DNA of 36,671 bases from Candidatus Nealsonbacteria bacterium (GTDB lineage: Bacteria > Patescibacteriota > Minisyncoccia > Minisyncoccales > JAGGXC01), in the NCBI GenBank assembly GCA_026396195.1, contig JAPLXH010000005.1, positions 67,710 through 104,380 on the forward strand. The letters run 5' to 3'. The notes beneath the pieces are model-generated. The model was not told the origin of the DNA. It did not search any database and saw nothing but the letters and a program-made list of their open reading frames with translations. Below, one piece after another: positions 1 through 36,671 of the stretch (position 1 is its first letter; every line of letters starts with the position of its first letter). The position numbers were made by a program, and so were the translations under genes.

Positions 1-33
1 ATCTGCCTTTTTTTATTTTAAATCTCCATCCCA

Positions 34-89
34 AAATCGCCTCATCAGCGGTTTTTTAGCTTGACGAAAAATATAATAAAAGATATATT
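34..89 (+). promoter_or_regulatory. Joint element: terminator hairpin plus promoter
   Basis: AAATCGC (34-40) pairs with GCGGTTT (48-54, one wobble) and runs into a T-tract. TTGACG (61-66), a 17-nt spacer and TATATT (84-89) follow. The T-run at 8-14 is probably the tail of the terminator of a gene before the window. This is the first of about twenty similar joints. Confidence 0.65.
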
Positions 90-92
90 ATA

Positions 93-163
93 TTTTACCA
101 GAGAGAGGTTTTGCAGGAAAAATCTTTTTTTCCTCCATATTATCCTCCTCTCTCCTGGTAAAA
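93..163 (+). promoter_or_regulatory. Leader inverted repeat upstream of the first CDS
   Basis: A 16-nt arm at 93-108 is complementary to 147-163 with one bulged base. A second hairpin is nested inside (115-122 with 127-134). CCTCC runs in the loop and right arm could pair with the GGAGG at 170-174. It fills most of the 5' leader, so it may control translation. The minus strand reads an SD and a 16-codon ORF through it (see findings). Confidence 0.5.
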
Positions 164-182
164 TTAAAAGGAGGTTTAGAAG

Positions 183-551
183 TTGGAGAAAATGCAATTG
201 AAAAGTGCGCAACTTGAAAAAGTAAGAAAAGCCTTAGAGCCAGTATTTCAAGAATCTCTTTTGATTGGTTCCGGTTCGGGAACGAATAGGAAGCCAAATG
301 ATGGACTTTCTCTGAGTAATCCCTATTTTGAAGGACCTAACATAGTAATTGCAGACGAAAGAGGTCTCGTGGTGATATCTCAACGCAAAGATGGTGTATT
401 TGAAGTCCAGGATTTTGTTCAAATACTTGTCTACCACAGATTCAATGAGACAAAAATCCCGGATCATACTCAGTTAGGAGAAAAGGTTATAAAGACAATG
501 GAAAGACTAGCAGAAGATGATGAAATTTTTTTCAACACACTTACCCGTTAA
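183..551 (+). CDS. Hypothetical cassette protein, 122 aa
   Basis: I do not recognise the family. The protein is soluble, with a charged helical start and a central region predicted to be beta-rich around IVIADERGLVVISQ. There are no membrane segments and no cysteines. The TTG at 183 is preferred as start because GGAGG at 170-174 lies 8 nt upstream; the in-frame ATG at 192 would be 17 nt away. It is a single-gene unit with its own promoter (61-89), a long structured leader and a terminator that begins right after the stop codon. Confidence 0.7.
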   Translation: MEKMQLKSAQLEKVRKALEPVFQESLLIGSGSGTNRKPNDGLSLSNPYFEGPNIVIADERGLVVISQRKDGVFEVQDFVQILVYHRFNETKIPDHTQLGEKVIKTMERLAEDDEIFFNTLTR

Positions 552-576
552 AGAGTCTAAATTGAGACTCTTTTTT
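552..576 (+). terminator. Intrinsic terminator
   Basis: AGAGTCT (552-558) and AGACTCT (565-571) form a perfect 7-bp stem with a 6-nt loop. Ts follow. It begins immediately after the TAA stop. Confidence 0.9.
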
Positions 577-582
577 ATTTAC

Positions 583-625
583 TCCGCTAAGCGGCGGTTG
601 ACAAACCGGTTATTCAGAGTAAAAA
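583..625 (+). promoter_or_regulatory. Joint element and promoter of the deformylase gene
   Basis: A small hairpin CCGC-taa-GCGG (583-593) is followed by TTGACA (598-603), a 16-nt spacer and TAAAAA (620-625). Predicted +1 is about 632, one base before GGAGG at 633-637. Confidence 0.7.
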
Positions 626-643
626 TAATAAAGGAGGTAAATT

Positions 644-1201
644 ATGGTTAAATTATTAAAAATAGCTGAGTTAGGAGAAGAAGTATTGTTCCGAAAAGCA
701 AAGCCAGTGAAAGACGTGAATGATCTTGAAATTCAGGAATTGATCGATGATATGATCGCTACGCTGAAACACGATAATGGAGTGGGATTAGCTGCTCCCC
801 AAGTTTTTCAGTCCTTAAGGATTATCATTGTTTGGTCATATCCAAATCCAAGATACCCGGACGCGCCCGAATTTGGTCCCATTGCGATAATAAATCCAGA
901 AATTACTGTTCTTTCAGAAGAAAAAGAAAAAGGATGGGAAGGTTGTTTGAGTATCCCAGGGATTAGAGGCCAGGTTTCTCGTTACAAATCAATAAAGGTA
1001 AACTTTATAACTAGAAAAGGAGCCAGACAGGAAGCGACTTTTAATGGTTTTGTGGCCAGAATTATTCAACACGAAGAAGATCATTTAAATGGTAAATTAT
1101 GCTTTTTAAATGTGAATGAAGACATAAAAGACCTTGCAACTGATAAAATCTGGCAAAAACAGATGACTGAAAAATGGCAAAAAGAAAAAAGCAAGAAATA
1201 A
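644..1201 (+). CDS. def: Peptide deformylase
   Basis: A metallohydrolase that removes the N-formyl group from nascent proteins. All three family motifs are present: GVGLAAPQV near residues 46-54, EGCLSIPG near 104-111 with the metal-ligand Cys, and QHEEDHLNG near 145-153 with the two His ligands and the catalytic Glu. Length 185 aa is normal for the family. GGAGG at 633-637 fixes the ATG start. It is odd that this gene sits alone as one cassette in an array of tiny unknown genes rather than next to fmt. It could be the housekeeping copy or an accessory, phage-style second copy; the window cannot decide. Confidence 0.95.
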   Translation: MVKLLKIAELGEEVLFRKAKPVKDVNDLEIQELIDDMIATLKHDNGVGLAAPQVFQSLRIIIVWSYPNPRYPDAPEFGPIAIINPEITVLSEEKEKGWEGCLSIPGIRGQVSRYKSIKVNFITRKGARQEATFNGFVARIIQHEEDHLNGKLCFLNVNEDIKDLATDKIWQKQMTEKWQKEKSKK

Positions 1202-1216
1202 ATAAATTTATAATAT

Positions 1217-1248
1217 GCTCAAAACTTTAATAGTTTTCGAGCTTTTTT
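1217..1248 (+). terminator. Intrinsic terminator after def
   Basis: GCTCAAAACT (1217-1226) pairs with AGTTTTCGAGC (1232-1242), with one bulged C. A T-run follows. Confidence 0.85.
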
Positions 1249-1270
1249 ATTTCAGAAATTTCCCATCCCA

Positions 1271-1325
1271 AAATCGCCTAAAGAGCGATTTTTTGGTTTG
1301 ACAGTAAAGATAATATTATTAAGAT
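1271..1325 (+). promoter_or_regulatory. Joint element and promoter
   Basis: AAATCGC (1271-1277) pairs with GCGATTT (1285-1291). The T-tract merges with TTGACA (1298-1303), followed by a 16-nt spacer and TAAGAT (1320-1325). The leader has a hairpin, GTTCCTTA (1333-1340) with TAAGGGAAC (1349-1357). A leader with the same TTTAGTTCC..TACAATT sequence occurs near 13289-13306. Confidence 0.65.
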
Positions 1326-1377
1326 AAGTTTAGTTCCTTACAATTGAATAAGGGAACGAAAAGGACGAGTGGTAAAA

Positions 1378-1512
1378 ATGAAAAAAGAAGAATTTGTTGG
1401 AATAGCTGAAATGTTCATAGAATCATGTGAAGATGATGGTGTAAAAGAATTTTCTACTAAGATTAAAAGCCCGAGAGGAAATGAATGGAAAATATTAGTA
1501 ACTCGGTACTAG
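1378..1512 (+). CDS. Small hypothetical protein, 44 aa
   Basis: An ORF starting MKKEEFVGIAEMF and ending WKILVTRY, with stop TAG at 1510-1512. It is acidic with no recognised domain. A weak AAGGA (1361-1365) lies 12 nt before the ATG. It is probably co-transcribed with the next gene, whose SD begins 2 nt after this stop. Small size makes it less certain, but promoter, leader and tight coupling support it. Confidence 0.6.
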   Translation: MKKEEFVGIAEMFIESCEDDGVKEFSTKIKSPRGNEWKILVTRY

Positions 1513-1524
1513 AGGAGGTGGAAA

Positions 1525-1872
1525 ATGCAACTCATAAAAGATGATATAAAAACCTATCATATATGTGATTACTGTGGTACATTATTCCCATTAAACGCAG
1601 AAGGTAATTTATGTTCAGTATGTGAAATTGGTCATACATCTAAGACAATAACCGTTATCAACTTAGACAAACTCCAGCAAGTCGTAGAGTTCTATGAGAA
1701 ATATAAATATACATATTCAGATGAAGAATCTGTTTCTGAATGTCTTAATAAATTAAAAACAGAACAACCCAAGGTATTTGAAAAATGGAAGAAAGAAACA
1801 GATTATAATGATTCAATGATGAGCTTTAATGATTGGTTCTTCAACTACTGTTTCAAGGATGGATTCAAATAA
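1525..1872 (+). CDS. Zinc-ribbon-like hypothetical protein, 115 aa
   Basis: Residues 14-33 contain two CxxC knuckles (CDYC and CSVC) separated by about 13 residues, as in a short zinc ribbon. The rest is helical and charged with several Trp and Tyr. The family is not recognised. GGAGG (1514-1518) 6 nt upstream supports the ATG. It forms a two-gene unit with the 44-aa ORF before it. Confidence 0.75.
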   Translation: MQLIKDDIKTYHICDYCGTLFPLNAEGNLCSVCEIGHTSKTITVINLDKLQQVVEFYEKYKYTYSDEESVSECLNKLKTEQPKVFEKWKKETDYNDSMMSFNDWFFNYCFKDGFK

Positions 1873-1875
1873 ATT

Positions 1876-1900
1876 AGCTCACTTTGTGAGCTTCTTTTTT
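1876..1900 (+). terminator. Intrinsic terminator
   Basis: AGCTCAC (1876-1882) and GTGAGCT (1886-1892) form a 7-bp stem with a 3-nt loop. A T-rich tail follows. Confidence 0.88.
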
Positions 1901-1910
1901 ACTAAAGAAT

Positions 1911-1968
1911 TAGCCGCTTTTTAATAAAGCGGCTTTTGGTTTGACAAATTGGTGAGTTGTTATAAGCT
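1911..1968 (+). promoter_or_regulatory. Joint element and promoter
   Basis: TAGCCGCTTT pairs with AAAGCGGCT (stem within 1912-1934). After T-rich sequence come TTGACA (1941-1946), a 16-nt spacer and TAAGCT (1963-1968). GGAGG is at 1975-1979, the predicted +1. Confidence 0.72.
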
Positions 1969-1988
1969 ATGGAAGGAGGTATTTGGAA

Positions 1989-2462
1989 ATGAGTCCATCA
2001 AATAGTTCGTTAATAAAATATTTAATTGGAGTGGCTTTGATATCAGCTGTCATAATAATGCTTATGCCGAAAAGACCAGAAACAAACGATCTAACAGTTA
2101 TAATAATGGATATGGCAGAAAGAGGTCTTATTCTTTTGATCGCTGGGATAGGATTTTATTTTGCAAGAAAATCAGCAAAAGAATTCGCCCGAAAAGAATA
2201 CGAAAATAAACCATTTGAGTTTGAATCTCTAGAATTGTGGAAGCCATATACAGTGCTTGCAATGGCAAGATTAAAATCATACACTCTTTTTAATTTAGGG
2301 CCTGTGCATAAAAAACCAGAAGACATAGATTTTACAGAGAAAGTTATCTACATTAGGGTGTGGAACGAACATCTACCTAAAAACATAGAACAGGGTAGTA
2401 TTATATGCCGGGAAAAGTACGACAAGATTTGCATTCACAAGGAGAATACCCAAGAAAATTAA
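1989..2462 (+). CDS. Membrane-anchored hypothetical protein, 157 aa
   Basis: Two predicted N-terminal transmembrane helices (about residues 8-26 and 46-60) precede a soluble domain of about 95 residues rich in charged and aromatic residues. The family is not recognised. The ATG at 1989 lies 9 nt after GGAGG (1975-1979). An in-frame TTG at 1983 is only 3 nt from the SD and less likely. A 7-codon ORF at 1969-1992 ends in a TGA that overlaps this ATG. Confidence 0.75.
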   Translation: MSPSNSSLIKYLIGVALISAVIIMLMPKRPETNDLTVIIMDMAERGLILLIAGIGFYFARKSAKEFARKEYENKPFEFESLELWKPYTVLAMARLKSYTLFNLGPVHKKPEDIDFTEKVIYIRVWNEHLPKNIEQGSIICREKYDKICIHKENTQEN

Positions 2463-2471
2463 AAAATGTCC

Positions 2472-2510
2472 ACCTGCTTAGCTTTTTTTAAAGTTTTGCA
2501 GGTTTTTTTA
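2472..2510 (+). terminator. Intrinsic terminator
   Basis: ACCTGC (2472-2477) pairs with GCAGGT (2498-2503). A/T pairs extend the stem inward and a T-run follows. Confidence 0.8.
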
Positions 2511-2558
2511 TTTTAGAAAATAGGGGATTGGGCGGAAGTGAGCTTGCCGAAAGGCTCG

Positions 2559-2577
2559 TCCTGAGTCCGTCGAAGGA
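2559..2577 (+). repeat. Dispersed repeat, CTGAG..CGTCGAAG family
   Basis: TCCTGAGTCCGTCGAAGGA is a 19-nt imperfect palindrome. Related copies lie at 9037-9051, 10203-10217, 11175-11194, 11411-11427 and 29111-29127. Confidence 0.8.
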
Positions 2578-2599
2578 TTTGAATTTTTTAGGAAATAAA

Positions 2600-2621
2600 A
2601 AACTGGTTTTGAAACCAGTTT
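2600..2621. terminator. Terminator of the minus-strand CPBP gene
   Basis: AAACTGGTTT (2600-2609) and AAACCAGTTT (2612-2621) form a perfect 10-bp stem. On the minus strand it overlaps the stop codon and is followed by T6. Confidence 0.88.
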
Positions 2622-3132
2622 AAGATTTTTTTGTATAGATTATTAAAAAGCTTACGAAAACAGCGAAACTGTTCAGCATTGCATGCAATATCATTGCGGC
2701 AAGAAGAGAATTCGTCAAAATTACTAGTATCCCCAAAAGAATACCTAAAAATGCAGTTACAATTATTGTTTTAATTATACGTATTCTATTGGGAAGTATC
2801 TTCCATCTGTTCTTGTCTATTATTATTCCATGAGGCACTCCAAAGATAATTCCGCTCCAAAATAGCACCATTAGTAAGCTAGTTAGAGAAAGCCCCTTGA
2901 AAAACCAGAAAATTGGACCTCTGAAAAAAAGTTCTTCTAAAAGAGGAGCTAAAATTATTACTTCAAGTACATGAAGAACAGTGAAATTAGACTTTATTTT
3001 TTCCTCTCCTTTTGCACCACATTTATCAGCGATAATGCCAATAAAAATATTTATTCCTACTCCTGCTATAAAGAAAAGCACTATTAACCGCCAAATTTCA
3101 ATCGTTAATGGGCCAAACCAAGTTTCAATCAA
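2620..3132 (-). CDS. CPBP-family intramembrane metalloprotease
   Basis: A polytopic membrane protein of 170 aa with the CPBP/Abi family motifs: EELFFRG near residues 65-71 (EExxxR), a conserved His in FGVPHG near 97-102, and HAMLN near 150-154 (HxxxN). Known members are CAAX-prenyl-protease-like or bacteriocin self-immunity proteins. The substrate cannot be read from the sequence. The start is TTG, 8 nt after GGAGG on the minus strand. It is one of only two minus-strand genes seen. Confidence 0.9.
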   Translation of the reverse strand: MIETWFGPLTIEIWRLIVLFFIAGVGINIFIGIIADKCGAKGEEKIKSNFTVLHVLEVIILAPLLEELFFRGPIFWFFKGLSLTSLLMVLFWSGIIFGVPHGIIIDKNRWKILPNRIRIIKTIIVTAFLGILLGILVILTNSLLAAMILHAMLNSFAVFVSFLIIYTKKS

Positions 3133-3160
3133 TTTTTAACCCTCCACTAAACTATTTGAT

Positions 3161-3187
3161 ACTATAAAAAAAATATTATTTAGTCAA
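3161..3187 (-). promoter_or_regulatory. Promoter of the CPBP gene
   Basis: On the minus strand: TTGACT (3182-3187), a 16-nt spacer and TATAGT (3161-3166). It is divergent from the promoter at 3209-3236. Confidence 0.7.
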
Positions 3188-3208
3188 CTTTAAGCGGGTA
3201 AATTTTTA

Positions 3209-3236
3209 TTGACAAATAAGTTGTTTAAGATAAAAA
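3209..3236 (+). promoter_or_regulatory. Cassette promoter
   Basis: TTGACA (3209-3214), a 16-nt spacer and TAAAAA (3231-3236). GGAGG at 3243-3247 starts at the predicted +1. Confidence 0.72.
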
Positions 3237-3253
3237 GATAGAGGAGGTAAATT

Positions 3254-3514
3254 ATGGAAGAAGGATGGGTCAAATGGGATATACCTATTTACGGCTCTAC
3301 CGTTAAATGTTATATTCCTAAGTTGACCAAAGAAGAAAATAAAGTTATTTTCGAATGGTTAATGGAAAAGTTTATAGACAGAAAAGGTTATAGAAGGGAC
3401 GACGACATAATTTCTTTTAATTGTTCAGGAGCCGGAAGCAGAGTAAATGAATTGGCTACGCAAGTAAAGAATATGTTTGAAGGATTTATTTTGTGTCGTT
3501 CCCTTTATAAATAA
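3254..3514 (+). CDS. Hypothetical cassette protein, 86 aa
   Basis: A small soluble protein with two Cys residues (FNCSGAG and ILCRSLY) and a helical middle (EENKVIFEWLMEKFIDRKG). No family recognised. The ATG lies 6 nt after GGAGG (3243-3247). It is a single-gene unit bounded by its own promoter and terminator. Confidence 0.7.
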   Translation: MEEGWVKWDIPIYGSTVKCYIPKLTKEENKVIFEWLMEKFIDRKGYRRDDDIISFNCSGAGSRVNELATQVKNMFEGFILCRSLYK

Positions 3515-3538
3515 TTTTTTTGAAATAATTTTCTAAAT

Positions 3539-3572
3539 GCGGTGGCATAAAAATATTATCACCGCTTTTTTA
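3539..3572 (+). terminator. Intrinsic terminator
   Basis: GCGGTG (3539-3544) pairs with CACCGC (3560-3565). A T6 run follows. Confidence 0.85.
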
Positions 3573-3578
3573 TTTTTT

Positions 3579-3619
3579 CGCTCAGCGGGATTTGACAAAT
3601 AATCAGTTTAGGGTAAAAA
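3579..3619 (+). promoter_or_regulatory. Joint element and promoter
   Basis: A small CGCTcAGCG hairpin lies just before TTGACA (3592-3597). A 16-nt spacer and TAAAAA (3614-3619) follow. GGAGG at 3626-3630 starts at the predicted +1. Confidence 0.7.
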
Positions 3620-3637
3620 GATGAAGGAGGCTAAAAA

Positions 3638-3814
3638 ATGGAAGAAGATTTATGTGACAGTTGCGGGAATTTTGATTGGGACTGCGATTGTTGCAGTAAA
3701 GGACATGACGAAGAAATAATCCAAAATCTTAGTAAAGGTGGAATAAAAAATTGCGTAGATTATTTTAAAGTAAAAAAACATAAATTTTATTTAAAAGGTT
3801 ATATTATTAAATAG
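3638..3814 (+). CDS. Cys-rich small protein, 58 aa
   Basis: An ORF starting MEEDLCDSCGNFDWDC with five Cys in the first 19 residues (C6, C9, C16, C18, C19), probably metal binding. The remainder is basic and Lys-rich. The ATG lies 7 nt after GGAGG (3626-3630). The TAG stop overlaps the terminator stem. Another frame over the same DNA encodes a membrane-like peptide, but its ATG lies upstream of the predicted +1. Confidence 0.7.
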   Translation: MEEDLCDSCGNFDWDCDCCSKGHDEEIIQNLSKGGIKNCVDYFKVKKHKFYLKGYIIK

Positions 3815-3839
3815 AGGTAAAATTTAAACCTCTTTTTTT
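3813..3839 (+). terminator. Intrinsic terminator overlapping the stop codon
   Basis: AGAGGT (3813-3818) pairs with ACCTCT (3828-3833), followed by T7. The first arm includes two bases of the TAG stop. Confidence 0.85.
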
Positions 3840-3840
3840 A

Positions 3841-3904
3841 TTCGGGCAATCTATGAACGAGGAATTAGTGTTTTTGTTTGACAAAATTATTATAAAATAT
3901 AAAC
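3841..3904 (+). promoter_or_regulatory. Short dispersed repeat plus promoter
   Basis: TTCGGGCAATCTATGAA (3841-3857) recurs at 4159-4175 and in variant form at 13175-13190, each time just after a terminator T-tract. TTGACA (3878-3883) and TATAAA (3899-3904) form the promoter of the next gene. Confidence 0.6.
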
Positions 3905-3927
3905 ATTAGATAAGGAGGAAATCAAGA

Positions 3928-4110
3928 ATGGTACAAGCATATATTTGGCCGGTGATTGGAATTGTCTTAGTACTAGGAATAATTTATACGGTAGCAGGAA
4001 TATACATGCGTTTGAATAAGAAAAAAAAGATTTTAACCACCATAGCACTTTTTATCACAGGAATATCGCTCATCATTATATCCGTAGTAACAATCCTGAT
4101 ATCTATTTAA
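3928..4110 (+). CDS. Small two-helix membrane protein, 60 aa
   Basis: Two hydrophobic helices (about residues 6-28 and 36-59) flank a basic RLNKKKK loop, predicting a hairpin membrane protein with the loop in the cytoplasm. No family recognised. GGAGG (3914-3918) lies 9 nt before the ATG. Confidence 0.7.
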   Translation: MVQAYIWPVIGIVLVLGIIYTVAGIYMRLNKKKKILTTIALFITGISLIIISVVTILISI

Positions 4111-4121
4111 AAATAATATAC

Positions 4122-4158
4122 GCACCGAAAGTCAAATGACAATTAGGTGCTTTTTTTA
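4122..4158 (+). terminator. Intrinsic terminator
   Basis: GCACC (4122-4126) pairs with GGTGC (4146-4150), with an inner GTCA/TGAC stem. T7 follows. Confidence 0.8.
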
Positions 4159-4175
4159 TTCGGGCAATCTATGAA
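4159..4175 (+). repeat. Second copy of the TTCGGGCAATCTATGAA repeat
   Basis: Identical over 17 nt to 3841-3857 and similar beyond it (GGGGAGTTA versus GAGGAATTA). It lies directly after a terminator. Confidence 0.75.
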
Positions 4176-4236
4176 TGGGGAGTTATTTTTGATAGAATAA
4201 GATTAGTAAATTAAAAAAATAACAAAGGCGAAATGA

Positions 4237-4395
4237 ATGACAATGTTTATTAAAATCGGGCATTTTCCAACAATAGTTATACCTCTGAAAAACGGTATAT
4301 ATGTTTATAGCTTTAGAAAAGCATATTGGGATAAAAAAGAGCTTGATTATTTGCGTAAATGGAAAGAAGAATGGGGAAGAGGAAACAATTTTTAA
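4237..4395 (+). CDS. Small hypothetical protein, 52 aa
   Basis: An ORF starting MTMFIKIGHFPTIVIPLKNG and ending EEWGRGNNF, aromatic and basic. Family unknown. The SD is weak (AAAGG at 4224-4228, 8 nt upstream). A possible promoter is TTGATA (4189-4194) with an A-rich -10 region. A strong terminator 6 nt after the stop supports a real unit. Confidence 0.6.
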   Translation: MTMFIKIGHFPTIVIPLKNGIYVYSFRKAYWDKKELDYLRKWKEEWGRGNNF

Positions 4396-4400
4396 TCATT

Positions 4401-4422
4401 GAGGCGAACACGCCTCTTTTTT
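4401..4422 (+). terminator. Intrinsic terminator
   Basis: GAGGCG (4401-4406), loop AACA and CGCCTC (4411-4416), followed by T6. Confidence 0.9.
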
Positions 4423-4440
4423 ATTTGAAAAATTTTATTA

Positions 4441-4496
4441 TTGACTTTTTTCTATCAAAGTATAAATTTACAAAAGAGGGAAAATAGTTCTTTCCC
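4441..4496 (+). promoter_or_regulatory. Promoter and leader hairpin
   Basis: TTGACT (4441-4446) is followed after 14-16 nt by TATAAATT. A leader hairpin (GGGAAA pairing with TTTCCC, within 4478-4496) lies immediately before the AAGGAGG SD. Confidence 0.55.
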
Positions 4497-4511
4497 AAGG
4501 AGGATATAAAA

Positions 4512-4784
4512 ATGGTACTTAACCCAATAACAAAAAGGGTAGAAAAAGATCCGGTAAAGTTTACCAAAGGAAAGCATACGGTCAGCATTCAGTCGTATCA
4601 TAGCGGATTTGTGGCTTATCTTCCGCATCCGGGTTGCGGGCTTTGCGGTGGAGATCTCCGGGGATTGGGAGTTGCTTTAATTGAAGCAGCTACTCGCGTT
4701 GATTATTTAAACAGACTACACGAAGATGGAAAGATGAAAAGCATTGATTTTCCTGGAGAGGAAATTCCCGTTAAATCCATATAG
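4512..4784 (+). CDS. Hypothetical protein with a CxxC loop, 90 aa
   Basis: The central motif HPGCGLCGGDLRGLG (near residues 36-50) has a CxxC pair with a nearby His, so it may bind metal or be redox active. The N-terminal half looks beta-rich and the C-terminal half helical. No family recognised. GGAGG ends about 8 nt before the ATG. Confidence 0.7.
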   Translation: MVLNPITKRVEKDPVKFTKGKHTVSIQSYHSGFVAYLPHPGCGLCGGDLRGLGVALIEAATRVDYLNRLHEDGKMKSIDFPGEEIPVKSI

Positions 4785-4802
4785 CTACGAGATATTAAAA
4801 AT

Positions 4803-4841
4803 AACAGGTCAAAAGATAAATTTTTTGCACCTGTTTTTTAT
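4803..4841 (+). terminator. Intrinsic terminator
   Basis: AACAGGT (4803-4809) pairs with ACCTGTT (4829-4835). T-rich tail. Confidence 0.82.
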
Positions 4842-4870
4842 TTGAAAAACTACTTAGAGAAGCGGTTTTT

Positions 4871-4898
4871 TTGACAAATGAATTTTTTATGATAGGCT
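4871..4898 (+). promoter_or_regulatory. Cassette promoter
   Basis: TTGACA (4871-4876) directly follows a T-run after AGCGG. A 16-nt spacer and TAGGCT (4893-4898) follow. GGAGG at 4906-4910 is one base after the predicted +1. Confidence 0.65.
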
Positions 4899-4918
4899 TT
4901 TTTTAGGAGGGTTAGCTC

Positions 4919-5278
4919 ATGAAAATTAAATATGAATGCGAGGTGTGTGGTTTACAATCCGACAATAAAGAAGAGATTGAAAAACACGAAGCCCAAGGAA
5001 GGCCGGCTACCAAGTTTTCGCCTAAAGAAAAAGTGGAATTTTTGCGCCGGGGACTAAATGAAGAAATGATATGGGCAAAAGGAATAATACTAAGAATAGA
5101 TTTTATGAAAAATCATCTTTACACTTATACCGTTGTAACTGACCACGAAGAAAAATTAATTTCTCACGATATGAATTTGTATCGTATGTTTCCCGAGCAA
5201 CGAGGATATGAAGAGCATCAAAGCACCGCAGCACAAATCATGGTTTTTGAAGAAAACATCCGTCCCAGAGGAGTCTGA
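4919..5278 (+). CDS. Zinc-finger-like hypothetical protein, 119 aa
   Basis: The N-terminus reads YECEVCGLQSDNKEEIEKHE, a CxxC-x12-H spacing like a C2H2-type finger. The remaining 90 residues include an aromatic segment around residues 60-75 and an acidic C-terminus. No family recognised. GGAGG (4906-4910) fixes the ATG. The TGA stop lies inside the terminator palindrome. Confidence 0.75.
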   Translation: MKIKYECEVCGLQSDNKEEIEKHEAQGRPATKFSPKEKVEFLRRGLNEEMIWAKGIILRIDFMKNHLYTYTVVTDHEEKLISHDMNLYRMFPEQRGYEEHQSTAAQIMVFEENIRPRGV

Positions 5279-5325
5279 ATATTCAGACTCTTTTTTATTG
5301 ACAAATCGATGAGTTGGAGTAAAAA
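5271..5325 (+). promoter_or_regulatory. Terminator fused to the next promoter
   Basis: GAGTCTGAAT (5271-5280) and ATTCAGACTC (5281-5290) form a perfect palindrome containing the stop codon. Its T-tract continues directly into TTGACA (5298-5303), a 16-nt spacer and TAAAAA (5320-5325). GGAGG at 5332-5336 starts at the predicted +1. This is the tightest terminator-promoter joint in the window. Confidence 0.82.
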
Positions 5326-5344
5326 GATGAAGGAGGTTGAAAAA

Positions 5345-5923
5345 GTGGAAAGTTTAAAAATTAAAAATCCCGCAATGGGAGCAAAGATATTATTTGATAT
5401 GGGCAGAGCAGATCAATTAGAAAAAGGGATGTTAATCGATGAAATTCTCGCTCTATTTATTCAGTCAAAGCTTAAAGAAGAAATAAAAAATACAATACAG
5501 GAATTACACGAAAAAGGACTTATTCGCTTTAGATCCGGGAATATTATTCTTACGTCGGAAGGCTATGATCTGATACAAGAAGAACAAAGAAAAGCAGACG
5601 AAGAAATGAAAAGACGTACAAAAAAGATTGGATTGAGCGTTAGCCGTTGCGTAGCAGATATTTGCATGGGCAATGTAAAAATTGAAGATGTATCAAAGAT
5701 TATCGGCGGAACAGCATGCAAAGATGAAGAAGATTGGAACGGAGCAATTGACCTGTATAAAAGAAGTATCTGGAGCGAGTTTCCGGAAAAAGCCGAAGAA
5801 GCAATCAGAAAAATGATTGCCGAAAAACGAATTGAACAGCCAAGATTAGAAAGAAAACCGCATCCTAATATTAAATATGGGATTTGGGTTACAGACGAAA
5901 AAGAAATTCTTTGGAAGCCTTAA
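5345..5923 (+). CDS. Hypothetical protein with a winged-helix-like N-terminus, 192 aa
   Basis: Residues about 20-70 look like a winged helix (IKNTIQELHEKGLIRFRSGN.. followed by LTSEGYDLI). A long charged helix follows, then a C-terminal region ending GIWVTDEKEILWKP. A regulatory role is only an inference. The GTG at 5345 is the start because GGAGG (5332-5336) is 8 nt upstream. An in-frame ATG at 5309 lies inside the promoter and cannot be used if the predicted +1 is right. Confidence 0.7.
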   Translation: MESLKIKNPAMGAKILFDMGRADQLEKGMLIDEILALFIQSKLKEEIKNTIQELHEKGLIRFRSGNIILTSEGYDLIQEEQRKADEEMKRRTKKIGLSVSRCVADICMGNVKIEDVSKIIGGTACKDEEDWNGAIDLYKRSIWSEFPEKAEEAIRKMIAEKRIEQPRLERKPHPNIKYGIWVTDEKEILWKP

Positions 5924-5942
5924 AAGAAAAATAATATATTGT

Positions 5943-6024
5943 CCGTTCGTATATTCAATGAACGGGCTTTTTTTATTTACCCCGCCAAGCGGGGTTTGAA
6001 AAATTTTCAAAATAGCGGTAAAGT
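5943..6024 (+). promoter_or_regulatory. Terminator, joint hairpin and promoter
   Basis: CCGTTC (5943-5948) and GAACGG (5960-5965) with T7 terminate the previous gene. CCCCGC-caa-GCGGGG (5980-5994) is the joint hairpin. TTGAAA (5996-6001), a 17-nt spacer and TAAAGT (6019-6024) form the next promoter. The promoter at 6775-6803 is nearly the same. Confidence 0.75.
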
Positions 6025-6035
6025 AAGGGAAAATT

Positions 6036-6719
6036 ATGCAAAAAGAAGCTAAGGAAAAAATTAAAAATCTTAAATCTTTAGTTAATTTCAAAAATGAGCT
6101 TAAGGAAACTCGTACACTTATACATGCTCTTGAAACGCAGGTTATTGCAACTAAAGAATTCTTGAAAGTTACTAAGGCAAAAGAGAAGCCTGGATATGAA
6201 AAATTTCAGAAATTTTTAGAAATTACCGACAAGCAAATCGCTAAACTACACGAATTAGGCTTTGTAGCGCTTTTTGCAAACTTCGAGTGTTTCATGTTTG
6301 AGTTTTTAAAAGATCTTTTCAGAAGACATACTCACTCCTTTCAATCAGATAAAATAGCAAAATTCGAAGATATTAAAGACTTTAAAACCGTCAAAGAAGT
6401 CAAGGAATATTTTATAGACTCTTTTGCTATTGAAAAATCATACGACATCGAAACATGGACAAGTTTCCTTAATCAGCGCTTTGGCATAATTATATTTAAG
6501 AACAGAAAAGACTTGCTTCGCTTTAAAGCACTTAATTCTATTAGGAACTTAATACTGCACTCAGGGAGTAAAACTAATGTAAAATTTAGGAACGAAATGA
6601 GAAATTTACTGAAGACGCCTGTTCCTATAGGCAAGCCCTTTAAATTAGACATGAAAAGGTATTTCGTTGTTTTACATAGTTGTTTACAGATATTAATTAA
6701 AAATATTGAAAAGAGTTAG
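6036..6719 (+). CDS. HEPN-domain protein (putative ribonuclease), 227 aa
   Basis: An all-helical protein with an N-terminal coiled coil (about residues 5-60). Near residues 167-176 it reads NSIRNLILHSG, matching the Rx4-6H motif of HEPN ribonucleases (Arg, four residues, His). The layout resembles MAE_28990/RiboL-PSP-HEPN-type proteins, which are linked to defence or toxin systems. AAGGGA lies 5 nt before the ATG, but the predicted +1 (6031) would leave it outside the mRNA. No obvious antitoxin is adjacent. HEPN assignment is by motif and helical context only. Confidence 0.7.
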   Translation: MQKEAKEKIKNLKSLVNFKNELKETRTLIHALETQVIATKEFLKVTKAKEKPGYEKFQKFLEITDKQIAKLHELGFVALFANFECFMFEFLKDLFRRHTHSFQSDKIAKFEDIKDFKTVKEVKEYFIDSFAIEKSYDIETWTSFLNQRFGIIIFKNRKDLLRFKALNSIRNLILHSGSKTNVKFRNEMRNLLKTPVPIGKPFKLDMKRYFVVLHSCLQILIKNIEKS

Positions 6720-6748
6720 CGAGCGAAACGCGTCAGTGGAGAAATCTG

Positions 6749-6803
6749 AAATCGCTTAAGGGGCGGTTTTTAGTTTGAAAAATCTTTAAAATAGCGGTAT
6801 GGT
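6749..6803 (+). promoter_or_regulatory. Joint element and promoter
   Basis: AAATCGC (6749-6755) pairs with GCGGTTT (6763-6769, one wobble) and runs into Ts. TTGAAA (6775-6780), a 17-nt spacer ending AATAGCGG and TATGGT (6798-6803) follow. The spacer end matches the promoter at 5996. Confidence 0.65.
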
Positions 6804-6889
6804 GAAGGAAAGAAAAATATGCAAGATATAAAAATTATTGAAAAAAATAATTAACAAGTAAAATCTGTTTGGAAATTAAAAAATTTAAT

Positions 6890-7375
6890 ATGGGAAAATT
6901 TAATTTCAAAAACGAAGACGATTTTCAAAAAATAAAAAGTGAAGCCGAAGAATTTTATGGCACAATCAATGATATTTATTGTCCTTATTTAAAAGAAAAA
7001 ATCGCTTTTAATGTAAAGGGATTAAAACATTTAAAATTTATTTCGGATAGACAAGCTAGGCCAAGAAAAGATCAATATTCAAGACTGAAACTTATTCGTT
7101 TTGCTCCAGAAGTTTTAAAATTATCTCATACTTTACAAGGAATCTGGCGCATAAAAAGGTTTGAATCACAAAAAACAAACAGCAGATGGGAACAAGTCTT
7201 GAAAGACGTAATATATTATGAATTTATCGCAGTTATAGAAAACATAAGAATAAAAGTTATTATTAAAGAAGTTTTGGGAGGAGAAAAACATTTTTGGAGT
7301 ATTATTCCTTTTTGGGGAATTGACAAAATGACAAGCAAGAGAATTTTACATGGTGGCGATCCAGAAATTGACTAA
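6890..7375 (+). CDS. Conserved hypothetical protein, about 161 aa
   Basis: A basic protein with an invariant-looking core (IYCPYLKEKIAFNVKGLKHL) near residues 25-45 and a C-terminal SIIPFWGIDK..LHGGDPE. It resembles unnamed proteins I associate with CPR genomes; a toxin- or nuclease-like fold is possible but unproven. The start is uncertain: ATG 6890 is chosen, while TTG 6869 would add 7 residues, and neither has an SD. An 11-codon ORF (6819-6854) precedes it on the same transcript and might couple translation, or mark a frameshifted original start. Confidence 0.65.
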   Translation: MGKFNFKNEDDFQKIKSEAEEFYGTINDIYCPYLKEKIAFNVKGLKHLKFISDRQARPRKDQYSRLKLIRFAPEVLKLSHTLQGIWRIKRFESQKTNSRWEQVLKDVIYYEFIAVIENIRIKVIIKEVLGGEKHFWSIIPFWGIDKMTSKRILHGGDPEID

Positions 7376-7382
7376 ACTAAAA

Positions 7383-7410
7383 AATACCGTTTTTTTCGGT
7401 ATTCTTTAGT
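7383..7410 (+). terminator. Weak intrinsic terminator
   Basis: AATACCG (7383-7389) and CGGTATT (7397-7403) form a 7-bp stem. Only a short, interrupted T-tract follows. Confidence 0.6.
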
Positions 7411-7467
7411 GGTACTTGGGTACAGCTTGGATATAGCCGTGACAGGGCCAAGGCCCTCCAAGCACCA
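7411..7467 (+). other. Structured non-coding stretch ending in GCACCA
   Basis: The 7376-7613 gap holds no gene. GTAC-ttgg-GTAC (7412-7423) is followed by GCTTGGA (7425-7431) pairing with TCCAAGC (7457-7463). Inside it is AGGGCC (7444-7449) with GGCCCT (7452-7457). ACCA follows the closing stem as in a tRNA acceptor end. There is no T-arm or anticodon arm, so it is not a tRNA. Confidence 0.4.
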
Positions 7468-7579
7468 ATTTCAATATAACACAAAACATTATGTCAATCA
7501 AGATTTATCCCCAAGTATCTTTGTAAATAAAAAAGCGGTGTTTGGGTCTGAAATACTCAACTTAATCTTATAATATTTA

Positions 7580-7619
7580 CTCCATAGATAGAATTCCTAC
7601 TGGAATTCTATCTATGGAG
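7580..7619. repeat. Perfect 18-bp inverted repeat spanning a start codon
   Basis: CTCCATAGATAGAATTCC (7580-7597), loop TACT, then its exact complement (7602-7619). The ATG of the next gene (7614-7616) lies inside the right arm. TATAAT at 7569-7574 predicts a +1 near 7581, so the mRNA would start with this hairpin. Confidence 0.9.
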
Positions 7620-8288
7620 ACCATTATTGTCAATACCAAAACAACGATTTGTAAAAATAAAACAAATTTTGAAACGGTTTCAGTAAATGATTTATTAGAA
7701 AATATGAGCATTTTAATTAGATATATTATAGCACAAAAAAGCAAAAAAATAAAGAAAAATAAACCGAAATTAATAATAAATATGGACTATAAAAAGTATT
7801 ATGATTTAGAAAATTATTTATTCGGAGAGGTAAAAAATAATTTTAAAAAACATGGCTATTTAACGCCAGAAGAATTTTTCTGTATCGTTATTTGGAAAGC
7901 AAATAGAGCAAAAAGCAAAATAAAAGATAAAATTTTTAAAAAAGGAGAAAATTTAAATAAAAGTATTAAAAAATTAACTAGTCAAATTTTTAAAGCATCG
8001 AGCAATAAAGAAAAATTAAGAATTTTATTAGAAGATTGGGAATTTGGTCTTCCCATGGCTTCAGCTTTATTAACGGTTTTGTATCCTAAAAATTTTACAA
8101 TTTATGATGTAAGAGTTAGAAATCAGTTTGGCATAAAAGATTTTTCCGGTAGAAAAAATCAAATTGAAAAGTATTTTTCAGAATTTCTACCTAAAGTGAA
8201 AAAACAGTCGGGTAAAAATTTGAGAGAAAAAGATAAGTATTTATGGGGGAAGTCTTTTTTTGAAGACCTTAGGAAATTTTTAAAATAA
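7614..8288 (+). CDS. Helix-hairpin-helix-like hypothetical protein, 224 aa
   Basis: A very Lys-rich helical protein. The region FGLPMASALLTVLYPKNFTIYDVRV (two blocks near residues 144-168) resembles the HhH core of DNA-glycosylase-like proteins, in which a GxG/P turn is followed by a helix and then a conserved Asp. Catalytic residues cannot be confirmed. The start is unusual, buried in the perfect inverted repeat at 7580-7619 with no SD. The next in-frame Met is about 30 residues on. It heads a likely three-gene unit with 8298 and 8662. Confidence 0.6.
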   Translation: METIIVNTKTTICKNKTNFETVSVNDLLENMSILIRYIIAQKSKKIKKNKPKLIINMDYKKYYDLENYLFGEVKNNFKKHGYLTPEEFFCIVIWKANRAKSKIKDKIFKKGENLNKSIKKLTSQIFKASSNKEKLRILLEDWEFGLPMASALLTVLYPKNFTIYDVRVRNQFGIKDFSGRKNQIEKYFSEFLPKVKKQSGKNLREKDKYLWGKSFFEDLRKFLK

Positions 8289-8297
8289 CTAAAATTT

Positions 8298-8621
8298 ATG
8301 TCAGAAGAAATAAAAAAAATATCAGATTCTGAATTAGTTAATAAGGCTGAACGTGGTTACAAAGATATTGCTTACGCAGAACTTATTAGAAGATTAATAG
8401 TGGCACTTAACAATTCAAGTAAAAGCTCAGAAGAATACAGCAAGAGAAATTTAATTCTTTCTGTTGCCTTATTTTTTATTGGATATATGCAGTTAATAAC
8501 AACGATTATTACAAGTCAAATTTCTAATTTTAATAAGATTGCTTTATTTACAATTATTATAATTTCTATTTATTTTGTGGTTAATTGGCTGCTTAAAAGC
8601 GAACGTGAAATTAAATTATAA
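8298..8621 (+). CDS. Small membrane protein, 107 aa
   Basis: A charged N-terminal half (about 50 residues, helical) is followed by two transmembrane helices (about 51-72 and 79-98). The N-terminus (ISDSELVNKAERGY.. AELIRRLI) resembles the charged heads of small CPR membrane proteins, but the family is unknown. It starts 9 nt after the preceding stop without an SD, so it is probably co-transcribed. Confidence 0.65.
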   Translation: MSEEIKKISDSELVNKAERGYKDIAYAELIRRLIVALNNSSKSSEEYSKRNLILSVALFFIGYMQLITTIITSQISNFNKIALFTIIIISIYFVVNWLLKSEREIKL

Positions 8622-8661
8622 AAAATAACTAAGGGCAGGAATTTAGCTCGATTTTAAAAAT

Positions 8662-9027
8662 ATGCATCAATTAACTCTTTTTGAAGCGTTTTTTATAACC
8701 CATTTCGTAATGGATTGGATTTTTCAATGGAAATGGGAGGCAATGAACAAATCAAAAAATATTTTTGCTTTATTCTTCCATTGTGCCGTTTATACGGTGG
8801 GGTTTATTCCCGTATTTTCGTTATACAAAATTAATTTTTTATGGTTGTTATTAATTTTCATTAGTCATTTTATCTTTGATAAAAGAAATTTTGAGGTTTG
8901 GATTTTAGAAAAATTCAAAGGGTTTAAAAAAGAAGGGGACTTAGAGCCATTTTGGAATATTGTATTAATCGGAGTTGATCAAACGCTTCATTTAGTCATT
9001 TTATCCTTTATTGTTATTTTTTCTTAA
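8662..9027 (+). CDS. DUF3307-like membrane protein, 121 aa
   Basis: Three to four transmembrane segments. HFVMDWIFQ near residues 14-22, an FHCAVYT block and the C-terminal DQTLHLVIL match my memory of the DUF3307 family, whose function is unknown. No SD. It lies 40 nt after the previous gene in the same orientation. Confidence 0.7.
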   Translation: MHQLTLFEAFFITHFVMDWIFQWKWEAMNKSKNIFALFFHCAVYTVGFIPVFSLYKINFLWLLLIFISHFIFDKRNFEVWILEKFKGFKKEGDLEPFWNIVLIGVDQTLHLVILSFIVIFS

Positions 9028-9036
9028 AACTTAGTA

Positions 9037-9051
9037 CTTCGACGGGCTCAG
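9037..9051 (-). repeat. Dispersed repeat, CTGAG..CGTCGAAG family
   Basis: CTTCGACGGGCTCAG is the reverse complement of the repeat core. CTTCGACCTGAAG follows at about 9055-9067, a partial second copy. Confidence 0.75.
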
Positions 9052-9087
9052 TATCTTCGACCTGAAGTTAAAAATCGACGCGTAAAA

Positions 9088-9124
9088 TAAAAAATCGCCT
9101 CAGAAATTTATCTTCATCGGCGAT
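9088..9124 (-). terminator. Terminator of the minus-strand gene
   Basis: ATCGCC (9094-9099) pairs with GGCGAT (9119-9124). On the minus strand a T6 run follows. It uses the same ATCGCC/GGCGAT stem as the plus-strand joint elements. Confidence 0.8.
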
Positions 9125-9133
9125 ATTATTTTT

Positions 9134-9646
9134 TTATCCATATAGGAAGTCGTCTTTGTGTTTTACGCCCGCTTGTTCTTTAATTTGATTGATATCGGAT
9201 TGAAAAGTATTTCTTTCTTCCTGCTCGATTTGGATTGCTATGTGTGTAATATTCCGCATTGCCACTTTGCCCATTACATACCATTTTTTGACAATTTCCG
9301 GCGGTTCCGGCCATAAAGATTCTGGCATTTGATTTAATTTTTTGAGATCAAGCGTGGAAAAGTGATTAATTAATTCTTCAATTTCCGTGTCATTGAGCTT
9401 TATTTGCGCAATCCTACTTAGTTCTTTATAGAAAGAATTAAAAACTCTGTCATAGATTTTTTTCTGCATTTCAATGTGCCGGATCGTTATTTTTCGATTT
9501 AAATCGGCAATGGGATTTGCAGCAGCTAATTCATTATTATATTCCGGAAGAACGCTAATAATCTCATCGTAATTCTCGGTTCCTTCGAATATTTTGTTTC
9601 TTACAACTTCAATCAAACTATCTAACTTTTTCTGGTCTATAGGCAT
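9134..9646 (-). CDS. Hypothetical helical protein, 170 aa
   Basis: A soluble, almost fully helical protein with acidic and basic heptad-like stretches and a WPEPPEIVKKWYVMGK segment near residues 107-122. No domain recognised. GGAGG on the minus strand, 7 nt before the ATG, supports the start. It has its own promoter (9667-9694) divergent from the next plus-strand gene. Confidence 0.75.
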   Translation of the reverse strand: MPIDQKKLDSLIEVVRNKIFEGTENYDEIISVLPEYNNELAAANPIADLNRKITIRHIEMQKKIYDRVFNSFYKELSRIAQIKLNDTEIEELINHFSTLDLKKLNQMPESLWPEPPEIVKKWYVMGKVAMRNITHIAIQIEQEERNTFQSDINQIKEQAGVKHKDDFLYG

Positions 9647-9666
9647 TTACACACCTCCAGCATCAA

Positions 9667-9694
9667 AGTATAATATTTACCAATTTTTTGTCAA
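9667..9694 (-). promoter_or_regulatory. Minus-strand cassette promoter
   Basis: On the minus strand: TTGACA (9689-9694), a 16-nt spacer and TATACT (9667-9672), with GGAGG 8 nt further. The geometry is close to that of the plus-strand cassettes. Confidence 0.75.
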
Positions 9695-9733
9695 TTAATA
9701 TTACAATGAATTCCGGCGGTTTTTTGGTAACTA

Positions 9734-9761
9734 TTGACAAATTATATAATTAGTATATAAT
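9734..9761 (+). promoter_or_regulatory. Promoter with consensus hexamers
   Basis: TTGACA (9734-9739), a 16-nt spacer and TATAAT (9756-9761). Upstream is a half joint (GGCGG plus T-run, 9715-9726) without its left arm. Confidence 0.8.
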
Positions 9762-9780
9762 TTATAAAGGTGAATTAAGT

Positions 9781-10206
9781 ATGGTGGTCTTTAACAAAGC
9801 GCAAATAAGATGTTTTAGCAAAATCGAAGAAAAACCTCTCTCCATTTATGAAATTGTGGAAAGGATAAACGCAGATGGTATGAGCTTGGTATCGAGCACT
9901 CATATATATTTTACTTCCATAATAAACTTTGAACGTTTAGGCTTGGTAAAAGTAAAATATAAAAATAATGACAACGACGTACTTTCTAGAAGCCACTATA
10001 AAAATATGATGTGCCGATTAACAGAAAAAGGAAAAGCGATAAAACAAGCAACAGATAAGGTTTATCCAACAATTAAAAAACTGGACGAGCAGGTAGAAAA
10101 CCTACACGAGGAAATATATTTAATTTATAAAAAATTTGATAAAAAAATTAAAACATATTTCCTCTTTTTTTTAATCGCCAAGCGGGCGGTTTTTTGTTTG
10201 CGCTGA
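9781..10206 (+). CDS. Winged-helix-like protein running through its terminator, 141 aa
   Basis: The N-terminal 90 residues look like a winged helix-turn-helix: IYEIVERINADG, then INFERLGLVKVKY, then CRLTEKGKAI. A coiled coil follows. The last about 15 residues are encoded by the terminator T-tract and joint hairpin, which is abnormal. Both other frames have stops near 10119-10132, so a one-base shift would give a normal end before the terminator. It may be a frameshifted gene or a sequence error, or a non-stop message if termination occurs at about 10172. SD-like AAAGGTGAA precedes the ATG. Confidence 0.6.
   Translation: MVVFNKAQIRCFSKIEEKPLSIYEIVERINADGMSLVSSTHIYFTSIINFERLGLVKVKYKNNDNDVLSRSHYKNMMCRLTEKGKAIKQATDKVYPTIKKLDEQVENLHEEIYLIYKKFDKKIKTYFLFFLIAKRAVFCLR
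10108..10172 (+). terminator. Terminator inside the 9781 reading frame
   Basis: GAGGAAATAT (10108-10117) and ATATTTCCTC (10155-10164) form a perfect 10-bp stem with a long A/T-rich loop. T8 follows. Confidence 0.75.
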
Positions 10207-10358
10207 GCCGGCCGAAGCGTTTACGCTGAGTAGTTCGATTATTAACTCACTACCTAACGGCTTTTCGAAGTGGTCCTCCCTCGCTTCCCGATAAATCGGG
10301 ATTTCATCCCAAAGCGGTTGGGATTCAACTTGAGAGCTACGGACGGACAAAGTATAAT
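10173..10358 (+). repeat. Joint hairpin and composite repeat block with promoter
   Basis: No gene is seen in 10207-10403. AATCGCC (10173-10179) with GGCGGTT (10185-10191) is the joint hairpin. CTGAGCCGGCCGAAG follows (10203-10217), then CCCGATAAATCGGG (10287-10300), then TTGAGA (10330-10335), a 17-nt spacer and TATAAT (10353-10358). The block recurs in altered form at 13577-13726 and 29105-29170, and its last part supplies the promoter of the next gene. Confidence 0.75.
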
Positions 10359-10403
10359 AAATTAAGTCGAAAAAATTATAATTAAACAAAAAAAATTTAA
10401 ATT

Positions 10404-10730
10404 ATGCCAAGTTTAATTTATATACTTTTAGCCGGGTTTGTCGGCGGGATAATGCGAGGTTTGGTAGGGTATATCAAATATCGCAGTTCTTATAAAGATA
10501 TTGCGTTTAAGAAAGGCTATTTTTCATCTATGGTGGCAATTTCCGGCGCCGTGGGATTAATGGCTGCCTGGGTAACCCAGGATTTAGGCATTAAATTTTT
10601 GGGACTGCCAACTATCACTCCAGCTATAGCTATAATTATTGGTTATGCCGGAGGAGATTTCATTGAAAATATTTTCAAGATTTTAACCGGCAAAACCTCG
10701 CTTTATCAAATGCCAACTATTAAAAAATAG
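10404..10730 (+). CDS. Small membrane protein, holin-like layout, 108 aa
   Basis: Three predicted transmembrane helices (about 4-22, 42-60, 68-90), Gly-rich, with GYAGGDFIENIFKIL near residues 80-94 and a basic C-terminus. The size and helix layout resemble holin-type or other small CPR membrane proteins; function is not established. It has no SD. Transcription is probably driven by the repeat-borne promoter at 10330-10358. Confidence 0.65.
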   Translation: MPSLIYILLAGFVGGIMRGLVGYIKYRSSYKDIAFKKGYFSSMVAISGAVGLMAAWVTQDLGIKFLGLPTITPAIAIIIGYAGGDFIENIFKILTGKTSLYQMPTIKK

Positions 10731-10764
10731 TTTTTACTCATAAATTTTTCGGCGGATTACTAAA

Positions 10765-11148
10765 ATGGAAGATGTAGTCGTTAAAAAATCTAAAATACAT
10801 AAGAAAGGAGTTTTTGCTAATAGAAACTTTAAAAAAGGTGAAGTTGTTATTAAATATCATCTAAAGAACTTAACCGAAGAAGAGTTTAATAATTTATCAG
10901 AAAAAGAAAAACACTATACTTCAAAAGAAAATGGAGAATATTTATTATTTCCATCGCCGGAAAGGTATGTAAATCATTCTTGCAGTCCCAATACTAATCC
11001 TATTAATAAATGCGATGTTGCGATTAAAGACATTAAAAAAGGTGAAGAAATAACCACAGATTATTCAAAAGACAATGTTCCTGGTTTAAATATGAAGTGT
11101 AATTGCGGCAGTGAAAATTGCAAAGGAATAATTAAAAATAAGATCTAA
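10765..11148 (+). CDS. SET-domain protein (putative lysine methyltransferase), 127 aa
   Basis: A minimal SET domain: KKGVFANRNFKKGE near residues 13-26, YVNHSCSPNT near 73-82 (the RFxNHxCxPN motif), EITTDYS near 95-101 and a post-SET CNCG..NCKG at 112-120. SET enzymes transfer methyl groups from SAM to lysine; the bacterial substrate is unknown. It is shorter than most because the SET-I insert is small. It starts 34 nt after the previous gene, so a shared transcript is likely. Confidence 0.88.
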   Translation: MEDVVVKKSKIHKKGVFANRNFKKGEVVIKYHLKNLTEEEFNNLSEKEKHYTSKENGEYLLFPSPERYVNHSCSPNTNPINKCDVAIKDIKKGEEITTDYSKDNVPGLNMKCNCGSENCKGIIKNKI

Positions 11149-11166
11149 CATTTTCACTAAGAAAAA

Positions 11167-11248
11167 ATCGCTAATCCTTCGGGGGTACTCAGGACAGGGA
11201 GGCGGTTTTTTGGTTAGCTATTGACAAACTTTATAGATATGCTATTAT
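11167..11248 (+). promoter_or_regulatory. Joint terminator with repeat in its loop, plus promoter
   Basis: AATCGC (starting 11166) and GGCGGTTTTTT (starting 11201) form a joint hairpin. Its loop contains a copy of the dispersed repeat in reverse orientation (11175-11194). TTGACA (11221-11226), a 16-nt spacer and TATTAT (11243-11248) follow. Confidence 0.7.
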
Positions 11249-11254
11249 TCTAGT

Positions 11255-11380
11255 AGTCCTTTAGTATTTCTCAATACTCTATTGTCCGAATGCACAATAG
11301 AGAACAAGGCATACTTTTAACGCTGCAATATAATATCGCCCCAAAAAATATTAAATTATTTAAGGGGCTCATCTTTTTTT
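11255..11380 (+). ncRNA. Candidate structured RNA, about 125 nt
   Basis: Bounded by a strong promoter and an intrinsic terminator, with no convincing ORF. Internal stems: GTATT/AATAC (near 11263-11276), a perfect 9-bp CTCTATTGT/ACAATAGAG stem (near 11277-11302) and the terminator GCCCC (11338-11342) with GGGGC (11364-11368) plus T7. It matches no RNA family I know. Confidence 0.55.
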
Positions 11381-11434
11381 ATCGCCTAAAAAGCGGTTTT
11401 TTTGTTTACGCTGAGTCCGTCGAAGTGATATAAT
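11381..11434 (+). promoter_or_regulatory. Joint hairpin plus repeat-borne promoter
   Basis: An ATCGC/GCGGT hairpin with a T-run is followed by TTTACG (11405-11410), the repeat CTGAGTCCGTCGAAGTG as spacer (11411-11427, plus A) and TATAAT (11429-11434). Predicted +1 at 11441 is 2 nt before the ATG, so the mRNA is nearly leaderless. Confidence 0.65.
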
Positions 11435-11442
11435 AAAATAAT

Positions 11443-12084
11443 ATGGCTAAAATTTTTATTTTTGGAGACAGTATCGTTAATGGAATATTAGACGAAAAAA
11501 GCGGGGGATGGGTTCAGAGACTCAGGAGTTATTTAGATGAAAAAAATTTATCTAATCCTGATGTTGAATATATTGTTTATAATCTTGGTGTTTCGGGAAA
11601 TAATACCAGAGATTTATTACAAAGATTTGAGTTTGAGACAAAAAAAAGATTAGATGAATTTAAAGAAGAAACGATTATCATTTTTGGAATCGGAGTAAAC
11701 GATTCCCAGTTCGTTCTTAGTCAAAATAGCCAGAGAGTCCCGCTTGAGGAGTATATTAAAAATCTAGATGAATTATTGAACAGTGCTCGAAAATTTTCTG
11801 ATAAAATTTTGTTTGTCGGATTAACCCCCGTTGATGAAAAAAGAACAACTCCGATTCCCTGGAACGAAGATAAATTCTATAAAAACGAATACGTTAAGAA
11901 ATTTAATGATTCTCTAAGATCTTTTTGCCAAGAGAACAAAGTTTATTTTATTGAAATTTTTGAAGAAATGATAAAAATGAATTATTCTGAATTGCTATAC
12001 GATGGCCTTCATCCGAACTCAGAAGGGCACGAAAAAATATTTGAAATTGTGAAAGATTATATTATCAAACATAAAATAATTTAA
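11443..12084 (+). CDS. SGNH/GDSL-family hydrolase, 213 aa
   Basis: A serine esterase or lipase fold. Block I FGDSIVNG (residues 7-14) has the nucleophile Ser, block II contributes the Gly of GVSGNN (about 50-55), block III is GIGVND (about 82-87) and block V is DGLHPNSEGH (about 187-196) with the catalytic Asp and His. No signal peptide, so probably cytoplasmic. The substrate is unknown. It is single-gene, with a repeat-borne promoter and almost no 5' leader. Confidence 0.92.
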   Translation: MAKIFIFGDSIVNGILDEKSGGWVQRLRSYLDEKNLSNPDVEYIVYNLGVSGNNTRDLLQRFEFETKKRLDEFKEETIIIFGIGVNDSQFVLSQNSQRVPLEEYIKNLDELLNSARKFSDKILFVGLTPVDEKRTTPIPWNEDKFYKNEYVKKFNDSLRSFCQENKVYFIEIFEEMIKMNYSELLYDGLHPNSEGHEKIFEIVKDYIIKHKII

Positions 12085-12169
12085 AATTATCCAAAATAAT
12101 TTTTTAGATATTATAAAGTTTATAATTAGATTCTTAAAGGTCGATTAAAAAATTAATTTTATTATTTCA

Positions 12170-13117
12170 ATGACATTAATAACATTAAAAGATTGGATAA
12201 AAAATCATAAATTAGTTACTTTGGTAGTTGCGGGAATAATTGTAATTGGTTTTCTGGCTTCTATAATGCTTGTTTCTTTGGGTAGTTCTAGGTCAAAAAG
12301 CAGAATAGCAGTAGAAGAAACCGGATATGCTGATTATTTGGGGACCGCAAAAAATACCCCTTCTTCAATGGAATCTGCTTCCGGATACGAAATAGAGGTT
12401 AAAGAGGGGTTGATGACAATAAAATCTAAAAACGCAGAGGAAGATTTTAACAAAATAGAATCCATGGCAAAAAGTTACCAAGGATATGCAGAAAGAAGCA
12501 ATAAATCAATCACTAATTTATATGTCCAGCTTAATTTGACTTTAAGAGTTCCCTTGGAAAGCTTTACTGATTTAGTTGAAAAATTAAAAAAAGGATTTGA
12601 TGTAGAATCTTACAATATAAATGACTACCGAATTTCGATTGGCAGAGAATTGGATGAGCTTCAAATTTTGAACCAGAGCTTATCTGACTACGAAAAAATA
12701 AGATATGAGATAAATGGAATGAACATAGGAAAGGATAAAATAGATTTATTAATGCAATTAACTGACAAAGAATTATCGTTAAAAGAAAGAGAAAAGACAT
12801 ATCAACGCATGGTTTCTTCTAAAGAAAGGCAGGGAGAATATGCCACCCTCAATATTAATCTTAAGGAGAAAAAATCTCCTACTATTTGGCCAGAAAACGT
12901 TTTAGATCAATTCAAGGACCGATTAAGAAACGCTTTGGAAAATACCTTAGATATATTGAAAGACTTAATCGGTGGTTCAATTGAGATATTTTTCAGAGCT
13001 ATTCAGATTGCAACATATATTATTATCGTAGGAACAGTTGTTGCATTTTTTTACCGCTTGGGTAAAATATTATTCAACTTGATTACTAAAAAAACGAGAA
13101 GAGAGAATGTAGATTAA
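12170..13117 (+). CDS. DUF4349-family membrane protein, 315 aa
   Basis: An N-terminal transmembrane helix (about 16-38) and a C-terminal one (about 278-300) flank an extracytoplasmic domain. That domain has a beta region (IEVKEGLMTIKS.., LTLRVPLESFTDLVEKLKK) and a coiled coil (about 165-225). This layout is typical of DUF4349, a family of unknown function that is common in CPR and Firmicutes. The 85-nt gap upstream has TATAAT at 12121-12126 but no good -35. No SD at the ATG. Confidence 0.85.
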   Translation: MTLITLKDWIKNHKLVTLVVAGIIVIGFLASIMLVSLGSSRSKSRIAVEETGYADYLGTAKNTPSSMESASGYEIEVKEGLMTIKSKNAEEDFNKIESMAKSYQGYAERSNKSITNLYVQLNLTLRVPLESFTDLVEKLKKGFDVESYNINDYRISIGRELDELQILNQSLSDYEKIRYEINGMNIGKDKIDLLMQLTDKELSLKEREKTYQRMVSSKERQGEYATLNINLKEKKSPTIWPENVLDQFKDRLRNALENTLDILKDLIGGSIEIFFRAIQIATYIIIVGTVVAFFYRLGKILFNLITKKTRRENVD

Positions 13118-13139
13118 AAAAGAATAAATTTAAGAGCGA

Positions 13140-13167
13140 AAAAGTCCCTGTTTAAGCGGGGACTTTT
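13140..13167 (+). terminator. Intrinsic terminator
   Basis: AAAAGTCCC (13140-13148) pairs with GGGACTTTT (13159-13167). A T-rich tail follows. Confidence 0.85.
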
Positions 13168-13174
13168 ATTTTAT

Positions 13175-13285
13175 TCATCCAATCTATGAATAAGAAGCTA
13201 ATATTTTAAAAATCGCCAACTTGAGCGCCTGCCTGCCGGGAGGCAGGGTTTTTTGGCTTGACAAGGAGATTAATATTATTAATAT
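13175..13285 (+). promoter_or_regulatory. Repeat, terminator with inserted palindrome, and promoter
   Basis: CATCCAATCTATGAA is a variant of the 3841/4159 repeat. AAATCGCC (from 13210) starts a joint whose stem is replaced by the palindrome CCTGCCT/AGGCAGG followed by T6. TTGACA (13258-13263), a 16-nt spacer and TAATAT (13280-13285) follow. The leader resembles that at 1320-1347. Confidence 0.65.
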
Positions 13286-13328
13286 AGATTTTAGTTCCAT
13301 ACAATTTTAAAAGGAGTGATTGAGAAAA

Positions 13329-13514
13329 ATGATTAAAGATTTGTTTAAATTCAGCTCGGCTGTTTTATTATTATTTGGTGTAAGTTATTTTATATTCTTG
13401 ATAGCTTATACAATAATAAATAAGACGGATATTATTTTTGTTATAATCGGATTTTCGATGATGTTATTAATAATATCGGTGCCAGTTCGCAATATCTTCA
13501 AAAAGCGTGGGTAA
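13329..13514 (+). CDS. Small two-helix membrane protein, 61 aa
   Basis: Two transmembrane helices (about 8-30 and 34-52) and a basic tail RNIFKKRG. No family recognised. ATG 13329 is 12 nt after AAGGAG (13311-13316); an in-frame TTG at 13320 (three residues longer) is only 3 nt away. The TAA stop lies in the loop of the terminator. Confidence 0.65.
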   Translation: MIKDLFKFSSAVLLLFGVSYFIFLIAYTIINKTDIIFVIIGFSMMLLIISVPVRNIFKKRG

Positions 13515-13532
13515 AATACTCGCTTTTTTATT
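13501..13532 (+). terminator. Terminator overlapping the stop codon
   Basis: AAAAGCG (13501-13507) pairs with CGCTTTT (from 13521). The stop codon is in the loop. A further ATCGCC/GGCGGT joint hairpin lies at about 13552-13572. Confidence 0.8.
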
Positions 13533-13576
13533 TTTCAAACTTCCATCAAAAAATCGCCTGAACGGCGGTTTTTTTG

Positions 13577-13726
13577 GTCCTCCTGCTTCCCGATAAATCG
13601 GGATTTCGTCCTGACAAATCGGGACTCAACCCCGACTTGGTCGGGATTTCGTTTCGACTCAACTTGAGAGCTTCGGACGGACGCAGTCCTCCTTCGCTTG
13701 CGAGCTTCGGACGGACGCAGTATAAT
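13577..13726 (+). repeat. Composite repeat block carrying a promoter
   Basis: CCCGATAAATCGGG (13589-13602) and related CGGGA units are followed by two tandem copies of GAGCTTCGGACGGACGCAG. The first copy has TTGAGA (13664-13669) but no -10. The second has TTGCGA (13698-13703), a 17-nt spacer and TATAAT (13721-13726). It is related to 10276-10358 and 29130-29170. Confidence 0.75.
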
Positions 13727-13732
13727 AAAAAT

Positions 13733-13803
13733 GCAGCAGAATAGGACTAATGTTCTGTTTCGCGGCAACCAGAAGCTCTTACTCTCAAAAGACAGAGCTT
13801 TTT
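13733..13803 (+). ncRNA. Candidate short RNA, about 70 nt
   Basis: It begins at the predicted +1 of the repeat-borne promoter and ends in a terminator, AGCTCT pairing with AGAGCT plus T5. An internal CAGAA/TTCTG stem lies at about 13737-13758. An ATG at 13731 lies just before the +1, so it is not translated if the +1 is right. Confidence 0.4.
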
Positions 13804-13806
13804 GGT

Positions 13807-13835
13807 TTGACAAAACGTCTTTTTTAAAATAGTAT
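13807..13835 (+). promoter_or_regulatory. Cassette promoter
   Basis: TTGACA (13807-13812) directly follows the terminator T-tract. A 17-nt spacer and TAGTAT (13830-13835) follow. GGAGG (13843-13847) is one base after the predicted +1. Confidence 0.7.
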
Positions 13836-13854
13836 TTTATTCGGAGGGTTTGAA

Positions 13855-14235
13855 GTGATAGATGAAATAGATATAGATATAAAAATTGCTGGGAAATACC
13901 AAGAAACAATAAAAATACCCAGAATATTTACCTCAGAAGATCGCCCCGGCAACAAGAAGGAGATAGCTCTTTGTTACAAAAAGGGAGAAAATTCCATAAA
14001 AGACGCGGTATCTTCTCGTCTTTTAGAGAAAATCTTAGAAGAAGAAATTTTCTCCGACGTATTCACGGAAACAGTAAGTTTGGCAGGGGAAGAATATCTT
14101 GCTTCAATAATGAGCATATTCGGCAGTAGGAACCAAGAGCAAGCGAAAAATATCTTACAATATGTCGTAGAAAGGTTTGACCAAAGAATGCCGGAGGCTA
14201 TCTCAGCTTTTGATAGAATTTTCAAACGAGGCTAA
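13855..14235 (+). CDS. Hypothetical cassette protein, 126 aa
   Basis: An acidic soluble protein. The beginning looks beta-rich (IDIDIKIAGKYQETIKI), followed by helices. No domain recognised. The GTG start at 13855 is supported by GGAGG 7 nt upstream. The stop codon starts the loop of the terminator. Confidence 0.72.
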   Translation: MIDEIDIDIKIAGKYQETIKIPRIFTSEDRPGNKKEIALCYKKGENSIKDAVSSRLLEKILEEEIFSDVFTETVSLAGEEYLASIMSIFGSRNQEQAKNILQYVVERFDQRMPEAISAFDRIFKRG

Positions 14236-14286
14236 AATTATAAAGCCTCTTTTTTATTTGACAAATAATGAATTATTTACTATAAT
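14228..14286 (+). promoter_or_regulatory. Terminator fused to a consensus promoter
   Basis: GAGGC (14228-14232) pairs with GCCTC (14245-14249). Its T-tract leads into TTGACA (14258-14263), a 17-nt spacer and TATAAT (14281-14286), a full consensus promoter. Confidence 0.85.
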
Positions 14287-14322
14287 TTAAACATTGAAAA
14301 TTTAATATGGAGAGAAAGAAAA

Positions 14323-14754
14323 ATGGATAAAAAAATAAAATTTAACAGAAACGCAGCAATAATAATTACAGTCATATGTTTAGCTCTATTATGGCTAGAG
14401 GGCTGTATAACTATTTTCGGAGCATCAGATAGTCAAAAGGATTATGCCTTAAAACACCCAGATGGTCCATTTCCCTTAACGGTAAAAACCGGAAAAATAG
14501 AGGGGAAGGTTGCAGAAATTGAACTGCATAAAGTATCCCTAGATCCATGGGACGGAGAATCAAAAGGATTTCAGGTCATGACTCTGATTTTCGTCAACAA
14601 CGAAAGCATAGATTCTATTAATGTTTACAGATATGCAGAAAGAGATGTAAATAGTTTTGATTGGTATGGCTATTTCTATCCTTTAAAATTAACCGAAAAG
14701 AGATTAATAGTTTACTATGAAGGGGGCTCCATAGTAAGAACAGAAGTGTCTTGA
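14323..14754 (+). CDS. Membrane-anchored or lipoprotein-like hypothetical protein, 143 aa
   Basis: A basic N-terminus and one hydrophobic helix (about 10-28) ending LEGC, close to but not a perfect lipobox. An extracytoplasmic domain of about 110 residues predicted to be beta-rich follows. No family recognised. GGAGAG 8 nt before the ATG supports the start. Single-gene unit; the TGA stop lies in the terminator. Confidence 0.75.
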   Translation: MDKKIKFNRNAAIIITVICLALLWLEGCITIFGASDSQKDYALKHPDGPFPLTVKTGKIEGKVAEIELHKVSLDPWDGESKGFQVMTLIFVNNESIDSINVYRYAERDVNSFDWYGYFYPLKLTEKRLIVYYEGGSIVRTEVS

Positions 14755-14793
14755 AAAGACACTTTTTTTATTTAATCGCCAAAGGGGTGATTT
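14744..14793 (+). terminator. Terminator plus joint hairpin
   Basis: AAGTGTCTT (14744-14752), loop GAA and AAGACACTT (14756-14764) form a perfect 9-bp stem plus T run. A second hairpin, AATCGCC with GGTGATT, follows at about 14775-14793 and runs into TTGATAGAATAA. Confidence 0.88.
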
Positions 14794-14835
14794 TTTGATA
14801 GAATAAAAGAATATAAAATTATAAAATATAAAAAC

Positions 14836-15402
14836 ATGACAGAAGTAAAAGTTTTAATTGAAGGTTATACAACAGCTGACTCAGCGGCTTCAGGTGGAGA
14901 AGAAAAAACATGCGCGACAACTACATTGGTTAGAAACGGAGACATTGTTATGGTTGTTGATCCCGGAGTATTAGAAAGCCAAAAAGTATTAATTGATAAA
15001 CTTAATAAAGAAGGATTAAATATTAATGATGTTAATATTGTTTGCATTACTCATTCGCATATTGACCACTATAGAAATATAGGAATGTTTCCCGAAGCTA
15101 AAACTTTAGAATATTGGGGTTTATGGGATAAAAATATATGCAAAGAATGGAAAGAACAATTTACTAAGGATATTAAAATTATTAAAACTCCCGGTCATAA
15201 TTACGACAGCATAACTCTTTTAGTTAAGACAGAAAAAGGAATAATTGCTATTTGCGGCGATGTTTTCTGGAAAGAAAATTTACCCGAAGATGATGTTTAT
15301 GCTAGCAATAAAGAAGAACTAAAGAAAAGCAGAGAAAAAATATTAAAAATAGCTGACTGGATAATTCCCGGTCACGCCGGAATGTATAAAGTAAAGAAAT
15401 AA
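14836..15402 (+). CDS. MBL-fold metallohydrolase, 188 aa
   Basis: A metallo-beta-lactamase-fold hydrolase. The zinc motif THSHIDH (about residues 72-78) is followed by PGH (about 116-118), GDVFW with the bridging Asp (about 137-141) and PGHAG (about 180-184). This is the compact MBLAC1-like size. Substrate unknown. No SD. It heads a run with 15418 and possibly 15608. Confidence 0.9.
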   Translation: MTEVKVLIEGYTTADSAASGGEEKTCATTTLVRNGDIVMVVDPGVLESQKVLIDKLNKEGLNINDVNIVCITHSHIDHYRNIGMFPEAKTLEYWGLWDKNICKEWKEQFTKDIKIIKTPGHNYDSITLLVKTEKGIIAICGDVFWKENLPEDDVYASNKEELKKSREKILKIADWIIPGHAGMYKVKK

Positions 15403-15417
15403 GCAAAAAATAAATAT

Positions 15418-15621
15418 ATGATAAGAGATTTTGAAAAAGCGCCAAGCGCAAGGTCTTCCTGCTTCGGTTGTAAAAAAGTAATTGAAAAAGGAGGAATAAG
15501 AGCAGTAGAAGATTATGTTTTTGGAAGGTATCTTGCCAAAAGATATTATTGCTTAAATTGCGCTAAAAAATTAATAAAAGATTTCTTGGAAGAAGCAGGG
15601 AAGTATATTGATTTTAAATAA
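15418..15621 (+). CDS. Small zinc-finger protein, 67 aa
   Basis: CFGC (residues 15-18) and CLNC (46-49) form a CxxC..CxxC zinc ribbon. The SSCFGCKKVIEKGGIR context resembles the PARP-type zinc finger, which binds DNA breaks in eukaryotic PARP and ligase III. Function here is unknown. It starts 15 nt after the MBL gene. About 30 bp of its 5' part recur at 19299-19330, beyond the next gene. Confidence 0.72.
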   Translation: MIRDFEKAPSARSSCFGCKKVIEKGGIRAVEDYVFGRYLAKRYYCLNCAKKLIKDFLEEAGKYIDFK

Positions 15622-18600
15622 ATATATAAAAAAAAATAATTTTTTAATTCTGTTAGTAATTATATTTTTAATAGGATTAAGCAATGTAGCAATTGCGGCT
15701 CCTTCTATAAATTTTGTTCCACCTACCAATCCTGATGGAACGACCATAGCAGTTAATTGGACAGAAATTAATGCTTCATTAGCTGAAACAAGTCTTAATT
15801 CTTTTAAATTTAGCTGGAACTCGCAAGATTATTATGTTTATGATAATTCTTTAATTCTTGTAATGAATTTCGATAATAATTCTGCTATAGGAGAAAATTC
15901 TTCTTTTTTCGCAGATGTTTCTTCTTATAACAATAACGGAACTTGTTCAGGCCAGCAGTGCCCGAGCATTACAACAGGAAAACATGTGAATGGATTATAT
16001 TTCGACGGCGTTAATGATTTCGTGAGCTGTGGGACCAGCGCAAGTTTTAACATTACCAATGCGATTACGATCGAAGCTTGGGTTAAATACGAAAACTTGT
16101 CCGGATACGCCAGAATATTAGGTAAATCGAGAACCACTGCCTATGCTTTGAGAATTATGTCAGGAGGTAATATAGAACTGGCTGCGAATTTTGGCGGCGT
16201 TGCTCAACAACCGGCATGGTCATCCAGCGGTTTCAACCAGGGAGAATGGGCTCATGTTGCAGTTACCTACGATGGCAGCATAATTAAGTACTACATTAAT
16301 GGCGAGGAAGCGGGAAGCGCAACTCCTAATCCTGCCGGTCCTATAGCAATTAATAATAGTCCATTAGTAATCGGCGCTGAAAGTCCCAGCGGAACCTATT
16401 ATTTTAACGGTTCAATAGATGAAGTTCGTATTTATAATCGAGTTCTTTCCGGGACAGAGATTAAATTACTTCATCAAGGCGTTTTAAGTAAACTTTCTAC
16501 TAACCAATGGAATTTCTATGACAAAATAACAAATATTATAGAGGGTACTTATTCCTATTCTGCAAAAGCTATTAATAAAAATGGAGAACAGGGCTCAACC
16601 GAAACAAGAACATTGAATGTTGACTTTGCTCACGATATTACAGGCTCATTAAACGCCGGAGGATTTGCCGGGCAACCTTTTGAATGGGATTATTCGTTGT
16701 ATATACAAAATCCGGGCGGAATAACCGCGATCAGTAACGACCCCACGCATATTTCCTGGAATGGTTTAACCGCAACCATGAATTATTCAACGCCTGGGAA
16801 TTACAATGTGCAACTAACTTTTAGTCCGCCATTCGGCGAACCGATTGTTAGAACAGTTGTTATTAAAATTGTGCAGAAACAGGAATGGCAAGAAATGCCA
16901 AAAGTAATGTGGACAGATACCTTTAATGAAAACGCAAGAGATGGAAATGTAAACGCACAAAAAACAGTGCAAGCAATAAATGATTTAGGAGCAAATACTC
17001 TCGTTTTTCAAAAGCTAGCCAGTCAAACAAGTTATAATAGATTTATAAATTTTTTGAGTCAAACCCAGGGAAGCGGAATAAAAGTATGGGCTATGCTTCC
17101 ACATAACTGCGATGATTATTATGGAACTCAATGTTATCTTTACGGAGGCGATTATGAGGCTTGGGCAGAACATTTTGCTGCGCTTTCTATGCAATATCCG
17201 AATCTGGAAGCTTGGACAGTAGATGATATGCATCCTCTTTCTACACAATTCAATTTGGCCTATGTTAAAAAGATTGTCCAGGCAGGTAAGAGAGTTAATC
17301 CGAATCTTAAGTTAATTCCAACTTTTTACTTTCATAGCGAACTGTCTTTTTTTGACCAGCCGGAATGGAAAAAAATAATAGAAAACACATTTATGTGGTA
17401 TTGGCAATCTTATACGGGTTCACCGAGTTTGCAAGAACTGCAGGGATACCTGAATCAAGCCAATACCAAGATATCGCCATCATTGTTTATTACCGGTATA
17501 TACCCAATGAAAGAAGCAGAGATTCCTTACGAAAAAAATTTTACAATTAGCATGATAAACACGGCAACGCAAAACTCAGATGGAATAGCACTCTACAATC
17601 TTCCTCTTTGGGTTTACGACCTTGACTATTTTCACCAAGCCACGATATTTCAACAGCCCCAAAATGACAATTCATCATTTCAGTACAAACTAAATAGTCC
17701 CAGTTGTTTAGGAACTTATGTGGGTTGGTATCAAGAAATAACCCAGAATATTACTCTTCCTTCAAATATAAATAGCGCAAGCATTTCTTTCGAAGCTAAA
17801 GACGATAAAAGCATCAGTAATACTACCGGCTATCACTTTAAGCAGTTAGTTGTTAATAATCAGGTTCTCTGGGATACTGATATCGCTCAAGACGGCACCA
17901 ACATAGATACCATTACCAGAGACATTAAGCCTTATCTTTCCGGAAATCAAGCAACAATAACTATTAGACTTTACGACAAACAATCAGTGTCATGTTTTGG
18001 CGTCGGTTTATATCTTAGGAATATTCAGCTTACTGTTAACGGTGCTCCGGTTACAGGCAACTGGCAGTTTCAAAGCGATATAGAAAATATTTCTAAATTT
18101 GTTCAAGTCTATAATATAGCAAAAGAAATTTTCAATACTTCATTTTCTAACCAACCGCCAGTTCTAGGCTCCATAGGTAACAAATCAGTGAATGAAGGTT
18201 CACTTCTTCAATTCACGATTACAGCTTCAGATCCTAACGGAGACACTCTGACATATTCAGCTTCCAATCTTCCCATCGGAGCAACCTTCAATCAAGCCAC
18301 TCACGTTTTTTCTTGGACACCCACATACACTCAATCAGGAAGCTATCCTAATGTGTGTTTCCAAGTATCTGATGGCAGCCTGACCGATTCGGAATGTATT
18401 ACTATTACGGTTAATGATTCTTCTCAACCTTGTACTGTTTGTGGTTTGGGAACACCAACTATCAATCCTTCTTCTCTTCAACAAAACCAATCCTTCACTA
18501 TTACCTGTTCAGCTAATGCTCTAGGTTATGACTGTATCAATGCTTATGTAGGCACCACTCAATGTACTTACTCTAACTGGTTAGGTAATAATGTTATTTT

Positions 18601-19261
18601 CAATTGTTTGGGCCAAACAGGTGGTAATTACACTACCAAATGTAAATCTTCTCCTGGCACTCAAAGCAATTGCTGTTCTGATGAAAAAACGTTGAACCTT
18701 ACTGTTCAAACACCAGCGCCTTATTGTGGCGATAGTTCATGCAATGGCAGCGAAACTTGTTCAACCTGTTTTCAGGATTGCGGCAGCTGCGGCGGAGGTG
18801 GAGGCGGCGGAGGTGGCGGTGGCGGCGGCGGCGATTCAGGATATACTTCTTCATCCCAACCCATTTCATCAACTTCAACAGTTCCCGCTAATATGACCAA
18901 CGCCGAAATTAAAGCCAAGATTGCGGAACTCATAGCCTTGATTGCTAAACTCCAAGCCTTATTAGCCCAAATGAAAGGTTCAGGAACAACAAGCATTGCC
19001 ATTACTGAAATACCCTTGAACTTCAGATTTGAAAAACCTCTTTATCAAGGTTTAACCAACCAAGACGTAAAATACCTTCAAATTTTTCTTAAATCTCAAG
19101 GCGTAAATATTTCCACAACTGGTTACTTCGGTCCTGTTACCCGTCAAGCTGTAATTAATTTTCAAATTAAAAATCAAATCATCACTTCTCAAGTTTCGCC
19201 CGGAGCAGGACTGGTTGGTCCCAAGACCAGAGTTAAGATTAATGAGGCGATTAGAAGATAA
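15608..19261 (+). CDS. Large secreted surface protein with LamG, barrel, Ig-like and PG-binding domains, 1217 aa
   Basis: A Sec signal peptide (about 1-30, cleavage near AIA-A). In order: a LamG/concanavalin-like domain (about 83-288), a PKD/Ig-like region (about 340-420) and a TIM-barrel-like, glycoside-hydrolase-like domain (about 428-680, with TVDDMHPL as a possible acidic site). A jelly-roll carbohydrate-binding-like domain (about 700-820) and a putative Ig/cadherin-like domain (about 849-940) follow. A Cys-rich segment leads to 14 consecutive Gly (18791-18832), an AEIKAKIAELIALIAKLQ helix and a C-terminal peptidoglycan-binding domain (about 1136-1217). Probably a cell-wall-attached glycan-active or adhesion protein. 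The TTG start overlaps the previous gene by 14 nt, with AGGG upstream. Confidence 0.88.
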   Translation: MILNKYIKKNNFLILLVIIFLIGLSNVAIAAPSINFVPPTNPDGTTIAVNWTEINASLAETSLNSFKFSWNSQDYYVYDNSLILVMNFDNNSAIGENSSFFADVSSYNNNGTCSGQQCPSITTGKHVNGLYFDGVNDFVSCGTSASFNITNAITIEAWVKYENLSGYARILGKSRTTAYALRIMSGGNIELAANFGGVAQQPAWSSSGFNQGEWAHVAVTYDGSIIKYYINGEEAGSATPNPAGPIAINNSPLVIGAESPSGTYYFNGSIDEVRIYNRVLSGTEIKLLHQGVLSKLSTNQWNFYDKITNIIEGTYSYSAKAINKNGEQGSTETRTLNVDFAHDITGSLNAGGFAGQPFEWDYSLYIQNPGGITAISNDPTHISWNGLTATMNYSTPGNYNVQLTFSPPFGEPIVRTVVIKIVQKQEWQEMPKVMWTDTFNENARDGNVNAQKTVQAINDLGANTLVFQKLASQTSYNRFINFLSQTQGSGIKVWAMLPHNCDDYYGTQCYLYGGDYEAWAEHFAALSMQYPNLEAWTVDDMHPLSTQFNLAYVKKIVQAGKRVNPNLKLIPTFYFHSELSFFDQPEWKKIIENTFMWYWQSYTGSPSLQELQGYLNQANTKISPSLFITGIYPMKEAEIPYEKNFTISMINTATQNSDGIALYNLPLWVYDLDYFHQATIFQQPQNDNSSFQYKLNSPSCLGTYVGWYQEITQNITLPSNINSASISFEAKDDKSISNTTGYHFKQLVVNNQVLWDTDIAQDGTNIDTITRDIKPYLSGNQATITIRLYDKQSVSCFGVGLYLRNIQLTVNGAPVTGNWQFQSDIENISKFVQVYNIAKEIFNTSFSNQPPVLGSIGNKSVNEGSLLQFTITASDPNGDTLTYSASNLPIGATFNQATHVFSWTPTYTQSGSYPNVCFQVSDGSLTDSECITITVNDSSQPCTVCGLGTPTINPSSLQQNQSFTITCSANALGYDCINAYVGTTQCTYSNWLGNNVIFNCLGQTGGNYTTKCKSSPGTQSNCCSDEKTLNLTVQTPAPYCGDSSCNGSETCSTCFQDCGSCGGGGGGGGGGGGGGDSGYTSSSQPISSTSTVPANMTNAEIKAKIAELIALIAKLQALLAQMKGSGTTSIAITEIPLNFRFEKPLYQGLTNQDVKYLQIFLKSQGVNISTTGYFGPVTRQAVINFQIKNQIITSQVSPGAGLVGPKTRVKINEAIRR

Positions 19262-19596
19262 AAAACTTTAATTGTATAATATAAATCACCAACCTCAAGG
19301 TCTTCTTGATTCGGTTGTAAAAAAGAAATGAGCAGTATTATTTTCTGCTCAAGTTATAGTATTATTGAGTACATATTTAAATGTGCAAAGGGGAGGAAAG
19401 GGGGGTAAAGGAATTTTTTCCTTGATTAAAAAAATAGGAAAAATTTTCTTTACCTCCTTATATTATTTTATAATAATTTATTGGCTTGTCAACACTTTTC
19501 TCTTTGCGAGCTTTTTTAGTAAAAAATTATCTTTATACATAAATAATCGATTTTATGTTATGATAAATTAATTATTATTAATAATTAATAAAAACT
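19262..19596 (+). other. Non-coding gap with duplicated gene fragment and hairpins
   Basis: No convincing gene. It holds a copy of the 15418-gene 5' segment (19299-19330), a GAGCAG/CTGCTC hairpin (near 19329-19350) and a long imperfect hairpin (about 19402-19457). On the minus strand a cassette-type promoter (19464-19492) points into that hairpin. A 68-codon plus-strand ORF at 19365 with a TTG start reads through the hairpin and is not believed. Confidence 0.6.
19464..19492 (-). promoter_or_regulatory. Orphan minus-strand cassette promoter
   Basis: On the minus strand: TTGACA (19487-19492), a 16-nt spacer, TAAAAT, then GGAGG 7 nt on. This is the same geometry as the plus-strand cassettes, but no start codon or ORF follows. 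Likely a relic. Confidence 0.55.
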
Positions 19597-20523
19597 ATGA
19601 AAAAAATCTTCATCGTATTAGTGGTCATAGCCATCATTGGCATTGCTTTATATTTTTTAGTATACCTTCCGCGTAAAAATGCAGCTTTGAATCAAAATCA
19701 GGTTGTGCCAACCGGCACAGTTGAGAAACAAGAGGCAAAGCCGGTTCAGGAAACATCAACGCAAGAACAGGAAAATAAAACCGAAACGATCACTGGAAAA
19801 TCAGTTCAAGGGCTTGATATTAAAGCTTATCATTACGGAAGCGGAGAAAAGGAAATTCTTTTTGTCGGAGGCATACACGGCGGATACTCATGGAACACGG
19901 TACTTCTTACTTACCAAATAATGGATTATTTGAAAGCAAATCCGACTTTAATACCCGGCAATATTAAGGTAACGGTTATTCCTGTGCTCAATCCTGATGG
20001 TTTGAAAAAGGTTGTTGGTGCTGCAGGCCGTTTTAGCCAGTCCGATGTTTCAGTTTCGCAAGAGGTAAAGGTATCAGGCCGTTTTAATGCTAACAAAGTG
20101 GATATAAATAGAAACTTTGACTGCGAATGGAAGGCAATTGGCGTTTGGCAGAGCACTAATGTGAGTGGAGGAAGTAAGCCGTTTTCAGAACCCGAAAGCG
20201 CGGCTATTAGGGATTATGTTCAAAAACATAAACCAATAGCGGTTATTTCATGGGATAGCGCTGCAGGGGGAGTGTTTTCATCAAACTGTAATAACGATGA
20301 AATTCTGCCTGAAACGCAAGCGATTGCTAATATTTACGCAGAAGCTTCCGGTTATCCGGCCTACGAAGATTTTACTTTCTATGAATTGTCCGGAGATATG
20401 ATAAACTGGTTTGCCAAAAATAAAATTCCGGCAATAAGCGTGCTTCTGTCTACGCACGAAGGCATTGAATGGTCCAAAAATTTGGCCGGTATAAAAGCGA
20501 CCTTAGAGCATTACGCTAAATAA
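19597..20523 (+). CDS. M14-like carboxypeptidase homologue with lost zinc ligands, 308 aa
   Basis: An N-terminal membrane anchor (about 4-24) and a Gln/Glu-rich linker (about 28-65) precede an M14/AstE-AspA-like peptidase domain. FVGGIHGGYSWN (H94), NPDG (132-135), a VDINRNFDC Asn-Arg motif (169-176) and THEGIEW near the end align with the next gene. Two positions differ: S98 replaces the Glu of HGGYE, and D220 replaces the His of WHS. It is therefore predicted to bind zinc poorly or not at all. It may be a pseudoenzyme that binds cell-wall peptide. Its TAA overlaps the next ATG by one base. Confidence 0.85.
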   Translation: MKKIFIVLVVIAIIGIALYFLVYLPRKNAALNQNQVVPTGTVEKQEAKPVQETSTQEQENKTETITGKSVQGLDIKAYHYGSGEKEILFVGGIHGGYSWNTVLLTYQIMDYLKANPTLIPGNIKVTVIPVLNPDGLKKVVGAAGRFSQSDVSVSQEVKVSGRFNANKVDINRNFDCEWKAIGVWQSTNVSGGSKPFSEPESAAIRDYVQKHKPIAVISWDSAAGGVFSSNCNNDEILPETQAIANIYAEASGYPAYEDFTFYELSGDMINWFAKNKIPAISVLLSTHEGIEWSKNLAGIKATLEHYAK

Positions 20524-21419
20524 TGAAATCTCTTTTTTCTAAGAAGTTCATAATAGCTGTTTTTTGTGTTGTCGCGCTTGGCGCGGGTTTATTTGCGTTT
20601 TTTGCCTTGCAAAAAAATAATGTTCCGGAATCAGTTTCCATCATCACGACGCCTCTTGAATTGAAAGTTGAGAGCCCGGAACGCAAAGTGCTGGGCTTGT
20701 CTGTTGAGGGCCGTGAGATTGAGTCTTATAAATTTGGAAAAGGGAAAACACAACTTATTTTTGTCGGCGGCATACACGGGGGCTATGAGTGGAACAGCGT
20801 GATTCTTGCATATGAATTTATGGATTATCTTAAAGCAAACTTGGAATTTATCCCTGAAAATTTGAGCATAACGGTTATTCCGTCGCTGAATCCCGACGGA
20901 GTATTTAAAATAATAGGCAAGGAAGGCCGTTTTACTGTTGCTGATGTTCCGGCCGGATCCAACGGAGCCGGAAGACTCAATGCTCATGCGGTTGACCTCA
21001 ACCGTAATTTTGACTGCAAATGGAAGCCAAAGGGTTTGTGGGGAACAAAAGAGGTTAGTTGCGGAAGCAGGCCGTTTTCAGAACCGGAAAGCATGGCTAT
21101 CAGGAAATTTGTTTTAGAAAATAATCCGACAGCTGTTATTTTTTGGCACAGCAAGTCCAACGGAGTGTATGCATCATATTGCGAAGCTGATATTCTTCAG
21201 GAAACACGCGACATAATGAATACTTATTCAAAAGTTTCGGGATATCCGGCTTACGAAACGTTTGACCAATACGAGGTTACGGGCGACGCCAGTGACTGGC
21301 TCGCTTCCATCGGTATTCCGGCGATTAGCGTGGAGCTTAAGACCCACGAGACTATTGAGTGGGAACAGAATTTGGCCGGCATTCAGGCGCTCTTTAAATA
21401 CTACGAAAATAAAAATTAA
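20523..21419 (+). CDS. M14-like zinc carboxypeptidase, 298 aa
   Basis: Paralogue of the preceding gene. It has a membrane anchor (about 9-30) and then the catalytic domain: GGIHGGYEW (H85, E89), NPDG (123-126), VDLNRNFDC (157-165), FWHS (H209) and KTHETIEW (catalytic Glu region). All predicted zinc and catalytic residues are present, so it is likely an active extracytoplasmic metallopeptidase, perhaps acting on peptidoglycan peptides. Start overlaps the previous stop as TAATG, so translation is coupled. Confidence 0.88.
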   Translation: MKSLFSKKFIIAVFCVVALGAGLFAFFALQKNNVPESVSIITTPLELKVESPERKVLGLSVEGREIESYKFGKGKTQLIFVGGIHGGYEWNSVILAYEFMDYLKANLEFIPENLSITVIPSLNPDGVFKIIGKEGRFTVADVPAGSNGAGRLNAHAVDLNRNFDCKWKPKGLWGTKEVSCGSRPFSEPESMAIRKFVLENNPTAVIFWHSKSNGVYASYCEADILQETRDIMNTYSKVSGYPAYETFDQYEVTGDASDWLASIGIPAISVELKTHETIEWEQNLAGIQALFKYYENKN

Positions 21420-21421
21420 AA

Positions 21422-21580
21422 ATGTGGGTTTATATAATTTTAATAATAATTGTCGCAGGATTTTTGTTTCTGACTGAAATAGGAAGAGCGATTTTAAAGT
21501 GGCTAATTATAGGCGGATTATTGTATTTGGTGGGCTATTGGATATTAAAATTTTTTATAGACCGAACATCAAATATATAA
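21422..21580 (+). CDS. Small membrane protein, 52 aa
   Basis: An ORF starting MWVYIILIIIVAGF and ending FFIDRTSNI, with two hydrophobic helices around a short TEIGRA turn. It starts 2 nt after the carboxypeptidase stop and ends 3 nt before the next ATG, so it fits an operon. Family unknown. Confidence 0.65.
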   Translation: MWVYIILIIIVAGFLFLTEIGRAILKWLIIGGLLYLVGYWILKFFIDRTSNI

Positions 21581-21583
21581 AAT

Positions 21584-21871
21584 ATGAGATTTAGTGTTAA
21601 AAAAAACGAGAACATATTATCTCTGACAAGAAGATTGGGATATGCGCCCAGAGGGGTTGAAGGGGAGGAGTTTAACTGCGTAAGGGTTCTTAGCGGAAAC
21701 GGGTATCCAAGGTTTCATCTTTATATAAAACAAGAAAAAGATAATATTTCTTTTAATTTGCATTTGGACCAGAAAAAATCTTCATATCAGGGCACATCGG
21801 CTCACAGCGGAGAATATGACGGTAAATTGATTGAACAAGAAAAAGAAAGAATTATAAAATCTTTAGAATAA
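21584..21871 (+). CDS. Conserved hypothetical protein, 95 aa
   Basis: A small alpha/beta protein with a GYPRFHLYIK strand (about 40-49), FNLHLDQKK (about 57-65), an AHSGEYDG motif (about 73-80) and a terminal helix. I recall close relatives in many CPR genomes without a function. It is the last gene of the run starting at 19597. Confidence 0.78.
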   Translation: MRFSVKKNENILSLTRRLGYAPRGVEGEEFNCVRVLSGNGYPRFHLYIKQEKDNISFNLHLDQKKSSYQGTSAHSGEYDGKLIEQEKERIIKSLE

Positions 21872-21894
21872 TAATAAATAGTTTTTATAAATGG

Positions 21895-21923
21895 TTGACA
21901 AGAAGCTATTTATATGATATTAT
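21895..21923 (+). promoter_or_regulatory. Cold-shock gene promoter
   Basis: TTGACA (21895-21900), a 17-nt spacer and TATTAT (21918-21923). The leader that follows is about 137 nt long, much longer than for other genes in this window. Confidence 0.75.
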
Positions 21924-21929
21924 AATAAG

Positions 21930-22066
21930 TATAAGATAGTTGCCTTATAAAATTAGTCGGGTTTGTTGGGAAACTAAACTTTAGGATTCACCCTGTTAAA
22001 TTTGCTTCGCAACTATTTAACGGGGTAAACCTTAAAACATTATTAAATTAATTTGAATTTAAAAAC
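21930..22066 (+). promoter_or_regulatory. Structured cold-shock leader
   Basis: TATAAG/CTTATA forms a 5'-terminal hairpin (21930-21949). CCCTGTTAAAT pairs with ATTTAACGGGG around a TTGC-ttc-GCAA top, and the stem extends outward through TTTAGG and CCTTAAA (about 21980-22039). This gives an imperfect stem of about 22 bp, consistent with a temperature-sensing leader. Confidence 0.65.
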
Positions 22067-22267
22067 ATGGAAGGAACAATTAAAACCATTGTTGAGGGTA
22101 AAGGATTCGGGTTCATTACTGTTGAAGGAGAAGAGAAAGACTTGTTTTTTCACAAGAACGAAGTCAAAGGAGTAACCTACGAAGAGTTAAAGGTAGGTGA
22201 CAAAGTGTCTTTTGAGAAAGCTGATTCTCCGAAAGGACCCAATGCGACAAACGTAAATCGTATTTAA
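22067..22267 (+). CDS. csp: Cold-shock domain protein, 66 aa
   Basis: A single-OB-fold nucleic-acid-binding protein. RNP1 is KGFGFITV (about 12-19) and RNP2 is DLFFH (about 25-29). Length and C-terminal GPNATNV are typical of the CspA family of RNA chaperones. Transcribed alone, with a long structured 5' leader and a strong terminator. Confidence 0.96.
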   Translation: MEGTIKTIVEGKGFGFITVEGEEKDLFFHKNEVKGVTYEELKVGDKVSFEKADSPKGPNATNVNRI

Positions 22268-22287
22268 GAATTTTTACATCAGCAAAA

Positions 22288-22316
22288 AAAATCGCCTAAA
22301 AGGCGATTTTTTGGTA
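22288..22316 (+). terminator. Perfect joint-type terminator
   Basis: AAATCGCC, a short loop and GGCGATTT followed by Ts and GG. This is the cleanest copy of the joint hairpin family. Confidence 0.9.
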
Positions 22317-22352
22317 GAATTACAAAAAAAGAATATTAAAACAAACCTAATC

Positions 22353-23204
22353 ATGGAACAAAAAATTATTAAAGATAAATATGGGGCTGTCTGGGTGTCG
22401 CACTCGTCTATCGGAGACTTTTTAAAATGTCCCAGAGCATATTATTTGCATAATATGTATAAAAGCAAAAATAACAGAAAGATAAATTTGGTAAGTTCGG
22501 TTTTTTCTTTGGGCTCTGCGGTGCACGAAACTTTGGAGGGCTTGGCAAGGTATAAGGCAGAAGACAGGTTTAAGGAATCTTTGACGGATGCATTTGAGGA
22601 AAATTGGAAAAAAGTTTCAGGCAAAATCGGCGGGTTTAAAACAGCGATAGAGGAGGCCGAAGCAAAAGAACGAGCAAGACAAATGATAGAAAGGGTTGTT
22701 AAAAATCCGGGACCTTTGTTAAAGAAAACAATAAAGCTAAAGGGCGGGAAAAACAATATGCCGCCGAATTTCTTTTTATCAGAGGAAGATAATATAATTT
22801 TATGCGGGAAGATTGATTGGTTGGAATATATAGAGGAAGATGACAGCGTGCGGGTTATTGATTTTAAAACCGGAAAGAACGAAGAGGGGCAGGACTCACT
22901 TCAGCTGCCGATTTATGTTTTACTTTTAAATGCTTTGCAAAACCGAAAAATTACGGGAGCCTATTATTGGTACTTGGACCGGGCAGATGCCCCTTCAATT
23001 GTTGCCTTACCAAAAGCAGAAAGCGCCCGGGGAAAAGTTTTGTCTATCGCAAAAAAAATTAAAGAAGCCAGAGAGATTGGCCGATTTGAATGTCCCAAGG
23101 GGATGCCGGGTTGTTTTTCGTGCCAGCCATATGAAAAGATTTTAAAGGGCAAGGCGGAATTTGTCGGCATTGGCGGATATAATCAAGAATTGTATTTAAT
23201 TTAA
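22353..23204 (+). CDS. PD-(D/E)XK (RecB/Cas4-type) nuclease with Fe-S cysteines, 283 aa
   Basis: WLEYIEEDDSVRVIDFKTGK (about residues 150-170) has the Asp and DxK signature, followed by QLPIY (motif QxxxY). One N-terminal Cys (LKCPRAYYL) and three C-terminal Cys (CPKGMPGCFSC) fit a 4Fe-4S cluster as in AddB and Cas4. Likely a DNA-end-processing nuclease. The ATG at 22353 is chosen; an upstream in-frame TTG falls in the terminator. It is followed 2 nt later by a Pif1-like helicase, suggesting a joint repair role. No cas genes are present. Confidence 0.88.
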   Translation: MEQKIIKDKYGAVWVSHSSIGDFLKCPRAYYLHNMYKSKNNRKINLVSSVFSLGSAVHETLEGLARYKAEDRFKESLTDAFEENWKKVSGKIGGFKTAIEEAEAKERARQMIERVVKNPGPLLKKTIKLKGGKNNMPPNFFLSEEDNIILCGKIDWLEYIEEDDSVRVIDFKTGKNEEGQDSLQLPIYVLLLNALQNRKITGAYYWYLDRADAPSIVALPKAESARGKVLSIAKKIKEAREIGRFECPKGMPGCFSCQPYEKILKGKAEFVGIGGYNQELYLI

Positions 23205-23206
23205 TT

Positions 23207-24511
23207 ATGACACAAGAAGAAGCGTTAAACGCGATGAAAATGGGATACAATGTGTTTCTGACCGGCCCGCCTGGAAGCGGGAAAACTTTTTTATTAAACA
23301 AATACATCGATTATTTGAGAGAGAATAATAAATCAGTGGCAGTTACGGCCAGCACCGGAATTGCTGCGACCCACATGAATGGGACAACTTTGCATTCGTG
23401 GTCCGGGCTTGGGATAAAAGAAAACCTTACCAAAAATGATATCAAGAAGTTAATGAAAAAGTCCTATTTAAGAAAGCATTATAAGAATACTAAAATATTA
23501 ATTATTGATGAAATATCAATGCTTACTGCCGCCAAGTTTGATGCGGTGAACCGCGCCTGCCAACAGTTTAAATCCAGTTTTCAGACGTTTGGGGGAATGC
23601 AAGTTGTTTGTTCGGGTGACCTTTTTCAACTTCCGCCAATAAATAAAAATAGCATGGCAAAGTTTGTGGTTGAGTCGCGAGCTTGGAAAAACATGGATAT
23701 GAAAACTTGTTATCTCGAGGAACAGCACAGGCACAAAGACAAAGATTTATTTGATTTGTTGAACCATATCAGAAGCAATAATATGGAGGAATCAAAAAAA
23801 ATATTAATGGGTAGGCCGCAACAGGAAGACCTTTTGGAAACACCCACAAAACTATATACTCACAATATCGACGTTGACGCGGTAAATAGCGTTGAGTTAG
23901 AAAAGATTGCAGGCAAAGAGTTTGTTTACCATATGACCGCCACGGGCAAGCAAGAGGTTGTAAACGCCTTAAAGAAAAGTTGTTTGGCGCCGGAACGCTT
24001 AGTGTTGAAAAAAGGAGCGCGGGTGATGTTTTTGAAAAATAATTTTGAAGTCGGATATGTAAACGGAACACAGGGCAGTGTGATTGATTTTGATATTGAC
24101 GGTTTGCCGATTATTGAAACCATTCATGGCCAAAAAATTATTGCAAAGTTAGCCAGTTGGACGGTTGACGAAGATGGGAAAAGAATAGCCAGAATAAATC
24201 AGCTGCCGTTGCGATTGGCATGGGCCATAACAGTGCATAAAAGCCAAGGCATGAATTTAGATGCCGCAGAAATAGACCTTTCCAAATGTTTTGTCGAAGG
24301 AATGGGTTATGTGGCTTTATCCAGGTTGCGTTCTTTAGCCGGTTTAAAACTTGTAGCAATAAATGATATGGCGTTTTGTATAAACAAGAAGGCCTTTGAT
24401 GTAGACGAACAGTTAAGAAAGGCGTCTAAAGCAATGGCAAGAAAATTAAAAAAGATTTCTCTTAGCGAAACAGAAAAACGACATAAGCGGTTTTTAATGT
24501 CGACGGCATAG
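23207..24511 (+). CDS. Pif1/RecD-like DNA helicase, 434 aa
   Basis: A superfamily 1B helicase. Walker A GPPGSGKT (about 19-26), motif Ia ASTGIAAT and LHSWSG, Walker B LIIDEISML (about 98-106), motif III GDLFQLPP (about 137-144), a late AITVHKSQGMNLD (about 340-352) and YVALSRLRS (about 365-373). Pif1 proteins unwind DNA 5' to 3' and resolve G-quadruplexes and replication blocks. Coupled to the nuclease gene before it. Confidence 0.93.
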   Translation: MTQEEALNAMKMGYNVFLTGPPGSGKTFLLNKYIDYLRENNKSVAVTASTGIAATHMNGTTLHSWSGLGIKENLTKNDIKKLMKKSYLRKHYKNTKILIIDEISMLTAAKFDAVNRACQQFKSSFQTFGGMQVVCSGDLFQLPPINKNSMAKFVVESRAWKNMDMKTCYLEEQHRHKDKDLFDLLNHIRSNNMEESKKILMGRPQQEDLLETPTKLYTHNIDVDAVNSVELEKIAGKEFVYHMTATGKQEVVNALKKSCLAPERLVLKKGARVMFLKNNFEVGYVNGTQGSVIDFDIDGLPIIETIHGQKIIAKLASWTVDEDGKRIARINQLPLRLAWAITVHKSQGMNLDAAEIDLSKCFVEGMGYVALSRLRSLAGLKLVAINDMAFCINKKAFDVDEQLRKASKAMARKLKKISLSETEKRHKRFLMSTA

Positions 24512-24593
24512 GCAATGGTTTGATTAATTATTGATTTTGATATAAATTAAAAGTTAGAAAATTAACATTAAAGAAAATGGAGGATAAAGAAAA

Positions 24594-24788
24594 ATGATAG
24601 GAGAGTCGACTATTTTCAGGGTAATAATAATATACTTTATTGGGTTTTTGTTTGGTATATTACTTGGTCAGAAATTAATATTTCCCAAAGATGGTTTATG
24701 GGCTTATCTTTTATGCGGTATTCTTTGGCCCGTTAGTTTCATAGTTTCAATTCCCATAGTCCTTGGTTTAATGACTCCCATAAAATAG
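24594..24788 (+). CDS. Small membrane protein, 64 aa
   Basis: Two hydrophobic helices (about 8-28 and 36-58) with FPKDGLW between. Family unknown. GGAGG (24579-24583) lies 10 nt upstream. A 7-codon ORF (24577-24597) begins at the SD itself and ends in a TGA overlapping this ATG, as at 1969. Confidence 0.65.
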   Translation: MIGESTIFRVIIIYFIGFLFGILLGQKLIFPKDGLWAYLLCGILWPVSFIVSIPIVLGLMTPIK

Positions 24789-24807
24789 TAATAATCGTTT
24801 TATTATA

Positions 24808-24836
24808 AGAGGTATTATTAAGACACCTCTTTTTTA
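24808..24836 (+). terminator. Intrinsic terminator
   Basis: AGAGGT (24808-24813) pairs with ACCTCT (24825-24830), plus T-run. Confidence 0.85.
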
Positions 24837-24856
24837 TTTGAATTTAATCAAGTCCC

Positions 24857-24901
24857 TTGACCGGCTCAGGACTTACGTTTAGCCTTTCGAAGTGGTAGTA
24901 T
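24857..24901 (+). promoter_or_regulatory. Repeat-derived promoter
   Basis: Diverged repeat sequence (CGGCTCAGGACTTACG, then CTTTCGAAGTGG). TTACGT (24873-24878), a 17-nt spacer and TAGTAT (24896-24901) predict +1 at 24908, 2 nt before the ATG. Confidence 0.55.
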
Positions 24902-24909
24902 AAGACATT

Positions 24910-25542
24910 ATGATTAAGAATATTATTTTTGATTGGTCCGGAGTAATAAACGACGATTTACACACCGTCTATAGAGTAGTTTTGGCGATATTCAAAAAAT
25001 TCGGGGTCAAAGAAATATCTTTGGAAGAATTCAGAAAAGAATGGGAGCAACCCTATATGCTTTTCTATCGTAAATATGGTATTTCTGGTATATCCAGAGA
25101 AGAAGAGGTCGCTATTTATAAATCTTTATATAAAGATTTATCTGCTAAGTATCCCCCAAGGGCATATCCTAAAATTAAAGATACGTTGGTAAAATTCAAG
25201 AAAGCCGGTATCAATATGATTATATTAAGTTCAAACCTTAGAGAAACTATTTTATATGACATTGAAGAATTCAATCTGCAAGGATTATTCACCGAAATTA
25301 ATAGCGAAATACACGATAAAAACGATGGAATACAAGAGACAATTAAAAGAAATGGTTTTAATCCTCAAGAAACTGTATTTGTTGGCGATACGACTCATGA
25401 AGTTGACGTCGGCAAGAAGGCGGGGATAAAAACTGCAGCTGTTACGTGGGGGTATAACAATGAGGATAAATTGAAATCCGTTAACCCAGATTTTATAATC
25501 CACGACTTAGAGGAATTAGAAAAAGCGGTTTTTGGTTGTTAA
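24910..25542 (+). CDS. HAD-superfamily hydrolase, 210 aa
   Basis: Motif I is FDWSGVIND (about 7-15): the nucleophile Asp is present, but the Asp at +2 is replaced by Ser, as in phosphonatase-like DWAGT proteins. Motif II is ILSSN (about 99-103) and motif IV is VGDTTHEVD (about 157-165). The helical cap lies between residues 15 and 80. Likely a small-molecule phosphatase or phosphonatase-like enzyme; substrate unknown. Probably leaderless. Confidence 0.9.
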   Translation: MIKNIIFDWSGVINDDLHTVYRVVLAIFKKFGVKEISLEEFRKEWEQPYMLFYRKYGISGISREEEVAIYKSLYKDLSAKYPPRAYPKIKDTLVKFKKAGINMIILSSNLRETILYDIEEFNLQGLFTEINSEIHDKNDGIQETIKRNGFNPQETVFVGDTTHEVDVGKKAGIKTAAVTWGYNNEDKLKSVNPDFIIHDLEELEKAVFGC

Positions 25543-25599
25543 ACATTCACCTCTAATTCAAACTTAAGATAATTGTTGGAAAAAGGATAGTTCGGACTT

Positions 25600-25627
25600 G
25601 GTTGAGGTGCCGCCTCAGCCTTTTTTA
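25600..25627 (+). terminator. Intrinsic terminator
   Basis: GGTTGAGG (25600-25607) pairs with CCTCAGCC (25613-25620, one wobble), followed by T6. Confidence 0.85.
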
Positions 25628-25658
25628 ATTAGGTAATTTGTATTAATATAGAACCATT

Positions 25659-27110
25659 ATGAATCAAGGAGAAACGATATTAAGATTTAACAAGGTGTTT
25701 TTCTCATACGGACACAACAAACCCATATTAGATGAGGTTGATTTTTCTTTAAGGCAAGGATCAAAGATAACCCTGATGGGACAAAATGGCGCCGGCAAAA
25801 GCACTATTTTTCAGCTTATTACCGGAAACCTTAAACCGGATTTGGGAGCTGTCAGTATTGTGGCAGGAGTTACCGTTGCTATTGCAAAACAGGTAATTTC
25901 CCGGGACTTGCTTGATTTAACAGTGCGCGAATTTTTTCAGAATTGTTTCAGCGAAACAGTATATGACATTGACCCAAAAATTGACGAAGTTCTTGGGATG
26001 GTTAATCTTATTGCCGATAAAGACAAAATCATTAAATCATTTTCAGGGGGCCAGCAGGCAAGGCTTCTTTTGGCATCGGCCATTATCCAAAATCCCGATT
26101 TACTGCTTTTGGATGAGCCGACCAATAATCTTGATAAAGACGGCATAATTCATCTTACTAAATTTCTTATTGATTATAATAAAACATGCATAGTCATTTC
26201 TCATGACGCCAAGTTTTTGAATGCGTTTACCCACGGCGTTTTATATCTGGATGTATTTACCCGCAAGATTGAGCAGTATGTCGGAGATTATTATGATTTA
26301 TTGATTGAGATTTCCGCCAGGATGGAAAGGGAAAACATGAAAAACGCGCAGTTGGCAAAAAAAATTCAGGAGAATAAAGATAAATCAAATTATTTTGCCC
26401 ACAAAGGAGGGAAGATGAGATTGGTGGCAAAAAAAATGCGACAAAGAGCCGAAGAAATGGAAGAAGCAAAAATTGACGTCAGAAAGGAGGACAAGACCAT
26501 CAGGTCTTTTATTATTCCTTCCCAGCAGGGGATTGGCGGAGAAATTTTGAGTATTACATCTTTCTCTGTAATGAAAAATCATAAATCAGTGCGGCGCAAG
26601 GCTAATATTTCTCTTAGAAAAGGAGAGCGCTTGTTTCTCACGGGACAGAACGGCAGCGGCAAAACTACATTGCTTGAAGCTTTAGCTTCAGGAAAAGCAA
26701 AGGGCGCTAAAATTGCCTCAGGAGTTAAGGTTGGATATTACCGCCAAGATTTTTCCACCCTTAATCTTGATGATACGGTTTATCAATCCCTCAGTTCTGT
26801 CGCTGAAAAATTTTCAGAAGAAAACCTCCGTGCCTTGGCCGCCGGCTTTTTGATAACCGGCGACTTAATTTATGCCAAAATAGGCAGTTTATCAGAAGGA
26901 CAAAAGGGTTTGGTGTCTTTTGCCAGGCTGGTGATACAAAAACCTGGGCTTCTTATTTTGGACGAGCCCACCAATCATATTAATTTCCGTCATTTGCCGG
27001 TTATAGCTTCTGCGCTAAACAAATACGAGGGAGCTTTGGTTTTAGTGAGCCATATCCCGGAATTTGTCCAGCAGATTCGTATTGATGAAATTCTTGATTT
27101 GAATCAATAA
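25659..27110 (+). CDS. ABC-F family ATPase, 483 aa
   Basis: Two ABC domains on one chain and no membrane segments. Domain 1: Walker A GQNGAGKST (about 41-49), signature SFSGGQQ (about 127-133), Walker B LLLLDEPTNNLD. A charged linker helix lies at about 220-280. Domain 2: Walker A GQNGSGKTT (about 328-336), signature SLSEGQK, Walker B LLILDEPTNH. ABC-F proteins act on the ribosome in translation or antibiotic protection. Domain 2 reads NHINF instead of the usual NHLD. TAATAT (25644-25649) suggests a very short leader. Confidence 0.92.
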   Translation: MNQGETILRFNKVFFSYGHNKPILDEVDFSLRQGSKITLMGQNGAGKSTIFQLITGNLKPDLGAVSIVAGVTVAIAKQVISRDLLDLTVREFFQNCFSETVYDIDPKIDEVLGMVNLIADKDKIIKSFSGGQQARLLLASAIIQNPDLLLLDEPTNNLDKDGIIHLTKFLIDYNKTCIVISHDAKFLNAFTHGVLYLDVFTRKIEQYVGDYYDLLIEISARMERENMKNAQLAKKIQENKDKSNYFAHKGGKMRLVAKKMRQRAEEMEEAKIDVRKEDKTIRSFIIPSQQGIGGEILSITSFSVMKNHKSVRRKANISLRKGERLFLTGQNGSGKTTLLEALASGKAKGAKIASGVKVGYYRQDFSTLNLDDTVYQSLSSVAEKFSEENLRALAAGFLITGDLIYAKIGSLSEGQKGLVSFARLVIQKPGLLILDEPTNHINFRHLPVIASALNKYEGALVLVSHIPEFVQQIRIDEILDLNQ

Positions 27111-27114
27111 AGGC

Positions 27115-27143
27115 TTGACAGAGCATAAAGATTGGTATATGCT
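27115..27143 (+). promoter_or_regulatory. Promoter of the DEAD-box gene
   Basis: TTGACA (27115-27120), a 17-nt spacer and TATGCT (27138-27143). Predicted +1 is 27150, the G of GTAACTGAAT. Confidence 0.8.
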
Positions 27144-27149
27144 ATCAAC

Positions 27150-27245
27150 GTAACTGAATCTCATGGTTTTTATTTAAAAAATCGGAGACTATCTAGTCGC
27201 CTTTTTTTATTTACAATGATCGAATGTTATAAGGGTAATTCCCTT
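27150..27245 (+). promoter_or_regulatory. DEAD-box leader with attenuator-like terminator
   Basis: Starts GTAACTGAAT. A GGAGACT/AGTCGCC stem (27184-27201) followed by T7 would stop transcription before the gene. A second AAGGG/CCCTT hairpin lies just upstream of the ATG at 27255. Confidence 0.65.
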
Positions 27246-27254
27246 TAAAAAAAT

Positions 27255-28478
27255 ATGTACACAAGAGGTTTAAAAAATTATAGGTCAAGAAAATTTTTGT
27301 CCAAATCTTCTCAATTCAAAAGAGGAGGCCGTTCTAATTCCTCAAACAGGGGACAAAAGAGGAGCTTTGGCGGAGAAAAAATAGATCCCGCCAAATTTAT
27401 CAATAAAGCGGTTATGGCCAAAGAAATTGATATTTTTAAACCTGAACACGAATTTCAGGATTTTAAAATTGACCAAAGGTTAAAGCAGGTTATTGCGGCC
27501 AGGGGCTATAAAACGCCTACGCCGATTCAGGACAGGGTTATTCCTTGCGCCATCAACGGCTCTGATATTGTTGGAGTTGCCAACACCGGAACGGGAAAAA
27601 CAGCTGCTTTTCTTTTACCTTTAATTAATAAAATTATACTCAACCCAAAAGAGCAGGTTTTGATTATTGCTCCGACCAGAGAGCTTGCTTTACAGATAGA
27701 CCAGGAATTCAAATTATTCACCAAAGGAATGAGACTGTTTTCAGTTTGTTGCGTAGGGGGAATGAGCATAGGCTGGCAGATTTCAAATCTCCACTACCAA
27801 TACAACGTAATCATCGGAACACCAGGAAGATTAAAGGATTTGATAGAGAGAAAAATGATTAATTTATCCAGGTTTAATAATATAGTGCTGGACGAAGCAG
27901 ACCGGATGCTTGATATGGGATTTATAAATGACACCCGCTTCATAATGAGCGGAATGCCAAAAGAGCGCCAGGTGTTTTTCTTTGCAGCCACTCTTTCCAG
28001 TAGCATAGAAAAACTTATTAAAGAATTTCTTAGGAATCCGATTAGGATTTCGGTTAAAACCAGGGACACCGCAAAAAATGTTGAACAGGATGTTATTAGA
28101 ATAGAGCGCGGAAGGAGTAAATTGGATGTTCTTAACGAGCTTTTAAATAAAATAGAATTCAATAAGGTGCTTATTTTCGGAAAAACCAAGCGCGGAGTGG
28201 AAGGGCTGTCAAAAACGCTTTCTGATAACGGATTTAAGGTGGAATCCATACACGGAAACAAAAATAACTCTCAGCGCCAAAGAGCTCTGGTTTTATTCAA
28301 GAATAATGTCGTCCAGGTGCTGGTGGCAACTGATGTTGCAGCCCGCGGACTGGACATTGCAGATATCAGCCATGTTATAAACTATGACATACCTGCGACT
28401 TACACTGACTATGTTCACCGCATCGGCCGTACCGGAAGAGGAGATAAGAGAGGAACGGCTTTGACGTTTATAGAATAA
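27255..28478 (+). CDS. DEAD-box RNA helicase, 407 aa
   Basis: An ATP-dependent RNA helicase. An Arg/Gly/Ser-rich basic N-terminus (about 1-45), Q motif YKTPTPIQ (about 80-87), motif I ANTGTGKT, Ia PTRELALQ, Ib GTPGR, II VLDEADRMLDMGF, V ATDVAARGLD and VI HRIGRTGRG near the C-terminus. Motif III reads AAT instead of SAT. It ends soon after motif VI, so there is no C-terminal RNA-binding extension; the basic N-terminus may replace it. The attenuator-like leader suggests cold-shock-type control. Confidence 0.95.
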   Translation: MYTRGLKNYRSRKFLSKSSQFKRGGRSNSSNRGQKRSFGGEKIDPAKFINKAVMAKEIDIFKPEHEFQDFKIDQRLKQVIAARGYKTPTPIQDRVIPCAINGSDIVGVANTGTGKTAAFLLPLINKIILNPKEQVLIIAPTRELALQIDQEFKLFTKGMRLFSVCCVGGMSIGWQISNLHYQYNVIIGTPGRLKDLIERKMINLSRFNNIVLDEADRMLDMGFINDTRFIMSGMPKERQVFFFAATLSSSIEKLIKEFLRNPIRISVKTRDTAKNVEQDVIRIERGRSKLDVLNELLNKIEFNKVLIFGKTKRGVEGLSKTLSDNGFKVESIHGNKNNSQRQRALVLFKNNVVQVLVATDVAARGLDIADISHVINYDIPATYTDYVHRIGRTGRGDKRGTALTFIE

Positions 28479-28488
28479 TTATTATCCC

Positions 28489-28517
28489 TTGATTGTTATT
28501 TGTTAATATGCTATAGT
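28489..28517 (+). promoter_or_regulatory. Promoter of the orphan RNA
   Basis: TTGATT (28489-28494), a 17-nt spacer and TATAGT (28512-28517). Predicted +1 is 28524, the G of GTAACTGAAT. Confidence 0.78.
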
Positions 28518-28521
28518 AGCA

Positions 28522-28683
28522 TTGTAACTGAATAGTTACAGAATTAACCGTTATTCCGGGTTTTACGGAACGGATATCTTTTTTAAGTAAATGGTAGTCC
28601 GAATAAAGTTACAAAAGGTGGTTGGGAGATTTCACTTCATAAAAAGTACAATTTTAAGTGAAAATCCTAGCCACTTTTTTTGT
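28522..28683 (+). ncRNA. Candidate structured orphan RNA, about 160 nt
   Basis: Begins GTAACTGAAT. TGTAACT (28522-28528) can pair with AGTTACA at 28532-28538 or with a second AGTTACA at 28607-28613, giving two alternative folds. A CCGTT..AACGG stem lies at about 28548-28573. A long terminator (about 28616-28677: AAGGTGG..TTTCACTT with AAGTGAAA..CCACTT) and T7 end it. No SD-led ORF; the 28591 ORF reads through the terminator. It shares its 5' end with the DEAD-box leader and matches no family I know. Confidence 0.65.
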
Positions 28684-28699
28684 TGCCTAAACGATTTTT

Positions 28700-28727
28700 T
28701 TGACAAAGTTAATAATTATATTAAGAT
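28700..28727 (+). promoter_or_regulatory. Cassette promoter
   Basis: TTGACA (28700-28705) at the end of a T-run, a 16-nt spacer and TAAGAT (28722-28727). GGAGG at 28734-28738 starts at the predicted +1. Confidence 0.72.
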
Positions 28728-28747
28728 AAAAAAGGAGGTTTTAGAAA

Positions 28748-29005
28748 ATGCCAGTAGAAGGCACCGAAAAAGAGATAAGTTCTGTTCTTTTAAAGCCTAT
28801 CAAAGGAAACGACCGTTTAGAGGAATTAAGGTTTTTGGTTCTTAATAAAAAAGCGACGCCATGTGAAGAAAAAGAATTTTGGGCAACATTAAGCTTATAT
28901 AAGCATGAATCTATAGGAAGAAAACCACGGAGAACAGATCCCGAATTATATGAAGAAACAGAAGAACTCAAAAGAAAAAACGAAGAACAAAGAAAAAAAT
29001 CTTAA
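28748..29005 (+). CDS. Hypothetical cassette protein, 85 aa
   Basis: A highly charged, helical protein with a Lys/Arg/Glu-rich tail (ETEELKRKNEEQRKKS). No domain recognised. The ATG is 9 nt after GGAGG. Single-gene cassette of the 1-6030 type, well separated from that array. Confidence 0.7.
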   Translation: MPVEGTEKEISSVLLKPIKGNDRLEELRFLVLNKKATPCEEKEFWATLSLYKHESIGRKPRRTDPELYEETEELKRKNEEQRKKS

Positions 29006-29009
29006 ATCT

Positions 29010-29095
29010 GTGACATATTTTTTATGTCACTTTTTATTTTATTTTTTGGTTTGCCAGAATTTAAATAGAGGATATTAAAAATCCTCTATTTTATT
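29010..29095 (+). terminator. Terminator followed by an empty cassette remnant
   Basis: GTGACAT (29010-29016) pairs with ATGTCAC (29024-29030), then T5. A TTGCCA-like degenerate -35 and a second terminator hairpin, GAGGAT with ATCCTC (about 29066-29085), follow with no gene between. Confidence 0.7.
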
Positions 29096-29104
29096 TATTT
29101 TTTG

Positions 29105-29170
29105 TTTACGCTGAGCCCGTCGAAGTGGTCCTCCTACGCCCTTGAGAGCTTTGGCCGGACAAGGTAGAAT
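29105..29170 (+). promoter_or_regulatory. Repeat-borne promoter
   Basis: TTTACG, then CTGAGCCCGTCGAAGTG (29111-29127), then TTGAGA (29142-29147), a 17-nt repeat spacer and TAGAAT (29165-29170). Confidence 0.7.
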
Positions 29171-29227
29171 AAATTAATATAATTATCAAAATAAAAAAAG
29201 GTCTTAAAATAAATAATTATAAAAACC

Positions 29228-29365
29228 ATGAAACTAAAAATAAATTGGTATTGGGGTTTTCTGGGGTTTCTCGGCTTCTTGGGATTAAGCGACCCGCTAT
29301 ATTATGCGTTTTTCGCATTTCTATTGTTTTTTATTCAACCGATTGTAAAATCCAAGAAAAAATAA
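29228..29365 (+). CDS. Small membrane protein, DUF3796-like, 45 aa
   Basis: An ORF starting MKLKINWYWGFLGFLGFLG with a C-terminal hydrophobic helix and a basic KSKKK tail. The FLGFLGFLG repeat followed by DPLYY resembles DUF3796-type proteins of unknown function. No SD. It follows the repeat-borne promoter and probably starts the transcript that continues downstream. Confidence 0.65.
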   Translation: MKLKINWYWGFLGFLGFLGLSDPLYYAFFAFLLFFIQPIVKSKKK

Positions 29366-29395
29366 TAATAGGTTTAATTTAATAAAATAAAAAAT

Positions 29396-29884
29396 ATGTC
29401 TAATCAAGAAACAATAAAACCAACCGGCTGTTGCGAGCCGTTTAATCCTGAACCTTGGCAGGATAAAGAAATCACATGGAAAGATAAGATTTTTGTGAAA
29501 GACCATGTTACCAGTTTTTTGCATATTCCTCTTGATATGGGGAAAAAAATAATCAAAAATATGGCGCTTATTGAAAAAGCAAATGCCAAGTCGCCTTATC
29601 AGTTAATGTTAACCGATGAAAAATCTGTTTGGGGCGCGGATATTTACATTGACGTTTCCGGGGATGTTCCTGGGGCTGAAATGGCAACGCTTTCAGGAAC
29701 ATTTTTTACTAAAGTATTCGAGGGGCCATATCAAAATGTAGGTATCTGGGCGAAGGAAATGAAAGAATATGTTGAAAAAAAAGGCAAGAATCTAAAAAAG
29801 CTTTATTTTTCATACACTACCTGCCCGAAATGCGCCAAAGCATACGGCAAGAATTATGTGGTGATTTTTGCGCAAATAGATTAA
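29396..29884 (+). CDS. Conserved hypothetical protein, 162 aa
   Basis: GCCEPFNPEPW near residues 11-21 and a C-terminal YTTCPKCAKAYGKNYVVIFAQ carry two Cys pairs. In between is an alpha/beta domain (DIYIDVSGDVPG). I recognise this as a widespread conserved family without a firm function; the fold may be GyrI-like, which is an inference. It starts 30 nt after the preceding gene. Confidence 0.8.
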   Translation: MSNQETIKPTGCCEPFNPEPWQDKEITWKDKIFVKDHVTSFLHIPLDMGKKIIKNMALIEKANAKSPYQLMLTDEKSVWGADIYIDVSGDVPGAEMATLSGTFFTKVFEGPYQNVGIWAKEMKEYVEKKGKNLKKLYFSYTTCPKCAKAYGKNYVVIFAQID

Positions 29885-29908
29885 GTTGAAGAATCAAATC
29901 AATAAATC

Positions 29909-30262
29909 ATGGATTTAATTTCAAAAATTTTAATGGTAGTTTTGATATTCTTGGGAGAGAGTTTTTCTATTTACGCAGAAATGATTATGGCAAAAAATTA
30001 TTCCAACACGTCTTTTATTGGTCTCTTTCTTAAAATGGTATTTGTGATTATAATTGCCGGAATTTTTTTGATTGCTGGATATATGTTTGGTTTTAAATAT
30101 TTTAAGAATATATGGATTGTCAGCGTGACCTCCATAACATCTATCTTAATAATGGAACCTATTCTTGCTTATACAATTTTTCATCAGCTACCAACAAAAG
30201 GAGCGCTTATAGGTTTAATTTTAGGAGCATTAGGATTTATTTCAGCAATAATTTATCGCTAA
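29909..30262 (+). CDS. Four-helix membrane protein, half-DMT-like, 117 aa
   Basis: Four predicted transmembrane helices. The C-terminal PTKGALIGLILGALGFISAI resembles the end of EamA/SMR-type transporters of the drug/metabolite superfamily. At this size it would have to work as a dimer. Substrate unknown. It ends 2 nt before the next ATG. Confidence 0.7.
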   Translation: MDLISKILMVVLIFLGESFSIYAEMIMAKNYSNTSFIGLFLKMVFVIIIAGIFLIAGYMFGFKYFKNIWIVSVTSITSILIMEPILAYTIFHQLPTKGALIGLILGALGFISAIIYR

Positions 30263-30264
30263 AT

Positions 30265-30642
30265 ATGGAGCTTGAAAAATTTGAAAAATTGGTAAACGAA
30301 GGGATTAGAGCCATTCCGGAAAAAATTTTGAAAAAATTGGAAAACGTTGACGTTGTGATAGAAGATGAGCCTGCTGTTTATCAGCTGAGAAAAATTAAAC
30401 TTAAAAGAGATTCAGTTCTTTTTGGATTATATGAAGGCGTACCCCAAAACAAAAGATGGGGTTACGGCCAGGCCTTGCCGGATAAAATAAGTATTTTTAA
30501 AAAGGCGATTGAAAACTATGCGAGGTCCGAAGAAGAAATCAAGGAAATTGTTATGAACACGGTTTGGCATGAAATTGCCCATCACTTTGGGATGGATGAA
30601 GAAATGGTGAGAGAATCGGAAAGGAAGCGCAGAAAAAAATAA
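30265..30642 (+). CDS. Zincin-like metallopeptidase, 125 aa
   Basis: The HExxH zinc motif HEIAHHFGMDE lies near residues 102-112. The N-terminal FEKLVNEGIRAIPEK and the LPDKISIFKKAIE strand are typical of the small zincin family PF06262. Function is unknown. ATG 30265 is chosen because it follows the previous stop by 2 nt; the frame is open further upstream inside the previous gene. Confidence 0.9.
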   Translation: MELEKFEKLVNEGIRAIPEKILKKLENVDVVIEDEPAVYQLRKIKLKRDSVLFGLYEGVPQNKRWGYGQALPDKISIFKKAIENYARSEEEIKEIVMNTVWHEIAHHFGMDEEMVRESERKRRKK

Positions 30643-30658
30643 AATAATAAATAAATTT

Positions 30659-31468
30659 ATGAAAAAAAATATTTTGTTAATAATAATTGCCATAATTTTA
30701 ATTCTGGCCGGTATATCGGTTTTAAGTATAAAAAATTGTATTTTTTTTGTTAAGAAAAACGTTGCCGAAGAAAATCCAATTAATAATAACTATTTATCAG
30801 TATCTGTAATTCCTATTCATCAAACTGATAATTTTTATAATATACAAGCTGAATACCCCCAATTTAAAAATGCCTCAGATGAATTTAACAAAAAAATTGC
30901 CGATTTAATTACAGAGGAAATTGATAATTTCAAAAAAAGCGCAAAAGAGAATTGGGATGCGCGAAGGGCGACAGCCATGCCGGATAATCCGGTTCCTGAA
31001 AACCCCGAAGGACCGTTTGATTTTATCGCCACCTGGAAGCCGGTCCAGCTTAATAATGAATATTTAAGTTTTGTTATAAACTCGTATTACTTTGTCGGCG
31101 GTGCTCATGGCGCCAACGAAGTGCATGCTTTTAATTACGACCTGGCAAAGCAGAAGGAAATAACTATTTTAGATTTTCTAAATTCATCACAGCAATATTT
31201 TGAAAAATTAGCCGAGCTGTCGGCCAAAGAGGTTACCTCTAAACTTCAGGGCAATGAAGTAATGATAGATGATTTTTTAAAACAAATGATTCAAGACGGC
31301 ACTAAGGCAACCCAAGAAAATTACAAAGACTTTAATTTTAATTATAATTCATTAATAATTTATTTTCAGCAGTATCAAGTTGCACCGGGTGCGGCCGGAG
31401 AGATAACGATAACGTTTTATAAAAACACCTTGGACAAAAATTCAATAAAATCCGATTATTTAAAATAA
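30659..31468 (+). CDS. DUF4163/DUF3298 exported protein, 269 aa
   Basis: An N-terminal membrane anchor (about 4-28), then a PdaC-like DUF4163 domain and a DUF3298 domain. Signature blocks: IQAEYPQFKN, FVINSYYFVGGAHGA and YFQQYQVAPGAAG. Relatives occur next to peptidoglycan deacetylase domains, so a cell-wall role is plausible but inferred. Confidence 0.88.
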   Translation: MKKNILLIIIAIILILAGISVLSIKNCIFFVKKNVAEENPINNNYLSVSVIPIHQTDNFYNIQAEYPQFKNASDEFNKKIADLITEEIDNFKKSAKENWDARRATAMPDNPVPENPEGPFDFIATWKPVQLNNEYLSFVINSYYFVGGAHGANEVHAFNYDLAKQKEITILDFLNSSQQYFEKLAELSAKEVTSKLQGNEVMIDDFLKQMIQDGTKATQENYKDFNFNYNSLIIYFQQYQVAPGAAGEITITFYKNTLDKNSIKSDYLK

Positions 31469-31475
31469 AAACAGT

Positions 31476-31901
31476 ATGAGTTGGTTAATTTTTGCTTTTC
31501 TTTCGGCAATAATGGCGGCTTTGGTGGCGATTTTCGCAAAAATGGGGCTGAAGAGCATTGATTCTACTTTAGCCACTACTATCAGGTCGATTATTATGGC
31601 TGTCTTTTTGATTTTAGTCAGTTTTTCTCTGAAAAAATTTCAGGGATTCTCCTTTAAATCATTTGATTCTAAGGATTGGCTGCTGATTGTTTTTGCCGGT
31701 ATCGCCGGTGCACTTTCTTGGCTTTTTTATTTTTTTGCCTTGAAAACCGGATTAGCGACAAAAGTAGTGGTTATAGATCGTCTTAGTTTGGTTTTTGTTA
31801 TAATTTTTGCGGCTCTTTTTCTAGGCGAACATCTTGGTTGGAAAACGGTTATCGGCGCTCTTTTTATGGTTATCGGCGCCATTATCATAACTTTGAAATA
31901 A
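31476..31901 (+). CDS. EamA-family transporter, 141 aa
   Basis: Five hydrophobic helices and the short (about 140 aa) EamA domain layout, with LAFxS-like FAFLSAIMAALVAIFAKMGL at the start and GEHLGWKTVIGALFMVIGAIII at the end. Drug/metabolite transporter superfamily; substrate unknown. It ends 1 nt before the next ATG. Confidence 0.9.
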   Translation: MSWLIFAFLSAIMAALVAIFAKMGLKSIDSTLATTIRSIIMAVFLILVSFSLKKFQGFSFKSFDSKDWLLIVFAGIAGALSWLFYFFALKTGLATKVVVIDRLSLVFVIIFAALFLGEHLGWKTVIGALFMVIGAIIITLK

Positions 31902-31902
31902 T

Positions 31903-32121
31903 ATGAAAGAAAAAGGTTTTATGTTACTTTCTTTATTAATTACAGTTATTATTTTAATAATTATTATTTTTAGCGGTTATTTTGGCTACGGCTATTTTAA
32001 AGATTATAAAACCCAAAAAGAAATTAAAAAAAGTTCAACAGAAGAAGCTCAAAAGGTACAAGAACAGGAAGCGGAAAGAGTGGAAAATATGAATAAACAA
32101 ATTGAAGAATTAAATCAATAA
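31903..32121 (+). CDS. Pilin-like small membrane protein, 72 aa
   Basis: The N-terminus KGFMLLSLLITVIIL resembles a type IV prepilin signal (cleavage between Gly and Phe), but there is no Glu at position 5 of the mature form. A short periplasmic coiled coil rich in Gln and Glu follows (about 45-72). It could be a minor pseudopilin or simply a single-pass protein. Confidence 0.65.
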   Translation: MKEKGFMLLSLLITVIILIIIIFSGYFGYGYFKDYKTQKEIKKSSTEEAQKVQEQEAERVENMNKQIEELNQ

Positions 32122-32125
32122 AATT

Positions 32126-32329
32126 ATGAAAAAAGAATTTATAAAACAGTTTATAAAAGATGCCATAACGTCTTTTGTCTACTGGACTGTGGTATTAACC
32201 CCGTACATGATTTTTATTGTGAAAATTGACTTTAAGCAATATATAGCTTGGATAAGCATGCAGGCGATTCTTCTTCCGCCGCTTGGAGCAGTTTTTTCAA
32301 TAATCGTAAGAAAGTTAAAGAAACAATAA
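32126..32329 (+). CDS. Small membrane protein, 67 aa
   Basis: Two transmembrane helices (about 14-31 and 40-60) and a basic tail VRKLKKQ. Family unknown. It starts 4 nt after the preceding gene and ends 25 nt before the helicase, within a co-directional run. Confidence 0.68.
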   Translation: MKKEFIKQFIKDAITSFVYWTVVLTPYMIFIVKIDFKQYIAWISMQAILLPPLGAVFSIIVRKLKKQ

Positions 32330-32354
32330 ATTAAAAAATATTCATAAAAAAACA

Positions 32355-35354
32355 ATGGCCCTGGATTTGAAAAAATTAAATGAGGAGCAAAAAGAGGCGG
32401 TGGTCCACGAAGCGGGACCGCTTTTAATCGTGGCCGGAGCCGGAACTGGAAAAACAACAGTGATTACCCAAAGAATTGCTTATCTGATAGAAAAGGAACT
32501 GGCTAAGCCGGAAGAAATATTAGCCGTTACTTTTACGGAAAAAGCGGCCGGAGAAATGGAGGAAAGAGTTGATACTCTTTTGCCTTACGGCTACGTTGAT
32601 TTATGGATTTCAACCTTTCATTCTTTTTGCGAAAGAGTTCTGAGAGACCATGCTTTAGATATCGGCTTGCCGGCTGATTTTAAAGTTTTGGACCCGACAG
32701 CAGGCTGGCTTTTGGTGCGCCAGAATTTGGATAAATTCGAGCTTGATTATTATAAGCCTTTGGGCAATCCGACTAAATTCATACAGACCCTGATTTCCCA
32801 TTTTTCCCATTGCAAAGACCAGGAAGTTTATCCTGAAGATTACCTTGAATATAGCGAAAGGTTAAAAACCAGGGACGACTCTCCGGAAAATCAGGAAACA
32901 GAAAGAATAAAGGAAGTGGCAAACGCTTTTCATGCTTACCAAAAATTGCTTTTGGAAAACAGCTATTTGGATTTCGGAGACCTTATAAATTACTGCTTGA
33001 AATTATTTAAAAAAAGACCTTTGATTTTGGAAAAATATAGGGAAAAGTTCAAATACATTTTGGTGGATGAATTCCAGGACACTAATTGGTCTCAATATGA
33101 ATTGATAAAAGTATTAGCTTTTCCCAAAAATAATCTCACCGTCTGCGCTGATGATGACCAGGCCATCTATTGTTGGAGAGGAGCTTCTTTTTCCAATATT
33201 ATCCTGTTTAAAAAGGATTTTCCCAAGGCAAAACAGATTTCCTTGGTTAAAAATTACAGGTCAGCCCAGAACATTTTGGATTTGGCTTACAGGTTTATTA
33301 AAGCCAATGACCCTGACCGGCTTGAATATGTTAATAAAATAAATAAAAAATTAATTTCAATGATGGATAAACCCACCTCTGCCAAGGCTTCCGCCGACGC
33401 TAAAGCTTTGGCGGACAAGTCGGCGAGGCAAGGGGGGATAATCGAGCATATAAGCGCTAAAAATTTGGACGAAGAAGTTGGGAAAACAATCAAGAAAATA
33501 CTGGAAATTTTAAAAAGAGACAAAGAGGTGAATTACAACGATATTGCCATTTTGGTCAGGGCGAACAACACGGCGAACGTTTTTACAAAGGCCTTAGAAA
33601 GGGCCGGTTTGCCATATCAATTTTTGGCTTCAAAAGGGCTTTACTCAAAGCCCATTATTTTGGACGTTATTTCTTATTTTAAGCTTTTGGATAATTATCA
33701 TGAAAGTCCGTCGGTTTACAGAATTTTAAACTTGTTATTTTTAGAAATACCTTATCAAGACATAATTAATATTATCCAATACAGCCATCGCAAAACAAAA
33801 TCTCTTTTTGAGGCAATGGAAGAGCTGGCTTTAATTCCCGGGATTTCGGAAAGGGCCCAAGAAAAAATTCCTTTTATCCTTAGCTTGATAAAAAAACATT
33901 CCGCTCTTTCCCGAGAAAAAATAGTTTCGGAAATATTCCTGGCTTTTTTAGGAGATTCGGGTTATTTGAAATATTTGGCCTCAAAAGATGATAAAGAACA
34001 GATAGACGTGCTTAACCAATTTTATAAAAGAATAAAAAGCTTTGAAGAATCCGCGATGGAGCCATCTTTGAAAAATTTTATGGAAGAAATAGTTTTTGAA
34101 ATAGAGTCAGGAGAAGAGGGGAAACTTGAATTCGACCCTGAACAGGGTCCGGACATGATTAAAGTGATGACCATTCACGGAGCCAAAGGATTGGAATTCA
34201 AATACGTATTTTTAGTTAATATGGTGGATAAAAGATTTCCAACCATTGAAAGAAAGGATTTGATAGAGCTTCCCGAAGAATTAATTAAAGACATCAAACC
34301 CAAAGGAGATGTCCATTTGCAGGAAGAAAGAAGGATTTGCTATGTGGCTATGACCAGAGCCAAGAAAGAACTTTATTTTACCTCGGCCGAGGATTATGGA
34401 TTAGCAAGGAAAAAGAGATTGTCGCGATTTTTAATAGAAATGGGATATAAAGACAGTCTTGAAACTAAAAATTTAAAATCGAAAAACGGATTGCCCGAAC
34501 CGGCCGTGAAAAAACCGGAGACCAAAAGCCAAAAAGAATCGGAATATCTTCCGGAACATTTTTCATTTTCTCAACTGGCTGCTTTTGAAAAATGCCCTTT
34601 GCAGTATAAATTCAATTTTATTTTAAAGATTCCGATTAAAGGAAAGGCTGTTTTTTCCTTCGGAAAAACAATGCACAATACTTTTTACAGTTTTTTGAAA
34701 GCAGCAAGCGAGAGCAGTAAAAATAACCAAAGCGATTTATTCGGTTTTCCGGATAAAAAAACAAAAACAGCAAAAAAGGACAGTGCTTTTCAACTGGAAG
34801 ATTTGCTCCTTATTTTTGAAAAAAACTGGATAGGGGAATGGTATGAGACCAAAAGCCAAAAAGAGGGATATTATAAATTGGGAAAGAAAATAGTTAAGGA
34901 TTTTTACCAGGAGTTTATAAAAAATCCTCCCAAGGTTTTAAAAATTAACAATTCCTTTGCCTTAGAAATGCCATTTAACTTAAAGATAGGAAAAAATACG
35001 TTATTTGGCGTAATAGACAGAATTGATGAAAGAGAAGGGGGAGTCGCGATTATAGATTATAAAACCGGAAGCTCCAAAGAAAAATTAAAGCCGGAAGACA
35101 AAGAGCAGTTATTAATTTATCAAATAGCGATTGAGGAGGTTTTTAAATTAAAACCAAAAGAGCTTATTTATGATTACTTAAACGACGGAAAGAAGGCGTC
35201 TTTTCTGGGCTCAGCAGAAGAAACAGAAAATCTTAAAGAAAAAATAAAAAGAGAGATAGAAGAAATCAAGAAAAGTAATTTCAAACCTACTCCGGGCCAC
35301 CAATGCGGATTTTGCGACTTTAAAGACATTTGCGATTTTGCCCAAAGGCAGTAA
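32355..35354 (+). CDS. UvrD/PcrA-type helicase with C-terminal RecB-type nuclease, 999 aa
   Basis: A superfamily 1A helicase fused to a nuclease. Motif I GAGTGKTT (about 27-34), II LVDEFQDT (about 235-242), III ADDDQAIYCWRG, IV NYRS, V MTIHGAKGLEF (about 604-614), VI YVAMTRAK. The C-terminal half has a PD-(D/E)XK nuclease with IIDYKTGS (about 898-905) and QLLIYQ. Four Cys (KCPLQY about 745, and CGFCDFKDIC near the end) fit an AddB-type Fe-S cluster. Likely processes double-strand DNA ends. An in-frame repeat-derived insert lies at about 340-361. Confidence 0.95.
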   Translation: MALDLKKLNEEQKEAVVHEAGPLLIVAGAGTGKTTVITQRIAYLIEKELAKPEEILAVTFTEKAAGEMEERVDTLLPYGYVDLWISTFHSFCERVLRDHALDIGLPADFKVLDPTAGWLLVRQNLDKFELDYYKPLGNPTKFIQTLISHFSHCKDQEVYPEDYLEYSERLKTRDDSPENQETERIKEVANAFHAYQKLLLENSYLDFGDLINYCLKLFKKRPLILEKYREKFKYILVDEFQDTNWSQYELIKVLAFPKNNLTVCADDDQAIYCWRGASFSNIILFKKDFPKAKQISLVKNYRSAQNILDLAYRFIKANDPDRLEYVNKINKKLISMMDKPTSAKASADAKALADKSARQGGIIEHISAKNLDEEVGKTIKKILEILKRDKEVNYNDIAILVRANNTANVFTKALERAGLPYQFLASKGLYSKPIILDVISYFKLLDNYHESPSVYRILNLLFLEIPYQDIINIIQYSHRKTKSLFEAMEELALIPGISERAQEKIPFILSLIKKHSALSREKIVSEIFLAFLGDSGYLKYLASKDDKEQIDVLNQFYKRIKSFEESAMEPSLKNFMEEIVFEIESGEEGKLEFDPEQGPDMIKVMTIHGAKGLEFKYVFLVNMVDKRFPTIERKDLIELPEELIKDIKPKGDVHLQEERRICYVAMTRAKKELYFTSAEDYGLARKKRLSRFLIEMGYKDSLETKNLKSKNGLPEPAVKKPETKSQKESEYLPEHFSFSQLAAFEKCPLQYKFNFILKIPIKGKAVFSFGKTMHNTFYSFLKAASESSKNNQSDLFGFPDKKTKTAKKDSAFQLEDLLLIFEKNWIGEWYETKSQKEGYYKLGKKIVKDFYQEFIKNPPKVLKINNSFALEMPFNLKIGKNTLFGVIDRIDEREGGVAIIDYKTGSSKEKLKPEDKEQLLIYQIAIEEVFKLKPKELIYDYLNDGKKASFLGSAEETENLKEKIKREIEEIKKSNFKPTPGHQCGFCDFKDICDFAQRQ
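33372..33437 (+). repeat. In-frame palindromic repeat inside the helicase gene
   Basis: It encodes PTSAKASADAKALADKSARQ. GCCAAGGCTT (33381-33390) pairs with AAGCTTTGGC (33403-33412, one wobble), and CCGCC with GGCGG offers an alternative stem. The local base composition is richer in GC than its neighbours, and the low-complexity Ala/Lys/Ser peptide is unlike the surrounding helicase. Confidence 0.75.
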
Positions 35355-35365
35355 AATTAAACATT

Positions 35366-36586
35366 ATGGAACAAAATATAAAAAAAATAGAACCGGTTTT
35401 TTCAGTCTCAGAATATATAGAATTTCTTAATATAAACTTAAAAAAAATCGGCGTTGCAAAAATAACCGGAGAAGTTACGAAACTGACCGTTTCAACCAGC
35501 GGTCATGTTTATTTTTCGATAAAAGACAAGTCGGGCAAGGGCGTTTTAGATTGCATAATCTGGAAAAATAATTATGCCATGTGCGGAGTGAAACTTGAAA
35601 AGGGAAAAGAAGTGATTCTGTCCGGATACCCCGATGTTTATCCTTTGAGCGGAAGGCTCAGCTTTAAAGCTGAAACGATTGAATTAAAAGGGGAGGGAGC
35701 GTTAAAAAAAGCTTACGAAGAATTAAAAAATAAGCTGGAAAAGGAGGGAATTTTCGACTTGGCAAGGAAAAAGAAAATTCCAATGTTTCCCGAAAGAATA
35801 GGAGTAATTACTTCAAAACAGGGAGCGGTGATACACGATTTTCTTAACAATATAGGGAAACACGGATTCAAGATTCAGATGATTGATTCCCGGGTAGAGG
35901 GGCAGGAAGCAATAAAAGACCTTCTGTCGGCCATCAGGACTTTCAAAGAAAAAAATATAGAGGTTTTAGTAGTCATAAGGGGTGGAGGATCTTTAGAATC
36001 ATTACAACCGTTTAATAATGAAATACTTGTCAAGGAAATAGTTGATTTGCCTTTTCCCGTGATTGCCGGAATAGGCCACGACAAAGATACGCCACTTTTT
36101 ACTATGGCGGCGGACGCTTCAGAGTCCACTCCCACCGCCGTTGCCAATCTGCTTAACGAATCGTGGGACCAAGCCCTGCTTTTTTTAGAACGATACGAAA
36201 GGAACATTGTCGGCCGGTATGAAATGATTTTAAGTAATTACAAAGAAATTGAAAACAAATTAAAGATTTCATTCAATAATTTTAAAAATGCCTTAAATGT
36301 CGCTGGAGAAAAATTACAAGGAACACTAAATAAATCTTTGTCGGGTTTTAAATCTTTATTGGCATTAGTAAATCAAAAAATAGAACAAGCGGAAAAAGTC
36401 GTTTTCTTTAATAATCCGGAACGCCAGCTTCGTCTGGGATATAGCATCGCCAGTTGCGACGGAAAGATAGTCAGACAAACAAAAGATGTTAAAATCGGAA
36501 AAAATATGTATATTAAAGTAACGGACGGTAAAATTATTTCAGAAGTTAAAAATATTAATAAGAACCTCGCTTCGCGAGAACCTTGA
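35366..36586 (+). CDS. xseA: Exodeoxyribonuclease VII large subunit, 406 aa
   Basis: The large subunit of ExoVII, which degrades single-stranded DNA. An N-terminal OB-fold (about 10-110; VAKITGEVTKL, GHVYFSIKD) is followed by the catalytic XseA domain: RIGVITSKQGAVIHDF (about 148-163), VVIRGGGSLESL (about 201-212), PVIAGIGHDKDTPL (about 230-243) and ADASESTPTAVA (about 247-258). A coiled-coil C-terminus follows. The C-terminal LASREP is encoded by a small CTCGC-ttc-GCGAG palindrome, possibly a repeat fragment. ATG 35366 follows the helicase stop by 11 nt. Confidence 0.96.
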   Translation: MEQNIKKIEPVFSVSEYIEFLNINLKKIGVAKITGEVTKLTVSTSGHVYFSIKDKSGKGVLDCIIWKNNYAMCGVKLEKGKEVILSGYPDVYPLSGRLSFKAETIELKGEGALKKAYEELKNKLEKEGIFDLARKKKIPMFPERIGVITSKQGAVIHDFLNNIGKHGFKIQMIDSRVEGQEAIKDLLSAIRTFKEKNIEVLVVIRGGGSLESLQPFNNEILVKEIVDLPFPVIAGIGHDKDTPLFTMAADASESTPTAVANLLNESWDQALLFLERYERNIVGRYEMILSNYKEIENKLKISFNNFKNALNVAGEKLQGTLNKSLSGFKSLLALVNQKIEQAEKVVFFNNPERQLRLGYSIASCDGKIVRQTKDVKIGKNMYIKVTDGKIISEVKNINKNLASREP

Positions 36587-36662
36587 TTTCTCACCGGAGC
36601 TCGAAATTAAAAAATAATAAGGAGACCTCGAATTTTTAAAAATTAAAAATATTAAAAAAAAT

Positions 36663-36671
36663 ATGGCTAAA
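36663..36671 (+). CDS. Start of a truncated gene at the window edge
   Basis: Only ATG and two codons (Met-Ala-Lys) are visible. By position after xseA it could be xseB, the ExoVII small subunit, but the sequence shown cannot confirm this. Confidence 0.35.

Follow-up and report, generated by a model that had tools for sequence, protein, structure and literature searches.

The first 6,030 nucleotides of a 36,671-nucleotide stretch of a Candidatus Nealsonbacteria genome (the window) raise the question of whether a dense series of small genes is simply compact, or whether the junctions between them also act as points at which whole units are duplicated or re-joined. The initial annotation had described at least eleven units of one plan, and this was borne out: positions 1-6030 contain at least 12 forward promoter-SD-ORF-terminator units, with -35-like starts followed by a short ORF at 61, 598, 1298, 1941, 3209, 3592, 3878, 4441, 4871, 5298, and 5996, and a -10-only start near 4188. 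A clear SD was found in most units starting with a -35-like sequence, every forward ORF had a hairpin terminator of its own behind it, and the spacing from the stop codon to the next TTGA was tight (20-97 nt). Units carry mostly one gene and sometimes two, and a single reverse unit (CAAX protease, 3187 to 2620) lies inside the array. In addition, 27 terminator-like sites were observed in 1-15000 compared with 8.8 expected. The units and joints, with strand in brackets, are as follows.

33..56 (+): joint hairpin AAAATCGCC/GCGGTTTT and T tract, running into TTGACG at 61
61..551 (+): unit 1, with promoter 61-89, long leader hairpin 92-163, SD, and ORF 183-551
183-551 (+): unit 1 ORF, 122 aa, no assigned function
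550..573 (+): unit 1 terminator
584..597 (+): joint hairpin CCGC/GCGG abutting TTGACA, whose fold beats shuffles only weakly (z -1.5)
598..1247 (+): unit 2, with promoter 598, ORF 644-1201 (peptide deformylase), and terminator about 1217-1247
1243..1297 (+): joint with AAAATCGCC/GCGATTTT hairpin, leading into TTTGACA
1298..1892 (+): unit 3, with promoter 1298, ORFs 1369-1512 and 1525-1872, and terminator 1876-1892
1369-1512 and 1525-1872 (zinc-ribbon-like CxxC) (+): the two ORFs of unit 3
1912..1940 (+): joint hairpin AGCCGCTTT/AAAGCGGCT, abutting TTTGACA
1941..2510 (+): unit 4, with promoter 1941, ORF 1983-2462 (membrane protein), and terminator about 2465-2508
2600..3187 (-): reverse unit, with promoter from 3187, ORF 3132-2620 (CAAX protease-like), and terminator 2621-2600
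3209..3570 (+): unit 5, with promoter 3209, ORF 3254-3514, and terminator about 3539-3570; no second hairpin upstream
3591..3838 (+): unit 6, with promoter 3592, ORF 3638-3814 (58 aa), and terminator 3816-3838
3840..3877 (+): type-B joint beginning CGGGCAATCTATGAA, without hairpin; second copy at 4158-4186
3878..4157 (+): unit 7, with promoter 3878, ORF 3928-4110, and GCACC...AGGTGC terminator
4188..4422 (+): unit 8, with TAGAAT-type promoter, ORF 4237-4395, and terminator 4401-4416
4441..4842 (+): unit 9, with promoter TTGACT 4441, ORF 4512-4784, and terminator
4871..5297 (+): unit 10, with promoter 4871, ORF 4919-5278, and terminator hairpin GGAGTCTG/CAGACTCT abutting the next TTGACA
5298..5972 (+): unit 11, with promoter 5298, ORF 5345-5923, and terminator 5941-5967
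5979..5995 (+): joint hairpin ACCCCGC/GCGGGGT, abutting TTGAAA
5996..6719 (+): unit 12, with TTGAAA promoter 5996 and ORF 6036-6719
6749..6775 (+): joint hairpin AAATCGCTT/GGGCGGTTT, leading into TTGAAA 6775
11166..11226 (+): joint hairpin carrying a loop insert, ahead of TTGACA 11221
13210..13263 (+): joint hairpin in which a GCCTGCC palindrome is inserted, ahead of TTGACA 13258; contig C7 has a similar joint
22292..22314 (+): AATCGCC/GGCGATT hairpin followed by GGTAGAAT, without TTGACA

Insulated units with their own start and stop signals follow one another head to tail, and this layout extends beyond the window. Approximately 30-45 similar units were clustered on at least seven contigs of the 792-kb Patescibacteria genome, in the stretches read, namely those flagged by matches, neighbours, and contig ends. 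The SD-bearing TTGACA pattern occurred 36 times in the genome, with clusters on several contigs, versus 2 times for the reversed pattern, and the T-tract-TTGACA-SD pattern occurred 54 times (overlapping matches counted) versus 0-5 in most relatives. The excess of joint similarity within over between contigs was small, being reached by 53 of 2000 permutations, and was kept out of the main evidence. Pfam provided functions for only two array genes, the ORF of unit 11 gave a weak winged-helix-like match, and the Rfam search of the window returned no match. The GC content of the array genes (34.0%, compared with 36.2% for the other genes of the window) carried no clear signal of foreign DNA.

What stays constant at the boundaries is the fusion of a terminator T-tract to TTGACA. 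A hairpin and T-tract abutted the -35 in 28 of the 50 SD-bearing TTGAC[A/T] units, compared with 41 of 264 other TTGAC[A/T] sites (Fisher, p 6e-9) and 77 of 1500 random positions (~5%, p 1e-21). Folding of the joints, as the initial annotation had proposed, revealed that the joint and terminator hairpins tested beat their shuffles (z about -2 to -5.8), with the CCGC hairpin at 584-597 as the exception. The same annotation had placed a second hairpin at each unit; such a hairpin was clear before 61, 598, 1298, 1941, and 5996 and weak before 3592, amounting to about half of the boundaries in 1-6030, but it is not universal. In the clear cases it leads into TTGACG, TTGACA, or TTGAAA. It is missing before 3209, 3878, 4188, 4441, 4871, and 5298, where the gene terminator itself abuts TTGACA; at 4871 only a GCGGTTTTTT half is present and no full second hairpin. 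An AATCGCC hairpin in every joint was likewise not found, several boundaries having no joint hairpin. Of the eight further joints that had been listed, all eight showed the hairpin, but only those at 6749, 11166, and 13210 lead into TTGACA/TTGAAA. What follows the joints at 10173, 11381, 13552, 14775, and 22288 is another repeat or a promoter of the TAGAAT type.

Comparison within the assembly uncovered copies whose limits fall at these joints. One unit is present at both C13:5846-6290 and C7:1160-1606 with 92% identity; the match starts with the first base of the joint hairpin, stops where the T-tract of the terminator stops, and is flanked on either side by unrelated sequence. Moreover, the left side of the C13 joint is 86% identical to a third repeat on C9, the match ending inside the hairpin arm, and the C13 joint is therefore a mosaic seam. 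Contigs C1 and C7 have exactly 141 bp of one unit in common and part ways exactly at the TTTGACA in front of it, and no other fork of this kind was present among the 25 contig ends compared; the shared length is the assembler overlap size, as at other contig ends, and the fork fits either two copies or strain variation. The 141-bp overlaps C4/C7, C10/C12, and C4/C6 were left uncounted as simple assembler overlaps. In addition, unit 6 (3591-3838) is 80% identical to C10:42291-42536 from promoter to terminator and nowhere outside, a cold-shock-like unit (21895-22267) upstream of the hairpin at 22292..22314 has an 80% paralogue on C6, and ~65 bp around the joint at 33..56 recur with 84-90% identity at C5:66031 and C5:66528, upstream of the window, and at 1243-1303. 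Repeat end points near T-tract/TTGAC junctions numbered 105 compared with 22 expected (4.7-fold), an enrichment inflated by the fact that the promoters themselves are repeated. These roughly three traceable events within one assembly lend limited direct support to the suggestion that whole units may occasionally be duplicated or re-joined at joints.

A plainer explanation is that small monocistronic genes are tightly packed, share a promoter because they form one regulon (operator or sigma factor), and have undergone ordinary duplications, so that the visible limits of duplication are functional limits. The promoter type (TTGACAAATTAGTGATTTAAAGTAAAAAGA) is conserved in its spacer beyond the -35 and -10, as an operator would be, and is confined to this genome, the long promoter sequence being absent from all others among 247 genomes. 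Most paralogues are old (64-80%), and for those of at most 80% the limits are equally explained by conserved promoter-to-terminator function. This explanation is possible but on the doubtful side, as it leaves unexplained the abrupt end of the 92% copy at the joint hairpin and T-tract, the third-locus match of the left half of the C13 joint, and the C1/C7 fork exactly at TTTGACA.

Beyond this genome, the AATCGCC/GGCGGTT hairpin was found again in 18 of the 100 relatives, spread over many families, and is thus an order-wide terminator repeat. The alignment across CPR genomes that had been suggested found no alignable arrays: a DNA search of 1-6800 against 100 relatives yielded only short matches, mostly to a joint or terminator. 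The GCACC...AGGTGC terminator of unit 7 also resembles terminators of two relatives (G048 and G078). The unit gene tested was patchy, occurring in 7 of 247 genomes of the order and in none of the same-family genomes, and its Nealsonbacteria homologue likewise stands alone as a unit of one gene, preceded by an AATCGCC joint and TTGACA. The array after dnaJ was absent in both same-family genomes, which have unrelated genes there and no alignable empty site. A congeneric pair (G043/G245) showed a promising count, but its promoters were scattered and unrelated and formed no arrays.

The joint hairpin might also be a dispersed repeat that moves or hitchhikes (REP- or MITE-like, in some cases containing nested palindromes) and that landed behind terminators, adding termination there, the units themselves seldom moving and the repeats only marking sites. 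AATCGCC-type hairpins indeed occur at ~30 places, many without TTGACA, some with loop inserts (e.g., GCCTGCCTGCCGGCAGGCAGG), and in relatives, as on other contigs, a longer intergenic repeat that starts AACAGGTTCTAAC has them as its 3' end. However, no target duplications were seen, units without the hairpin have the same seam, and in the 92% pair the hairpin and its gene move together, rendering this reading unlikely. That the region is phage, plasmid, or integron cassette DNA, as the small ORFs without assigned function, the cassette-like array, and the moron-like promoter-ORF-terminator layout might suggest, is very improbable, since no joint matched IMG/VR, two unit proteins had no viral-contig relatives and one further had no phage match, the plasmid search with 1-6030 found no match, the PHROG search with 10 proteins found no clear match, each unit has its own promoter, and the arrays sit amid cellular genes (dnaJ, peptide deformylase).

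Considering these results, we lean towards insulated units packed head to tail that occasionally recombine at their terminator-promoter seams. The fusion of a terminator T-tract to the next -35 would let each unit start and stop transcription alone, and such insulation would make any unit functional at any position. The boundaries are often formed by the AATCGCC/GGCGGTT terminator repeat dispersed through the order. Since both boundaries and promoters are short and repeated, ordinary recombination among their copies, most likely by way of RecA and possibly after DNA uptake (competence and transformation are documented in Patescibacteria; PMC10633639), may occasionally duplicate, join, or replace whole units with their neighbours unharmed, similar to the PeSL proposal for T4-like phages. 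The mobility put forward in the initial annotation thereby retains its few traceable cases with limits at joints, but recombination at the joint as their cause, the enzyme, and the selective benefit are what we infer. More tentatively, and with less likelihood, the fused seams could be the standard recombination points for gain, duplication, and re-ordering of units, making this a chromosomal Patescibacteria gene-cassette system without a dedicated recombinase. The question bears on how very small CPR genomes gain and try out accessory genes. If true, the reading would offer a simple testable rule, that gene units with built-in insulation recombine at their seams, and point to a design taken from nature for expression units that can be stacked. 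The AATCGCC joint is in addition a marker for finding such loci in other CPR genomes.

Among known systems, integron gene cassettes likewise form arrays in which small units are bounded by recurring elements, but they are promoterless and end in attC with conserved core sites; here, every unit has a -35 and SD and the boundary is a terminator hairpin of variable sequence. No integrase (tyrosine recombinase IntI) was seen among the ORFs read near the arrays, nor any attC-type site, and with a promoter per unit the suggested integron likeness does not hold as a mechanism. A phage moron is one gene that sits among others and brings both a promoter and a terminator of its own, an organization also seen here, but for dozens of genes in head-to-tail arrays with a common seam in a cellular genome rather than a phage or prophage. 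Correia-type elements are short intergenic palindromes able to terminate or carry promoters, and REP elements are described in PMC3733652 as dispersed short palindromes in intergenic DNA. The joints resemble both in being short intergenic palindromes able to act as terminators or carry promoters, but differ in stem sequence and in their fixed place before the -35, and the AATCGCC/GGCGATT stem has no obvious GTAG/CGTC tag, the tetranucleotide that marks REP palindromes, which go with a RAYT transposase. The closest precedent appears to be the PeSL (promoter early stem-loop) motif of T4-like phages, which, according to PMC4503421, joins a stem-loop terminator to a promoter between small ORFs, is repeated within the genome, and has been proposed to mediate modular shuffling (Arbiol 2010 and Comeau 2014, cited therein). 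The joints share with PeSL the compact repeated motif of a terminator stem-loop joined to a promoter, but lie in a bacterial chromosome, with a host-type TTGACA promoter, many stem sequences, and no phage genes. Shuffling break points are judged between related genomes for PeSL, whereas here three within-assembly events fit; if the seams are the usual break points, the phage PeSL idea would reach a bacterial chromosome.

Window positions 1-6030 hold no fewer than 12 units on the forward strand and one on the reverse strand, bearing out the initial annotation, which had counted at least 11 units on a promoter, Shine-Dalgarno (SD), ORF and terminator plan. Each unit comprises a -35-like element (TTGACA, TTGACG, TTGACT or TTGAAA, with one of the TAGAAT type), one short ORF or two, and a terminating hairpin, and most also carry an SD; a gap of 20-97 nt separates each stop from the promoter that follows. 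Terminator-like sites in 1-15000 numbered 27 against 8.8 expected from shuffles (about threefold), and the tested hairpins folded well except the CCGC hairpin at 584-597, which was weakly better than shuffles. The second hairpin assigned to every unit (AATCGCC/GGCGATT or CCGC/GCGG) was found at about half of the boundaries but not at the rest, such as 5298, where the preceding gene's own terminator directly abuts TTGACA; likewise, three of eight further proposed joints (terminator T-tract fused to the next -35) run into TTGACA or TTGAAA and five do not. In addition, a long leader hairpin immediately precedes the SD or start in three units (window 92-163; stretch L021:19540-19633; stretch L065, minus strand, about 2310-2240); in two of them the CCTCC strand could alternatively pair with the SD (GGAGG), which suggests a translational switch.

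The genome (792,064 bp, 13 contigs, 98.7% complete; Patescibacteria order including Candidatus Nealsonbacteria), in which the window spans C5:67710-104380, was sampled by genome searches and by stretches chosen via matches, array neighbours and contig ends. The pattern TTGACA...GGAGG...ATG occurred 36 times (reversed control, 2), with clusters on contigs C1, C5, C7, C8, C10, C11 and C13. A terminator-like hairpin and T-tract abutted the -35 in 28 of 50 units, compared with 41/264 other TTGAC[A/T] sites and 77/1500 random positions. T-tract-TTGACA-SD was counted 54 times, a figure inflated by overlapping matches, versus 0-5 in most relatives, and the two next-highest genomes held scattered, unrelated promoters. 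Unit promoters share the sequence TTGACAAATTAGTGATTTAAAGTAAAAAGATAGAGGAGG, whose strict form occurs six times here and in none of the 246 other genomes of the order, so the family of promoters is lineage-specific. In their consensus (e.g., window 3209, 3592, 5298) the spacer is conserved as well and the -10 (TAAAAA) is weak, features that may reflect an activator, an operator or an unusual sigma factor.

Several units recur in other surroundings. One unit, encoding a 100-aa protein, occurs at both C13:5846-6290 and C7:1160-1606, and its two copies are 92% identical in nucleotides; they align from the initial base of the joint hairpin to the end of the terminator T-tract, and the flanks match on neither side. 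To the left of the C13 joint, positions 5669-5859 match C9:5536-5735 at 86% identity, and this similarity stops within the same hairpin arm, after which another promoter and gene follow on C9. Since its right side matches C7 and its left side C9, the C13 joint is a mosaic seam. Furthermore, one unit supplies the first 141 bp of both C1 and C7, a length equal to the overlaps seen elsewhere between contig ends in the assembly; the two contigs part precisely upstream of TTTGACA, the only fork among 25 contig ends compared. Be it through two copies or strain variation, this unit is joined at the seam to two different left-hand neighbours. C10 carries a paralogue of unit 3591-3837 (80% identity) whose flanks are unrelated. 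For repeats of ≥80% identity, 105 end points lay no more than 15 bp from a T-tract/TTGAC junction against 22 expected, a count to which repeated promoters contribute.

Two further duplications were observed. The cold-shock-like unit at window 21893-22156 has an 80% paralogue on C6 (L062:1-267), with similarity starting at TTGACA, and xseA occurs twice at 85% identity (window 35545-36564, end of C5; L023:7421-8440, end of C8), which may point to a related strain within the assembly.

The main rival explanation is that everything can be traced to the functional boundaries of compact genes together with a shared regulon. The pair at 92% identity, the mosaic C13 joint and the C1/C7 fork argue against this as the whole story and lend partial support to the whole-unit mobility at joints first proposed, although such cases are few. 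Most likely, the units are individually transcribed and can be copied or replaced by recombination at the repeated seams. Each would be transcribed on its own, the fused terminator and promoter would make it position-independent, and the seams would supply short homologies at which a unit can be cleanly copied or replaced. We infer transformation as a plausible route of exchange, because Patescibacteria are capable of DNA uptake and transformation (PMC10633639).

Among relatives, one unit gene was present in 7 of 247 genomes of the order and absent from both same-family genomes, in which the genes downstream of dnaJ are unrelated; in Nealsonbacteria its homologue likewise forms a single-gene unit, preceded by an AATCGCC joint and TTGACA. 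The joint pattern ATCGC...GCGRTTTTT...TTGAC was present in 18 of the 100 relatives searched, spread over many families (reversed control, 0). Of six matches to its strict form across 85,000 species, five were in Patescibacteria, and IMG/VR gave none; SD-bearing single genes often follow these matches. The joint hairpin also adjoins tRNA genes and in some genomes ends a longer intergenic repeat starting AACAGGTTCTAAC. Given this occurrence in relatives, beside tRNA genes and at repeat ends, it is a terminator repeat of order-wide distribution. The dispersed repeat, AACAGGTTCTAAC(G/A)TCGTCCAAGCCCCGCAGC...AATCGCC...GGCGGTTTTTTG, was seen in several Patescibacteria families (L093, L095, L100, L079, L084, L069, L063, L046), and GTCCAAGCCCCGCAGC resembles the 3' end of a tRNA gene at the C13 start. 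Nested palindromic inserts (GCCTGCCTGCCGGCAGGCAGG; CTCCTTCACTAAAGTTACGGACGGACAAAGGG) occupy joint hairpin loops at window 13220-13250 and L061 about 281-330 and 2755-2790 (minus strand). An unusual terminator at window 4119-4157, GCACCGAA(C/A)(G/A)TCA...TGAC...TAGGTGC, is shared with two other families (genomes G048 and G078; L004 and L015).

Phage, plasmid and defence signals were absent from the proteins tested, except for weak winged-helix matches for 5309-5923. Integron-type cassettes lack promoters of their own, and the sequences examined near the arrays showed neither an integrase nor an attC-like constant site; as a mechanism, the integron comparison of the initial annotation is not supported. 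As a precedent, the PeSL motif of T4-like phages, for which PMC4503421 cites Arbiol 2010 and Comeau 2014, comes nearest to the joints. Because they are located in a bacterial chromosome, the joints are not PeSL members, but they would work like PeSL.
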